Shown here one piece after another: positions 1 to 64,000 of a DNA stretch of 64,000 nt. The stretch's first letter is position 1; each line of letters begins with the position of its first letter. Both the position numbers and the translations under genes were made by a program. The stretch is from Gordionus sp. m RMFG-2023 (taxonomy: Eukaryota; Nematomorpha; Gordioida; Chordodea; Parachordodidae): positions 8,967,561 through 9,031,560 of the forward strand of contig NC_088775.1 of NCBI RefSeq assembly GCF_954871325.1, in the 5' to 3' direction. The notes beneath the pieces are model-generated. The model searched no databases. It saw only the letters and a list, made by a program, of their open reading frames with translations, and had not been told where the DNA came from.

Positions 1-194
1 GCCCTTGTGATTCTCAATTAGATTCTCGCATTGAGGCTTTTTTAGAAAAGGGGATTCCTTTTTTTTGACAATCCTTATTGCTATTTTCCTGCCTAATATA
101 TTTAAGAATTTTATGGATGGATTGGGGAGCGGGATCTCTCAAAACGTAAAGATTAGGGGGAACGTAGATTAAAAAAAAATCTAACAGGTCAAGA
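1..194 (-). other. Open frame fragment beside a miniature element, unrecognised
   Basis: On the minus strand, roughly positions 160 down to 25 read as an open frame (for example LRDPAPQSIHKILKYIRQ) after a pyrimidine-rich tract, so it could be a decayed or partial exon. No family is recognised. The frame runs in from the inserted miniature element at 195-557, so its upstream part is not host coding sequence. Chance remains possible. Confidence 0.2.
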
Positions 195-557
195 CATAGG
201 CATAGCCAGGTGAGGGCAAGAGGATATCCTCTCTTCAAAAATTTATTAAGTATCATTTCAAGCTATTAAACATTTTTCCATTACACCCCCACCCCCTCCC
301 TCTACTCCAACCTTCTCTCCGCTAAAAATATTTTGAATAATATCAAACAATAATTTAAAGGAAAAATAAGTATTAATTGTTATTTAAAAAAATTACTATA
401 CAAATTTTTTTTAAAAATACCCCAAAACTATTATTTAAAAGATGTAACATAGCCAAATGCCTGCTACAAGATTATATTAAAGATATCTCATAATTGTAAG
501 AAAAACTAAGCTAATAATGCTACCTACTCCCTTAACAAATTCCTGGCTATGCCTATG
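195..557. mobile_element. hAT-like miniature element (CATAGGCRTAGCCAGG termini)
   Basis: The left end is CATAGGCATAGCCAGG and the right end is its near-perfect inverse, CCTGGCTATGCCTATG. The interior is AT-rich and non-coding. The flanking octamers ggtcaaga and ggataaga match at 6 of 8 bases, consistent with an aged 8-bp target duplication. The ends belong to the same family as the 1.15-kb element at 51531-52683. Confidence 0.7.
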
Positions 558-1134
558 GGATAAGAGGAGTTCCAATTAGAAGGAGAAATGATGTAACGCT
601 TAACACATCCCATACATAAAATCAAGACGCTTGTCATCCACGTTAAAAGTGCCTATCCTATTGAGAAAACGATGGAAATCAAAAATTTGACGGTCAACTT
701 ATTAAGTTTGGCATGTCGCCAAAAAAAGCGGCTGACTTTAAGACAAGAGGAACAGTGCTTTTAGTCATCGGGAGTGTTGGGGGGGGGGGGGGTGAAGGTC
801 GATTAGTGGGTGTCTCTAGAACCATTTATTTATACATAATAAGAACAACGAAGTTAGAATTAACTATATAAAATATAAGTAATATAAACTTACCATCCCA
901 GCATATTTGGAATGTTCTTGCGTCGAAGCTCAAAAAGTTTAACATTTGGAGCGTTTGGTTGACATACAAAAAATATATAAAAGGAAAAACTTTGAAAATT
1001 TTAAATATTCTTATACTATGCGATATATACCAAGAATATTTTTACATGTTAGAATTGAAATGTTAATTTTATGACCATAGATTGGATATACATATATATA
1101 TATATAAAAGATATATTAAAAAAATTTTCTATGC
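558..1134. other. Non-genic stretch with a G14 run
   Basis: Positions 560-770 are somewhat less AT-rich than their surroundings, but I find no frame worth naming. A run of about 14 G lies at 779-792. The rest is AT-rich sequence with no recognised feature. Confidence 0.4.
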
Positions 1135-1219
1135 AGTAAAAAATAGCTAATAGGGCGCCTTTTTCTGCCAAGTAATTTTGGCAGTAGCGCGCTACTTTCA
1201 GTAGTGTTTGACAACACTA
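1135..1219. mobile_element. End fragment of an AGTAGCGCGCTAC-type hAT element
   Basis: The segment ends GTAGCGCGCTACTTTCAG followed by tagtgtttgacaacacta. It shares the AGTAGCGCGCTAC block and the TGTTG/CAACA-type end with the element at 49330-50544. Only one end is recognisable, so this is a fragment. Confidence 0.5.
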
Positions 1220-1410
1220 ACATTATATTTAAAATTATTGAGAAATCCTAAATGGTTCGGACAAGATTTTCTTTAGCTGAGCTCTGTTAGGAGGCTAGTA
1301 ATTTGGGCTGAGAAAATAGAGGAACCTCTCAAAACTTTAAATCTTTCATCTGAAGCTGAACAAATAAGTAAATATACTCAGCAGACCATTCAACCACTCC
1401 CTCTATTTAT

Positions 1411-1605
1411 CAGAGACCAGCAGTCCCAGCCCGTGTAGGCCGGGCACCATATATTTAAATCGCCATTATTATCTAAAAATTAAAAATAAATATAGTATAT
1501 AGGAAGGCTGGGCCAATTTTTTTTTAGAGTCCAGACCGGGTCGAGTCTAAAATATAAAACTCTGGCCTGTCCGGACCTTGCAAATGGTACCACTGGATGT
1601 CTCTG
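1411..1605. mobile_element. hAT miniature element, CAGAGACC ends, GC-rich islands
   Basis: The left end is CAGAGACCAGCAGT and the inverse of the right end is CAGAGACATCCAGTGG. The interior carries GC-rich blocks (AGCCCGTGTAGGCCGGGC, GACCGGGTCGAG) that stand out in this AT-rich DNA. Related copies are at 5184-5286, 15969-16091, 24698-25029 and 35318-35422. No clear target duplication is seen here, so it is probably old. Confidence 0.6.
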
Positions 1606-1857
1606 GTAAAAATATCATGTTTCGTATATTTTTTTTCAAGTAATATTTTTGCTATATTATTTTATAATTTTACATTCTAATCCCATGTTATATTATGTAG
1701 ATGGTATTGGCCCCTAAATATTAAATATTTTTTTTGTAAAATAAATATACCAGCTTATAATCATTTCGTTGATCTTCATATCATAAATATAGTGTCCTTT
1801 TTAGTAAACTTGAAAAAAATTTTGTTATTATTTTACACAAGGTTTTAATCTTATTAG

Positions 1858-2240
1858 GAACAGGGATCTTCATGGGCCTTAATTTTTTGATCAAGCCCGA
1901 CCCAGGCCCGGGGTAAAAAAATTTCCAGGCTAACCCAACCAAGCCCATGATAATTATCAAAAATATTTCCCAAGCCTATTATAAAAATTTAATTTATTGC
2001 ACTTAATAAAAATAAACAATATTTAAGTGTATTTAGGGCAATCATTTTGTTTACAAATAATATAATTTATTATTTTATTGGAAGAAAAAAATTGAAAATA
2101 TACTTTTTTTGTTATCAACTTTTAAATAAGTTTAAATTTAAATTTAAAAAATTTAAACGCAAGCCCGACCAAAGCCCATTTAAAAAAATTTTAATAACTC
2201 AGGCTTGGCTCAGACCCGCTAGAAAATATAATATTAATTA
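1858..2240. mobile_element. Degenerate element of the GGCCCGGG-island family
   Basis: The segment opens with cagggatcttcatgggcc, contains CCCGACCCAGGCCCGGGG near 1898, and has further CCCGACC and GGCTCAGACCCGC blocks near 2165 and 2205. The layout of GC islands separated by AT-rich filler matches the CAGAGACC elements. The ends are too worn to place exactly. Confidence 0.45.
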
Positions 2241-2502
2241 CTGGGTTTATGCGCACCGGGTCGCCCTTTAAAGAAATGATTCAGATTGTTAATTCTACCG
2301 AAAAAGAACCCACAATTTTATTTTCTGGGAAGGGGCGAGGCAAGGGTATTTTCGATAATTTTTTTATAAAAAAATTATTAATTGAATTTTTTTTCACCAA
2401 TTATTTTCCGCGATTTATTGGGATTACAAGAAATTTATATATCTTTTTTAAATTGGTTTGAAGCGTGGGACAACTAAAAACACGGCGCAGTGTCCAGACA
2501 AC

Positions 2503-2692
2503 AAGAGTCAATTTGTTTGACTAAAAAAACTCAGCTGATCCATTTTGGAGTCGGTCGGCGCAGCCTCAAATGAGAGACAATTTGTTTTACTAAAAACTCA
2601 ACTGATCCGTTTTGGAGTCAGTAGGCGCAGTCTCGAGATGAGAGTGAATTTGTTTAACTAAAAAATCAGCCGATCCGTTTTGGAATTGGCTA
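2503..2692. repeat. Tandem repeat, about 68 bp x 2.7 copies
   Basis: Three successive units share the block atttgttt-actaaaa-ctca-ctgatccgttttggagt. Unit starts fall near 2511, 2580 and 2648, a period of 68-69 bp. Copies are diverged by point changes. It lies upstream of the leucine-rich-repeat gene, and no coding potential is evident. Confidence 0.75.
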
Positions 2693-2976
2693 GAAATGAA
2701 CCACGATATCAACACTTTAGACTTTCTCAACAAAAAAATTTTTTTAAAAAAAAAATCTCCATTAATTACACGCTAGATTTTAAAAAATATTTTAAAAAAA
2801 TGGAGACCTAAAATTTTCCATAATTATTAAGATTGAGTAAATAATACTTTAAAATAATTTGTATTTATTTATTATGCACCTTTAAATTTTAAAAAGATAT
2901 TAGAACAAACACTATTTTCTAGATTTTTTATTATATCCATTCAAAATTTTACGCCCTTAGGAAAAAAAATTTATAT

Positions 2977-3610
2977 ATGTACTTTTTGTGTATTATTCCT
3001 ATAATTATATTTCATCGCACGGTCGAAGCGTATTTAACTCAGTGTAAATATGATGGCGAATTGAGCGGCATGTGCGTAAATACTGACCCCACTATCATTA
3101 AAAACTTTACAACAACATTTAATTCGAAATTAAATAATTTATATATGAGGCATATTAGCACGCGTCGTTTAGAAGAAGATCTCCTGACAAATGTCAGCAC
3201 AAGAAGATTAATTTTCTTTATGAATTCCGTCGAATATATTCATCCCAAGACTTTCGCCATGTGCCAGAAGTTGGAACGCCTAGAACTTTTAAATTCGTTG
3301 AGGCAAAGCGTATTTTTCGATTTCGTGAAATTTTCTACCCCCGCGTTAAAAATCTTAATCATTAGACACAACGACATAATCTCGTTTGTATTCGAGCCAC
3401 TTTCCAGTGATAATACTCCGTTTCTAAGCGGAATCGAAGCTCTCGATTTAAGGTATAATAATTTACGAACCCTAGGCATTGACTTATTATCCAATTTTCC
3501 GTCCTTAAAATCGCTAAAGTTAGCGAGTAATCCATTGGTGTGTCCTTGCGATGATTTAAATAACCCGCGTCAAAACATTATCAAATGGTTATCCGTGGTA
3601 GAGTCCGTCG
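2977..3610 (+). CDS. LRR gene exon 1: signal peptide, LRRs, start of LRRCT cap
   Basis: The ATG at 2977 opens a 249-codon frame that ends at 3726. Codon use is less AT-biased than the flanks, which supports real coding. The repeats and the CPC of the C-terminal cap are clear. The residues after about codon 215 (IHYLFIILFQRIR onwards) no longer look like this family, so I end the exon near 3610 in phase 1. Confidence 0.7.
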
Positions 3611-6452
3611 GTTGGAGCGGTTCGTGCATTCATTATTTATTTATAATATTATTTCAACGTATTCGTATTAGCAGAAGTCCGCAAAATGGCAACCTTGCCC
3701 GACTTGGCCAAATTTTTTTTTACTAAGATTGCCCAGTCAAGCCCGCTTCTGTTTATATTTTAATTCAAGGTTTAACCCGAAATACATGTAGCGAAACACT
3801 AAAATAAAAAAATTTTTATGATATCGGGGAGTTTATAAAAAAACATGGGACGTGGAACCCGGTTTTGATGGACCCAAATCCGGATCCATTTTTATAGTGG
3901 GGATTTTCATAATTCAGTAAAAAAAAAAATTTTTTTACCGCTTTTGTATTTTTCAAAAATTTTCTGGTCTTTATGCTTCCATCTTATAAGGTAATTATCT
4001 TGTTTCAATTTATATCATTTTTAGAAAGTGAAATGTTGTGATTTTTTATATAGGAATGTGCGTTGCTTCTCTTGTTGAAGGAAAATATTGAGAATTTGTA
4101 GCAGGCGTGTGACCAAGGGTGGGGAAATCGCCAACCCCCTCCATTGAAATTTGTCTATTCATACATTTAAAGCTAATAAAAATTCCCCGCCCCCCTCATA
4201 TCTATAATTCAAATTTTTTAAAGAAAAGACATTTTTATATAAAAAAAAATGAAAACCCAAAAATTATTTTTATAAAAATCTTATATATTTACAGGGCCTA
4301 CAATAAATAGACCTAAAGAACTCTAATAAAATTTATGGGGAAAGCTCACTTAATAGGCACCCTCTCTTATCAAAATCCTGAAACACCTATGCTTTGTAGT
4401 GCCGGTTAGTGATCTTCATTGTCTAATTTTCAAGCCCGGCCTAGCCCAAAATTTTTTTATAAAAATTTTTACTGACCTCCAGATCCCGAAGTAAATTTTT
4501 TTTTTTAATTTACCTTAAAAGCCCGACTCGAAATAAAAATAAAAATTATTATTTGTGCGCCCGGCCTAGTCCAAATTTATTTAAATATAGAAAAATTAAA
4601 TTTTTTAAAAAAAATATATTATCGCCTTGATGCTTGCAAGAATTTTTAAGATATATCAATTTATTTGATAAAATGTAATTGTATCATATTTGAAAATTTG
4701 AGCCCAACCTGCCCGACCCTAAATTATTTTTTAAAATAGAAACGACCCAGCTCGGCCCGAAACTACATATCTCTGTTGTAGGTATTAATATTTTATTAAT
4801 GATAATAATGGCTTAGCGATTAAAGAAAACATTTTAAAACATTAAATTATATAATAATTTAAAAAAATTTTTACTTGTAAATTACGTGTATACTCTGTAA
4901 AAAATATATATATATAAGGTTATGTTATTTATTAGTCAATATTTCCTTATGCTCTCCAAATCCTGAACCCGGACCCAGACCGGACCGTCTTTTTTTGTCG
5001 AAGAGTTCACATCCCTGTTATAAATTATGCACTTCACGAAGTACCACTTCATTCGAATATCAGCATTCGTATAATTCAACCCAAGAATTTTTTTTGTTCA
5101 TTTATTAATTTTTATGTCCATTGCAGACCTCTCATTCGTATTATATTCATGTAGCGTATTTATTTTCGATATAATAAAGAAATCAGAGACCTGTAGAGAA
5201 GGCCCAATTGATATTTTTTGAGATTTTTCCCCCACCCCTGGTTTTATATTTTCAGACCCGGCCCGGGTATATTTCTAGGGCCTCTGGTATAAATATAGGA
5301 ACAATAAGCATTATATCAAACCTTATTATTGTTCTAAAATCAACAAAAAATAATAATTAAATAAATCGGTTTCCAACAACTACCACAAAAAGTGAAGGCA
5401 GACTTAGCCATGGTCACATGTAGGAGCCCCCAATGCGGAAATCAGATTTATCCTATACTTTCGAGTTCATTGAATGTCTGTCCTCACACCTTTCGCACAG
5501 ATATTATGAGCGGGCATTCGTTCAATCACATATACGTTTTCTTTTCTGTGATGCTCTGCCTGGTGGCTATTAAAATGGCATATACTTTGATGAGAGCTCT
5601 TAGTAAGTTTTTAAATTTAGTACTTCTACATCTTACATTTTCTTATATCTATATGTTACGTTACATTCAATTCGCAATCAGTCAAATAGATATATTGCCT
5701 GTAATAATATCTTATAAAATGTTCTAACAGGATAGGTATTCTACATTTATGGTTGAATACATTTCAGGAAAGATTAGAATATTGAAAATTTTTTAAAAAA
5801 TGAAAGACAATCATTTATTTTTTAAAACAGATTTTGCCTAAAATAAATGTATTCCAGTAATAAATGTTAAAAAAAGATGCCAATCATATAAATTTTGGAC
5901 AAAGATTTTTAACTTTTGAGTCTTTTTTATTTTAGCTAAAATATTAATCATTCAATTTTAAGGTAGTGAGGCCGTGTCAACACTCAGGTTAACTTTAAAA
6001 CTTATTTATTAAGCCTAGGATTGAATAAATATTACTAGTAATTTATGTATTTCAGGTCGACCCAGGTACTATAAATCTAAATCACTTCTTTCTTTTTAGC
6101 CTGTTTTGAAGAAGCTATATGACGGCTAAAACAGCTGTTTAGAAATAATCTGAGCGTTGAATCTGAAGAGCTTCGATCCAAATCAATTTTTTGAAATATT
6201 AAAATTTCTGAAAATTTAACTTTTCTAATTTTTTTTTAAAAATTGGACATAGCTTTACAAAATATTTGTTTAAAATATAAATAAAATTTATGTATCTTGT
6301 TATGTTATATTGAAAACATGTCAGGAACCACTACACACACTTCCGAAATCATTCAAGAGATAGAGAAAAGATATAAGGACTTCCTAGTTTCCGATATAGT
6401 TCTTCAGAGTGATGGAATAAGCTATGAAACGTATTCAGGAAAATCGGATTAA
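2977..6452 (+). CDS. Leucine-rich-repeat single-pass membrane protein (three-exon model)
   Basis: My model joins 2977-3610, 5408-5602 and 6325-6452 (957 nt, 318 residues plus stop). Exon 1 starts with a signal-peptide-like segment (MYFLCIIPIIIFHRTVEA), then about five leucine-rich repeats (for example FLSGIEALDLRYNNLRTLG) and the start of a C-terminal cap (NPLVCPCDD, then KWLSVVESV). Exon 2 would supply the remaining cap cysteines (TCRSPQCG, VCPHTF) and one membrane helix (YVFFSVMLCLVAIKMAY). Exon 3 gives a short tail ending YETYSGKSD. The exon 2 donor (TTA|GTAAGT) is strong and its phase 1 matches exon 3 (acceptor TCAG). The exon 1 donor is weak, and other junctions in the same area are possible. 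If exon 1 stands alone, its frame runs to 3726. Expected at the cell surface, ligand unknown. An AATAAA lies near 6686. Confidence 0.5.
4400..5286. mobile_element. Cluster of GC-island hAT miniature elements in the LRR gene intron
   Basis: At least three worn copies lie here: about 4410-4780 (TAGTGATCTTCATTG, then AAGCCCGGCCTAGCCC, ending GGCCCGAAACTACATATCTCTG), about 4970-5015 (CCCGGACCCAGACCGGACCG), and 5184-5286 (CAGAGACCTGTAG to GGGCCTCTG, with CAGACCCGGCCCGGG inside). They are assigned by the shared ends and GC blocks. No target duplications could be matched. Confidence 0.5.
5408..5602 (+). CDS. LRR gene exon 2: cap cysteines and transmembrane helix
   Basis: The frame is open from 5392 to 5727, and the coding-like part ends at a near-perfect donor TTA|GTAAGT after 5602. 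It carries four cysteines (CRSPQC, VCPH with one upstream and one in the helix region) and a hydrophobic helix. Acceptor choice is uncertain: TTAG at 5407 gives phase agreement with exon 1. A decayed copy of this exon and the start of its intron lies at 9016-9190. Confidence 0.55.
6325..6452 (+). CDS. LRR gene exon 3: cytoplasmic tail and stop (or independent 44-codon ORF)
   Basis: The frame from the ATG at 6318 to the stop at 6452 encodes a polar, acidic 44-residue peptide with balanced codon use (SEIIQEIEKRYKDFLVSD). An AG at 6323-6324 would let it serve as a terminal exon in the phase required by the exon 2 donor. I favour that over a free-standing small ORF because the phase fits and such tails follow membrane helices. 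Confidence 0.4.
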
Positions 6453-8515
6453 AAACAAACATAGCATCTTAAATTGTAAATATTATATATTATATTGAAC
6501 CTTATATTATTAATTTTTATTTATACAAAAATATTTATTAAATTTTATGCATATTCAAATTTATTATTGACTATAATTATTTTAATTTAATTATGTTTCC
6601 AAGAATATCAAAAAAAAAGAAATTTGCAAACTTTTAGAAACTTCGTCGAAAAATAAGAAATAAGCTTTTATTTTATATATATAAAAAATAAAATCATGAT
6701 TTTAATTCAAATTTAAAAATTTCTGAATGTTTTGAAACTTTTCGAATTTCTTCAATATAATAAAACATATTAACAATTAATTTAAATAAAGAAATAACTT
6801 ATATATGTGGTATCCGGATATGGAAATGGAATCCATGGGAGATTCGTAATCTCTCAATTTTGAATCATTTATTAAGGACGATTTTTAAATTTTAAAACAA
6901 GTGAAAAAAATTTTTAAAATGATTATGGCAATAAAAAAATTTGGAACAATTAAGTAACTTATATTTCAAATGATTGGTCATAAATTAAAATTTGCAATAA
7001 AAAAATTGTTTATTTATATTTTAAGTGAAGATTTGTTTTGTTTTTTTTCGCCTGTTTTATTTTCGTCCGTCTGTTTTATTTTGGTCTGTTTTTTTTCGTG
7101 TTTTTTTTGTCCTTTTTCTTTCTCGAAATAAACCGTTTTTCATATCTAATTAGAGCCAATGTATAGTAAAAGTTTTTAAAAAAACTTTGAATTGTGTATA
7201 ATATAAAATTTAAATGACCTGAAATTTTTTTTTGTTTAAGATTAAATCGAATCTCAGTGGAATAAGGGGGGGGGGCAAGAGCGGAATCTGCCTTTTCCAT
7301 TTTAAATGTTTTTTCTTTAAAATATACCTCTCTATTTTTGTAAAAATAGATATTTAATGCTTTATTTTTATGATAAATATTATCCATATATAAACAATGT
7401 TGCAAATTATAAATCCAAAAATAATTTTGTAAGCCGAGTTTCGTTCAAATCAACAGCAAAATTCATTTCTTGGAGTGAATTGTGAGAAAACAAAGGTGAA
7501 TTTAATACAAAATAACTTTTAAAAAAAAGATTATATTTTTATATATGTGTAAATCTATATAATATCTATAAGTTTGCGCCATTCCCCCCCCCCCCGGGAT
7601 TCTTGGATGTAGTTATGTCACTCTTGCCCCCTCCCATATTAGTCTTTTTGAGCCAGATTCAAAAAATGATTTTAATTGTAAATATATATCATGATAATTG
7701 TAATGCACATAATATTATGCTCCCTAGATTGACTATTCATCAGTGGCGTCATAAACCTTTACAATATCAAGAGACTCGAAATAATTTTTTTAAATGACCC
7801 TAATTTTTAACATTTTCAAAATTACCCTTTTTATAATATATATTTTTTAAAAAATTCAAAATATTTAGAGGGCTCTTTAAATTTTTTCATAGAGCATCTA
7901 GCTCCTGTGCACTCCCCCCCCCCCCAGTGGCGCTACTGCTATTTATTATATTATTAAGTGTGCATACATTGAGGTCAGTGTAGTCAATATGATTGGCTGT
8001 ACTATGGCGGACTTCTTTCGTAAAAACTTTTTAAGCCAATCAAAATTATTCCTCTAAACTTCCTCCCTCGCCCCCCTCTCCTTTAATTCTCTAGAAAAAT
8101 GTTGTACTTTTGTCGAACCCAGAATTTAAATGTGTAAGGAAAGTTTTGATAAATAGTTTCATTTTTATTCATATAAAGTCCAATATTCTAAGAAAATTCT
8201 AAATTATGTAATTTTTTACTTAATTGCACATGGATTTGGTTTTTGATATGATACTCTCTAATGATCCATTTTATCATATCCTACATTCTCTGGCACTTTG
8301 TACATTCATTTAAAGATTTTAGACATCTCATTCCAAAGGGTTCTTATCATTATTTCAAGAAATAAAATATAGCTGCAAAGTTTATAATTAAGAAAAAATA
8401 CAGGATAAAATAAATTTGTAATTCTTTCTGAGGAAAAAAAATTGGGGATGGAATTAAATCAGTTGTATTCATCAATATAAACACGTGATTCAAGCTCCAT
8501 GGTTGTTTGAGATTT
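6453..8515. other. AT-rich intergenic stretch
   Basis: No gene is seen. It contains an AATAAA near 6686, polyT/polyA tracts, a C run near 7584-7596 and another near 7913-7925. The words cagtggcgtcataaac (7740) and ccagtggcgctact (7925) look like worn hAT-type element ends. The open frames here are compositionally biased and not credible. Confidence 0.4.
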
Positions 8516-8521
8516 TAACTA

Positions 8522-8635
8522 TCTAACACTAAATTATCTATTGTTCAACCTCCGCCTTCTCTTCCACTTCCCTACGATTTTCATCACCATGTTGTTAGAA
8601 GCAAATTGATAATGCTCGATGAACTTCATTAACCA
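8522..8635 (+). other. Possible orphan terminal exon, unrecognised
   Basis: A 37-codon open stretch (SIVQPPPSLPLPYDFHHHVV, then RSKLIMLDELH and stop) uses C- and G-ending codons unlike the surrounding AT-rich DNA. No family is recognised, and no partner exon is identified. It could be a relic of the locus whose decayed exon lies at 9016-9190. Confidence 0.2.
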
Positions 8636-9015
8636 ATATTAATTGCTTTAATGGCTAAATAAATGCGATCCTATAAGTTGAAAAAAAAAATTTGGCAAGC
8701 AAAATTCGGCATTTTTGCAAAAGAAAACATAGAATTTTTATATATACGTCAAAAAATTCAAAGAAATTTTTTTTTTAGATATAATACTTTTTGGGAACAC
8801 AAATATGAAATTGTGTCTTTATTTTAATATTGTTTTATAATTTTATAATGTTATGATAAAAAGTTTTAATAAATAAAAGCTTTTATAATAAAAATAATAA
8901 TATTCTAAAATTTAAAAATTATTATAAAAATTGGAAATATTTTATATATTTTAAAAAATAATTGATAAACGTTCGAATTCCCCAACGTGAAAAATAAAAT
9001 ACGCCTCTCGCTTGG

Positions 9016-9190
9016 ATATTATGAGCGGATGTTCGTTCAATCGTGTGTATGTTTACTTTTCCCAGTGCTTTGCTTAGTGGTCAGTAAAATGGTGTATACT
9101 TAGATCATAGCTTTGAGTTAGTTTTGGTCTTTATTTTTCCTTCTATTACTTCAGCCACATATATTTTACATTTTCTTCTATCTATAAAAC
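9016..9190 (+). pseudogene. Decayed copy of LRR gene exon 2 and adjacent intron
   Basis: The block atattatgagcgg-tgttcgttcaatc and the following membrane-helix coding region align with 5495-5602. The similarity continues into the intron (acattttcttctatctata versus acattttcttatatctata). Because intron sequence is shared, the copy arose by DNA duplication rather than retrotransposition. In-frame stops (for example tag after gctttgct) and the loss of the GTAAGT donor show that it is dead. Confidence 0.6.
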
Positions 9191-9972
9191 TTACTTAAAA
9201 AATAAAAATATTATTATTATGAATAATAATGATAAAGCGATATTTCGGTAAGAAATTTTAACATTTTAAGCGGCAATGTTGAACCCTTCCAGTGTTTGAA
9301 GAGTATAAAGTATAATTAATATTATATTAATAAAATAATTTATTTTCCATTTATTTAGACATTCGTGTTCATGCCTCCACGCTCTCCTTATTTTTTATAA
9401 CTGAGTAAACAATTCAAATTTATTTTATTCTGCTATTTATTTTAAAAGAATCATATATATTTTTTTTTTATTAATGTGATGAGAAATAAATTTATTGCAA
9501 GGAAACCCCAAATTTAAGAATCAATTATAAAATAATATTATTATAAATTATAACTACCGAAAATAAAAAATAAAGAAATATTAATGATGATGATTTTTTA
9601 AAATTAACAAAAATTAAAGGTAAACTAATGTTATAAAAACTATCCGCTAATGCATGAGATAAGAAAAAAAATACAATGTATATCGGTAAAACAGAATAAT
9701 ATCGGAGAATATTGATGATATTATATTTTCAAGTATGATAGATGGGTAATAACATATTTCAATCAAAAAAGTATAATAATATATATATTAAGATAAGTTC
9801 GAAGGCGGCAGATTTATCAAAAAAAAAAGAAAGGGGAGGTGTAAAACTATATAATGCACATATTATTTCATTTAGAAAATCAGTAGGGAACAAAATTATT
9901 CTAATGCAATCTCTTTCATGAAAAAAATGATAAATATTCTTCATTTTATGGTATAAGACCTGTAAAATGTTT
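9191..9972. other. AT-rich gap between the LRR locus and the 3' end of Mhc
   Basis: No gene, RNA or clear repeat is seen here. Confidence 0.4.
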
Positions 9973-9978
9973 TTTATT
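9973..9978 (-). terminator. Candidate poly(A) signal of Mhc
   Basis: The minus strand reads AATAAA here, about 130 nt beyond the stop codon of the terminal exon. A second AATAAA overlaps the stop codon itself (GAATAAATG, 10107-10112), but using it would leave almost no 3' UTR. The assignment is by sequence only. Confidence 0.4.
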
Positions 9979-10107
9979 AAAAAAAAAACTAATTATTGTT
10001 ATATTAAAAATCAATTTGAAAAAAAATATATAAATATTGTCACAAAACATTTGAAATTCATTATTTGTTATAATATATAAAATTTTAAAAATGTGTTGAA
10101 GGATCAT

Positions 10108-10161
10108 TTATTCGAGGTCTTCTAAGGCTCTTCTGGGTGACCTGGGCATGGGACTTGGTCG
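10108..10161 (-). CDS. Mhc: Mhc exon 37, terminal tailpiece exon (residues 1962-1978)
   Basis: After AAATTAG, a phase-0 frame reads [17 protein letters not shown] and stops. Its GC-rich codons stand out from the AT-rich flanks, and its phase fits exon 36. The two Ser-Pro motifs next to Arg ([10 protein letters not shown]) look like kinase sites, and non-helical tailpieces of invertebrate muscle myosins are known phosphorylation targets. Confidence 0.75.
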   Translation of the reverse strand, partial: RPSPMPRSPRRALEDLE

Positions 10162-13100
10162 CTAATTTATATAGTAAATTTTTTTTAAAAAAAATTGATA
10201 AAATGAGCAATTTTGCGACCATTAAGAACTATCTTTAAGTTGGAGTCCAAATCAATCATTAATTTCAATCACCTCATATTCTTAGATAAACATATAAAAT
10301 CATCTCTTAGCTCGAAAAAAAACAGCCTTTAAAGGTAAGTCACAAGTTCTCCTAACTTTTATCAATTTTGATCTCTTTTGAGAGATTACCAACTTTCAAT
10401 ACCTGACAACAGATTAGATTGAAAAAATAATAATTGTAATAGCCTAAATTATAACCAATGCTCTTTCGCGCTTATGATATCCTTAAATTTATAAACATCT
10501 CAGAAAATCCTTATTCCATGTTTTTTTAAAAAAAATATAAATAATTTTTTACAGCTGATCCTATTCCAGATGGTAGACGGGGTGCTGGGGGGCCTACAGA
10601 TGGGGAACTTCTGTTCTTGGCCCTCATTTTTGTGAGTGCTTGCTCAGAGCTTTCGGCTCTTTCTTCAGCTTCCTCCAATTCGTGTTGTAGTTTGCGGTAT
10701 TTGCCTAAGTTCATGCTGGCTACTTCTTCCTATTCGTATAAATCATTGAATAAAATAGGGTTAGAAGAGGATTCATTCAAGATTCTATTTCAAATAAGAA
10801 GAAGACCTTTATTGTTTGTTCATAAACAAAATCGTGGGCATGAGTGTTTAATTAAGAAATTTGAACTTGTTTGTAAAAAAATATTTAATTTAGTAAATCT
10901 TTTGAGGTTTTGTTGAACTTCGAGACACAATACATTCGTTAAAGAGAATTATAAGTTATTTAAAGTTTAATTTTAATACTAAATAAGACTTGCTGTTAAA
11001 ATAAACTTACCGCTTCTTCGACTTGCCGCTTGTAAATCTTGATCTTTTGTTGCATTTGATCCACCAAATCCTGGAAATGGGTTTGGCTCTTTTTGGCTTC
11101 GTCAATTTCAAATTGCATTTCCTTGACGCGTCTCTCTTTAGCCTTGGACGATTTATCGGCTTCGGCGAATCGCCTATTTGCTGCCTCGGCTTCATTTGTC
11201 AATTCACGAATCTTTTTAATATATTATATGTGCATTTACATTTTTTAAATGTCATATTGATGATCCACATTTATCGATGGCGTCATCTACTTAGAGACAT
11301 GCAAATAGATGAAAATCGTTATTAATCAATAATTATTCGAACCTTAGTTTCCAATTTAACGATCAATTTTTTTCCGCCTTTCAAAACGTTACCCTCAGCT
11401 TCATCCAAACGCGCTTGCATCTCCTTGATTTGAACTTCCATTTGTTTGCGATTTTTTTCGACTTGCAATGAATGGTCTTGTTCTTGCTTCAATTCTTCAG
11501 CCAATCTTTGCACATCCATAAGGCTCTTTAAATATTTGCCAGAGAAAAAAAAACACAAAATATATTTAGGAGTGAAAATAGCGTTTTTAATAGTTTTATT
11601 CGCATAAATTAGATTAATTATTTATAAGGAAAGTCATCATTCTTATTACCTAATGGGTAAAGAGCAACTCCAACCAAATAATTTTAATAAATCAATTAAC
11701 ATAAGACTCATCAACATCAAGATTACGTATAGCTTAAGCCAATTCTATATTTTTACATAATAATTATTACAAATGAAATATTTTTCCCTAAATGGTAAAT
11801 AAGTATAATAAAACCTTTTTAAATTTATCTTCCAAATCTTTTTGATTGTTGATACTCTCGTCAAGATCGGTCTTAAGGGATGCTAATTCGCTTTCCATTT
11901 TCCTCTTTTGACCGTTCAGGGACGTAACTTGGGCAGTGGCGTCATTAGCTCTTTCATTGGTATCGCTGAGTTCCAATTCTAAGCTCCTTCGCACTCTTTC
12001 AGAATTTTCCAAGGCGGATCGGATCTCCTCGATTTCACCCTGAATTTTAAAAATAATAAAAAATAATAAATTATAAATATAAGTTAACTAATTCCAGATT
12101 GATCAATAAAATAACCAAGTTAAGAGTTAGAAACTAAGAATCGAAAATATTGCAACGTATAATATTCCTGCTAATCACAACCTTATATACCTTCGGACAG
12201 TATTCCTGCCAATCATAACCTTATTTTGGACAGAAGACTTTATTAAGAACTAAGAAAACTACCCACAACCGAAACTGGACCCAAAAAGCGGCTTATTAAT
12301 TTAAACAATGTTTCGATATATAAATATATAAATCTTAATTTTTAAAAAAATAAATATTATTCTAAAGTATCTAATTATGAAAATCATCAACTTGACCTGT
12401 CACATCATGGACTCTTAAAAACATAACATCTTACTAGACCATTCTAGATGAACCCCATAAAAAGAAAGACTAATATTACAAGAGACATTTATAAGATTCA
12501 ATTATTCTATTCAAAAATTTTCAAATATTATATAGTCTGATAAAATCCCAACTGCGCCAGTAATAGAAAGGAAGAAGTCTGTGATGATGCTTTAAAATAG
12601 AAGGGAGGAAGAGGGCGAATAAATTAATATAAAGAGGGCGGTAAGGGTGGGTTTCCTAATTTGTAAGTGGAAGGTAGAGAGGGGAGTCGTCACATCATTT
12701 ATAATATATCAAAAAAATTAACTTGAAGTATATTGCAGCGCCTCTCGGACATGTTGTACTGTTCTCTGGCATCGTCTCGTGACCTCTGCTCTTCCTCCAC
12801 TTGGGTTTGAAGCTGTTTAATTTGATCTTGATACTTTTTAATGTTCTTTTGGGCCTCGGCGTTCGCTCTATTGGCTTGGTCGACGGCAATCTCCAATTCG
12901 TTAATGTTGGATTCTAGTTTCTTCTTCATCTTCAGAGCCTCGGCTTTGCCCCTGACCTCCGCTTCCAAGCTGGCTTGCATACTTTCCACCATGCGAGAAT
13001 GATTTTTCCTTGGAGGGGATAATAAATTTTAATAATAAAATAATTATATGATATAAACCAGCTACTACTTTTTTTTAAAAAATTTGAAAAATTAGCGCAA

Positions 13101-16100
13101 ACATGAAAACCTAGTGTTGTCGAATTCTTCGTCCTTTTCTTGCAATCTCCTGTCAATTTCCTGCCTAATCTGAGCTAACTCCAATTGGGTTCTCATTAAT
13201 TTGCCTTCTTCTTGTTCTAGAGCCGATTCGGCTTCTTCGAGCGCGGATTGAATTTCTTCTTTTTCGACTTCGAGTCTCTTGCGGGTTTTATCGAGTTCGT
13301 GAACCGATTTGCCTTCTTCGGACATCGTATCAACTAAATCTTTAATCTCGTCTATAAAGAAAAAAATGAATTATATTATAATACGTGAAAAATTTTCAAA
13401 TCACTAAATCTTTCATATTACTAAAATATCTAATTTTACCAGAAATTTAAATAATTAATTAATCGCAAGATCCGCATAGTAAGTTGTAAACTGTCATAAC
13501 CCCATCCCTTCAGAAATATGTCACTTTGCCCGCCCGTCAATCCTATCCATTTTCTGTCGAAGAACGACAAATGTCCATGATGAAGCTCTGACCATCCTTA
13601 AGGAAAAACATAATATATAAAACCTTGCAAGTTTTTGTTTTCTCTCTTCAGGGAATCGATATGATCATCAAACTCTTCCTGGTGGGTTTTGAGTCTGATT
13701 ACTTCGGTAGAAATATTTCGGTTTTCTTTCTGGGAATTATCTAGTTCGGCTTTGATATCGGCTACTTTTTGCTTCCATTCGGCGATTGTCTTGTCGAAAC
13801 CTTTTTGCTTTTTCTCGAACGATGAAGCGCTATTATTGGCCTTTATTTTGTGGCAAATAAAATTTGAAGTTTTATTTTATATTTTGTCAATTTCATGAAA
13901 GAAAATAAAATTAAAAGAAAGGAGAAAACATATTGAAATGAAATAAGGAGGAAAAGAAAAAATAATTAGATATACCCTTTCAACGTCGATTTGAGCGTCG
14001 TCTAATTCGCTGGTCAGACGTTGCTTAGTTTTTTCCAGGGACGAAATTTTAACTTGGGCTGCTTCGAGGGCTTCCTCTGCTTGTTGCAATCTTTGTTGAA
14101 GCTTTTTCCTATAATTTTATTGTTCGAAAAGGTGTAGGTTGGAATAGAAAAGAAATATGCGAATATAAGCAGATAGTCAAATCTTTTCTTCTATAAAACA
14201 AATTTTTCATAATGACAAGTTATTTTAATTGGGTAATTAAATTAACTTCCCAAAAGAAAATTGTCAATTAAGACGCCCCTTTTCAATCCATCAAATAGTA
14301 CCTTGATTCTTCCAATTCTTCGGATCGTTGTACGGATTCGCCGTCAAATTTGGCTTTAAGAGCGGCATATTCGCTGTTAACTTTAGTGAATTGTCGTTGA
14401 ATTTCGGTCTTGGCTTCTTGTTCCTCGTCAAGTTGATCCTTTAATTGATCTAGATCGTGCTGGGCGTTCCTCAGCTGTGAGCTAAGTTGAGATTTTTCCT
14501 ATTATTTAAAAGAAATTAATAATTTACCCCCATGAATAAATTATATATTTTTTAAAAATTTCCGAAGTAACAACCAATGGAAAGCGCATTTTTACAAAAC
14601 AAAAAAATTCTAAAATTAAAGTAATAGACATTTTACCCTAGATTCTTCTTCCAAGGCATTTCTCAATTCGTTTATCTGGGTGGTGAGCTGAGTTTTGACC
14701 TTGTTGATTTGATTTAGTTGAGATTCCGCTTCCTCCAATTGCTTTTGAAGTTCGGCGTTTTCGTTTTGCAGGCGATTTTTACTGTTAGCTAATTCGTTCA
14801 CGTTTCTAGAACTTTCGTCCAATTTTATCTGACTTTCGGCCAATTGGGCTTCGATAGCTTTAATGGCCTTTTCAGCTTGAGCCTAGTTTTATTTAATTTT
14901 TTTTAAAAATTAGTATAATATTTTAAAAATTTGAGATTTTTATTTTTCTCGGGAATCAATAAGAATATAAATAAAATATAACTTTGGCTTTAACAACGTG
15001 TTCTCCGCCAGATGAAAGATCATCTAATTCGGATTTCATCTGAGCCTTCTCTTTTTCTAGTCTTTATATAAATATATATTTTTTTTTACATATAAATTAA
15101 CATGCTATAAATTGAAATACAATCACAGAGCAATTTTAATAATAAAATTTGAACAATTTTATAGACCACCTTAGTTAAAATGAGATATATATCATACATA
15201 GAATTATGACAGCTAATTTTTTTAATAATGAAGAAATAGTTTATAGTCAATCAATTTATACTTGGCCTTGATTTTTTGCAATTGATCTAGTTGCTCGCCC
15301 ATTTGCGCTACGGCGTCGTTGTGCTTTTTCCTAAGGGCGTTCGTAGTGGCTTCGTGTTGCATGTTCGATTCTTCCAAATCCCTCCTCAATTTTTGGATTT
15401 CGGCTTCTCGCTTCTTGTTCAAATCCATCTGAGCAGCGCTGGCACCTCCCTGCTCTTCTAATCTCTCTGTCAAATCGTCCAGTTCTCTGGCCAACTCGGC
15501 TCTTTGTTTATCCACCTGTTAGGCGAGAAGATAAATATTGTGATCATACACATTGTAAATTTTTAGTATTTCAAGGTGAGTTTCCAGCGTAGTTAACCTT
15601 AGATCGATCATTATGATTTAAGAAAGAAAACTAATCCGTAAAAATAAAATGCGAAATAAGCGAATAACAGGTATAATTTACAAATATACTGAGCGAAATG
15701 TTAAAATTCCTGCGAAGAATTAGCTGTGATTATTCTAGCAATCAATTTCGAGACACCTGAACGAATCGCGCATACTATAAGATGGGACATTATTACTCAT
15801 ATTATAAATTCTAAAAATTATTTATTTGATTAATAAACAATCAATTTAATATTTTATTTTAGGCAATTCGATCTAAAACTAATCTGATGATTCTTAATAA
15901 ACTATTTGATTCATTTAAAAATATCCCTTTTGAATTATAGTGTGGTACCCCCTTTGAATTACATTTATCAGAGACCTGAATAAGCACCCATTTACATATC
16001 TAATTTGGGTTTACTAAACCTGCCCGGATTATAAATCTATTGATTTTGACCCGGTCCTGGTTTTATCCTGCCCGGCACGTCGGGTCTCAGGTGTAAGAAT

Positions 16101-19100
16101 TTAAAAATAAATTAATCAATAAATAAATACCTTAGAACGAGCTTGGCGTTCAGCTTCGAGTTCTTCTTCCAATTCTTCAATGCGACTCTGTAATAATTTG
16201 AAACGATAAAAAAATCCTATTATAGTACCAGATAAAATGGAATTTTCGTAGTCACCACTTTAAACGCCAAAATATGATGTTATTAATAATTATAAAGGAA
16301 CCAGAAAATGGGGTTCCACGTGACCAAAAATTTGGTTATAATTTTGTAAAAAAAAATTTTTGAAGTTTGATAACAAAAATTGTATTTGGTGGCAAATTAT
16401 CAATTTTACTATTATGCGAAAATGTGAGACAAGTTTGTAATAAATCAATTTTTCTTTAAAATATACGATATACTTCTAACATCGAACGTTCAGTTCTTGG
16501 CAATATTTGTCCTAATTCAACTTCAGCACTCTCCCTGATGATCCTACGACTCCTGGTGGAGAGGCTGGGTGATGGGGAAGTATACATGTAATCCCTACCA
16601 GGTATTCTTAAATGGTCCAACCTAGGATTATATTCTGAGCTGAAATAAGAAGAATAAGGGGAATAAGGGTCCGGGTTAACATAATGGTAATCCCGGGATG
16701 GTGCAAAGGATCTAGTCGAATCCTTGCCATTGGTGCGATGGGATGCCCTTTCCGCAGTCACTTGTGGGGTGGGTTTGTGGATTTGGTGAGTGATAACAGG
16801 GGCAGCTTTAGCCTTTACATCCATAACTTGAACTCCGTTAGTCGTGGCACTGATAGATGCCAATGGGCTATCATCAGAATTAACTCCAGACGATTTTTTC
16901 TCGTTGGTCCCCCTTTTACCGTTACCGTTTTTAGTCCCCACAAGTACTGGCGTTACCTCTTGAATATCGTAAGATTCGATTTTAGCTTGGTCCATATTTT
17001 AAATTACGGGTATGAGATTGGGGCGAATATAGGATTATGGTAGATGATGATTATATATATAATTTGTAAATGCGAGATAGCCTATATAATAATACAAGCT
17101 TTTCAGGAAAAAGAATGCTTCAATCCCTTATTTATTTTAATGCAAGAATAGAATGCTAGGAAGGTTTATATTTATAGAAGACGAAAAAGTGTTTTCCAGA
17201 TATTTACAAGTATATACATAATATTATAATATTGCGGGTGCGCGTATCCTAAAAAATATGCGGCCGATTTATAAAAGTTATATTATTTCAAGAAAATATT
17301 TTAATTTTTCGCAATGTTTTATTTTAAATTTTTGGTTAATTTGAATTATTGAATTATTTAAAATTTATATTTAAAAAAAATATATCTAATAATGAGGATA
17401 TAAAGGTAAAAAAAATAATAAACTATATAATTTTTAAGATTTTCATAATTTTTTGTGTTTTAAAATTGGTTTAAAATTAAAAACTAAATTGATAAAAATT
17501 TTTTTCTTCTTTCAAATTAACAATTTACGTTCATGAAGATGGCTTGGCCACATGGCAAAATATGATCAAAAATTTTTTATATTTTTGTAAAAAAAAAAAT
17601 TTTTTTTTTGAAAACCATTTGCTTTACTCAATTCATTAATTTTAAACCAATAATCCAAAATAAAGATAATAAAATTTCAGAAAGAAAACAACAGAATCTA
17701 TAAAAAACATTTGTTCAATCCCGTTTTCATAAGCATTTCAATTATTGATAATAAGAGAAAATTGTGTTTAATGTGTTCTTGAAGATTTTATGTTTTTGTG
17801 CTACCTTCTCTTGCTTTATAAGGAAAAGTTTGCATCTTATTAATGCGAGATTTATAATATAATAATGTAATTGTTTTTCAAAAAATATTATATATAAATT
17901 ATTATATAAATAAATATTAAAAAAATTATATTGTACAAAATAACTTTAAAAATTCAAAATAAAATCGAATTAAATATCTTTTCATTCTTATCAAGTGTGA
18001 TAAGAAGATTTATAAAGGTTTCCACTTTCGACTTGGTTTAGGTTTAAGATTAATATATTTCCTGAAAAAAAATTCATTTATCTAAAATGCTTTAAAATTT
18101 ATAAATTTTTGTTGGATCCTCTTGCTAACAAGTATTAATAGCTTACTAGTAAGTGGAAAGGTCCCAAATAATTTACTGTAATATTTCACTATTTTCAAAT
18201 TATACTATGTCCTCCTTACAAAAATCGTTAAGATACTATGTGGAACAATCCTAAATTCATATTAAATTTAGATTGCCCAATAATGAAATTTATTTAACGT
18301 TTATAGTAAATGTAAATTTACATCAATTAACGAATACGATGATAAATTTAATTTTTAAAGTATTAAATATAATTAGAATGAAAAAATTGATAGCCTGCCT
18401 TATCAATAGAATGTCCGAGAAAATTTCCCATCTTTCAATTAAAAATAAATACCAGCACATGTGTAACATCCAAGGTTATTACGTATTATATGATTTTTTG
18501 AAAGCAAATCGAAATTTAATTTTTTTTCAAAATATGAGATATTTCCACAAATTTTTTTTTTTTTAAAAAAATTAAGGATAAAAAAAAAGATTGAAGCCGC
18601 AAATTACAATATTATTGTATAAAGATAATTCAACCAATGGCGTTACTAGGGTTAAAAGCTCGACCCTCGCCAAAATTTTGGAGAGCCCTTTCACAAAAAA
18701 GAAAGAATTGGGTTTATAAAATTATTCAGATTTGGAGCACTCATTCAAACCACGGCCAAACTAAAAAAACAAGTAAATCTAAGTGATACCGATAAAATTC
18801 TTAGAGTAAAATAAATATAAAGTATTTGTGTAGACCTGTAATTCCTTGATTTTCCTTTGTAGTTGCCCAACCATGTTTTGTTCGTCTTCTAAACGGGTTT
18901 GGAAATTTGCTATATCTTTCTCTTTCCTCTTCAGGTTTTCTTCCAATTCTTTCTTCGCTATATCCAAATCTTGCGCTTGTTCCTAGTTATACAAATATAT
19001 ATAGCAGGGGCTTCAAGGATTCAAGAGCTATGTTTCATTGACTCTGGTTTAACTACATTTGTTATGGAAATAATTTCGATCTTATATTTTTTTCCCACCT

Positions 19101-22100
19101 TCGAAAGCGCGTATTTTCAAAATATACCTAACTCTATTCACTAAAAATAAATCAGATCTGATAAACCCCATGTGACTATAAATTGTTTGAATAGTATTAT
19201 TAAGTTTTTCAATTCCAATAGCAAGGTAAAAAAAAAAGGTTAAAATTTAGGGAAATCCTTTTACCTGGGACAATTTTAAGTCTTGCTCCAATTTCTTCTT
19301 GCTTTTCTCGAGGTCGGCTCTAATTTTTTTCTCATGTTCTAAGCTGTCCTCCAACTCGTCCAGAGTTTGTTCCAATTTAGCTTTGACCTTATTCAAGTGG
19401 TTAACCTTATCCTCCGTCGCGTTCAAATCGTCCTGAGTCTTTTTAAGGGTCTCGTCCAAACTTTTCTTCTCCTTGCTCACCTTGGAAATCAATTCGTCCT
19501 GTTTGGTCATCTCGTCCTGCAATTGTCTGATCTGATTTTCTCGGGATTGTTTCTCCTGTTCCGTTTTTTGGAGCGATAATTCCAGATCTTGGATATCCTA
19601 TTAGGGAGAAATTTAATTCAAAAACATCTGACAAATGGATATCGATGTACAAACTCTAGCGAGGTATTTTTTTTAAAAAAAGGGGGTTAAAAGATATTTG
19701 GGAGGAGGGGAGGGGGCAGTAAGAAAAATATAATAAAAAAATGAGAATTGGTAGTATTATATTATGATATTACATCACAGCTGAAAGAATGTCAGAAGAA
19801 TATATAAGAGGCAGTATGTAAAAGAAAGATGGGGAGGAACTCATGTTGCTTCCATAGTATGGGAAGTGTTTGTGGTTTAGATTTGAATGGGAAAAAGATG
19901 TTGAAAATTGTAAAACTAAGTGGAATTTGTAAAATGAATAAAGGTTAACCTTTTTCAGTTCGACCATTTCTTGTTCGGTTTTCCTTTTGGCGGATGAAAG
20001 GGTGGCGTTCTGTTCTTCCTCCTCTGCCAGTCTATCGTTCAAATCCGTCATTTGTGATTCCAATTCCACTTTTTGTTTGATGAGATTTTCGGCCTTTTCT
20101 TCCAAATCGTTCGTGTTTTCCTTCTCGGCCTCGAGTTGCAACATTAAATCGTTTTTCTCTTGGGTCAAGTGGGTCGTTTTATTTTCTAGATCTTTCCTTA
20201 ATGCTGTTTCTTTATCGAAATCTTCTTTCAACTTATCGAATTCGTCTTTCAATTTTTTCATATCTTCTTCTTGCCTGGCGACGCTCAACATAGGTTTGAC
20301 CTAGGTGAAAATAAATTTATTATTAAAAAGTATATTTTTTTATGTGAGTTTTTTTAAAATCAAACAATATACATTTATTAAGAGTTAAGTTATAAAAAAA
20401 AATTCATAAATACCACAATCTGAATTCGTGTGTTTTAAAAAAAACAAAGAGAATTTGGAACCTAAACTAAAAATATGGTTCTTTTTACAGTTCGAGGTTC
20501 TGTTTCCGGTTCTTAAATTTGACCCGATTCCAAAATTCAGTGGTTTTTCTTTCTCAAATCTAAAAGAAGGACATAAATAATAAAATACTTTAGTGTACAA
20601 CTTCCACCATAACCAATTGCGCATTAATAACCATTTTCGGATGTTCCTTTGAATGATGACAAGAGCCGTCCTCTGTTCCTTCAATTTCTTGAAGCGTTTC
20701 TTCATGAGATTAGCCCTGATCCATGCCTTTCATTTATTCATTTATTTATTTTATAAAATACAATATACAAATATATATTTAAAAATTGGCATCAATTCAT
20801 TTTCAAAATTCTTTAATCTCATTGGGATTAAGCAGGCCTATAAAAAATATGTTCCTCAATGAATATATATCAGATGACAAAATAGGAAACCTGGAAGTAG
20901 GTAATGATCTTGCCTATCCTTTCGTCTCTCATATCTTCTAGTTGACCCAAAATACCGGCCTTAAAGAATATCTTGGTATGGCCCATTTTGTATTCGTTAG
21001 GTTCCAACTGGCATTCGTTGATAATTTTTCCGGTAATTTCTTTATTGTCAGCGAACCCTTCTTTGGGCACGGCCTGTGGAGCCAAAATGGTATACCTATA
21101 TGAAGGAAAAAGATTTGAGCGAAGTCATCATTTGGAAATTTGTAATTATGAAGAATTTTGAGATCGGTAAAAGATGGTCGCCAAACCCGAATCCCGACCC
21201 AAATATGTCAAAAAATATGGGGGCTCGACTCAATCCGGTTGTTTTGCCGAATACTAAATTAATAAAGGAAATGAAATTACCTTTGCTTGAAATCGGCATA
21301 CATTAAACGATTAGGGAAACCTTTCCTACAAATCCTGATACCTTCCAATACGCCATTGCAAGTCAATTGATTCATGACCAATTCTGCGTCCAACTCACCT
21401 TAAAATAAAAATGATCGTTTTTTGTAGTTTCTCAATATATCCCCCCCCCCCCCACACACATCAGTAATAAAGAACAAATTGTGTTAATAGAGCAAGAAAC
21501 ATGTAGTTAATATGGAAAAAAAACCGGTTATTTAGTAAGGGAATGAATTTAACCTTTAAAAAACCCCCAATAAAACCAAACTTAAAATAAAAAACTGTTT
21601 ATTAATGTTTTTATAGTTAAAAAAAAATTTCGCGAAAACAAAAAATGGACTATATACCGGGTCCTTTGTGTTCATTGGGAATGATGCATCTTACGAAATG
21701 TGGGTGAGTATTTTTCAAAGTCGTCATAAGTTTATTCAATTGTTCCTAAATTTTAAAAATTAAAAGTTTGGGTTTTTCGTTTTTATATGGTTTTCTATTT
21801 CCTTTTATTTAAAAAAAAAATACTAAGAAACAAGTAGAGCATTATTTTACCTTGTAAAGTACCGAAATAGTTTGAAAGCTAGATCCTTTTCCTTTCTTTC
21901 CGGAACTCTTTTCGTCTAATCATTTTAATTAATTAAAATTTTATTAAATTATTTTTCATTATTAGTTTAAAAAAACCGTCAGCAGAAGCTCTGTCCTTCC
22001 ATAGATCGGCCAAGAGATGATTTGTAGATTTGGAGAAAACTGTCAAGACCGATTCATTCAGAGGATCCTTATTTTTATCCAACCAATTGTCGACGTTGTA

Positions 22101-25100
22101 AGGCACCTTTGATTAATAAAAAAACTCATAAAAGTTATCATTTTAAAAGAAAACACGTGATGTAGCAACACCTAGAATATAATTGCCCTTGGCCGCCAAA
22201 AGTATAAGCACGTTTCTGCCTATGATTCATTATATCACATATATTTAGGTTTAATTAACAAAGTTATTTCATTGATGGGTTAAAAATATACCACCATTTA
22301 ATATTTTTATTATAATAATGTTTACAAAGTTCGTAACAAGACTACGAACCTTTAAGTTTTGCGGGCTCGGGTTTTTCCGGTATTTAGTTAAAGATTTTAT
22401 AAAGGTTTTGTTCCATTTTGGGTTTTTTTTTGAAGAAATTCATATAGGTTTCAGTTCGGTTTAGAATTTATAACGGTTCGTTCCTTAAAAAAATTAATCA
22501 TAAACCATACCTATTAATCATTAATCTTAGAGAAAAATCTTTTAATTTATATTTTTAATTCCTTATTTAATTTAACCTTGAAGATTATTTCTTATCTAAC
22601 TAGTAAATTGCCTAATTTCTATTAAATTGGTAAAAGCAATAAACTTGTTATTGATTGAAAATAATGGCGATAAGAGTTCGGTTCGCTCTTTTATATTTTC
22701 TTTATAACGGTTCGGTTACGGTTACAAAAAATTATAACGGTTTGTTCCTGTAGATTCGGTTTAAAGTCTGGTTCGCGTAATCATGTATACGTATTATCTT
22801 ATGAACTCGTCTGAAATTTGATAATGGTTCAACTCAAGGAATGTTCACCTGAGGGAAATTTTTCAATTGGATGAAATATATTTAAAATTAAATATGTATC
22901 AGGAGTGGCATTAAAGGTTAGGGAGGTATGGGTTAAGTAATTTAAAAGTTTGAGAGATATGAGTCAAGGTTTCGATTGGGTTATATAACCTGTCAAATCT
23001 GACAGGTCATGTGATTATAAAATAGATGAATAGAAATTTAAATATATCAGTTGTTATAATGGCAATTTCCTCGAATTGAACCATAATCCAGAAATTTAAT
23101 AGGTCAGGTTATTCCACCAAATGCTAAAATACATTTCCAATAAAATCAAATTTTTAAAATTAAAAAAAAACTCCTTAAAATAAATATGATTTAAAAGTTT
23201 TGTTGAGCCCATTTTTCAAATTTAAAAAGATCTGATTTTGTCTAAAAGGTTATTCCAGTATTATACACAATAAAATTTGTATAATTTCGGCTATTGATAA
23301 TTCAGAAAACTGCCTAATTTGACCAAATTTTGATTTTCAATCAAATTCCTATAAATTATTGTCTTGATATATTGGACAACTGTTTAGGTTGGACAGAAAT
23401 CTTGATCTCAACGGTGCCTAAATTAGACAGGGTTTACTAAATGTGTAGAATACCTATTCTATAAAATTTCAGACAATTTGGTCAAATACTTTTGAGCCAT
23501 TTTGTATTTATCTACTGGCAAAACAATTATCCTAGGAGAATTATTACTAAATTTCTTTAATTCGATTACAACAATACACATTAAATAATAACTATATTAT
23601 CATCTGGGGTTACAGAATTTATCTATTTAGGACATCAAATTAAAGGAATGGAGGTGAAACCTCTTGAGAAAAATTTAAAAAATATAACAAATATGAATCA
23701 GCCAACCAATAAAGCTGAGTTATAATCATTTTTGGGTATGATAAATTATTATCATCGTTTTGTGGAGAAATTTGCAAAAGTGGCATCTCTATTGTATGAT
23801 TTATTAAAAAATGGTGTTCATTTTGAGTGGAATATTGAACACCAAAATGCTTTTGATATTTCCTTGATTATTAAAATGTTCTGTCACAACTTCTTGCAAT
23901 GCATTTTTTTTAAATAGGAAGCAGGATTTTTTATTATATACATTTTAATTTTTGTTATAGATTGCAGATGGAGCATTCATATCGGAAAGAGATGATTTTA
24001 TAAAGTATATCTAATATATAACCTTTTGATCTCAATTGTAAACTAAAACGCATATAGAACATTTTAATAATCAAGCTACTAAAATATATTTGTTTTATTT
24101 TACGGTGCCAGCGTAATGCTTGATTTCCATGTGCGCCTCACGCGATGATTTTTGCGCTAACTTAGGTTTACCCAAGCAAGGTGATTTTCCCAAATGAGTG
24201 TCCATAACTTTCTGCAAGAATGTCTTATCGGTAGCTTTTGGCACGATACATTCCTCTTCCAAGATGGAAAGAATACCCATGGGCTAAATATTTATAATCA
24301 AGTATAATACATGAATGAGCATTATTTAAATGCGAAATAATTCAAATCTTTATATTAGACTTTTTAAGGCTATTTCATGATATTATTATTAGCTATAAAT
24401 TGTTAAGTTAGAAAAAAAATCAATAATTATAAATGTTGATTATAACCTTTTCGATCAAATCGATACAAGCTTGTAAATCAAGTCCAAAGTCTATGAATTC
24501 CCAGTCGATTCCTTCTCTCTTATATTCCTCTTGTTCCAGGATGAACATGTGATGATTAAAAAATTGCTGCAATTTTTCGTTGGTGAAATTGATGCACAAT
24601 TGTTCGAAGCTGTTATACTTGCATATTTTATTTAAAATATATTTTAGTTTATTAAATTTTATTATCTATAAAGGAAAATAATATATATACCTTAAACTAG
24701 AGATCTGCAAAGTTAGGCCCGGCTCGGGCCTAATTCTATTTAAAATAATTGAGTTCGGGCCAGGCAGGGCCTAATATTTTTAAAAAAATTTTGGGCCGGG
24801 TCGGGTCGGAGTTTGGAAATTTTATTAAATATATCTAAATTTATCAATTTTATATTGAATTTTTTATGTAAAATAAAAATTTTTGATTTAATTTATTGAA
24901 ACTTAACGCTATATAACATATGTCTTTTATTTTAAGTAATTATAAAAATTAATTTATCCGGCAAAACTTTTTAAAAAAAAATTTCGGGCCGGGCCGGGCT
25001 TGAAAAATTATGCCCGATGCAGATCACTACCTTAAACATTGTTTTTAATTTTTAAAAACCCCCAAATCTATACCTTATGTTTTAGTCATTAAGAAAAATA

Positions 25101-28100
25101 AATCTATCTATACCGCGAATACTTGTATCTACGATACAATATGCAAGATCCTTTTGTATCTTCTACTCAATATCTTTTTGATATTTTTAATAAGATACTA
25201 CTATCTATATCTAAGATCGATTTTTCATAAAGAATATATATCTAGATTCTTTTGGACCTGCCCAACTCTGTCTATAATCGTGTAAATTGTTAGAACTAAC
25301 TTCAAAAATTTCGAAACCGGCTATATCCAAGACTCCTATAAAGAATTGACGTTTGGCTTTGGTGTCCAGCGTTTTGTTGACTCTAGCTACCAACCATTTA
25401 AACATTCTGTCGTAAGTTGCCTTCGATAATGATCCGATAGCGTAAGTGACCTAAAAGAATTATCAGATTTACAATAAGCTTGATTTACTAATATAATAAG
25501 GATACCTGTTGTAGATTTTGGCCCTTAGCTACGTATTCGCTTCCGACTTTGATTCTAGGTTTCAGGATATTTTTAAAGAATTCTGCATCATTGATGCCCA
25601 TTAATTTGGCGGCCTTTTCTCCGGCTATCATTATTAATATGAAAAAAAGGAATGGTCATTTAATACAGATGATAATGTTGTGGTATAAAAATTATAATTA
25701 GTTAGTTAATTTAACTTTATAATCGAAGTAACTGTAATATGAAGCATTAAATCATGAAGCATTAAATCCCCTTATTATATACCTCTTGAGTTAAGATAGC
25801 ACTATATTAATTCACTCTCCCAATGAAAAATAGTGTTAAGGATGGAGTTAATTAATAACCAAAATTTTAATTACAATGTAAATTTCTATAGAGAGTTAAA
25901 CGAACATGCTGTTTTTTTTATTGCTGAAATTTTTGTAAAATTAATCTTGAATCGAATTTTAATTTTATAAATCTAATTTGTAAAGTTGTATTAGAAATTA
26001 GCATTTCAAAAGTAAAAATATTTTTGATACAAATTTATATTGGAGATTTTTTTTAAAATTTTATATGAAATATAATTCTCAATAAATATTAAGTGAGTCA
26101 AAAAGCGAAGACTTAAAAACCTGGAACGAGTTAAAAAGTGCGTTATTATTTTTATATAAATCCTTAAAAATAATCATCAATCCTATGATAATTATAATAT
26201 GATTTTTCAAAAAAAAAAATAATTAAAGTTTCATACGATCTGTTCCATCAGTCTCAGCTTGTTCTTCTCTGGGTCTTTGTTTGAATTTCATGTTTCCCAT
26301 ATGCATTATAGCTCCAGTGAGTTTATAAATGTTCAATTTTTCTTGCGGCTCAAAGCCCAAAATGTTAAATGCTTCCTGTTTTTTTTTGTAAAAAAAATGG
26401 TTCAAACTATTTTTAACGTTAATAGTTTAGGGCAATAATATTTAAATTTCGCGTTAATTCATTCGCGCTTTATCGGATATATTATTCATTTATATTTATT
26501 ATTGATCTTTTTTCCTCATTTCAATTCATTCGTATTTTGGATATATTTTCTCAGTTTTAATCATTATATTTCGTCATCTTATTATTTTTTATAACCACAA
26601 TCAGCCATATCAGGCATACTTGCGAATCCTAATTCGGTTGTACTAAGCCTCAATCAAGCTTTTATTTTTTCAGACCCATAACATGACTCTATTTCCGTCG
26701 TTTAATCTGTGTCGTATTTGATTAATTTCGCGTTCGTTATTCATTAATTTTTTTCTTCGCTTCTGGATATATTTAGCTTTAGTTTTAGATATACTCAATT
26801 AGCACATTGATTCATTTTTTTTTAAATATTTACTAGCGCCATTTACTCAATTATTTGCTTTATACATCAGTAATATTACGCATTAGCTTTTGCTTTATTC
26901 ACGATCGAGCCAAGATATTATACATTTAACAAATGATGGTGTATTTTATGTTCATGAACCAATCATTAACAGGTACCATCAATCAAGACTTTCGCCTCTC
27001 TTTCAGAAGCATACCGCTTCCCAGCCCATTTACAGAACTCCCTTCAATTCATGCTTCTAATATCATTCAGACTTTTCTCAACATCAAAAAACTTGACATC
27101 ATATCAATAATTCCCAAAGGCGCTAGGATACAAGTCTCCAAGTCTCTCTCTCTCTCTGATAGTATCTCCTCTTTACCGTAAAACTTTAACGTGACGGAAT
27201 GGTTTAAATTCATATTTCTTTGGTTATCAGGCGACCTACCAAATCCTCAAGAATTTCCTGCAACGTTTCTCCTGATCTTTATAACAAAAAAACGTTCTCG
27301 TCAAGCTATGCATATTTCAATAAAATTGAAATTAGTCTCTAATTATGATTCATTAGCTCACCACACTCTGAGGAGACCAAAATAAAACTCCTTCCAAAAT
27401 ATCTTTCTTCCACTAACACCAATCACTCAATATAGTTTGTGGAGGCAGACCTATCTTTACAGAAGCCTAACAAAGATATCAAACCAATAACCATTTGTTC
27501 AACATTCCGCTGTCATGTCACAAAAGTTTTACATCCAGATTAAATATGAGGCCGCTCACTTTTTAACCCCTTTATAATTAAGGGGTAGAGTTTATGGAGG
27601 ATGTGAGGCGACTGTACATCTCATGCCTTTACTTGAAGAGCAATACTAAAAATTGAATTTGCTAATGCCTAAAGCATCCTCTCCCATAACTCACTTGCAA
27701 TCAGAGCGCATATCATTCCAATGCTACCCCAAATTCCTATATTCTTCTTACCAATTTTCTTCAATTTTGGAATTCAACTCTCAGGAAGGCACCCAACAAG
27801 GTAATCAACTAGAATCCCTTATATATAGTCGCGGAATCAATAAAATAATTCAAGCCATTAATTCAAAATTCCCACTGCACGTCTAGTACATAGACGATAG
27901 AATCAATAGTAGATCTCAATTGGAAATCAATAAGGTCGGACATTATCAAAAAAATGGTATGTGCCGTTAGTCTCATGATCAAAATCTCAAATTACAAGGA
28001 GTTAACACATCTAGAATCCCCTGTAAGCGGTTGGATTCACTCAATCTGCCTTCCTCCACTCTACTTTTGATATCCTCCTTAAGATTGGTAACCTTCTTTA

Positions 28101-31100
28101 CTTATTACCCTCACATAAATCATTCTTCCTCCTAAAAAACTTTTTAAACATTCTACGCATCCTTTATCCTCTCCGTTCAACTCCTATTTTTAAATTTCTT
28201 ATCCCTCTTAACATTTATTAAAGGTAACTGTTAAGCTTCCTTACCCACCAAAAGTGGTGATTTAGAGATAAGATACCTTTATTGATGATGCTATCTTGTT
28301 ATGGAAGACACGATATATTTAAAATATCTGTAACCAAAATTTATCTTATTGTAACCCGAAGGACCCCTGGTCTGGACCACCCGGATCTAATGTTGAATAA
28401 AATACACTTTTAATTTTATATTAAAGATAATAATTTTATCTTTCTATTTGTTTTATTTATATATACATCTGTTAATTTCATTTCTTCTTTGTCGTCGACT
28501 CCCTCAATCGAAGTTTTACCCTGAGATGAGAATGCGTAGTCCTTTGGATTATCGGAAAGGAAAAGTTGTTCTTTATAAATATTTACATTTTCATTTAAAA
28601 TAATGTGAGACATCAATAAAAATCATATATTAAAATTGCTTTCGTCCAAAAAAAAGGACCCATAGAGTTCACTCTTATGGAATCCTCATATAAAAAATTC
28701 GGGATTCGATTCTAAAATAAAAAAAAATTGTAAATCTCTCGCTTATATTTCCTGGAAAAATTTTTAAAGTAATATTGAAAATAATATCAATAGATGCTAG
28801 GGAAGTAAACACTCGTATTTAAATTGAGGTTTTTTTTTAAAGTAAGTGTAGAAATCATAGAAAAATTATTTTAAAAAAACTCAAAGTTCTTACTCCCCCC
28901 CCCCTAGCATCTATCAATATTAATTTATAGGGAATATAAGTTAAATTCCCAATTTTTTTTTATGTTTTTGGGGATTTCGAATGGAAATCGAAATTTAGCA
29001 AAAAAAAACCACCTTTTAATCCAGAGATCGCTCCTGACATGATTTGATAGAAGATATGATATGATCTCTCAGCGGCCTGTTGAAATATGACACGGGATTT
29101 TTCCAATAGATCTTTAATATTATTAAACAAATTTTAAAAGAGAGTTATATAAATGGCAATAAGCCTGCAAAAATATAGGATATATCTGTTTTTTTTTAAA
29201 AAAAGAATCAGCTTACATGATTCTATATCAGCACCAGCTAATTTTCCGGAAGCTCCAAAATGAATTCTGATAAATTTCCCCTAAAAATATAAGTATATAT
29301 ATTATAAATCATTGAAATTAATATATTAAGTAATTTAAATGTATCGTCGATTTTGGGGCTAATATATATATTAAAACCAACAAAGAATAAAAGATATCAC
29401 CGATTGTCAGGATTATATAGTAAACAGGTAAATTCCACTTACAAATCTCGAAGAGTTATCATTACGAATAGTTTTAGCGTTACCAAATGCTTCCAACACT
29501 GGATTAGCTTGAATAATCTGATCTTCCAAAGAAGCTTTCTAAGTTTTAAGTCCACAAATAGGAGACAGAAAAAAGGAAAAAAAATTGAATAAAGTATTTA
29601 ATCAAATCCAATGAGTAGCATAGAGTAGGAGTGTAGAGTAGATGCGAGTAGATTCTATTTGCACGGCATTTAAGAACATCACAACATTGGAATAAATTTA
29701 TATAAAAAATCAACATAATACTATTCATTTATCGACAAGATATATATAAAAATACATAAGAGTCCTTGCTTTCAAGGAATGTATCAGATATATCGATCCA
29801 AAAAAACACGAACTTGAGTGAGCCCTCTTTAAAACACGAAATTGTTTACATGAAGAAAAAAAACATAGAATCTTGATTTGATACTATATGTACATAACTA
29901 GTGTTGTCTAAAACCTAGATTTTACCCATTTTTTTAAAAAGCAGCTAAATCAAAATTTTAGCAAATAAATATCACCTAAACCTCGAGATTCCTTAAATTT
30001 TTTTATAGCTCAAATCTTGATTGATAGCTTTTAAAAATGGGCGAAATCGAGGTTTCTAACAAACAATATGTACAGGTTAGATTTGACAGAAACAGAAATG
30101 GTAGAGAGGACATTAATTAAGCATTTAATTTATAAGTTTCAACATTAAATTGCCTGTATACAACATTTTAGATTTTGCCAATTATACAACAATTATATGA
30201 TTTTGAATCGATGGTTTTCTATGGAATTAGAATAAGCCCATTTTCTAATCTGCATGATTGCTACAATCTGGTTTTAAATAAGAATGAATAAAAACTACGA
30301 CAAATTAGACAAACACTTGATTTCTAATGACAACATATTATTTCAACATTTATTATCCTAAAAAATAATTATATTCGCTTACGAAACGCGAAGAGTTGTC
30401 GTTTCTTATGGTCTTAGCGTTTCCAAACGCTTCCAAAACTGGATTGGCTTGGATAACTTGATCTTCTAAGGTTCCCTGTAAAGATTTATTTGATATACGC
30501 ACATTATTTTTTAAACACATTTGGCACAATATTTTTCGAGCATTATTATATGTATACTATTTAAGTATTACACTTATACTGTAAACATGGTTTAATGGAT
30601 TTTGGATGGAAATGCAATGAATTGGTGATTTACAATATTTGTTTATTTATGCGTGTGTGTGGACGGTGTATATAGTTGATATAAATTTTAATTTAAGGTA
30701 AATATTTATAAAAATGCACCAGAACTCATATCAATAAATTACAAATCATTAATATCATATTTCATGGAATTTAATAAATTTGTAAATCGTTTATAAAATG
30801 TATACCAAAATTATATAGCATATTATTATAAAATCTAATCGTATTATAATACTTTCATTATATAAAAAAAATTCGTTGGACATTTATTTTGTTTCAAATT
30901 TTGAGCATAGAATTAACCATGATTAAGTAAATTACAATTATACACGTTTATCTGATATATTTTTTAACATTTTAAATATTTATTTTTTTTAAATTTTAGA
31001 GGGGCGCTTTCTGCCATCATCTCTAGTAAAAATTAAGATATATTATTTAACATCGATCTTTCTTAAAATTGTAAAAAAAAAGTATTAAAAATTAATCGGG

Positions 31101-34100
31101 TTTAGAATATGAGATGGTTCGTATGTCGCCACTAGGTAATATAATATATATTTCCAATAGGATTAAAATCAGGACTGGAGATAGGCTAGGCCTAATGTTA
31201 TCATCATCTGGCCATTTTTTTAAATAGTATTTTTCGAAAATTATGGGGTGCCGTCTCTGGTTAATTCTTTTAAACAAAGTTTAATTAAAACCTAAGCAAA
31301 AATCTTTTTAAAAAAGTAATCTTGAAAAACCATCATTAAAAAATAACATGTCTTCCCAATCGCTGATTCTTCAATGTATATGAATGCTAGCTCACTGACC
31401 TAATTTGATTTCATCTTTACAAAAATAAAGCAACTATAGTTAATGAATTCGTGTTTAAAGAGTCTGATCTTGAAATTAACTTGCCTAAGATACCCAGTAA
31501 ATCTTACATCTTGCATAATCCGCGACAAAAGGTCAAATAATATATCTCCCTTAAGGGTAGCTTGTTTTTCTACACATGTTTCTGTGTATTACCACGGCCA
31601 AGGGTAGGATATGTGTAGTTTTCTTCACTTTTAGTTGATTAATTAATTAATAATAGGAATCTGTGTCTCTATTTATATTCATATCAATATTTATTCTTTT
31701 GTTGTTATAATTTACCATGATTAGCGTCTCCTCCCTCACACCAAATATAAAACTAGATTTAAATTTATTTTAGATGTAATATGAATAATGAAAAAAAATG
31801 TATCATAAAATTAAAGGGTTATAATTTATTTAATAAATGAGTTGAGAGACAGTCTTGCGATTAAGGACTAACTTTTATGAAATGTAAGACATTAAATATT
31901 TTTAGGTTAAGTTGATTTAAAATAAATTTATAATTTAAAATAATTGTTTTTATCGTTAAACTTCGAAATTTTATGTGTTGGGGGGTGGTGGGGGGCTTAT
32001 TGAAAAATAATTCGATGCGGTTAAAGAATTATGAATTTGCTTAGTTTTATTCAAATTATAAGTATAATTTTAATGGGTAATATTTGTTGACGTAAGCACT
32101 TGATGATTAAAACATTACAAATAATATATGTTAGCATCTATCGGCATTTTCATTGACATATAAACATACACATCTCAAGAATATCCATTTTATTTAACAA
32201 TCTGTGCAAGATTCGAAAAAATATTTGAAGAAATTGAGTAAACAGCAAGTATAGATAGCACAGATTATATATAAGATGCTTTATAGATAAATTATAAAAA
32301 ATTTGAAACTTGCACTTCACCCTCTTTGACTGGATTCATGCCTATTATAGCGTAATAAGTTAAGACTTTTTTGGTGTTTTCTGTCTTACCGGCACCTGAC
32401 TCTCCACTATTAAAATATAAATGGTGAAATAACATTTTAATGATGTAATAATAAATAACCCCTTTTTTCAAAAAAGAAAGGTTGAAATTATAAAATCATT
32501 TCGATTATCCTTTAATTATTTATTAGATTCTTTTATATCATTTGACGAGGAATTTTTAACAGATAACAAGGGTGCCTATAAGGCCTCGTATTTTGGGGAG
32601 GGGATACATTGAATTTTTTGCTTTTTTTGAGGGAGCCTTCAAGATTCACATTACATTTCTGCTCGGAGTATTGACTAAGGGAATATGTCGCGAATGTAGA
32701 CGAAAATAACATAACATAATATTCAACAAATGTTCAATTTTGCATTATAACTAAAATATTTACGATATGAATACAAATAAAAAAAAATTTTTTTTAAATG
32801 AACGCGATCGGAAGATGAATTTCATTGATGTAAATCTCTACATGTAAAAAAAAATGAATATATACAAAGACTCAATTTTTTAACAAGTTTTAAGTGGAGG
32901 ACTTACAGCTCCATATGTGATTCCAGTATTGGTGGCTGTAGATGCAGCAGTGATCGCAAAATATTGAATGACCTTTTTGGTATTTTCTGTTTTGCCGGCA
33001 CCAGATTCGCCTCTACGTAAGATTCAAACATATAATAAGAGGGACAAATTATACATATACAAGCATGGAATTAGTTTCTTTTTATGATCATTATATTTAC
33101 CTACAAATATATAAACTATTTTCATACCCTTTTTTCGAAGTTGTTTACAAAATAAATTTTCTTGAAAATTAGCGTTCTGAGTCAAAATAAATAACATTCA
33201 TTTTATAAGCCAAAATTCATTTCTTCTTTTATGCCATTTTAAGTATTACATAGACAACATTATCGTAATTATAAACATGTAAAACAACAAAATAAACACA
33301 TACTAAATTGGTTATAATTTTACACGGTCCTAATTTGCATATTAAATATACTTTTGAAGACGGCATTGTGAACATATATTTAACTATTAACATATTTAAT
33401 ATATAATTTTACAAACTGCGCAGTTTTTGCGAACATTGGGTATAACAAAAATAAACATTTATAAAAGACAGCATTAGAGTCAAACATATATTTGTATAAA
33501 TAATTGTGTAAGACGGACATATGATATAATAAGACAAATGACCTATTTTATGAGCAATGAGATTAATTCTAGCCTAGACTAAAGATCCATTTTTTTTAAA
33601 GTGTATGAAGTTAGATTCAATGTGTTTTTTTTCAGTCTAACGCCTCATCTATAGTAAATGTGATTTGTTAAGCGGTACGGTATTTGGCTCTATCGAAACC
33701 ACCGCTAACTCTTCACAGCGATAATAATTTTCGAAAATATGCATGCGTTTTTTTTTCAAATTTTAAAAATCTGTGCGGGAAATGTATTTCAGCATATTTA
33801 GAATACATACCTTAATAAATTTCAGAAAATTTTGCGGATAACATTTTGGCCATTTATAATTTGTTATAAAAAAATTTATAGAAAAACGAATAATAAATTT
33901 TACTAAGTTCAAAAATTTCTGGGCAAAATCTTCTAAAAATCATAGAATAAGACTTATTTTGCACAATCTGATTAGAATATATTTCCAGCAAATTTATTTT
34001 TTATATTACAAAAAAACTGTACTTAAAAAAAGATTTAGTTGAAAAAAACACATTGAAGTTAATACATATATACATCCATTGAAGTCATAATGCTTGAAGT

Positions 34101-37100
34101 TTAGGATTTCAAATATACGTACTTTTTCAATGTATGTATACTTTGAGAATTTTTATAAAGAATGAATCTCATTAGAGGCTAGTATCAATGTCATTGGTTG
34201 ATATCTATTTTCTGTAAAGCTGATATTACATAATTTAATTAAGACTGAAGACAAATTATTTACTAATGTTGTAAATAGGTCAAGCCTTTAGGCTAATATA
34301 GAAAAACTAAAGTAATACAGTATTTATTCATTCTATCATGTACAAAATAACAAAATCTACAAAGGGAATCATGGCATGCACCAATTTTATTAAAATATAT
34401 CCTTTAATTAAAAAGTTTGTTCTCGGTTTAAATTAATTTTGACACTTGGTAAAATGAAGGACCTTTAGTGTTGTTAAATTGCTGGATTTGAGTCGATTTT
34501 TAAAAAATGCTACCTCAATATTTTAGCCAGATGAATATTGACAAAGCCTCGATATTTTGTTAATAGATGCTCAAACCTTTATGTTATATGATTCAAATCT
34601 TGATAAGGCTTGCATAATATTTTTCTAGATAAAATATTAAGTTAGCTGTTTTTAAAAATCGGCTCAAAACGAGCCGTTTACTAAAACTAGTTAGAGACAA
34701 ACATATATAGAAAGACAAACATACACATAATAAGAAGACAACATTTATAACACTTACGGCGGTAAAATGGGACACACCGGGGTCGGTTATATGCTTATTA
34801 GCAGCTACTATGGCAAAATACTGGATAACCTTTTTTGTGTTTTCCGTTTTACCTGCTCCACTTTCTCCACTATTTCAAAAAATTAAATAATAATAATGTT
34901 GTGATTTTTACGAAAAGTTAATATAGATATATTAAAGAAATTTATGTCTTTTCAAAAATAAATACAAGTCTCACTATCCTTTATACCCTTACCCTTCATT
35001 AATAGTTAGCGCGAATTCGCGGCGAAGTGCATAAAAATACAACATATTTTCTATACTTCACCGCTAATTCATGTAAATGTGAATGCAGGGTTATTCGATT
35101 ATATAATTAAGAATAGTAAATTTAGAAATTCGTTGAATATATTCGTTTTTGAATATGGCTTAGTATTATTTTTAAATTTAAGATGTTAATTTTTTATAAT
35201 TTTTTAATTGAAAATTGAACTTACGTGATCAATATAGATTGATTTTCTCTGTCTGTATTATGAGAATGTTTTTTTTAAAAATAGATATTAATATAAATTT
35301 ATTATGATTATATATTCCCGAGACCTGCAGGCCCTGTCCTAAGCCCGGCTCGACCTGACCCGTGTAACTTTATTAAATATACACTGGCCGGGCCATGCAG
35401 ATGATACTTCTGCTGGTCTCTGATATATTCTATTGATGGTTCAAATTCAAGAGTAAATTATATAGTTTAAAGAAATCTACGAAAAATTAATCATACTTGA
35501 TAACATATTGGTATAGGCGTCATCCGAAATGGAGAAAACGTGAGGAGGTACCTCGGACTTTCTCTTACCTTTGAACATCTGCACGACTTCTGGGGTATAT
35601 ATAGGTAGTCTTTTGTAGGGATTAATAGCCACGCAAAACAATCCAGAATAAGTCTATATTTAAGATACAAATTTGTATTTACAATTATATTGGTTAAATG
35701 TTATGCGCGATTAATTTTACGTAAATAATCCAAATGAAATATCGTTGTTGTAAATTATGCAAGACACTGGCGTCGTTCAAAAAGGTTAAACAGGACATAT
35801 CATCACATTTTTCGAATTTTCCTGGGTTAACTTGTTCTGCTTGATCTTTATTTATAGTCATTTCCTATATAATAATTTTAAAAAATTTAGCCAATTTTAA
35901 AACAATAAAAATAAAATTTTCTGGCGTAAAAATTTAAAAAAAAGTGTAATACTGTAAAATCTGAATTGCATTTAAGTGTAAACCTGCATTCACAGTTAGC
36001 GCTGTAAACATCGCCATGCAAGTTATGCTGCATCCTAACTAAAGAGTGCATTAGAAATTGGGCGTTTCAATGTTAAAATTGATCATCTTACAAGCGTTGC
36101 AATTGAGTGTAAGATAATATATAAATTATTGAGCATTAACAATGAACATAATAAAGGTAATTTCAAAATCAATCGTTACAAGATATAGATCAAAATATTT
36201 ATATTTCCCTACAGCAAGCATCTTGGTGCTTAACTATTCCAATTAGGACATAAAATTGCTTGTACGCTTAATCGCAAGAACACTTCACTGACTTAGTCAA
36301 GGAAAACGTCATTGAATTTGGAGGGAGGTAGTTATAAAGGCGCTATCGTCATTTGTAGAGTGGGGAAGGGGGGGGGGGGGTAGGAGGTAATTTTTAAAAT
36401 TTCTTTTTCATTTTGCTTTGATTTAGCATTTGAGTACTTCTCAACTTGTGAATTTTGGGTAATGTTATATAGTGTTGGCCATTATAAAAATTTGCCAACG
36501 ACTAAATTTATATGATTAAAAGACCCATTAGTGCGCTTCCGATATTCTATATATCATACCTCAATAGCACTGAAATATCTAGTTGTCTTTGGAAAAAAAA
36601 ACCAGGTCTTTACTGGATTCAAACTAAGATCTATATGGTAAATGATATATGCACTAACCGATTAGGCGACAGATGCTGCTCGAAATCAATTTATGGCAAA
36701 ATTGCCTGAAATTCCTAATGTAGTATACTCTTGACCAGCTGGATTATATTTCTGGTTAAAAAAAGGGAAAAAATATAAGTAAATAAGAAATGAAAAGTAG
36801 GTTGAAAGAATTAAAAGGTAGACAACAAATGAGAAAAATCAACGTTATTATTTTATAAATAGGTTGAATATACATTAACTGCAAGATAAATCAACTTGAT
36901 TTTCATTAAAAAAATCCAAAAATATGAAAATAAAATTCATAAAACAAATTGAGAGATAGTTTGTACCTTTAGCTAGTTATTTTATTAGTTTGTGTTCGTA
37001 TGTTAGCTAGATTGAAGTGTGTGTGTGTATAACTAGCATATCGTCGCCAGAAAATTAAATTGTTCCATATGAGGGGCGTCATTAACCTTTACAATCTCAG

Positions 37101-40100
37101 GGGGGCTCAATTTTAGCCAATATAAAAGTTACAATTTAAAATAAAAAACTTAATAATTTTTTGCTCTCCTGCAAAATTACAAAAAAAAATAGAGATGAAA
37201 CAATTTAATTCTCAGGCGGTGGATATATATATAAATAAATAAATAAATTATCATTCTTTTAATGGTGGCAGCTGTGGCTCAGAGGGTAAACTATGAAAAA
37301 TAATCGATTCTTGTCGGAACCAATTTTTTTTCTAAATTAACATCTTAGAATAGGTTATAGCTAGGTTAGGATTAAAAATAAAAGGGTCAACAATAGGAGT
37401 ATCGATAACAATTTACTAACCTATATCTCTGTTTTAGTTAGACAATCTCTGGAATCAGGAAGATCGGGTTAGATTTTTCCAATTTTTTAATTTGACATTA
37501 GACGCGCAGTCTCGCCGCCTCCGGGAGATCTAATTAATACCACTAGAACTTTTAGTAGCCATATGTTTCTGTTTGATTTGATGTAAGTGGGAATTCCCAA
37601 GTTTAATAACATCTTTAAAAATTGACTTACTAAAAAAAATATTGACCATGGGTTCGAACTTCATACATGCTGAGTCGTCTCTGAGCTATCAGGCCTTTTT
37701 GAAAAATATAACATATTATTTGCAAACCCCTAAACGGCAAAATTTTGTAGGAAAGAGTATATAAGTCAGGTGGGTTGATTTGTCAGCAAATTCATTCAGC
37801 GAAAAGCAGGCAATTTATGGTACCTCTAAAACTCAAAAAAGATAAATAAAAGCTTTCCATTCCAGCATCATCTACCAAGTGGACAAGTAAAGTATATTAA
37901 GCACAACCCTTTTCATTATTTCATTTAATAAGATTACATTAATTTGTATCAAAAAAACGATATTATTGTAATTCAGATGTGTTTTTTAAGACATTGGAAT
38001 ACTGCAACACGAAAATTTCTTAGTAAGAATTGGAATATTTTAATCATATTCGAAATAGCCAAAGTTAGGCGTGAGAATTCGGAACAGCTAATACTAAAGA
38101 AAATATTGCCCATGCATTTTATATACTAGGCATTTCAACCCTGTATATAATTGTGACAGCAAAACATGTATATAGGTATTTCAAGTAAAAATTCATTTAA
38201 AAAATTATGAAGGATAGAGAGATAAAAAAAAAAAATTTGCAAGCGTCTCACGAAAGTTTCAAAAAGACGATGGTGGGGTGGGAATTACTTGAAACTTTTT
38301 ATAGAAATTAATCTCATAAAATATGAGTATTGCAAATATAAGAGATCCTATGCGACTGACTTTATAATAAAAAATCTCATCGTTAGATCCTGTCCAATGA
38401 CCTAACCTGTCTAAATATAATTTATCAACCTAAATAATGTTTTCTATAAAATATCCTAAATTCTCATGGAAATTGGGCCAGTCATCTTTTTGCGCCGGGA
38501 TAATCCAATGATTGATGTAGAGTTTTAATTTATTTATCCCTACTGTGTTATTATAGTGATTTATTATTCTTTCCCTTTAAGCGCTCCCGCATAATGGAAT
38601 CCTATCATAAAAAAATATGGTATCTATTCTAATTAAATTTAGTCTTTTCTTAGGAAATCGGAATTGACTGTTGAAAAATATGAATATTTTAACTAATTGA
38701 TTAAAAAATTATTTTACTCATTTTTATAATACAAGGCATTTAAATTATTACCTTTATTATTTGGAATAATATTTTCAAAAGAGGATTGGACAAGAGAGAT
38801 CAGCATATTGGTAAAGGGGTTTATGGGTACAGGGGCGAAAAGTCCATTCTAAGCCATCAGGGTATAAGAGTATAAATTTAATATGTCATACACCATTGGC
38901 TAAAAAAAATTTGCCTACCAAAAGTAATTAAAAAATAATAATTGCAAGCCTTTTCATTATGCATATAAATAAACTTTATAAAAATATCAATAATTTATTT
39001 TTTTTTATACTCTACCTTATAGTCTAAGAAATTTTAAAAGTTATGAAACATATTATTATCAGTAGCCTTTATAAAGTTAGAGGTCGCGGTCATGGATGGT
39101 CCTAGAAACATTAGTTCACAATTATTTTACTTTATTTTTTCATTTACACATTGCGTTTTATGGGGAACTATAACAAAGTGGGAAAGTTATCCCAAAATTT
39201 TTGCCTTTATGAAAAATCTTTAAAGTTTTTATTTAAATTTTAGTGCTTGTGATCAAAATCACCAACTTTTAAAGTATTTCTTTATTTAATTGTATGTTAT
39301 AGAAGTCCTACTCTATATAGCCTTATTTGCATTTTTATTTAAATTATATATTTACACCCTCATTTTATGGGAACTCTAAACACGCGTTGAACCAACGTAC
39401 CTTAATAACCAAGGTAAATAAGAAGAAGAGATCATCAAAATCTACTAGAACAGCTGTCTCTAATCTAAGAAGAACTAGAGTACCCAGCACCCTAAATGGT
39501 GGAGAGATATACATATATTATATACAAATACTAGTGTTAGGAAATGTTGGTAAAACAAAAAAAACTTTGAAATTAGATTTTACAAAAAGGTAATAGTTTA
39601 ATAAGGGTGACTATTACCCATTTGTAATTTTAATGGTAGTTTAAAAAATACAAATTATGGGGGTTGAGATAAGGATTGTTTATTCTTCCGTTAAATTTCT
39701 CAGTAAAGAACAAGGAAAAGCTATAAGGGGGAGAAAAGAAGATTGAATACATATAATCACTAACTATTTTAAATAGCCTTGATTTAGAGAATTCAGTGCA
39801 TGTTTTATTTATTCAATTTAGCTTAAAACAAAAAAATGGGGCCAACGTGCCCCGATCTCACTTACCAAATTGAAAGTCAGGATTTTTTTTTAAATATAAG
39901 ATAATTTATCTCTAGATAAATTTATCAAATCCTTTACTACCACATAAGGGTATAAGGATATGCCCTAGCAAGCAATTCAACATATGTATTTTCGTACGAA
40001 AATGGGGTTTGTTTTGGACAACTTTTGCGAACAAAATCGCCAAATTTTAATCGCTAGGGTCCCTAGGCTAATTTTTTTAATTGATATTTCGCTCTTTTTT

Positions 40101-43100
40101 TAACATTTACGATATTCATTACCCATGCAATAACTGACATAATGACATTTATAAGAGGGTTTTTAAATGTTTCTAATTTTTTTAATTTCTTCTTTAAAAT
40201 TTATTTTTCTTATTAATTAGAGAACAAATGTTTTCTCAATAATATATTGAAAAAAGAGCCTTCAAAAAATTCGCTTTTTTTTGCTTTATGTAACATGAAT
40301 ATTTATTCATTAAATTATATAATATCTCTATAATTTTTTTTTTAAAAAACGATGAGAATAATTAATTAAAATTTTTAAATTATTGGTAATATTATTTTTA
40401 CTAGATTTGGTCTGCTTGGGAAACAAAGTGCATAGGGGAGACTGGAATTAAGTAGACCCCGGGGCTTGGCAAATCATTTAATCACATTTTAAAATTATAT
40501 GCACTAGAAGGTTAAAATTCAATCCTAATATAGCCTTTATTAGTATACATCTATCAATAAAAAAATCTTTTGAAATAATTAATTATTTTTACAAGACAGA
40601 ATTATAATTTTTATTAAAAATATAATAATGATAAAATTTAAATTTTATAGAAAAGTTTTAACATTCTTTTATGATTTGAGAAAGTTTAACAATTCTTGAT
40701 TTGTTGTTTATTTTGAAACTATTATTTATTATGTCTTCTAGATATTATTTTAATCATAATTAGTAAATTTAGAGCTAGCGGGGCTTGCTAAACCATACAC
40801 GTAAATCCCATTTGAATTTTTTTTTTTTAGTAATTAATACATTATTCGATATGGTGCGAGAATACAAATCCAATAAAATTAAAAAAGGTCAATAATTTAA
40901 TATTAATAATTATTTAGTAATATACTAAAATTTGATGAATTAATTATAAAGTAATAAGTTATATGAAGATTGTAAATCAACAGATCACTAGCCAACTTAC
41001 AGGTAAATTTATCTACATTATCTGTCTTATTTTTAAGGTATAATCAATAATTTTATGTATTAAACAATATAATCAAATATTAAAATATGATAATAGAGAT
41101 TATGTAAATTAAAATCTAAATTGTAATTGTAAAGAGATTAAAATATTATTTATTACATTATTTTTAAACGTAATAAATTTCATGTTCTTATATTTTATTA
41201 TGGATTAAAATTATGATGAAATATAATATTATTGTATTAGTGTATTTAAGTTATAATAAATATAATCTAATATTTAATCTGGCATGTTTATTTTAGGTAT
41301 TCCTAGATCAAACTTTATGAGATATTACAAGAGATATCAGGAAAGTAAAATATTTCCAATAAAAAAATAATGAAAAAAAACTATTCACAAGATATATGTC
41401 TTTGTTGTGAGCTGGATTTTATAAAACATCATAACGATGAAGAGTGGTACCAATGCAGAATGTGCCAAGAATGGGCACATAGTATATATTCAAAATTCGA
41501 CAAATTTTTATATGTCTAAAATATTTACTAAATTCACCATAATAAAGTTTCAATTTTTATAAAGTATTATGATATTTTGATCAATAAAACAATAAAATTA
41601 TTCTATACGTATCATTATTAATAAATAAAAATGCATTTCAATTCATTATAGCCTAAAAAAGAGGCAATGGTATAGGAAGCTCCTTGAAGTGATTTGCCTA
41701 ACCCCGTTATTAGGACTTGTTGGACAAAATTTCCACTTTTACAAAAAATAGAATAGAATTTCAAAAATATGATTATATTCTTAAATTTTTTTATAAGGCA
41801 CCTTTATAGTTTTAGGTATCTATTAATATATTGTTTATTATAATATCTAGAAAAAATATATGAGCAATAACCGATTTTGCAAAAATGGTTCGACTTAACC
41901 CCACTCTCCCCTACTTTTAAGGGTTAGGGTTAGGGTCATTCACTAATCAAATTTTGGGGCTTGCATAATTTATTGCTAAAATCCTAAAAATTTGCAAAAT
42001 CGAGCCGTTTAACAACACTATTCTACAACCCCTATCCCCCCCCCACCCTTCAATTTCGATGATGATCTTGTGTAATAGCCCCCATGGTAGAAGTCCCTGA
42101 GCATAAAAAAAAATGACACGATGCCATTCTGTATATAAATAAGATTTATTTATAAAATTGCATACAATTACATGTTTGGTAAAAATGCCAATTAAATTTT
42201 CATTTTGCGCCACCAACCTTTAAAAAAAATTTTTTTTTTTTATAGTTTTACTATTTTTTCAATTTTAAATCATTTTTTGAAGCGCGTTTTTTAAAATTTA
42301 AACATCTGATTTTACCGGAAATGTATTCCAGCATGTTTAGAATATTATGAATTGTAGATAATTTAGCTATTAATTGAGTCATTTATAATTTTTGTAAAAA
42401 AGATCTATGGAAAAACTGATATAAATTACATTAAGCTCAAAAGTTAATGACAAAATTGTCTGATTGGTGGAATACATTTCAGCCAGATTTTTAAATTTCG
42501 CGCTCATTGAATAAATACCACATTGCATGAAAAAACATATTGCCGCCATCATATTATTTATTATATATACTCTATAGTCCTTCTATTTATTGAAAAGGAA
42601 AAACGCCGTCTGATTTATAAAAACTAAATTTTATTATTATACATGTAGGCAAATCCAATAAATACGAATTGTAAACGATTCATTCGTTAATAAATGGGGC
42701 AAGTCTGAGCCTGAAATAAAATTCTGACATTTTACCCCTAAATCATTTTTGATTGGCCAAGAGAGTTTAGCTTATTATAATAATCAAACGTCGAAATGCC
42801 CATTGTCCAGAATACTATTATACAATAAGTAAGATTATTTGCCAATGGCGTCAAGTGGGAGAAAAAATTTTGGTGAGCAATTGCCAAAGAAATTTTTATT
42901 TAAAAAAAATAAGATTTTAACACCTATTTTGAGGTTACAAAATCAATGACATTAACAACCCTTAAAATTTTATATAAATACTAAACAAATTAAATATTTT
43001 AAAATGAAATTCAAAATAAAAAAAAACCCCCCATTAAAGATAAGTAATTATTTTAGTGAAACATAAATTATTTAAAATATTTCATTTTCATTTTATTTTA

Positions 43101-43660
43101 AACAATTTTTTTTAAAAAAAAGAAGATGTTTTAAAGTACTAGAAAATGTAGAGCTAGCAGACGCCACTGGTATTAGCAGATGATAATCGAGACTTTTTAA
43201 AGTGCTTAACCATTCCCATTTTAGATAGTAAAATCAGAATTTACAATTTTTAAAACTCTTTAATAGAAATAATATCGAATGAGAGTATACTTCTTTTTTT
43301 TTAAAGTACAACTAATGGTTTTTGGGGGAGGTGGTTTTAAGACACCCACAATGTAATAATGATATATATTGAATCTTAGAAAAAATAAGTAAAATGGAAA
43401 AATCTAACCTCTCCGTCAGCTTTAACCGTGATTTGATCGCCCTTGGTGCTGATAATATCGGCGCAAACAAAAGCTTTGCCCTTTTTCGGAACCCAACAAA
43501 TCTTTTTATTATCCAAAATCATAGAACTATGATGCAACCTCCAAGCATCGCTGACACGTAGATATTTCTCGGGATTATCTTTCATGGGGTTTGCTGGCAA
43601 GGGGATGGCACATTTGAGCCAGCCGTGAGTATCTAACGGCCAATCGTTCTTGTCAGACAT
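10108..43660 (-). CDS. Mhc: Muscle myosin II heavy chain (37 coding exons, alternatively spliced)
   Basis: This gene encodes the actin-based motor and rod of muscle thick filaments. Hand splicing gives about 1978 residues: SH3-like N-domain, P-loop GESGAGKT (195-202), switch I NDNSSRFGKF, switch [11 protein letters not shown], loop 2, actin-binding region, SH1/SH2 helix ([18 protein letters not shown]), converter, two light-chain sites ending [10 protein letters not shown] (P855), then over 1000 residues of heptad coiled coil and a Ser/Pro tailpiece. All intron phases agree. Coding exons 5' to 3': 43409-43660, 35721-35864, 35497-35653, 35225-35252, one of three exon 5 copies, one of two exon 6 copies, 29217-29280, 29013-29111, 28467-28570, 26237-26375, 25506-25624, 25301-25450, 24447-24617, 24104-24283, 21977-22106, 21851-21915, 21658-21745, 21281-21398, 20891-21095, 20589-20726, 19950-20300, 19265-19597, 18836-18982, 16131-16187, 15262-15515, 14983-15061, 14637-14882, 14302-14498, 13976-14108, 13624-13840, 13111-13351, 12723-13008, 11815-12039, 11343-11525, 11011-11211, 10553-10729, 10108-10161. 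Family usual length is about 1940. Confidence 0.96.
10553..10729 (-). CDS. Mhc: Mhc exon 36 (residues 1903-1961): end of rod and tailpiece start
   Basis: It encodes [20 protein letters not shown], then ends the coiled coil and begins a flexible tailpiece ([20 protein letters not shown]). At GCT|GTAAAA it can splice to 10108-10161. If not spliced, it reads eight further residues (VKNYLYFF) to a stop at 10526. The aromatic, AT-biased ending suggests intron read-through, though a minor isoform cannot be excluded. Confidence 0.92.
11011..11211 (-). CDS. Mhc: Mhc exon 35 (residues 1836-1902): assembly region
   Basis: It encodes [20 protein letters not shown] through [20 protein letters not shown]. 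It lies in the C-terminal part of the rod that drives filament assembly. Donor GCG|GTAAGT. Confidence 0.95.
11343..11525 (-). CDS. Mhc: Mhc exon 34 (residues 1775-1835)
   Basis: It encodes [20 protein letters not shown] through [20 protein letters not shown] to KLETK. Phase 0. The acceptor TTTAAAG|AGC is weak but fits the family register. Confidence 0.92.
11815..12039 (-). CDS. Mhc: Mhc exon 33 (residues 1700-1774)
   Basis: It encodes [20 protein letters not shown] through [20 protein letters not shown] to DLEDKFKK. Phase 0, donor AAG|GTTTTA. Confidence 0.94.
12723..13008 (-). CDS. Mhc: Mhc exon 32 (residues 1604-1699)
   Basis: It encodes [20 protein letters not shown] through [20 protein letters not shown] to [12 protein letters not shown]. 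The donor is CAA|GTTAAT, phase 0. Confidence 0.95.
13111..13351 (-). CDS. Mhc: Mhc exon 31 (residues 1524-1603)
   Basis: It encodes [20 protein letters not shown] through [20 protein letters not shown] to [10 protein letters not shown]. The donor ACTAG|GTTTTC leaves phase 2. Confidence 0.95.
13624..13840 (-). CDS. Mhc: Mhc exon 30 (residues 1452-1523)
   Basis: It encodes [20 protein letters not shown], then [20 protein letters not shown] and so on to RENKNLQ. The landmark [14 protein letters not shown] is family-wide. The donor CAAG|GTTTTA leaves phase 1. Confidence 0.94.
13976..14108 (-). CDS. Mhc: Mhc exon 29 (residues 1407-1451)
   Basis: It encodes [20 protein letters not shown] then [20 protein letters not shown] and DVER. 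The acceptor is TATAG|G and the donor AGG|GTATAT. Confidence 0.94.
14302..14498 (-). CDS. Mhc: Mhc exon 28 (residues 1342-1406)
   Basis: It encodes [20 protein letters not shown] through [20 protein letters not shown] to SEELEES. The donor AG|GTACTA leaves phase 2. Confidence 0.93.
14637..14882 (-). CDS. Mhc: Mhc exon 27 (residues 1260-1341)
   Basis: It encodes [20 protein letters not shown] through [20 protein letters not shown] to NALEEESR. Phase 0 on both sides, donor AGG|GTAAAA. Confidence 0.94.
14983..15061 (-). CDS. Mhc: Mhc exon 26 (residues 1233-1259)
   Basis: It encodes (K)[18 protein letters not shown] then GEHVVKAK. The acceptor is TATAAAG|A and the donor AAA|GTTATA. The Gly-Gly in [10 protein letters not shown] breaks the heptad pattern lightly, as in related rods. 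Confidence 0.88.
15262..15515 (-). CDS. Mhc: Mhc exon 25 (residues 1149-1232)
   Basis: It encodes [20 protein letters not shown], then [20 protein letters not shown] and so on to [10 protein letters not shown]. The donor CCAA|GTATAA leaves phase 2. Confidence 0.94.
15969..16091. mobile_element. hAT miniature element, GC-island family, in Mhc intron 24
   Basis: It runs from CAGAGACCTGAATAAGC to CGTCGGGTCTCAGG, with CTGCCCGGATT and CTGCCCGGCACGTCGGG inside. No matching target duplication is seen. Only about 40 nt separate it from the exon 24 donor. Confidence 0.55.
16131..16187 (-). CDS. Mhc: Mhc exon 24, 57 nt (residues 1130-1148): shared by both products
   Basis: It encodes [19 protein letters not shown], a hallmark rod segment. 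Its acceptor (TTACAG|AGT) would serve both the full-length motor and the rod-only form. The donor is AAG|GTATTT, phase 0. Confidence 0.95.
16474..16995 (-). CDS. Candidate internal first exon of a catchin/myorod-like rod protein
   Basis: This 174-codon frame opens [20 protein letters not shown] and ends RTERSMLE at a donor GAA|GTATAT in phase 0. It lies in Mhc intron 23, on the same strand, and joins exactly in frame to exon 24 ([10 protein letters not shown]). It is not coiled coil but basic, rich in Ser, Thr, Pro and Tyr (for example [20 protein letters not shown], then [13 protein letters not shown]). Molluscan catchin and Drosophila myorod are, as I recall, rod-only proteins made from Mhc by an internal start with a unique, partly phosphorylatable N-terminus; catchin joins the rod at this same ELQ|ARIEEL site. 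The product would be about 1023 residues, incorporated in thick filaments. I know no sequence match for the unique part. Confidence 0.75.
17169..17176 (-). promoter_or_regulatory. Candidate TATA box / MEF2-like site for the internal rod-protein start
   Basis: The minus strand reads CTATAAATATAAACC about 175-180 nt upstream of the internal ATG. It holds a TATAAATA core and matches the MEF2 consensus at 9 of 10 positions. It sits where an internal promoter would be expected, but AT-rich DNA gives such words by chance. Confidence 0.3.
17178..18835 (-). other. Rest of Mhc intron 23
   Basis: AT-rich sequence with no second alternative exon seen. A worn hAT-type end (ccaatggcgttactaggg) is at 18635, followed by a run reminiscent of other element ends. 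Open frames here are biased and not credible. Confidence 0.4.
18836..18982 (-). CDS. Mhc: Mhc exon 23 (residues 1081-1129): last exon skipped by the rod-only form
   Basis: It encodes [20 protein letters not shown] then [19 protein letters not shown]. The donor CAG|GTCTAC is phase 0. This junction is the point where the internal first exon at 16474-16995 would replace everything upstream. Confidence 0.94.
19265..19597 (-). CDS. Mhc: Mhc exon 22 (residues 970-1080): S2 coiled coil
   Basis: It encodes [20 protein letters not shown] through [20 protein letters not shown] to [10 protein letters not shown]. The landmark [19 protein letters not shown] is conserved across muscle myosins. The donor is CAG|GTAAAA. 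Confidence 0.95.
19950..20300 (-). CDS. Mhc: Mhc exon 21 (residues 853-969): head-rod junction and S2
   Basis: It opens [20 protein letters not shown]; the Pro marks the start of the rod. Continuous heptad coiled coil follows, with no alternative copy seen. Phase 0 on both sides. Confidence 0.95.
20589..20726 (-). CDS. Mhc: Mhc exon 20 (residues 807-852): light-chain binding
   Basis: It encodes the IQ region: [20 protein letters not shown], then [20 protein letters not shown]. The two motifs bind essential and regulatory light chains. The WLWWKLYTK hook before the rod closely resembles molluscan myosins (WQWWKLYSK). Confidence 0.95.
20891..21095 (-). CDS. Mhc: Mhc exon 19 (residues 738-806): converter
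   Basis: It encodes [20 protein letters not shown], then [20 protein letters not shown] and [12 protein letters not shown]. The converter turns small motor changes into the lever swing. Drosophila has five alternative copies of the matching exon; only one is seen here. Confidence 0.96.
21281..21398 (-). CDS. Mhc: Mhc exon 18 (residues 699-737): SH1/SH2 helix
   Basis: It encodes [20 protein letters not shown] then [18 protein letters not shown]. Both reactive cysteines (TCNG and RICRKG) are present. The donor AAAG|GTAATT leaves phase 2, completing an Arg codon with exon 19. Confidence 0.96.
21658..21745 (-). CDS. Mhc: Mhc exon 17 (residues 670-698)
   Basis: It encodes [20 protein letters not shown] then IIPNEHKGP, the conserved lower actin-binding region. 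The acceptor is AATTTAG|GAA, and the donor CCCG|GTATAT leaves phase 1. Confidence 0.95.
21851..21915 (-). CDS. Mhc: Mhc exon 16, 65 nt (residues 648-669): loop 2
   Basis: It encodes (D)[18 protein letters not shown] then LYK. The Lys/Gly/Ser-rich stretch is the actin-contacting loop 2. In molluscs the matching region is subject to alternative splicing, but only one copy is seen here. The donor is AAG|GTAAAA. Confidence 0.94.
21977..22106 (-). CDS. Mhc: Mhc exon 15 (residues 605-647): to loop 2
   Basis: It encodes [20 protein letters not shown], then [20 protein letters not shown]. The acceptor is ATCAAAG|GTG, and the donor GACG|GTTTTT (phase 1) is a weak match. Confidence 0.92.
23590..23935 (+). 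mobile_element. Ty3/Gypsy-type pol fossil (RT to RNase H part) in Mhc intron 14
   Basis: A short plus-strand piece shows the end of the reverse transcriptase and its connection to RNase H, with the family landmarks YLGH and [13 protein letters not shown]. No LTRs, gag, integrase or envelope are seen nearby. It is an isolated, broken remnant with more than one break, antisense to Mhc, and it looks old. Confidence 0.75.
24104..24283 (-). CDS. Mhc: Mhc exon 14 (residues 545-604)
   Basis: It encodes [20 protein letters not shown], then [13 protein letters not shown] and MEIKHYAGT. The acceptor is TTTAG|CCC and the donor ACC|GTAAAA, phase 0. Confidence 0.95.
24447..24617 (-). CDS. Mhc: Mhc exon 13 (residues 488-544): relay region
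   Basis: It encodes [20 protein letters not shown], then [20 protein letters not shown] and [17 protein letters not shown]. This is the relay helix and loop, which transmit nucleotide state to the converter. Insects use alternative copies of the relay exon; here only one is seen. Phase 0 on both sides. Confidence 0.96.
24698..25029. mobile_element. hAT miniature element, GC-island family, perfect 8-bp duplication
   Basis: Identical octamers CCTTAAAC flank the element (24690-24697 and 25030-25037). The ends are TAGAGATCTGCA and the inverse TGCAGATCACTA. The interior has strings such as AGGCCCGGCTCGGGCC and TTGGGCCGGGTCGGGTCGG at both ends, separated by AT-rich filler. It lies in Mhc intron 12, about 80 nt from the exon 13 acceptor. 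Confidence 0.88.
25111..25270. mobile_element. hAT miniature relic, GTATCTTGTATC family
   Basis: The segment runs from TACCGCGAATACTTGTATCT to GACCTGCCCAACTCTG and repeats GTATCTT/AAGATAC motifs. Its right end and internal motifs match the ends of the 2.4-kb element at 57988-60374. The outer tip of the left end appears lost. Confidence 0.65.
25301..25450 (-). CDS. Mhc: Mhc exon 12 (residues 438-487): switch II
   Basis: It encodes [20 protein letters not shown] then [13 protein letters not shown], the switch II segment that senses the gamma-phosphate. The donor GAA|GTTAGT lies only 30 nt from a miniature element (25111-25270). Confidence 0.96.
25506..25624 (-). CDS. Mhc: Mhc exon 11 (residues 398-437)
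   Basis: It encodes [20 protein letters not shown] then [19 protein letters not shown]. The acceptor is ATGATAG|CC and the donor CAG|GTATCC, phase 0. Confidence 0.94.
26237..26375 (-). CDS. Mhc: Mhc exon 10 (residues 352-397)
   Basis: It encodes [20 protein letters not shown], then [19 protein letters not shown]. The donor GATC|GTATGA leaves phase 1, and joining to exon 11 gives [13 protein letters not shown]. Confidence 0.93.
26930..28230 (+). mobile_element. Non-LTR (LINE) reverse-transcriptase relic in Mhc intron 9
   Basis: Plus-strand fragments in several frames carry reverse-transcriptase hallmarks: [10 protein letters not shown] near 27600, a [17 protein letters not shown] block near 27780-27830 (family form QEGxQQGDPLGxLLF), and YIDD near 27888. 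Upstream fragments ([16 protein letters not shown]) fit the region before the RT in the same kind of element. It is riddled with stops and frame changes and is antisense to Mhc. No 3' tail or target duplication was found. Confidence 0.7.
28467..28570 (-). CDS. Mhc: Mhc exon 9 (residues 317-351)
   Basis: It encodes [18 protein letters not shown] then [16 protein letters not shown]. The acceptor is TATAAAG|AAC and the donor GAT|GTATAT, phase 0. In insects the equivalent region is an alternative exon; only one copy is seen here. Confidence 0.9.
29013..29111 (-). CDS. Mhc: Mhc exon 8 (residues 284-316)
   Basis: It encodes [20 protein letters not shown] then [12 protein letters not shown]. The acceptor (TATTAAAG) is purine-rich and weak, and the donor is AAAAG|GTGGTT, phase 1. 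Phase and family alignment both support these ends. Confidence 0.9.
29217..29280 (-). CDS. Mhc: Mhc exon 7 (residues 263-283)
   Basis: It encodes [21 protein letters not shown], which follows switch I directly. The acceptor is TTTTTAG|GGG; the donor T|GTAAGC leaves phase 1. Confidence 0.95.
29443..29538 (-). CDS. Mhc: Mhc exon 6b (residues 232-263 alternative): switch I lead, version B
   Basis: It encodes [20 protein letters not shown] then [12 protein letters not shown] (32 codons, phase 0, donor TTT|GTAAGT). It is one codon longer than 6a, and the differences sit at the start (KAS versus GT), that is, at the far end of loop 1. The rest is almost identical in protein but differs at many third positions, so the duplication is old and under purifying selection. 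Confidence 0.93.
29895..30066. mobile_element. hAT miniature element between exons 6a and 6b, perfect 8-bp duplication
   Basis: Identical octamers TATGTACA lie at 29887-29894 and 30067-30074. The ends carry TAGTGTTGTCTAAAACC and the inverse of GGTTTCTAACAAACAA, and subterminal inverted blocks follow (tttacccattttt against aaaaatgggcgaaa). It is related to the TAGTGTTGTTAAA family. Confidence 0.75.
30383..30475 (-). CDS. Mhc: Mhc exon 6a (residues 232-262): switch I lead, version A
   Basis: It encodes [20 protein letters not shown] then [11 protein letters not shown] (31 codons, phase 0 at both ends, donor TTC|GTAAGC). It supplies most of switch I (NDNSSRF). It is interchangeable with 6b. Confidence 0.93.
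32320..32410 (-). CDS. Mhc: Mhc exon 5c: P-loop plus loop 1, short divergent version
   Basis: It encodes [13 protein letters not shown] followed by [17 protein letters not shown]. Compared with 5a and 5b, the helix after the P-loop differs (VLTYYA for VIQYFA) and the loop is shorter. Two donors are possible in the same phase: GAA|GTGCAA at the stated end (my coordinates 32316-32406 for this choice, allowing for a few bases), or GTGCAA|GTTTCA, which adds VQ. The acceptor is AATAG|TGGAGAG. Confidence 0.85.
32907..33012 (-). CDS. Mhc: Mhc exon 5b: P-loop plus loop 1, medium version
   Basis: It encodes the same [19 protein letters not shown], then a different loop, [16 protein letters not shown]. 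It is 106 nt with the same entry and exit phases as 5a, and the donor is GCT|GTAAGT. The loop is rich in Thr and Ala and has no charged residues, unlike 5a. Confidence 0.92.
34466..34689. mobile_element. hAT miniature element, TAGTGTTGTTAAA family
   Basis: The left end is TAGTGTTGTTAAATTGC, and the right end contains ggctcaaaacgagccgttta followed by ctaaaacta. The interior resembles 47521-47670 (tcgatattttgttaatagat; aaaatattaagttagct). The flanking octamers do not match, so this copy is older or rearranged. It lies 68 nt beyond the exon 5a donor. Confidence 0.6.
34758..34869 (-). CDS. Mhc: Mhc exon 5a: P-loop plus loop 1, long version
   Basis: It encodes [19 protein letters not shown], then the loop-1 sequence [18 protein letters not shown]. 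It is 112 nt, entering in phase 2 and leaving in phase 0 at GCC|GTAAGT. It is one of three mutually interchangeable copies with 5b and 5c. Loop 1 sits at the mouth of the nucleotide pocket, and its length and charge are known to tune ADP release in muscle myosins. Confidence 0.93.
35225..35252 (-). CDS. Mhc: Mhc exon 4, 28-nt microexon (residues 185-194)
   Basis: The sequence between ATACAG and GTAAG encodes (N)RENQSILI(T), the conserved lead into the P-loop. Its 28 nt start in phase 1 and end in phase 2, exactly joining exon 3 to any of the three exon 5 copies. Vertebrate muscle myosin genes have, as I recall, a similar very short exon here. Confidence 0.92.
35318..35422. mobile_element. hAT miniature element in Mhc intron 3, perfect 8-bp duplication
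   Basis: This 105-bp element runs from CCGAGACCTGCAGG to GCTGGTCTCTG and carries the GC blocks AAGCCCGGCTCGACC and GGCCGGGCC. It is flanked by identical octamers ATATATTC (35310-35317 and 35423-35430), the length typical of hAT insertion. It begins 74 nt downstream of the exon 3 donor in the direction of transcription. Confidence 0.85.
35497..35653 (-). CDS. Mhc: Mhc exon 3 (residues 133-184): motor core
   Basis: It encodes [20 protein letters not shown] and [17 protein letters not shown], which are near-invariant in muscle myosins. The acceptor is ATATAG|ACT, and the donor A|GTATGA leaves phase 1. Confidence 0.95.
35721..35864 (-). CDS. Mhc: Mhc exon 2 (residues 85-132): start of motor core
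   Basis: It encodes [19 protein letters not shown] and [12 protein letters not shown], matching the family segment NPPKFEKxEDMxxLTxLN. The acceptor is ATAG|GAA and the donor TTTAC|GTAAAA, phase 0 on both sides. The Trp in YFIWIIY replaces a residue that is usually small or polar in this family. Confidence 0.92.
36600..36685 (-). repeat. tRNA-derived SINE copy in Mhc intron 1
   Basis: On the minus strand the segment reads CGCCTAATCGGTTAGTGCAT (A-box-like), and about 30 nt on reads AGTTTGAATCC (B-box-like), the internal promoter layout of tRNA-derived elements. A second copy at 57150-57245 has the same pair (CCAAATCGGTGAGTGCAT and GAGCTCGAACC). Body and tail beyond the promoter could not be delimited. 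Confidence 0.6.
40433..41913 (+). mobile_element. pogo/Tigger-like DNA transposon relic in Mhc intron 1
   Basis: The ends are TAGGGGAGACTGGAATTAAG and the inverse TAGGGGAGAGTGGGGTTAAG, and TA at both tips fits a TA target duplication. Near the right end (about 41370-41520) a frame encodes [10 protein letters not shown], then [17 protein letters not shown], the CxxC/CxxC/WxH zinc-binding tail found at the C-terminus of pogo-like transposases. The last Cys expected after His is replaced (Ser). The rest of the transposase is gone, so the element is dead. Confidence 0.7.
41950..42020. mobile_element. Truncated hAT miniature element end (TAGTGTTGTTAAACGG family)
   Basis: The segment ends aaaatcgagccgtttaacaa followed by cacta, the inverse of the family terminus. 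The matching left end is not recognisable. A C run follows at 42038. Confidence 0.55.
43409..43660 (-). CDS. Mhc: Mhc exon 1 (residues 1-84): N-terminus and SH3-like domain
   Basis: The start is [10 protein letters not shown], and the family landmark [11 protein letters not shown] follows at about residue 55. Muscle myosins as I know them reach this landmark near residue 35, so this one has about 20 extra residues. The donor is GAG|GTTAGA, phase 0. A splice acceptor (TTTTTAG|GACAAATAA) lies only 9 nt before the ATG, so the transcript must begin further upstream or be trans-spliced. Confidence 0.92.
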
Positions 43661-46600
43661 TTATTTGTCCTAAAAATTTGGGTCGATTTGCAAATATCTA
43701 TAATTTTAGAATTAATATAAATTATGAAACGCGTGAATTGAATTTCGTGTTTATTGCTTTTTTTTAAATATAAAAAAGGGAAAAAATTAATAAATTATAT
43801 TATCTTGAGGACTTTTGTGTGAGTATAATTGTGTAATTTTTTAGAAGAAGAAAATTAAACACATTGATAAATAACTAGAAATTTGTGTGAAAATAAAACA
43901 TAAAATTATCTTAAATGTTCATCAATTGCAAGAGTTACGGTTTGATGGAATTTAATGATATTTATTATCAGTATTATTAGTATAACAAGAGAATGATATA
44001 TCGGATGGGATTCGATAATGGGATCTAATTATGCAAAAATTTCGTAGAAAGGCTACTTCTTATACTAATTAGAAATTTGAAATGATCAAAATCAAAACAA
44101 TATTTTTTATTAAATAATTTTTTTTTTTTTAAAAAAAATATATAAATCGAAAATGATTATAATTAATTTGTAATTTCGTTTTACGATTATTGAAATTTTA
44201 AAAAATAATTTTGAACCAAAGAGAAAACAAAATATTTAGAGATGTAAGAATCTCGTCATCATGTCTCAAATGACGAATTTTAACGACAAATGACTGATTA
44301 AAAGGACAAAGGACAAATTAATAAATCACATAAAAATTGGTTTATTAAAGGCCGTTTGTTCATTCTTAATCATATAAAAGTATAATAATTTTTTCTAAAA
44401 TTGAAAGCAAAAAAACTTAAGGTTATGACCTAGAGAATGATTTTCTCATGTCATGCGATTTAACGTACTATCAAATCGCGGGACAAAACATTAGGCATTT
44501 TTTTTTGTAAGAAACACCTCCATTGAAATATAATAGAAATAATTGTTGACAAAATCGTAGGTAAATTATCATTCTCTATAGGACATACAGCAACAACAAA
44601 TGTAAAAGGTAAAACTATATGTAAAAAATTACGGTTAAAATAATTGAATTTTTTAAATATACTATACCTGGACTAAAAATTAATTATATATATATATATT
44701 ACTGTTAGATAAACGTATAAAAGTTTGTTTTTTTTACAAAAAAAATATTTTAAATTTACAATTAAGTTGGGATCAAGGTTGTGAATATATGATTAAGAAT
44801 GACTGTTGCTGCTGAAAGGAATAAAAGGATAAATTATATTTTGAAAATATTTTCAATGAATTTTTGGTTTAAAACAAAAAATATCATTTTATTATATTAT
44901 ATTATATTTTATTTTATTTTATTTTTGTTTTTTTTTTATATTTAATTTGTTTTTTAAAAAAAATTTAAAATTAAAACGAAACTTATGCTATTAAGAATTA
45001 GATTTATTTAAGATTTTGAATAAATAAAAATTTAATATTATATCTTATTTCTAATAACTAAAACATCTGATATTCTGCCTCTGTTGCACTGAATTCCCCT
45101 TCAGCGTGTTTATGTTGTTAGTATATTTATTTATATTATATTTATTTTTACAAAATATATTATCTAATATTATGGTATAATATCGATTATCATAATTTAA
45201 AGATTATATAAATTTTTTTTCTTAAAATGATCAAACGATATAAATAACAGCAGTCAATTATATATCATTCATTATTTGAAAAGCAATTCGAAGTCAGGAA
45301 TAATAATGATGGAAGAGAGAATCGTGAAATGGATCAAGGCAACATTCATGATTATAATTATAATTAATTAATATTAAGTGTAATTTTATACTGCGTGCGT
45401 AAAAAAATTTTTCTTTTCTCTTTCTACAAAATATTTTCTTGAGATCTTCTATCTCTGGGCCGGGTAATGTCTGCAAGAAATTTATTTGGGCTGAGCCAGT
45501 GGCAACCAAAATACGCTAATTATAAATTTGAATAAATGTTTTTTTTAAACTAATATCTATTTATTGGGGTTACTTTGTCCGGGGTCAGTTTGTCCAGGAC
45601 ATTTAGAGGACAAATGTCAAAAATAAAAGAAATAAAATGGTAGTTTCTCTTTACATCATTTTATATGGTAACTCTAATTTATTTTTATTTTCTAAAATTG
45701 TACGTAAAAAAATTATTCAATATCAATATATTAGTATACACGAAGGTGTGATACAAATTATGACTTTTATAACATTCAATAATGTTGCCCTTTGTGGAAT
45801 TGGTGTCACTCTAAAAATTTTTCTAACCTTTGCTTATACAATTTAGAACCCTAAGTTAACTTGTCAACTTCTGGGGCCATTTTTGGCTGTCATCTTGAAA
45901 AACTGCGTTTGACAAGGTGACCATGGCCCTTTTTTTAACCTTCCGACTAAAGCAGCTGACGTAAGTTTTTGGACAGATACATTCTGATTACATAATAACT
46001 TTAGACGTTGCCAAAACAAAATAATATTTATCATGATATTAACTGTTTTTTATTCGTGAAATCCACCTACATTCGTCACCTGCCAATCTTTTCAAATTTT
46101 TTTTTTTATTGATTATTTTATTGGGTGCAAAACTATAATTTGGGATATAAGCCAGAGCCAGAATGATCCACACTTCCTTATTTTCCACCTCCCCCTTCTC
46201 CCCATAAATAAATAAATATAAAAGGAATTAATTTATTATAATAACAAAAAAATAAAATTAAAAATAAAAATAAACCCACCATTTGAGCGAGATTCCTATA
46301 ATCATATCAATCACCATAAAAATCTAGTTTATGATAAAATTTCTTATTAGATAGGTTACATCATGTAAGTAACATATAAACACAATATTCATCAAAAAAA
46401 AATTCTTCTTTTTTAAAAAAAAAATAAAAATTTTAGCATAGGAATATTGATTTTAAATTCTTATATTTTCTTTGCTCACTGAAATAAATTTTTCTTTAAG
46501 AAAAAATAATAGTAAAATTAATATAAAAAAAACTATAGTTAATAATATTTTTATTTTTTTGAAACAAAAAACAGAAGGTCTTAAGCCTTTTATGGGAATC

Positions 46601-47512
46601 GGTTAGAAATAAATAACATAAAATAATATAAAAATTTAATAATAATAATATACAAATACAATCTATTTATATTTAATAATTAAATCATTTAAAATGATGA
46701 TAAAAATTTTAATTTTAAATAATTTGTTTCCATTTTTTTCGGTACCATATTTAAAAAATATATATCCCGTTGAATCTATGTCAAAGAGCGGAGTGATGGA
46801 TCCAAGTTCAGTTAAAAATGTTATGTCAAAAGAGTTAAGCGAGAGGTCTAAATACAAGTTAAGTAATTAAAGTTTGAGAGCAATTCGATAGAAGGTGAAA
46901 GTGTCCAACGCTATCCCTCCCCCCCCCTCCAACTTTTTTATAAATCCTGACATATGCTTGTTGTGTTAGAACCCAAAGTTCAAGAAAGAAATAACATGAA
47001 GCTAAAGTACTCTTAATGGTATACACTTATTCTTATTTGGTCAAAAAATAATAATTCGTTTAGTTAGCTATCCAGAAATCTGGAAAGAAAAGAGGTAAGA
47101 TGGAACACAGCTTGAGCTCTTGGTATAAACTTGTCTAAAGATAAAGAGTCATTTTAATTTTAATAAATGAAACAAATATATATTTTAGGCCGTATGAAAA
47201 AAAAATTACATTTTGCTCACACTAAAATATATTTTTTTTGCTTCCTCGAACTAGGATTAAATTTAGGCTAGCATTTTATTCCCCACCTCCCGCTCCTTTC
47301 CCTCTTCTCCATATTTATTCATAACCCAGGCGAAATTTACCCAGTATTAACCGTTAACACGAAATCGCGACTAATTATTCAAAATATGATATAAATATAA
47401 TAATTCTACATTCATTTTTGTATACTTCACCGCGAATTCGCCTTAACTGCGAATTCAGGGTTAGTGATAGATGATTTATTAATTTCGGTCTGTGAATCGC
47501 TTCGCCTCGCTT
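43661..47512. other. Upstream of Mhc: AT-rich, no gene recognised
   Basis: The promoter and untranslated leader of Mhc should lie here if leader splicing is in cis, but I cannot place them. An open minus-strand stretch at 45400-45509 (TGSAQINFLQTLPGPEIEDL) after TTTCTTGCAG is exon-like, yet matches no family I recognise. Otherwise the stretch holds polyT and TA-rich tracts and a C run near 46918. Confidence 0.4.
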
Positions 47513-47520
47513 GATTGGAA

Positions 47521-47670
47521 TAGTGTTATTAAACGGCTAACTCGATCTTTTAGCCAGAAAAATATTATTTGAGCCACGAGATTTAGTTGCTTACATAATA
47601 TTTTTCCTAATAAAATATCGAGTTAGCCGTTTTTAAAAATCGACTCAAAATGAGCCGTTTAACAACACTA
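47521..47670. mobile_element. hAT miniature element with perfect 8-bp target duplication
   Basis: This 150-bp element begins TAGTGTTATTAAACGGCT and ends AGCCGTTTAACAACACTA. It is bracketed by GATTGGAA at 47513-47520 and 47671-47678. Subterminal inverted blocks (AACTCGAT and ATCGAGTT) make it able to fold. It shares its ends with 34466-34689 and 41950-42020. Confidence 0.9.
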
Positions 47671-47678
47671 GATTGGAA

Positions 47679-49040
<1,362 letters not shown>

Positions 49041-49329
49041 CTAGCTAATAACCTGCCAAGAATGACGGGGTTGAGGGGTAATTAGTTAGTTTTTTCTCCC
49101 TACTTTTATGATAGTTGTTACCTGTTATTTGAAAATAATATCTTTTAATTCTTTATAACCCCTCCCCCCTTCAGGCCAGGTCCCCAGGCCTGCAAAAATA
49201 TTTGTTTTTGGTCAATGTCTGATCCATAATTGATAATAGAATTCCCAAGCGTCCAAGCTGATAATAATTTTGAAAAATTTTCCCTAACCCCAGTCCAATA
49301 TAATTCATAAAAAATTTTCCAAACCCAGC

Positions 49330-50544
49330 CCGTGTTGTTAAAATAGCGCGCTACTTTTTTCAGTAGCGGTAGCTTTAGCAGGCTATGTTTTTAGAAAATA
49401 GCGATAGCGGTAGCTCGTTACTAATTTAGAAAGTAGCGCAGTAGCGCGCTACTTCGGTAATTTTAATTTTACATAATAAATACATCTAAAAATTATTAAA
49501 ATATATTTTTTATTAAATCTAAAATTATAATTCTTTTATTTAATTTAATTTTGAAATTTATATTTAAAACTATACATTATAAATCTAGTTAGCATTATAA
49601 ATCTAGTTATTAAAAATGTGTGAGATTGTTGAAGATAGCGAAATTTCTTTGGAAAATGAGAAAAATATAGATTATCCTTTCTATAATATTAATATATAGT
49701 ATTAATATAAAATTCAAAATTAATATATTATTAATTACCTTAATTATATTTTTAAAATCTTTATTTACCATAATTTAATGCTATTTTAATATTTTTTTAT
49801 GAATGAATCTAAATCTCAGATAAATTTAAATTTTGAAAATTAAAAAGGTATTCTTCTTTTTGTATAATAAATACAATCGCTTTAAATAAATTAGATTTCC
49901 AGATCTGTATGATGATGATAATGTAAAAGCTGCTCAAGTTAAATTGGCCATACATTAATTTGACTGAATCTAAAGGGCAATTTGATAGGCTGATGGTAAC
50001 GTTAAAAAATGCCATGCCTAACCAAGATACTAATATTATAGCAACATCAACACCACGTCCTTCCATAGATGATTTTTTTGAAATAAATAATAATAATAAT
50101 AATATTGAACCTCTAGATGCTTTTTTTAAATCTAAAAATACCATTTAAATATTTTTGATGATTTTTTTATGAGTTTATTACATTTAATACTGCGTTGCCT
50201 TCAAGTGCTAGTGCTGAACGATTATTTAGTATGGCAAAACTTATACTTTCTGATCATCGCTCTAAACTTGGGGATGACAGTACCGAAATGTTATTATTAT
50301 TAAAGTGCAATAATAAATAAATTTTATATATACATGTAACAAATTATAGTCATGTTTTTATACCAATATTTTATTTGTGGAAATAAAGTTACGTAAAAAA
50401 TATTTTAAAAAAAAATCAAAATAGCGTATAAATTAGCAATAACGCGCTACTCATTTGAAAACGATAGCGGTAGCGCGCTATTTTTTTTATAAAATAGCGG
50501 TAGCGATATCGCGCTACTTTTAAAAGTAGCGTTTAACAACACTG
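49330..50544 (+). mobile_element. Internally deleted hAT element keeping the C-terminal dimerisation segment
   Basis: The ends are CCGTGTTGTTAAAATAGC and the inverse CAGTGTTGTTAAACGCTA, followed inside by many AGTAGCGCGCTAC/GGTAGCG repeats. At 50183-50320 a frame reads TALPSSASAERLFSMAKLIL then SDHRSKLGDDSTEMLLLLK, the hAT C-terminal dimerisation domain. An upstream piece (49960-50148, TPRPSIDDFF) is in another frame, so an intron or decay separates them. The catalytic core is absent. Flanking octamers match only partly. Confidence 0.75.
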
Positions 50545-51220
50545 CAGCCCCACCCATAATAATTTTAAAAAAATTTTCTCAAACCTGGCCAACGCGTAAT
50601 AATTTTGAAACTTTTTTCTCAAGCCTGGAGATAGGTAAATCTCTAAAAACCACATTTATTTTTTATTCATTATAATCCCGCTCAATCCTACTTCAGACCA
50701 AGACCAACTCATTAGGACTAATAGTGAATACTATTTGAGTAAAAATATATTTAAATTAGCTTTTACCTGAGACCCATATAAATATTATGCCTAATATCTA
50801 ATATAAAAAAATTCCCAACAGGTTCATGCTCATAATCATTTTGAGAAAATTTTCTCAAGCCCGCCAGTCATCTAGTTATGGTAATAAACGACAAAATTTT
50901 AAAAATATCAGCTATTAATTAATTTATATATTTAATATTTTAAATTTAATTATATTCAAGTTGGTGCATGCGTAAATCATACGCCTGAAACGGGCGGTTT
51001 GTGGTTCGACTCTCGTAAATAGCAAAAAATTTAATATTACATTATATAGTCTCCTTAAATTTTAAATACATTAGGGAGATACGAAAACAGCGCCGTAGCC
51101 AGGAATTTTCACTTAGGGGGGCCAAGTGCTTACTTGGGGGGGGGGGCACTATTGTTTTAAAATCAAACAAATAATTACGCATTCATAGAAATTTTTTCCT
51201 ATTTTTATTAAAAATTTAAT

Positions 51221-51335
51221 AACAAAATAATACTATAATATAAATATACAAAACAAAATAATACTATATTATGCATATACAAAACAAAATAATACTATAA
51301 TATGCATATACAAAACAAAATATTACTATAATAGA
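51221..51335. repeat. Tandem repeat, 31 bp x about 3.7
   Basis: Units of aacaaaataatactataata plus tgcatataca recur with starts at 51221, 51252, 51283 and 51314. They lie just inside the left end of the ZMYM1-like hAT, in the subterminal region. Confidence 0.85.
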
Positions 51336-51530
51336 ATACGGCGATTTTTATTTTTAAATATTAATATAAATGAACTAAAAGATAAATTCTGCGTTATTCT
51401 TTTTTCATACGCCATTAATACTAAATTTTGTTTACGTTTATCCTTCATAGACTCTCTACTGCTCGATAAAACTCTCTTTAATGTAGAGAACGAGGCCTCA
51501 TAAGAAGCCGTTGATATCCCAATGATTATC

Positions 51531-52683
51531 CATAGGCGTAGCCAGAAGGGGAACAAGGGGAAATTCCCCCCCCCCTTCAGAAATTTATCACTTTTTGTAA
51601 ATATCATTTTTAGTTAATAAAAAATATCCCCCTTAGTCCTCCCTCTACTCCCTGACCCTCAAATATGTATGCATATATCTTAAATAATAATTTAAAAGAA
51701 AGAATGTAAAAGTTGATATTTTTTAATAAAACTATTCATCATAATTTATAGATTTTTGGGAAAATAAATTTATAAATATATAAAATGAACCAAAAATGTT
51801 TTTTAATAAATGGAATATAAGCCAAAGATAAGTCTTAAGACAGAAGTGAAATGTATTATAATTATTAATAATAGATCCATAAAATTACTAAATAAAATAA
51901 TATATCAAATATATTTTTTTATAAAGTGAGTAATTTTAATTTATTTATCTTAATAAAAGTAAAATATAATTATAAAACTATTGATAGAATTAAATCATAA
52001 ATTAAAAAAATATTAAAACACAATACAAACAGTGGAATATTATATGTCGTAGATTTAAAGTATATCTAATTATCAAATGACAATCAAGTAATATTTACCA
52101 ATATAGCGAATTATATATTTTACAGAAAACAATAAAATATTGATAAGGACATCAGAAAATATCTTAAGACATTGTGGGATGAATAATATGAAGATTAAAT
52201 TTAAATATCATTTTTACTTAAAACAAATAGATGGCGTTATCAAGAGCATTGATTAGTAAAATTTGTAAAATTATTAACTGTAATATATTATATGTCTGTA
52301 AAAGTGGAATTTTACCTAGTATTTTATAACTAATTATATAATAGTGTAAAATCAACTATATGTCTACTTACTTTTTATAAATAAATTTCTTATAATTGTT
52401 TGGAATAAATTATTACCATGTTTTATATTAAGGTATATAAAATACAAGTAATTTATTATATTTTTATTTTATATAAACTAATAAAAATATATTTCATATT
52501 TGTTTCAGGCTTATTTTTTTTATTAAAATTTGTAAAAATATTTTATGACCATATATAGACTAAAGTAACCCGGCCGAAGACCGGGAAAAAGCAGGCCGAA
52601 GGCCGCCCAAAAGATGGTCTGGGGGCGAAGCCCCAGTAATTTTTTAATTATCCCCCCTTATGAAAATCCTGGCTACGCCTATG
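51531..52683. mobile_element. 1.15-kb hAT-like non-autonomous element nested in a transposase
   Basis: The ends are CATAGGCGTAGCCAG and its perfect inverse CTGGCTACGCCTATG. Identical GATTATC heptamers flank it (51524-51530, 52684-52690). The interior is AT-rich and non-coding except for a GC-rich block near the right end (52568-52636) that folds into three small hairpins. It interrupts the hAT transposase reading between SAAI and GISTASYEASF, so it is younger than that element. Confidence 0.88.
52568..52636. other. Three GC-rich hairpins with GAA-type loops
   Basis: CCCGG-CCGAAGA-CCGGG, GGCC-GAA-GGCC and GGGGC-GAA-GCCCC follow one another within 70 bp. The last contains GCGAAGC, a DNA heptamer known to form an exceptionally stable mini-hairpin. 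The block stands out sharply in an element that is otherwise over 80% A+T. Confidence 0.7.
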
Positions 52684-53647
52684 GATTATCGCTGCTGAGT
52701 AGCATTTATATAATTCTTTAAATGCATTATATTTTTTTTTATACATAATATGTAAGATATTTTTAAAATTATAATTTTTTTAGCTTCCGAAGCTAGCAAT
52801 CCTTTTGCTATCTTCATTTCATGATGCAGTGTTTCTATATTTAAATTTAACAGAGATTTTAATGGGGCCATTTTATCTGATAAAAAATAATCAGGGTTAA
52901 GGGGGGACAATGTATTAAAAGATTAAAATCATCTTCTGTAAATCAGTCTAAAAAACGATCCACAAAGTTATCTATAATTTTATAATATATCCTTTTTAAA
53001 GAACTCCAATTGGAGTCTTTTTCACAATCGAATTCTAGTTTGCTATCAACTAAATAATCTTGGAAATTTTTAGGCGTTTTACGTACCCATGATGATTTTT
53101 TCGGGAGTAAGATTAAATTTTGATAAAAGTTTTTCAGCCTTAATCATAATCAAAACAAAAGAATTATCACTTCTTTTATTTTTTAATATATTGATAGTAG
53201 AATCAATACAATTTTTAGCATCAACTAGATTAGTACCTACTGATTGTAGTTACTTATTTAGTGGATCTATTGTAATTAATATCTCATAAATTATGATGGC
53301 TAATATAATGTAATTTATATTAATACTGAGATAAAAGACCTGAGGCTTCTACTGAATCATGAATTGAAACCTCTGAATTAAGAGTTCTATTAGAAAAGTA
53401 AAATAATACTTCACCAATAGCCTCAAAATTCTCATAAATAATTACGAGATGTTTCCAAATGACAAGTCCACCTCTGGTCTAAAAGTCTCTTAAGGGTGTG
53501 GCCTGTATATTTACAGGATACGTTAAAACGCCTGAAAAAATTATACAATGCATTTGATAAATTAAAAAAAATTAGAAATAATATATTATACCAATTTTAA
53601 ATCACAAGATGCAACTTGTGTTTGTAGCAATGTATAAAAGGAACATT

Positions 53648-54775
53648 TTAATTAATTTTTTTTTGAAGAAGTGTTTGCACTCCTCTATTTCGGCCAGACA
53701 TAACGTTTGCACCATCATATGCCTGGCTTATTATATTAGCTGAATTAATATTTAGATCATTAAGTTGCTTTAAAATGCAATCTGTAATGCTTTCAGCAGA
53801 AAGACACTCTAAATTAATGATTCCTATTAAATTTTCTTGGATTTCTCCAGAAAAAATATAGCGAATTATTATGCTCAGATTTTCACAACCTGAAGCATCT
53901 TTTGTCTCATCAGCCTTAAGACAAAAAAAAGGCATCTCGCTTTTATTATATTTGTCTGAAATATGTTCAAGCACCATATCTGCCATAATGGATATTACTT
54001 TGTTTTGAATCTGTGGTGATGTATACTGGGCATTTTGGGGTATAAATTTCATAATTTTATTTAATTCAGGGTCTTTTTGGATGGTGTAGGAAAACATTGC
54101 TATAAATAGCCCAGAAGAATAAATTATGTTTTCAACTTTTGCAGCATCCGTAATATTTGTTGAACCAGTCCCACGGAAAGGTAGTTCTTTTATGCTAAGA
54201 AATAGCATCAAATAAAATACTGATTTAATATAATATTGATTACGATTAATTTGATCACCTCCCAACATTTTAGTTATTTCTGTACCTTTGTTTATATTTT
54301 GATTTTTATCATGCCATATTGTAATTGAATTTAAATGAGCTTTTGAGCTCTCGTGTTTTAGCAGTCCCTTCTTGGCAGCTAAAGCATTTTTCCAATTTCT
54401 GAATCCCATTTGTCCAAATTCATCACTTGGATTACGCAAGTATTTCCTACATGGGAAACAAAAGGCAGCGTCAGCTTCTACACTATACTCCAACCAGTCT
54501 CGGCCTCTATACCATGATTTTTGAAATGATCTTTGCCTTCCATGGATATCTTTTTTCACGTAATTGTTTAATTTGATTTGATTTGGTTTATTCTGGCCAA
54601 GGTCACCTGGGATTTGAATTGAACCATTAGAGGAGTATTTTGACACTAAAAATATTATAATTAATAAATTGTAATGAGGGAAAGGGTCATAAGTAATAAT
54701 GGTCATCAGGATGGGCGAAGGAAAGGCATGCTGAAAATGAACAAACACAAAATTTATCTTGTATTTAAGATACAA
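53648..54775 (-). pseudogene. hAT transposase (ZMYM1/TTF-finger type), N-terminal two thirds
   Basis: A 375-codon open frame. The TTF-type finger is visible as RSFQKSWYRGRDWLEYS, then AAFCFPCRKYL and LKHESSKAHLNS. Further on come the conserved FRGTGSTN, the catalytic FFCLKADETKDASGCENLSI, and IISQAYDGANVMSGRNRGVQ. These are standard for this transposase family. The frame ends at a stop soon after VQTLLQKK, and its continuation (CPFYTLLQTQVASCDLKLV) lies in another frame. It shows one unusually long intact stretch within an otherwise decayed copy. Confidence 0.85.
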
Positions 54776-55900
54776 GTATTTGCTATACTGTAGTGCCCAA
54801 CCCTGATGAAGATTATCAGTAAAGTTGATCAGTAAAATTATAGATATTCAGTATTAAAAACTAGAAAAAGGTCATAAACATTATATCTTTAAAGATTAAC
54901 AAAAAAATATAATATTTTTATATTTATAAATCAATTACTAGTTGCCTCTTATGAGAGACTGAACTGCTAGATGAAGATAATTGAGTCTCTTCTTCGTCTT
55001 TATTTGTTTTAAAATCAAAATGTAATAATGAAACACCATAATCTCCTATTCCTATTGATATTGTCAAAAATATATAAATAGAAAAATTTGGGTTAAATTT
55101 TAAACTATTTACCATCTTCTTCCTCCTGAGTGTAGTGAGGATCATTTTCTAGGTTATTAGCTCCATTCATATTTTGAAATATGAGTGAATATATTTATTT
55201 TAATAATTAAAATTATTATACAAAAATGATAATATTAATAATAAATGTCTGTCTCTTATCTTATATAAAATAAATATATATGAAATAATAATATATAGAT
55301 ATTGCCCTATACCAATATCATATAAGTCATGAAATAATAATATAAATTTATACTAACTATGAGAAGAATCAGTTTCTGAAATTTCTGATGTAGTATTACT
55401 AGTAGTTTGTAGAGGTGATGTTGCGTGTCATTTGTTTAACTTTAACTTAAAATAAGAGTTAATAACTATTGTTTCTTCATAATTTTAAAATAAACGCTGT
55501 AAAGTAAAATAACTGGTTATATATTATAATATAAATGTGATACCTATAGAGATAGAGAATGTTATACACAACAAAAAAAAATGAAAAAAAAAATGAATGA
55601 ATGATAATTTAATATTGGGTAAAAATAAAAATAAAACAGTATAGAAAAAAATTTACAAACTAGACTTGTTTGTAGAATAAATATTCAAAATTTATTTTAA
55701 AATATAAAAATAATCAATTTTAAATAGACATGTTTTTTGAATATTTTTGAATAAATATTCAAAATTTATATTAAAAATATAAAAATAATCAATTCTAAAA
55801 AAAAATTCAAATTTGTGATAGGGGGGGGGGCAGAAAAATTTTTGGGGGCCAGGGTGCCAAATATTTTTTCTGGGGACCAGGTTTGGGTGCCAAAAATTTT

Positions 55901-57149
55901 TTTTTAGATATAAGTAAATGAGTCTTAGTTTGAACCTCAGGGATAAAACAATATATCTGAATATAATTGACAATAACCAAACCTATATTGGAAATATCGG
56001 TTTTATTTTCTGAGGGAAGAAATTCGTTAATGATTTAGGTCTAAGTTGTTGTCACCATTTACAAAATATATAGAGATGTAATGAGCTTCTTTAGTAGCGC
56101 TGTTTCCTTGTAAATGACAAACACTTCATGCAGAGGCGTAAGGCAAAATTTTGGAGTCCCCCGCTTTCTTAGAAAACTTTTTGAGGCGATTTATGGCCCC
56201 AATTTCTCTCGTGGAATGTATAATGTTTATGAGTTCGTGCCTAATAGTAAAATTATGGTTGACTGATGGACTTATTAACTCATAAAATTAGAGTTGAAAT
56301 GAATATGAAAAGGGTATGTATTTATGTCAGTTTGTGACTGACATTTATGAACGTTTGCCGGTAAATGGTATTCGAAAAATGGTTAACAACCGTTTGTTGT
56401 TTTAAATTATTGTTGATTTTTTTATTTGTCCGCCCATTGCTTTAAAAATATTTATTCAATTCGCCCACTGAGGCCTCCGCCAATAGGACGGTGAGCTATA
56501 AACCATTGCAGTTCTCTCCTAGATAACAGGTAAACCTTTGCTAGTGACAATCAACTAATTGTTACTAACTACTAAAAGTTCGCCACGAGTGTGCATAAAT
56601 TTAAACTGTATGAAAATGATCTGTGTGAATGAACGATACAAAATTTAATTAACCATTAAAATCGAAATTAATGTTTATTAATAAATTCAAATATTAGTTA
56701 TTTTACTACAAATGGAGTTTATATTTACTTTATTCTATACCCCTATAAATACCAATCCCTCATCAAAAAAATTGGAGGCAATCCCCCCCCCCCTTTCCAT
56801 CTCATGTAGGCACTGGGAAGATGTAAGTTTGTATTTTAAAAGATAGGATATACTTTAATTTTTTAATGGAACTGAATTTAATATATGTTGTCATTTGCTG
56901 TATGTATTAGCAATAATTATAATACTCTAAATGGCAAAATCTGATAGATATTTATTTCAATATGATAGTTTAGGTAGAAGTAAGAGCTAAAACAATGTCG
57001 AATAGAGAAAATAGTGAGGTGTGGATTAGTATATATATATTTTTTTAGGGGTTATAATATACAGCTAAATAACGACCTATTTATAATGCACATTTATTTT
57101 AAAATATACTAATTAATCAGGCGTTTCTCATGATATTCTTCATGCCCCA
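55901..57149. other. Mixed stretch without a recognised gene
   Basis: A worn element end (cagaggcgtaaggcaaaatt) starts at 56132, and a C run lies near 56785-56796. The sequence is otherwise unremarkable. Confidence 0.35.
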
Positions 57150-57245
57150 ACTACCTAGCTTGCTACATAAAAAACTCAAACCTTCCTGGTTCGAGCTCAG
57201 ATCTATTCTGTAGGTGACATGCACTCACCGATTTGGCCACATATA
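57150..57245 (-). repeat. tRNA-derived SINE copy
   Basis: The minus strand reads GTGGCCAAATCGGTGAGTGC, then TAGATCTGAGCTCGAACCAG, matching the A- and B-box arrangement of the copy at 36600-36685. The G run at 57507-57521 is separate. Confidence 0.6.
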
Positions 57246-57987
57246 TTACCCAGAAACAACATTTTATTTTTATATATAAGGATAAAATTACGACATTAAT
57301 TTTTATTAAAACAGATATTAATAATTAAACGCTATGTAGCATTAGATAAATACTCCCCGTTAATTCTTTTAGGATAACATTTTATTTGATATTAGAGTGA
57401 AAAAAACAGATAAATAATTGTCTCTGTGAAAGAATTAATAAACCTATTGGATTATTTGGTAATAACAAATGAAGTTATTTGAGGGCTCATGCTGCATAAT
57501 AAAGTTGGGGGGGGGGGGGGGGTATACCATATAGCCATACTAAAAAAAATATAGTGGACATAAACACACCCATTATGTTTTATGTGAAATCAGTTATATA
57601 AAATAACGAATCTTATTTTTAATTAAAAATTGTGAAATTCAATATTGTATTTTTGCAGGAAAACTATAACGACATCAGGCTTTGATTCAAACTATACATT
57701 GCCCTTCACTATCAAGTTGTGGGGCAGCTTGATTCCTTGACTCGCTTTTGTGGTAGTCTAATTGAGTTGTAATTTAAGGGTATTTTTAACGAGAGATGAA
57801 ATTTTATAAGATTTTGATAACTTAAAGATCTATTGAAAACGGTCAATTAATATAATAAATGGTAGATATTTTTTGACCGCGTGAAAGGTTCAAATCACAA
57901 ACATACTGAGAGCGATGCTTTTAATAGGTTTAATCAATTCATCCCATGTCCCCTAAAATATTATACTATAAATCATGTGCTGTTGAT

Positions 57988-60374
57988 CAGAGTACAGATT
58001 CTTTATAAAAAATATGAATCTTAGATACAGATACTAGTATCTTTTTCAAAATATCAAAAAGATACAAGATAAAAGATACTTGTATCTTTTACTAAATTAG
58101 AGTATCTTAAATACAAGATACTTTTAAATTATCATTACCAATTAAATTAGAATAGTTTATAAAATACAGTTTATATTATTTATTTGTGAAGAACATAGCA
58201 TACGCATATAAGAATGAATATTTGCAATAATTAATAAAATATTTATTGATGAATTAATTATAATAACCAGGGATTTTAATATTAATTTTTACCCATTAAT
58301 AGCTTAAACAGGGAAGGGAGAGTTATTTAATGGTAATAAAAAATGTGCAAATAAGAAAAAAAATTAAATCAAATGATTTATTAGAATTTGCAGGTTATTT
58401 TCTGCGTTGTTTTAAATATAGCTTATATTCGGAGTATATGGCTAAATGGCATCTCTAAAAAAAAATTTACTAGTTTTATTTTATTCATTATCTTTAATAA
58501 ATATTTATCATTACTTGTTTGTGATATTTATGTATTTTTTAAATTAGTTTTATTTTCTAATATGAATTATTAATTCTTGCATTTGTAATATCATATATAT
58601 AAATATCATTTAAATCTCTTTTCAAATTTTTTTTATATTTCTTGCAAAATCATTAATTATATATAAAAAATATGAAAATAATGTACAACATTATATTATT
58701 TAATTATTAATTACATAACAATTTTCTTTAATGCATTTTAAATTGACTAAATTTTGTAAATAAATACTGTAATGTAATTTTACTTATATCATTAATAAAT
58801 AAAAGTGACTAATAAAGTTAAATTCTACCTTATTATAATTATTTTATTAAGAGCCTTTTAAATATCTAATATTATATATCAATTGTAGGTTAAATATTTA
58901 TCTCTAATAAGAACTTGCTAAAATAATTAAATATAAAATATATTAGGGATGTGCCGATATTTTTTATCGAATCAGATCGAGCCAATATTTCACCCATTTT
59001 AAAATATCAATTATCGGTCAATATTATAAAATTTGATCCGATATAAAAATGGCTTCTTTAACTGTTATAAAATTTTTAAAAATAGTTATATCTAAAATCA
59101 TTTATTTTTATAAATTAAATCGAAACCCATTTTTATGTATATTTTTTTAATAATTATAATTAATTAATAAACACACTACCTATTGTTATTTTTTTGCTCA
59201 TTCTGTTTATAAAAGTGTGCGATAATCACTTCAGAATCTGTTTTTAGTGAAGCTGGTGATATTGACAGTTGCTATCGCTGCAAGCTGACCTCTGATAAAT
59301 TGGAAATATTGGTATTTCTAAAAAGAAATCTTCGCTATATTAATGTTAAATATTATTTTAAATATTTATTTCAAATTTCATAATATAATTGTTTATTACT
59401 TAATATGTATATAGATTAATGTTATTACTTATTATATAAAAGTGATTTAACAATAAAAATATTTTTTATACTTTTAGAATTGCATTAAAAATTAAAACCA
59501 TAGTTATTTTTACAGAATACTAAATTAGATATGATATCGGATCGGAAATCGGCCGATATCAATTTAATATCAGGAATATCGGATCGGATCGACCTCTAAA
59601 AAGTGGTATCAGTACACCCCTAAAATATATATATATCCAAAATGATTTTAATTTGATAATCAAGTATCTTCTGTAAAATAATTTAATAACAAATATCTAA
59701 GAGGGACTTAAATATAGGTATTATTATGTTAATAATTATAAAATAAAAATGAATACATTATACTTTAATATGTTTACAAAGTTTGTAGAGGAGTTTGTTC
59801 AATCTTTAATAACTTTTTTACTTGTGCAATTTTGACATTCGGCTTGTACCTTGTCCTTTTTCACATGAATTACTTTATATAATTTTCCATCTAGAATTTT
59901 AAGATTCAGGTTTGATTCAGGAGAACCTATCTCCATAATTTCATCTTCACTACTATAAATGTTTAACATTCTACAAATTAAAAAATATTACATATAAAAT
60001 ATAACCTTTACTTATTTAGTTTTGGTGTTGTTATTTTTAATCTATCTATCTTTGTGATTTGTAAAATTTCCAACTAATTTTGGTTATCAATATATTTAAA
60101 ATATAGCAGGAAAAAATAAAGAAAATAATACAAGATTTCATGAAGAAAATAAAGTTACATTGTGTGATATGTAAATGTTTTAAACATGAATATTAAAAAG
60201 AATCTGTATCTGTTTCTTTTTAAAGAAAATGAAAAAGATACAAGATACTTTTCAAAATAAAGGATCTTAGATACAGATACTTATCTTATTAAAAATGTCA
60301 ATAAGATACTGAGTACAAGATACAAAAGGATCTTGTATCTTAGATACAAGTATTCGCGGTACTGCCCAACTCTG
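57988..60374 (-). mobile_element. 2.4-kb deleted hAT element, perfect 8-bp duplication
   Basis: CTGTTGAT flanks both sides (57980-57987 and 60375-60382). The ends are CAGAGTACAGATTC and the inverse CAGAGTTGGGCAGTACCGCG, followed by clustered GTATCTT/AAGATAC words. On the minus strand about 59805-59955 encodes a short frame ending DGKLYKVIHVKKDKVQAECQ then NCTSKKVIKD and stop, which resembles the N-terminal BED-type finger lead of hAT transposases. The rest of the transposase is missing. A second element (58944-59622) has inserted within it. Confidence 0.8.
58944..59622 (+). mobile_element. Nested 679-bp deleted hAT keeping its dimerisation segment, 8-bp duplication
   Basis: AAATATAT flanks both sides (58936-58943 and 59623-59630). 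The ends are TAGGGATGTGCCGATATT and the inverse TAGGGGTGTACTGATACC. Repeated CGATATCGG-type words lie inside both ends. At about 59230-59390 a frame reads SESVFSEAGDIDSCYRCKLT then SDKLEILVFLKRNLRYIN, the hAT C-terminal dimerisation domain of the ZBED type. The catalytic core is absent. Confidence 0.85.
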
Positions 60375-61085
60375 CTGTTGATATATATATTGTGGTTAGA
60401 TCATATACTAATGTTTCGCTTAAGACAAGAATTAAAAGAGATACAAGTTGCTTAATCATGAATTTCTAATAAACTTTAATTGCTATATTGGGAGAAGGAT
60501 CTTTATGCTACTTTTTCAAAACATATTCCATAAAAGTAACTGTGATTAGGTAGGAGGGGTATAATAAAAAATAAATAAAAAGCGAAGACACATCAAAAAT
60601 ATTTATATCAAAGTGCTAAACAATATAAACGATTAAAAACTTTTTCGTATATTTGTAACAAAATTTCATTCCTGATTCAACCTCTCAATTATATAATACA
60701 TGCTTTGAATTAAAATTGTTATCATAATATTAAAAGTATAAAGTTAAGTTCCCAGGTTCGAGTACGAGTTCCTGAAAATATCTATTATCATTATTGATGC
60801 ATAAATATAATTTTCTATTCAATTTTCAATCTTTATCGAATCCCTAAAATCGAAATCATAGTTCATGCAATTGCTTAGCCTTAAGTTATAAATTAATAAT
60901 AGTAAATGTTTTATGCAACATCATATGAAAGGATAACCTAACATGATTACTTTATTGCCTTATATTAAAATACAATTCTTTAAAAAAATTATATTAAATA
61001 TAATTTTACACTTATCTTGTTTATAGTTATCATGGGTATGTATTATTTTGAACGTATGATCCAAATTTTTTATGCCAAAAGTGTA
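60375..61085. other. AT-rich spacer
   Basis: No gene is seen. The word ccaggttcgagtacgag near 60751 resembles a tRNA B box, but no A box partner is evident. Confidence 0.35.
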
Positions 61086-63720
61086 TTTAAAGGTGGAGCT
61101 GAGAAATTAAGAAAAAAAAATGCTGCTGGTCTCAAAGTATCAGGTGCTGATCCACAACAACTTAAATTATCTTTCTTTTTCTAATACTATTACTTCATGT
61201 AAAAAAACTATCTTCTTAGGAATATCCACAACTGCCTCCCATTCACATCTACCTGAAACAACTATATTGTCTGCAACATCTTCATTTATTATTGCATCAG
61301 TTCAATCATTGCCACATCCAAAAACTATATTATCCATTATTACAGCAGATAAATCATTCAATACCCTAATAATACATTATCTACAATTACAGCAATCCCA
61401 TCTTTATTATCCTCGCACTTATCAGAAGCAACTACATTAATAATGGCTTCAGATATATAACAAAGGGATTATTGATATCGGAAACAATTTAATTATGTAT
61501 AGAAATATTAACGTCACACTCATCTGTAACAATTTCATCATCTATTCCTTTAAAGAACTCCTTGCCACAAATCGATTCAGGAGATCATACAGTATCTCCT
61601 TCAGAATTGAATATGCATACACGTGAAAATTTTAAGTTGCAATTAACAGCTACTATATCTCAAAAACTAACATTTTTAATGCAACATCCTTTACAATACA
61701 ACCAATAAATAGTAAATATGATAAATTATATTATCGAATGATAATGAGTGAAAAAATACCTAGAATGGATTACAATAAAACCAATATGCAATACAAAGCT
61801 GTGTACTGCTCAATCTGCCTGGCATTTGCTTTATGCGAAAATATTTTCACAATAGGCTTAATAAATTTTCAACATATGTATTCAGTATGAAAATTCAAGT
61901 GTACATTTAATTGCAGTTGAGGCCTATCTCTGAGCATCAAAAAACAAGCCATTTGATAATTCATTTAGTGTTAAAATATTGAATGAAAGAAATCGACAAA
62001 TTTATAACAATGTCCATATAATAAAACAAATATTCTAGATAATAAAGTTTTCAGACAAACAAAACTTACCCTACAGAGCGCTAAATGCTACTGAAACATT
62101 TAGACACTTTGAAAATGAAAATTTGAATGGGGATTTCCTGGAAATGATGATTCATATTATATCAAAGATTGATCAAATCCTCAGAGATCTCTTTAGAAAA
62201 GAAAAGCATAAAATTTCTGAAAAATCAAAATCGAAGGGAAGAGGTTCTCCCATAATCTTGTTGTCAAATACAACTGTTAACAAAATTATTGATGTTGTTC
62301 TTGGTCAAATCAGGAATTTAATAAAAAGGAGATTGGTAACAAACGGTTTAGTTTGCAAATGGATAGTACTCAAGACATTAGCGTTTATGATCAAGCAACC
62401 ATTTTCCTACGATACACATATAATGGCAAAATGGCTTTTCGCACTTACAAAAGATACAAATTCATCTGGAAAAGGATTTTTTGATATCTTGAGTGAATGC
62501 TTTTTAAAACATGGAATACAAAAGAAAATATAATTGGAGGGGTTAATATGTTGGGTTGCAACTCCAGATAGTATTTATATTTGGTGTTAACGATATTAAA
62601 TCGCTGTATATGTGATTCATGCGATAATATGGCAAAATTTTATTTGGATTATTGAACAGACTAGCAACTTTCTTTAGGGAGTCACATAAAAGGATGGATG
62701 CTTGAGTGGAACAGAATAATTTATCTGGCCAAACTAAGTTGAGAAGTCTGCAAAAAATAGGTGAGACAAGCTGGTGGGCACGTGAAAATAGATGGATATA
62801 TGGGAGAGCTTGCTCCCAATAACGATAAGTGCACTTCAATTTATAATAGGTAATAAATCATTTGAGGCAAAAACCACATTAGAAGAGCAGTCATTGATCG
62901 CTGATTTATGTAAATTTATGACCCTTAGTACAGCAATAATATATTTTCAAATTTTTAAAATAATGGGGCCACTGTCATTACATTTTTCAACTAAAAATTT
63001 AGATATGTCAGCATGGAAAATGATAGAAGATGCTAAGTCTTCTCTATCATCAATAACTAACACATCGATTCAAAATAACTCAATAAAAATGGCTTTTAAT
63101 TTAAATGAAATACTTTCATATTTCAAGCTCCCGGAGAGTATCTGGGCACAGATTGCTCTGCCAAAATATCGAATAGGAACAGCGAAGAGAATATATAAGT
63201 GAAAAAGGCCAAGATGAACGTCCTCAAGTAGCGATTGACCTTTATAGGGTCGAAGTATTTGGGCCTATAATTGATCAAATTATGGGCAGCTTGTCGGAAC
63301 GGTTTTCTGCGCTTATTTTGAATGAGCAATATTCGCATCCAAGGCATTTTGATGAAATAAATAGCAAAGGTATTTCTGAAATGGCATTGTACAAACTGTC
63401 ACAATTGGCAAATATATTGAGTGTTAAATTACGTCACAAATTGTGTTAATTTACCAGTGTAATCAAAGATTTAATAGCAAATTAAATGAAACGGACGATG
63501 ATATCATATCAAGTGAGGAGTCAAATGAAGATGGAATTTACAATATGATAATAATTCAGAGTGTGAGAATAAATGTAACAAGTTAATATGCGTGTATAAA
63601 ATTCTTAAAAGATACAATATGCACACAAGTGCATACACTAATTTATTTTTGGCATATGAATACAATTTAATTTGTCATTTATGCAGGTTAATTGCGAGAG
63701 AACATTTAGTAAATTAAAAA
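61086..63720 (+). mobile_element. Second ZMYM1-like hAT transposase relic
   Basis: The N-terminal lead GGAEKLRKKNAAGLKVSG starts near 61092. A middle piece (62123-62533) has DFLEMMIHIISKIDQILRDL, the spacing and motif before the catalytic domain, and LTKDTNSSGKGFFDILSECF, the family's strand after the first catalytic Asp region. A C-terminal piece (62792-63202) has IADLCKFMTLSTAIIYFQIF and MGPLSLHFSTKNLDMSAWKM. Further pieces (EVFGPIIDQIMGSLSERF near 63250) are in a different frame. Multiple stops and frame changes mark it as dead. Ends were not found. Confidence 0.75.
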
Positions 63721-64000
63721 TAGGCTGAGAGCTAATAGAGGCCGAGATTAACAATGTAATAGGTGCCTGACTTTATAAGTGCAGCAATTTTATTCTCTGT
63801 GCAATACTGTATATTTGCAATGATTTTATGTGTAATTAATTGATTTTATATATTAAGTATTATTTTATATTTAACATGTGATTTATGATTTAATTTTATA
63901 GTGCAATATGGTTGTAAATCTAATATAAAATATATATGTGCAATGAATATTTTTTTATAAGTGGAAAATATGATTTTAGATGTGCAATTTTTTAAAATAA
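63721..64000. other. Right edge, AT-rich with repeated GTGCAAT words
   Basis: The word gtgcaat recurs at about 63800, 63901, 63939 and 63981. It may be the subterminal zone of the hAT relic to the left, continuing beyond the window. Confidence 0.3.

Follow-up and report, generated by a model that had tools for sequence, protein, structure and literature searches.

The myosin heavy chain locus

The window, which is the whole 64,000-nt stretch analysed (contig NC_088775.1 of the hairworm Gordionus sp. m RMFG-2023, positions 8,967,561 to 9,031,560), harbors a muscle myosin heavy chain (Mhc) gene located on the minus strand and running from 43660 to 10108. The IQ and motor part of the gene occupies 20385..43660, with the first coding exon at 43660, and was recognised from Pfam matches on some exons and from the frame listing. 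Seven Mhc frames were tried against Pfam and gave matches to Myosin_N, Myosin_head (in three frames, with a sub-threshold match in one), IQ (below the cut-off) and Myosin_tail_1, with one frame giving no match. In the first coding exon (43376-43660, minus strand) about 20 N-terminal residues precede the part matching the PDB muscle myosins.

Three candidate alternative P-loop/loop-1 exons with differing loop-1 sequences are located at about 34.8, 33.0 and 32.4 kb (32292-34874, minus strand), and two near-identical exons with the LEDQ motif are found at about 30.4 and 29.5 kb (frames 30353-30556 and 29413-29538, minus strand). Judging by their sequences, the P-loop/loop-1 exons and the LEDQ exons look like mutually exclusive sets. 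Nematodes are reported in PMC3912159 to have lost mutually exclusive Mhc exons.

The motor and IQ part is followed by two S2 exons (19265..20300, minus strand), the first of which starts with VKPMLSV, as identified by eye, and both of which are absent from the rod-only product proposed below. Exon 23 (18836..18982, minus strand) is the last rod exon limited to full-length myosin; it ends in KELQ in phase 0, with ATCAAGGAATTACAG at 18836, and is followed by intron 23 (18835..16188), which is 2,648 nt long. Exon 24, in the numbering of the earlier note, is the first rod exon shared by both products in the spliced model (16131..16187, minus strand); it codes for 19 residues starting with SRIEEL, the second of which aligns with residue 1114 of human MYH7. 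The remaining 13 rod exons common to both products, identified by their junctions and by matches to PDB myosins, lie at 10108..15515 (minus strand), with the stop codon at 10108. When the 14 exons from exon 24 to the end were joined, every junction proved to be GT/AG and in phase.

In the PDB the rod is matched best by tarantula myosin, followed by those of Drosophila and Lethocerus, vertebrate myosins being found as well; the list is without a full-length mollusc or nematode rod, so the order of matches alone places nothing. The rod ends in a Ser/Pro-rich C-terminal tailpiece (10108-10729, minus strand) lying partly in its own last exon, and this tailpiece is a possible alternative C-terminus and a possible carrier of phosphorylation sites.

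A long open frame in intron 23

Within intron 23, on the strand of Mhc, an ATG at 16995 with an in-frame TAA directly 5′ of it opens a frame of exactly 174 codons up to a GT at 16473. The stretch 16474..16995 (minus strand) is the candidate internal first coding exon and would code for the unique N-terminal domain of a rod-only product, as suggested by the open frame, the null models, the GC profile and a single genome match. The frame and its position in a rod intron had been pointed out in the earlier note and are borne out here, the coordinates being 16995-16474 for the frame and 18835..16188 for the intron. If not spliced, the frame stops at a TAA at 16458-16456 and amounts to 180 codons from stop to stop.

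In a third-order Markov model of the Mhc rod introns (2,648 nt, six frames), only one of 3,000 draws had 180 or more codons in a row without a stop, and in 3 of 5,000 sequences matched to the exon's own composition such a run reached at least 179 codons. The candidate frame is the longest stop-free run on both strands of the Mhc span (10108-43660, 33.5 kb), the second longest being one of 176 codons located around an Mhc exon.

The GC content of the candidate exon is 0.450 (GC3 0.41), compared to 0.438 for the Mhc rod (GC3 0.45), whose individual exons range from 0.39 to 0.54. Intron 23 has a GC content of 0.228 upstream of the candidate exon and of 0.248 from the donor to exon 24; the first two 60-nt windows past the donor (from 16460 and 16400) show 0.22 and 0.18, followed by values of 0.28-0.32 until exon 24. 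The codon choice of the frame is above the intron-like level (none of 5,000 null sets was as good) and below the Mhc-like one (none of 5,000 sets was as low), and its synonymous part is indistinguishable from random codons at 45% GC, as 1,503 of 5,000 random sets were as good. The coding signal of the candidate exon therefore consists of frame length, GC content and borders, and codon preference is not part of it. Of the non-AT-biased codons claimed earlier, what stands is the GC and GC3 content, and a synonymous preference beyond that expected at the same GC does not.

A chance or decaying open frame without a product is an improbable explanation. It would be in line with a codon choice indistinguishable from random at equal GC and with 3 of 5,000 composition-matched sequences reaching such a length, and the frame is known here from genomic sequence. 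Chance leaves unexplained a GC-rich island of 522 nt which extends from an ATG to a phase-matched donor in an intron with a GC content of 0.23. The candidate exon has one match in the whole genome and hence is not a repeat; transposon or repeat origin is ruled out by this single match.

Splice sites and reading phase

The proposed intron joining the candidate exon to exon 24 (16188..16473, minus strand) has the donor GAA/GTATAT at 16473 and the acceptor TTATTACAG/AGT (TTACAG/AGT) at 16187, both in phase 0. Phase 0 alone keeps exons 24-25 open, the other two phases leading to a stop at the third or the 34th full codon, so the earlier statement that the frame ends at a donor in the exact phase needed for exon 24 holds.

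The donor matrix was built from 14 donors of the Mhc gene, the candidate donor being outside the training set. The candidate donor scores 5.4, with the real Mhc donors, each left out in turn, scoring from -0.4 to 8.8, and ranks second among the 83 GTs scored in intron 23. Among the 12 GTs of the frame that are in phase it scores highest, the runner-up scoring 5.0. The top GT of the intron is located at 16919 (ACG/GTAAAA, score 8.9 vs 5.4) inside the frame, is in phase 1 and leads to a stop in exon 24. If used, the GT at 16919 (minus strand) could yield a non-coding or unproductive variant. The acceptor at 16187 ranks first among 90 AGs, which is partly built in, since it is Mhc's own acceptor and was included in the training of the matrix. 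As read by eye, there is a Leu at position -2 both in the SMLE/SRIEEL junction and in the full-length KELQ junction with exon 24, which would allow the heptad spacing to continue into the rod.

The frame might instead be a nested gene of its own, 180 codons long and without introns, which stops at the TAA at 16458-16456 and is not spliced to Mhc. Such a gene would be consistent with the frame being open past the donor to MLEVYRIF* and with the good context of the start codon; the phase match would then be a coincidence. The best in-phase donor is found 15 nt ahead of the stop codon of the frame and the GC content drops at that very donor, which argues against a nested gene. Neither AATAAA nor ATTAAA was found in the 271 nt between the stop codon and exon 24, an absence which is weak evidence on its own, as 55.6% of 1,000 random intron pieces of 271 nt contain one of these signals. 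Taken together, these points make a nested gene decidedly improbable.

An in-frame cassette, with exon 23 joined to a part of the frame (for example, through an acceptor at 16812) and the latter joined to exon 24, would lengthen the rod of full-length myosin by 113 residues, and is the most improbable of these explanations. By arithmetic, the AG preceding 16812 is 183 nt away from the ATG, in phase 0, and its score of 3.8 falls among those of real acceptors (-1.1 to 10.6). Codons 1-61, which are likewise open and GC-rich (0.426 vs 0.463 for codons 62-174), would be left unexplained, however, and a proline-rich and probably disordered insert would enter the coiled coil. Two better-scoring acceptors lead to stops, 17081 after 25 codons and 16634 after 8 codons (the latter read by eye). 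The reading preferred here is that the candidate exon is joined at its 3′ end to exon 24 and is the first coding exon of its transcript.

The upstream region and the 5′ end

The stretch 16996..17218 (minus strand) is the probable 5′ leader and promoter-proximal region of the candidate exon. The nearest ATG upstream of the start codon is at 17219, 224 nt away, and an ATG-free stretch of such length is found at 3.7% of 3,618 (overlapping) positions in the Mhc introns. The start codon at 16995 has an A at -3 and a G at +4. Upstream of the candidate exon, TATAAATA is present at 17176; words of the TATAWAWR type are frequent, with five of them in 18835-16474, and a TATA box is too common here to count as evidence. 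Promoter evidence for the candidate internal start is weak.

The same rod-only product could also have another 5′ end, with either the principal leader of Mhc or a trans-spliced one joined to an acceptor at 17081, in which case no internal promoter would be needed. The AG before 17081 ranks third of the 90 in intron 23, and a splice there would leave an 86-nt leader ahead of the start codon. On the other hand, a splice at 17081 is not required by TATAAATA at 17176 or by the ATG-free stretch that reaches back to 17219; the argument is weak either way. We regard this origin of the 5′ end as unlikely, and its share lies inside the probability given below to the product, which covers any 5′ end.

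The predicted rod-only protein

The spliced model with the internal first exon gives a protein of 1,023 residues and 117.4 kDa, consisting of 174 unique and 849 rod residues, in agreement with the composition proposed in the earlier note. The calculated pI is 9.1 for the unique part and 5.25 for the rod. The 12-residue stretch flagged earlier corresponds to residues 140-151 of the unique part, near the rod, where Ser-Pro and Arg-rich patches are located. The unique part contains six S/T-P, five S/T-x-R/K and four R/K-x-x-S/T sites, such kinase motifs being too common to count as evidence. Pfam and PDB searches with the 174 unique residues gave no matches. In an AlphaFold2 single-sequence model, which is weak (mean pLDDT 55, pTM 0.16), the unique part is mostly non-helical, with helices at residues 124-129, 147-164 and 168-173.

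It is likely that the hairworm Mhc gene has an internal first exon which is coding and is joined to exon 24, and this would result in a catchin-like rod-only protein. The candidate is best read as an internal first exon through which an ecdysozoan worm would make a headless myosin similar to catchin. According to this model, a second Mhc transcript would begin, most likely at an internal start, with the 174-codon exon in intron 23 of the S2 region, which would be spliced in phase 0 to exon 24 and give a protein of about 117 kDa devoid of the motor and the light-chain sites. The protein would dimerise through its rod and co-assemble with myosin on the surface of thick filaments, where its basic and probably disordered Ser/Thr/Pro/Tyr-rich head would be displayed in place of motors. 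As has been proposed for molluscan catchin, this head could dilute the motors and, if controlled by a kinase, attach to actin or to adjacent myosin. By analogy with catchin, the predicted worm protein is most naturally read as a filler and regulator of thick filaments that lacks a motor.

Other features of the window and the genome

The window also contains a 399-codon frame (53648-54847, minus strand) matching DUF4371, with a zinc-finger match below the cut-off, which we take to be a likely relative of hAT-type transposases. A 267-codon frame (2923-3726, plus strand) codes for leucine-rich repeats, with LRR_8 over the cut-off.

When the genome (287.06 Mb, 267 contigs) was searched for COX1, 48 matches were obtained, and these were taken for nuclear copies of mitochondrial DNA; COX1-region DNA is present in many copies, for example at the loci L002, L003 and L005 (G000:C5, C1 and C1). 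At L002, a frame adjoining the best COX1 copy (721-1395, minus strand) matches Pfam NADHdh with an E-value of 1e-32 and is a mitochondrial-type nad1. Inside the NADHdh-matched stretch of this frame lies a perfect inverted repeat of 100 nt with a gap of 32 nt, and the frame also has an overlapping 38-nt perfect inverted repeat, one arm of which lies mostly before the matched stretch. The 100-nt inverted repeat is kept at both L002 and L003, with 100% and 98% complementarity, respectively. Perfect inverted repeats in mitochondrial genes, including nad1 with a major and a shorter overlapping one, are described in PMC6649704 as a hallmark of Nematomorpha, with similar but shorter inverted repeats noted there for a few other animals, and the nad1 repeats at L002 show the pattern described for Nematomorpha.

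Comparison with known rod-only myosins

In the literature examined, only molluscs are credited with rod-only muscle myosins that have a long, spliced N-terminal exon. No headless muscle myosin from Nematomorpha was found in the open-licence full-text literature, among the matches listed, and a search of open-licence literature on nematomorph muscle found nothing. A clear genomic case in Nematomorpha would make it testable whether catchin is older than molluscs, as well as what a headless myosin does in a worm with only longitudinal body-wall muscle. The body wall of hairworms has longitudinal muscle only. It may be tentatively suggested, as a rather doubtful idea, that a catchin-type headless myosin is ancestral to protostomes or has re-evolved in hairworms, acting as a phospho-regulated actin- or myosin-binding 'anti-motor' of thick filaments and arising from the same rod intron as molluscan catchin. 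If that were true, catch-like force holding could not be regarded as an invention of molluscs.

The Drosophila myosin rod protein (MRP) resembles the candidate in being a rod-only product from an internal Mhc start in an ecdysozoan. According to PMC3912159, the rod of MRP starts with the first exon that follows the light-chain region, and the N-termini of MRP lack conservation even between close relatives. In the same paper, homologues of the Drosophila rod protein are considered impossible to predict reliably unless mRNA is at hand, a caution that extends to the hairworm candidate. The hairworm exon starting with VKPMLSV, which by eye is the counterpart of the MRP start exon, lies 277 residues upstream of the candidate junction. 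Unlike in MRP, the hairworm rod would be entered that much further on and through a separate spliced exon, so equivalence to MRP is ruled out by position, and the equal grouping of the candidate with Drosophila myorod/MRP in the earlier note is not supported. If the offset figure in PMC3912159 counts the rod only, the hairworm junction fits the position of catchin and not that of MRP. The same paper describes Mhc8 of Lottia gigantea as a rod-only myosin starting where the rod of catchin starts, in which it is similar to the candidate; unlike the latter, Mhc8 is a separate gene in a tandem array and has no catchin N-terminal exon.

According to PMC12040844, PMC5963113 and PMC3912159, the catchin/myorod set includes proteins from Mytilus, scallop, Crassostrea, Aplysia and Biomphalaria as well as Lottia Mhc6, and the catchin exon is reported from four molluscs besides scallop in PMC3912159. 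PMC12040844 and PMC4410989 describe mussel myorod as a thick-filament protein equal in abundance to myosin, with a phosphorylation site, Thr141, close to the end of the unique part. Peptides from its N-terminus cause actin to aggregate, an effect that is absent when phosphorylation is mimicked, and myorod raises the ATPase activity of myosin once phosphorylated and co-assembled with it.

At the sequence level the hairworm candidate is similar to catchin/myorod in being located inside a muscle Mhc gene, with a long unique N-terminal exon upstream of the shared rod exons, on the same strand and in the same phase. Its predicted length, 174 + 849 residues, can be set against the 156 unique and 830 rod residues given for mussel catchin/myorod in PMC12040844, and its predicted mass, 117 kDa, against the 112.8 kDa listed for Mytilus catchin in PMC5302490. 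Measured from SRIEEL to their C-terminal end, the muscle myosins in the PDB comprise 823 (MYH7, Myosin-4), 838 (Drosophila), 840 (tarantula) and 851 (Lethocerus) residues, with 804-832 left from the next exon boundary, 19 residues on. The 830-residue rod of catchin is therefore compatible with the SRIEEL boundary, the counterpart of the ELQ/ARIEEL join suggested for catchin in the earlier note, and also with the next one, the comparison being by length alone. By this measure the rod of the hairworm product would begin in the same S2 region as that of catchin. The N-terminus of catchin is described as non-helical, and the hairworm unique part is mostly non-helical in the weak AlphaFold2 model.

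The hairworm product, known here from the gene, is predicted to be catchin-like by anatomy. Calling it an undescribed system, as was done earlier, is too strong: the rod-only architecture is already known from catchin and is of a known kind in molluscs, not a new class of system. The candidate differs from catchin in phylum, Nematomorpha (Ecdysozoa) instead of Mollusca.
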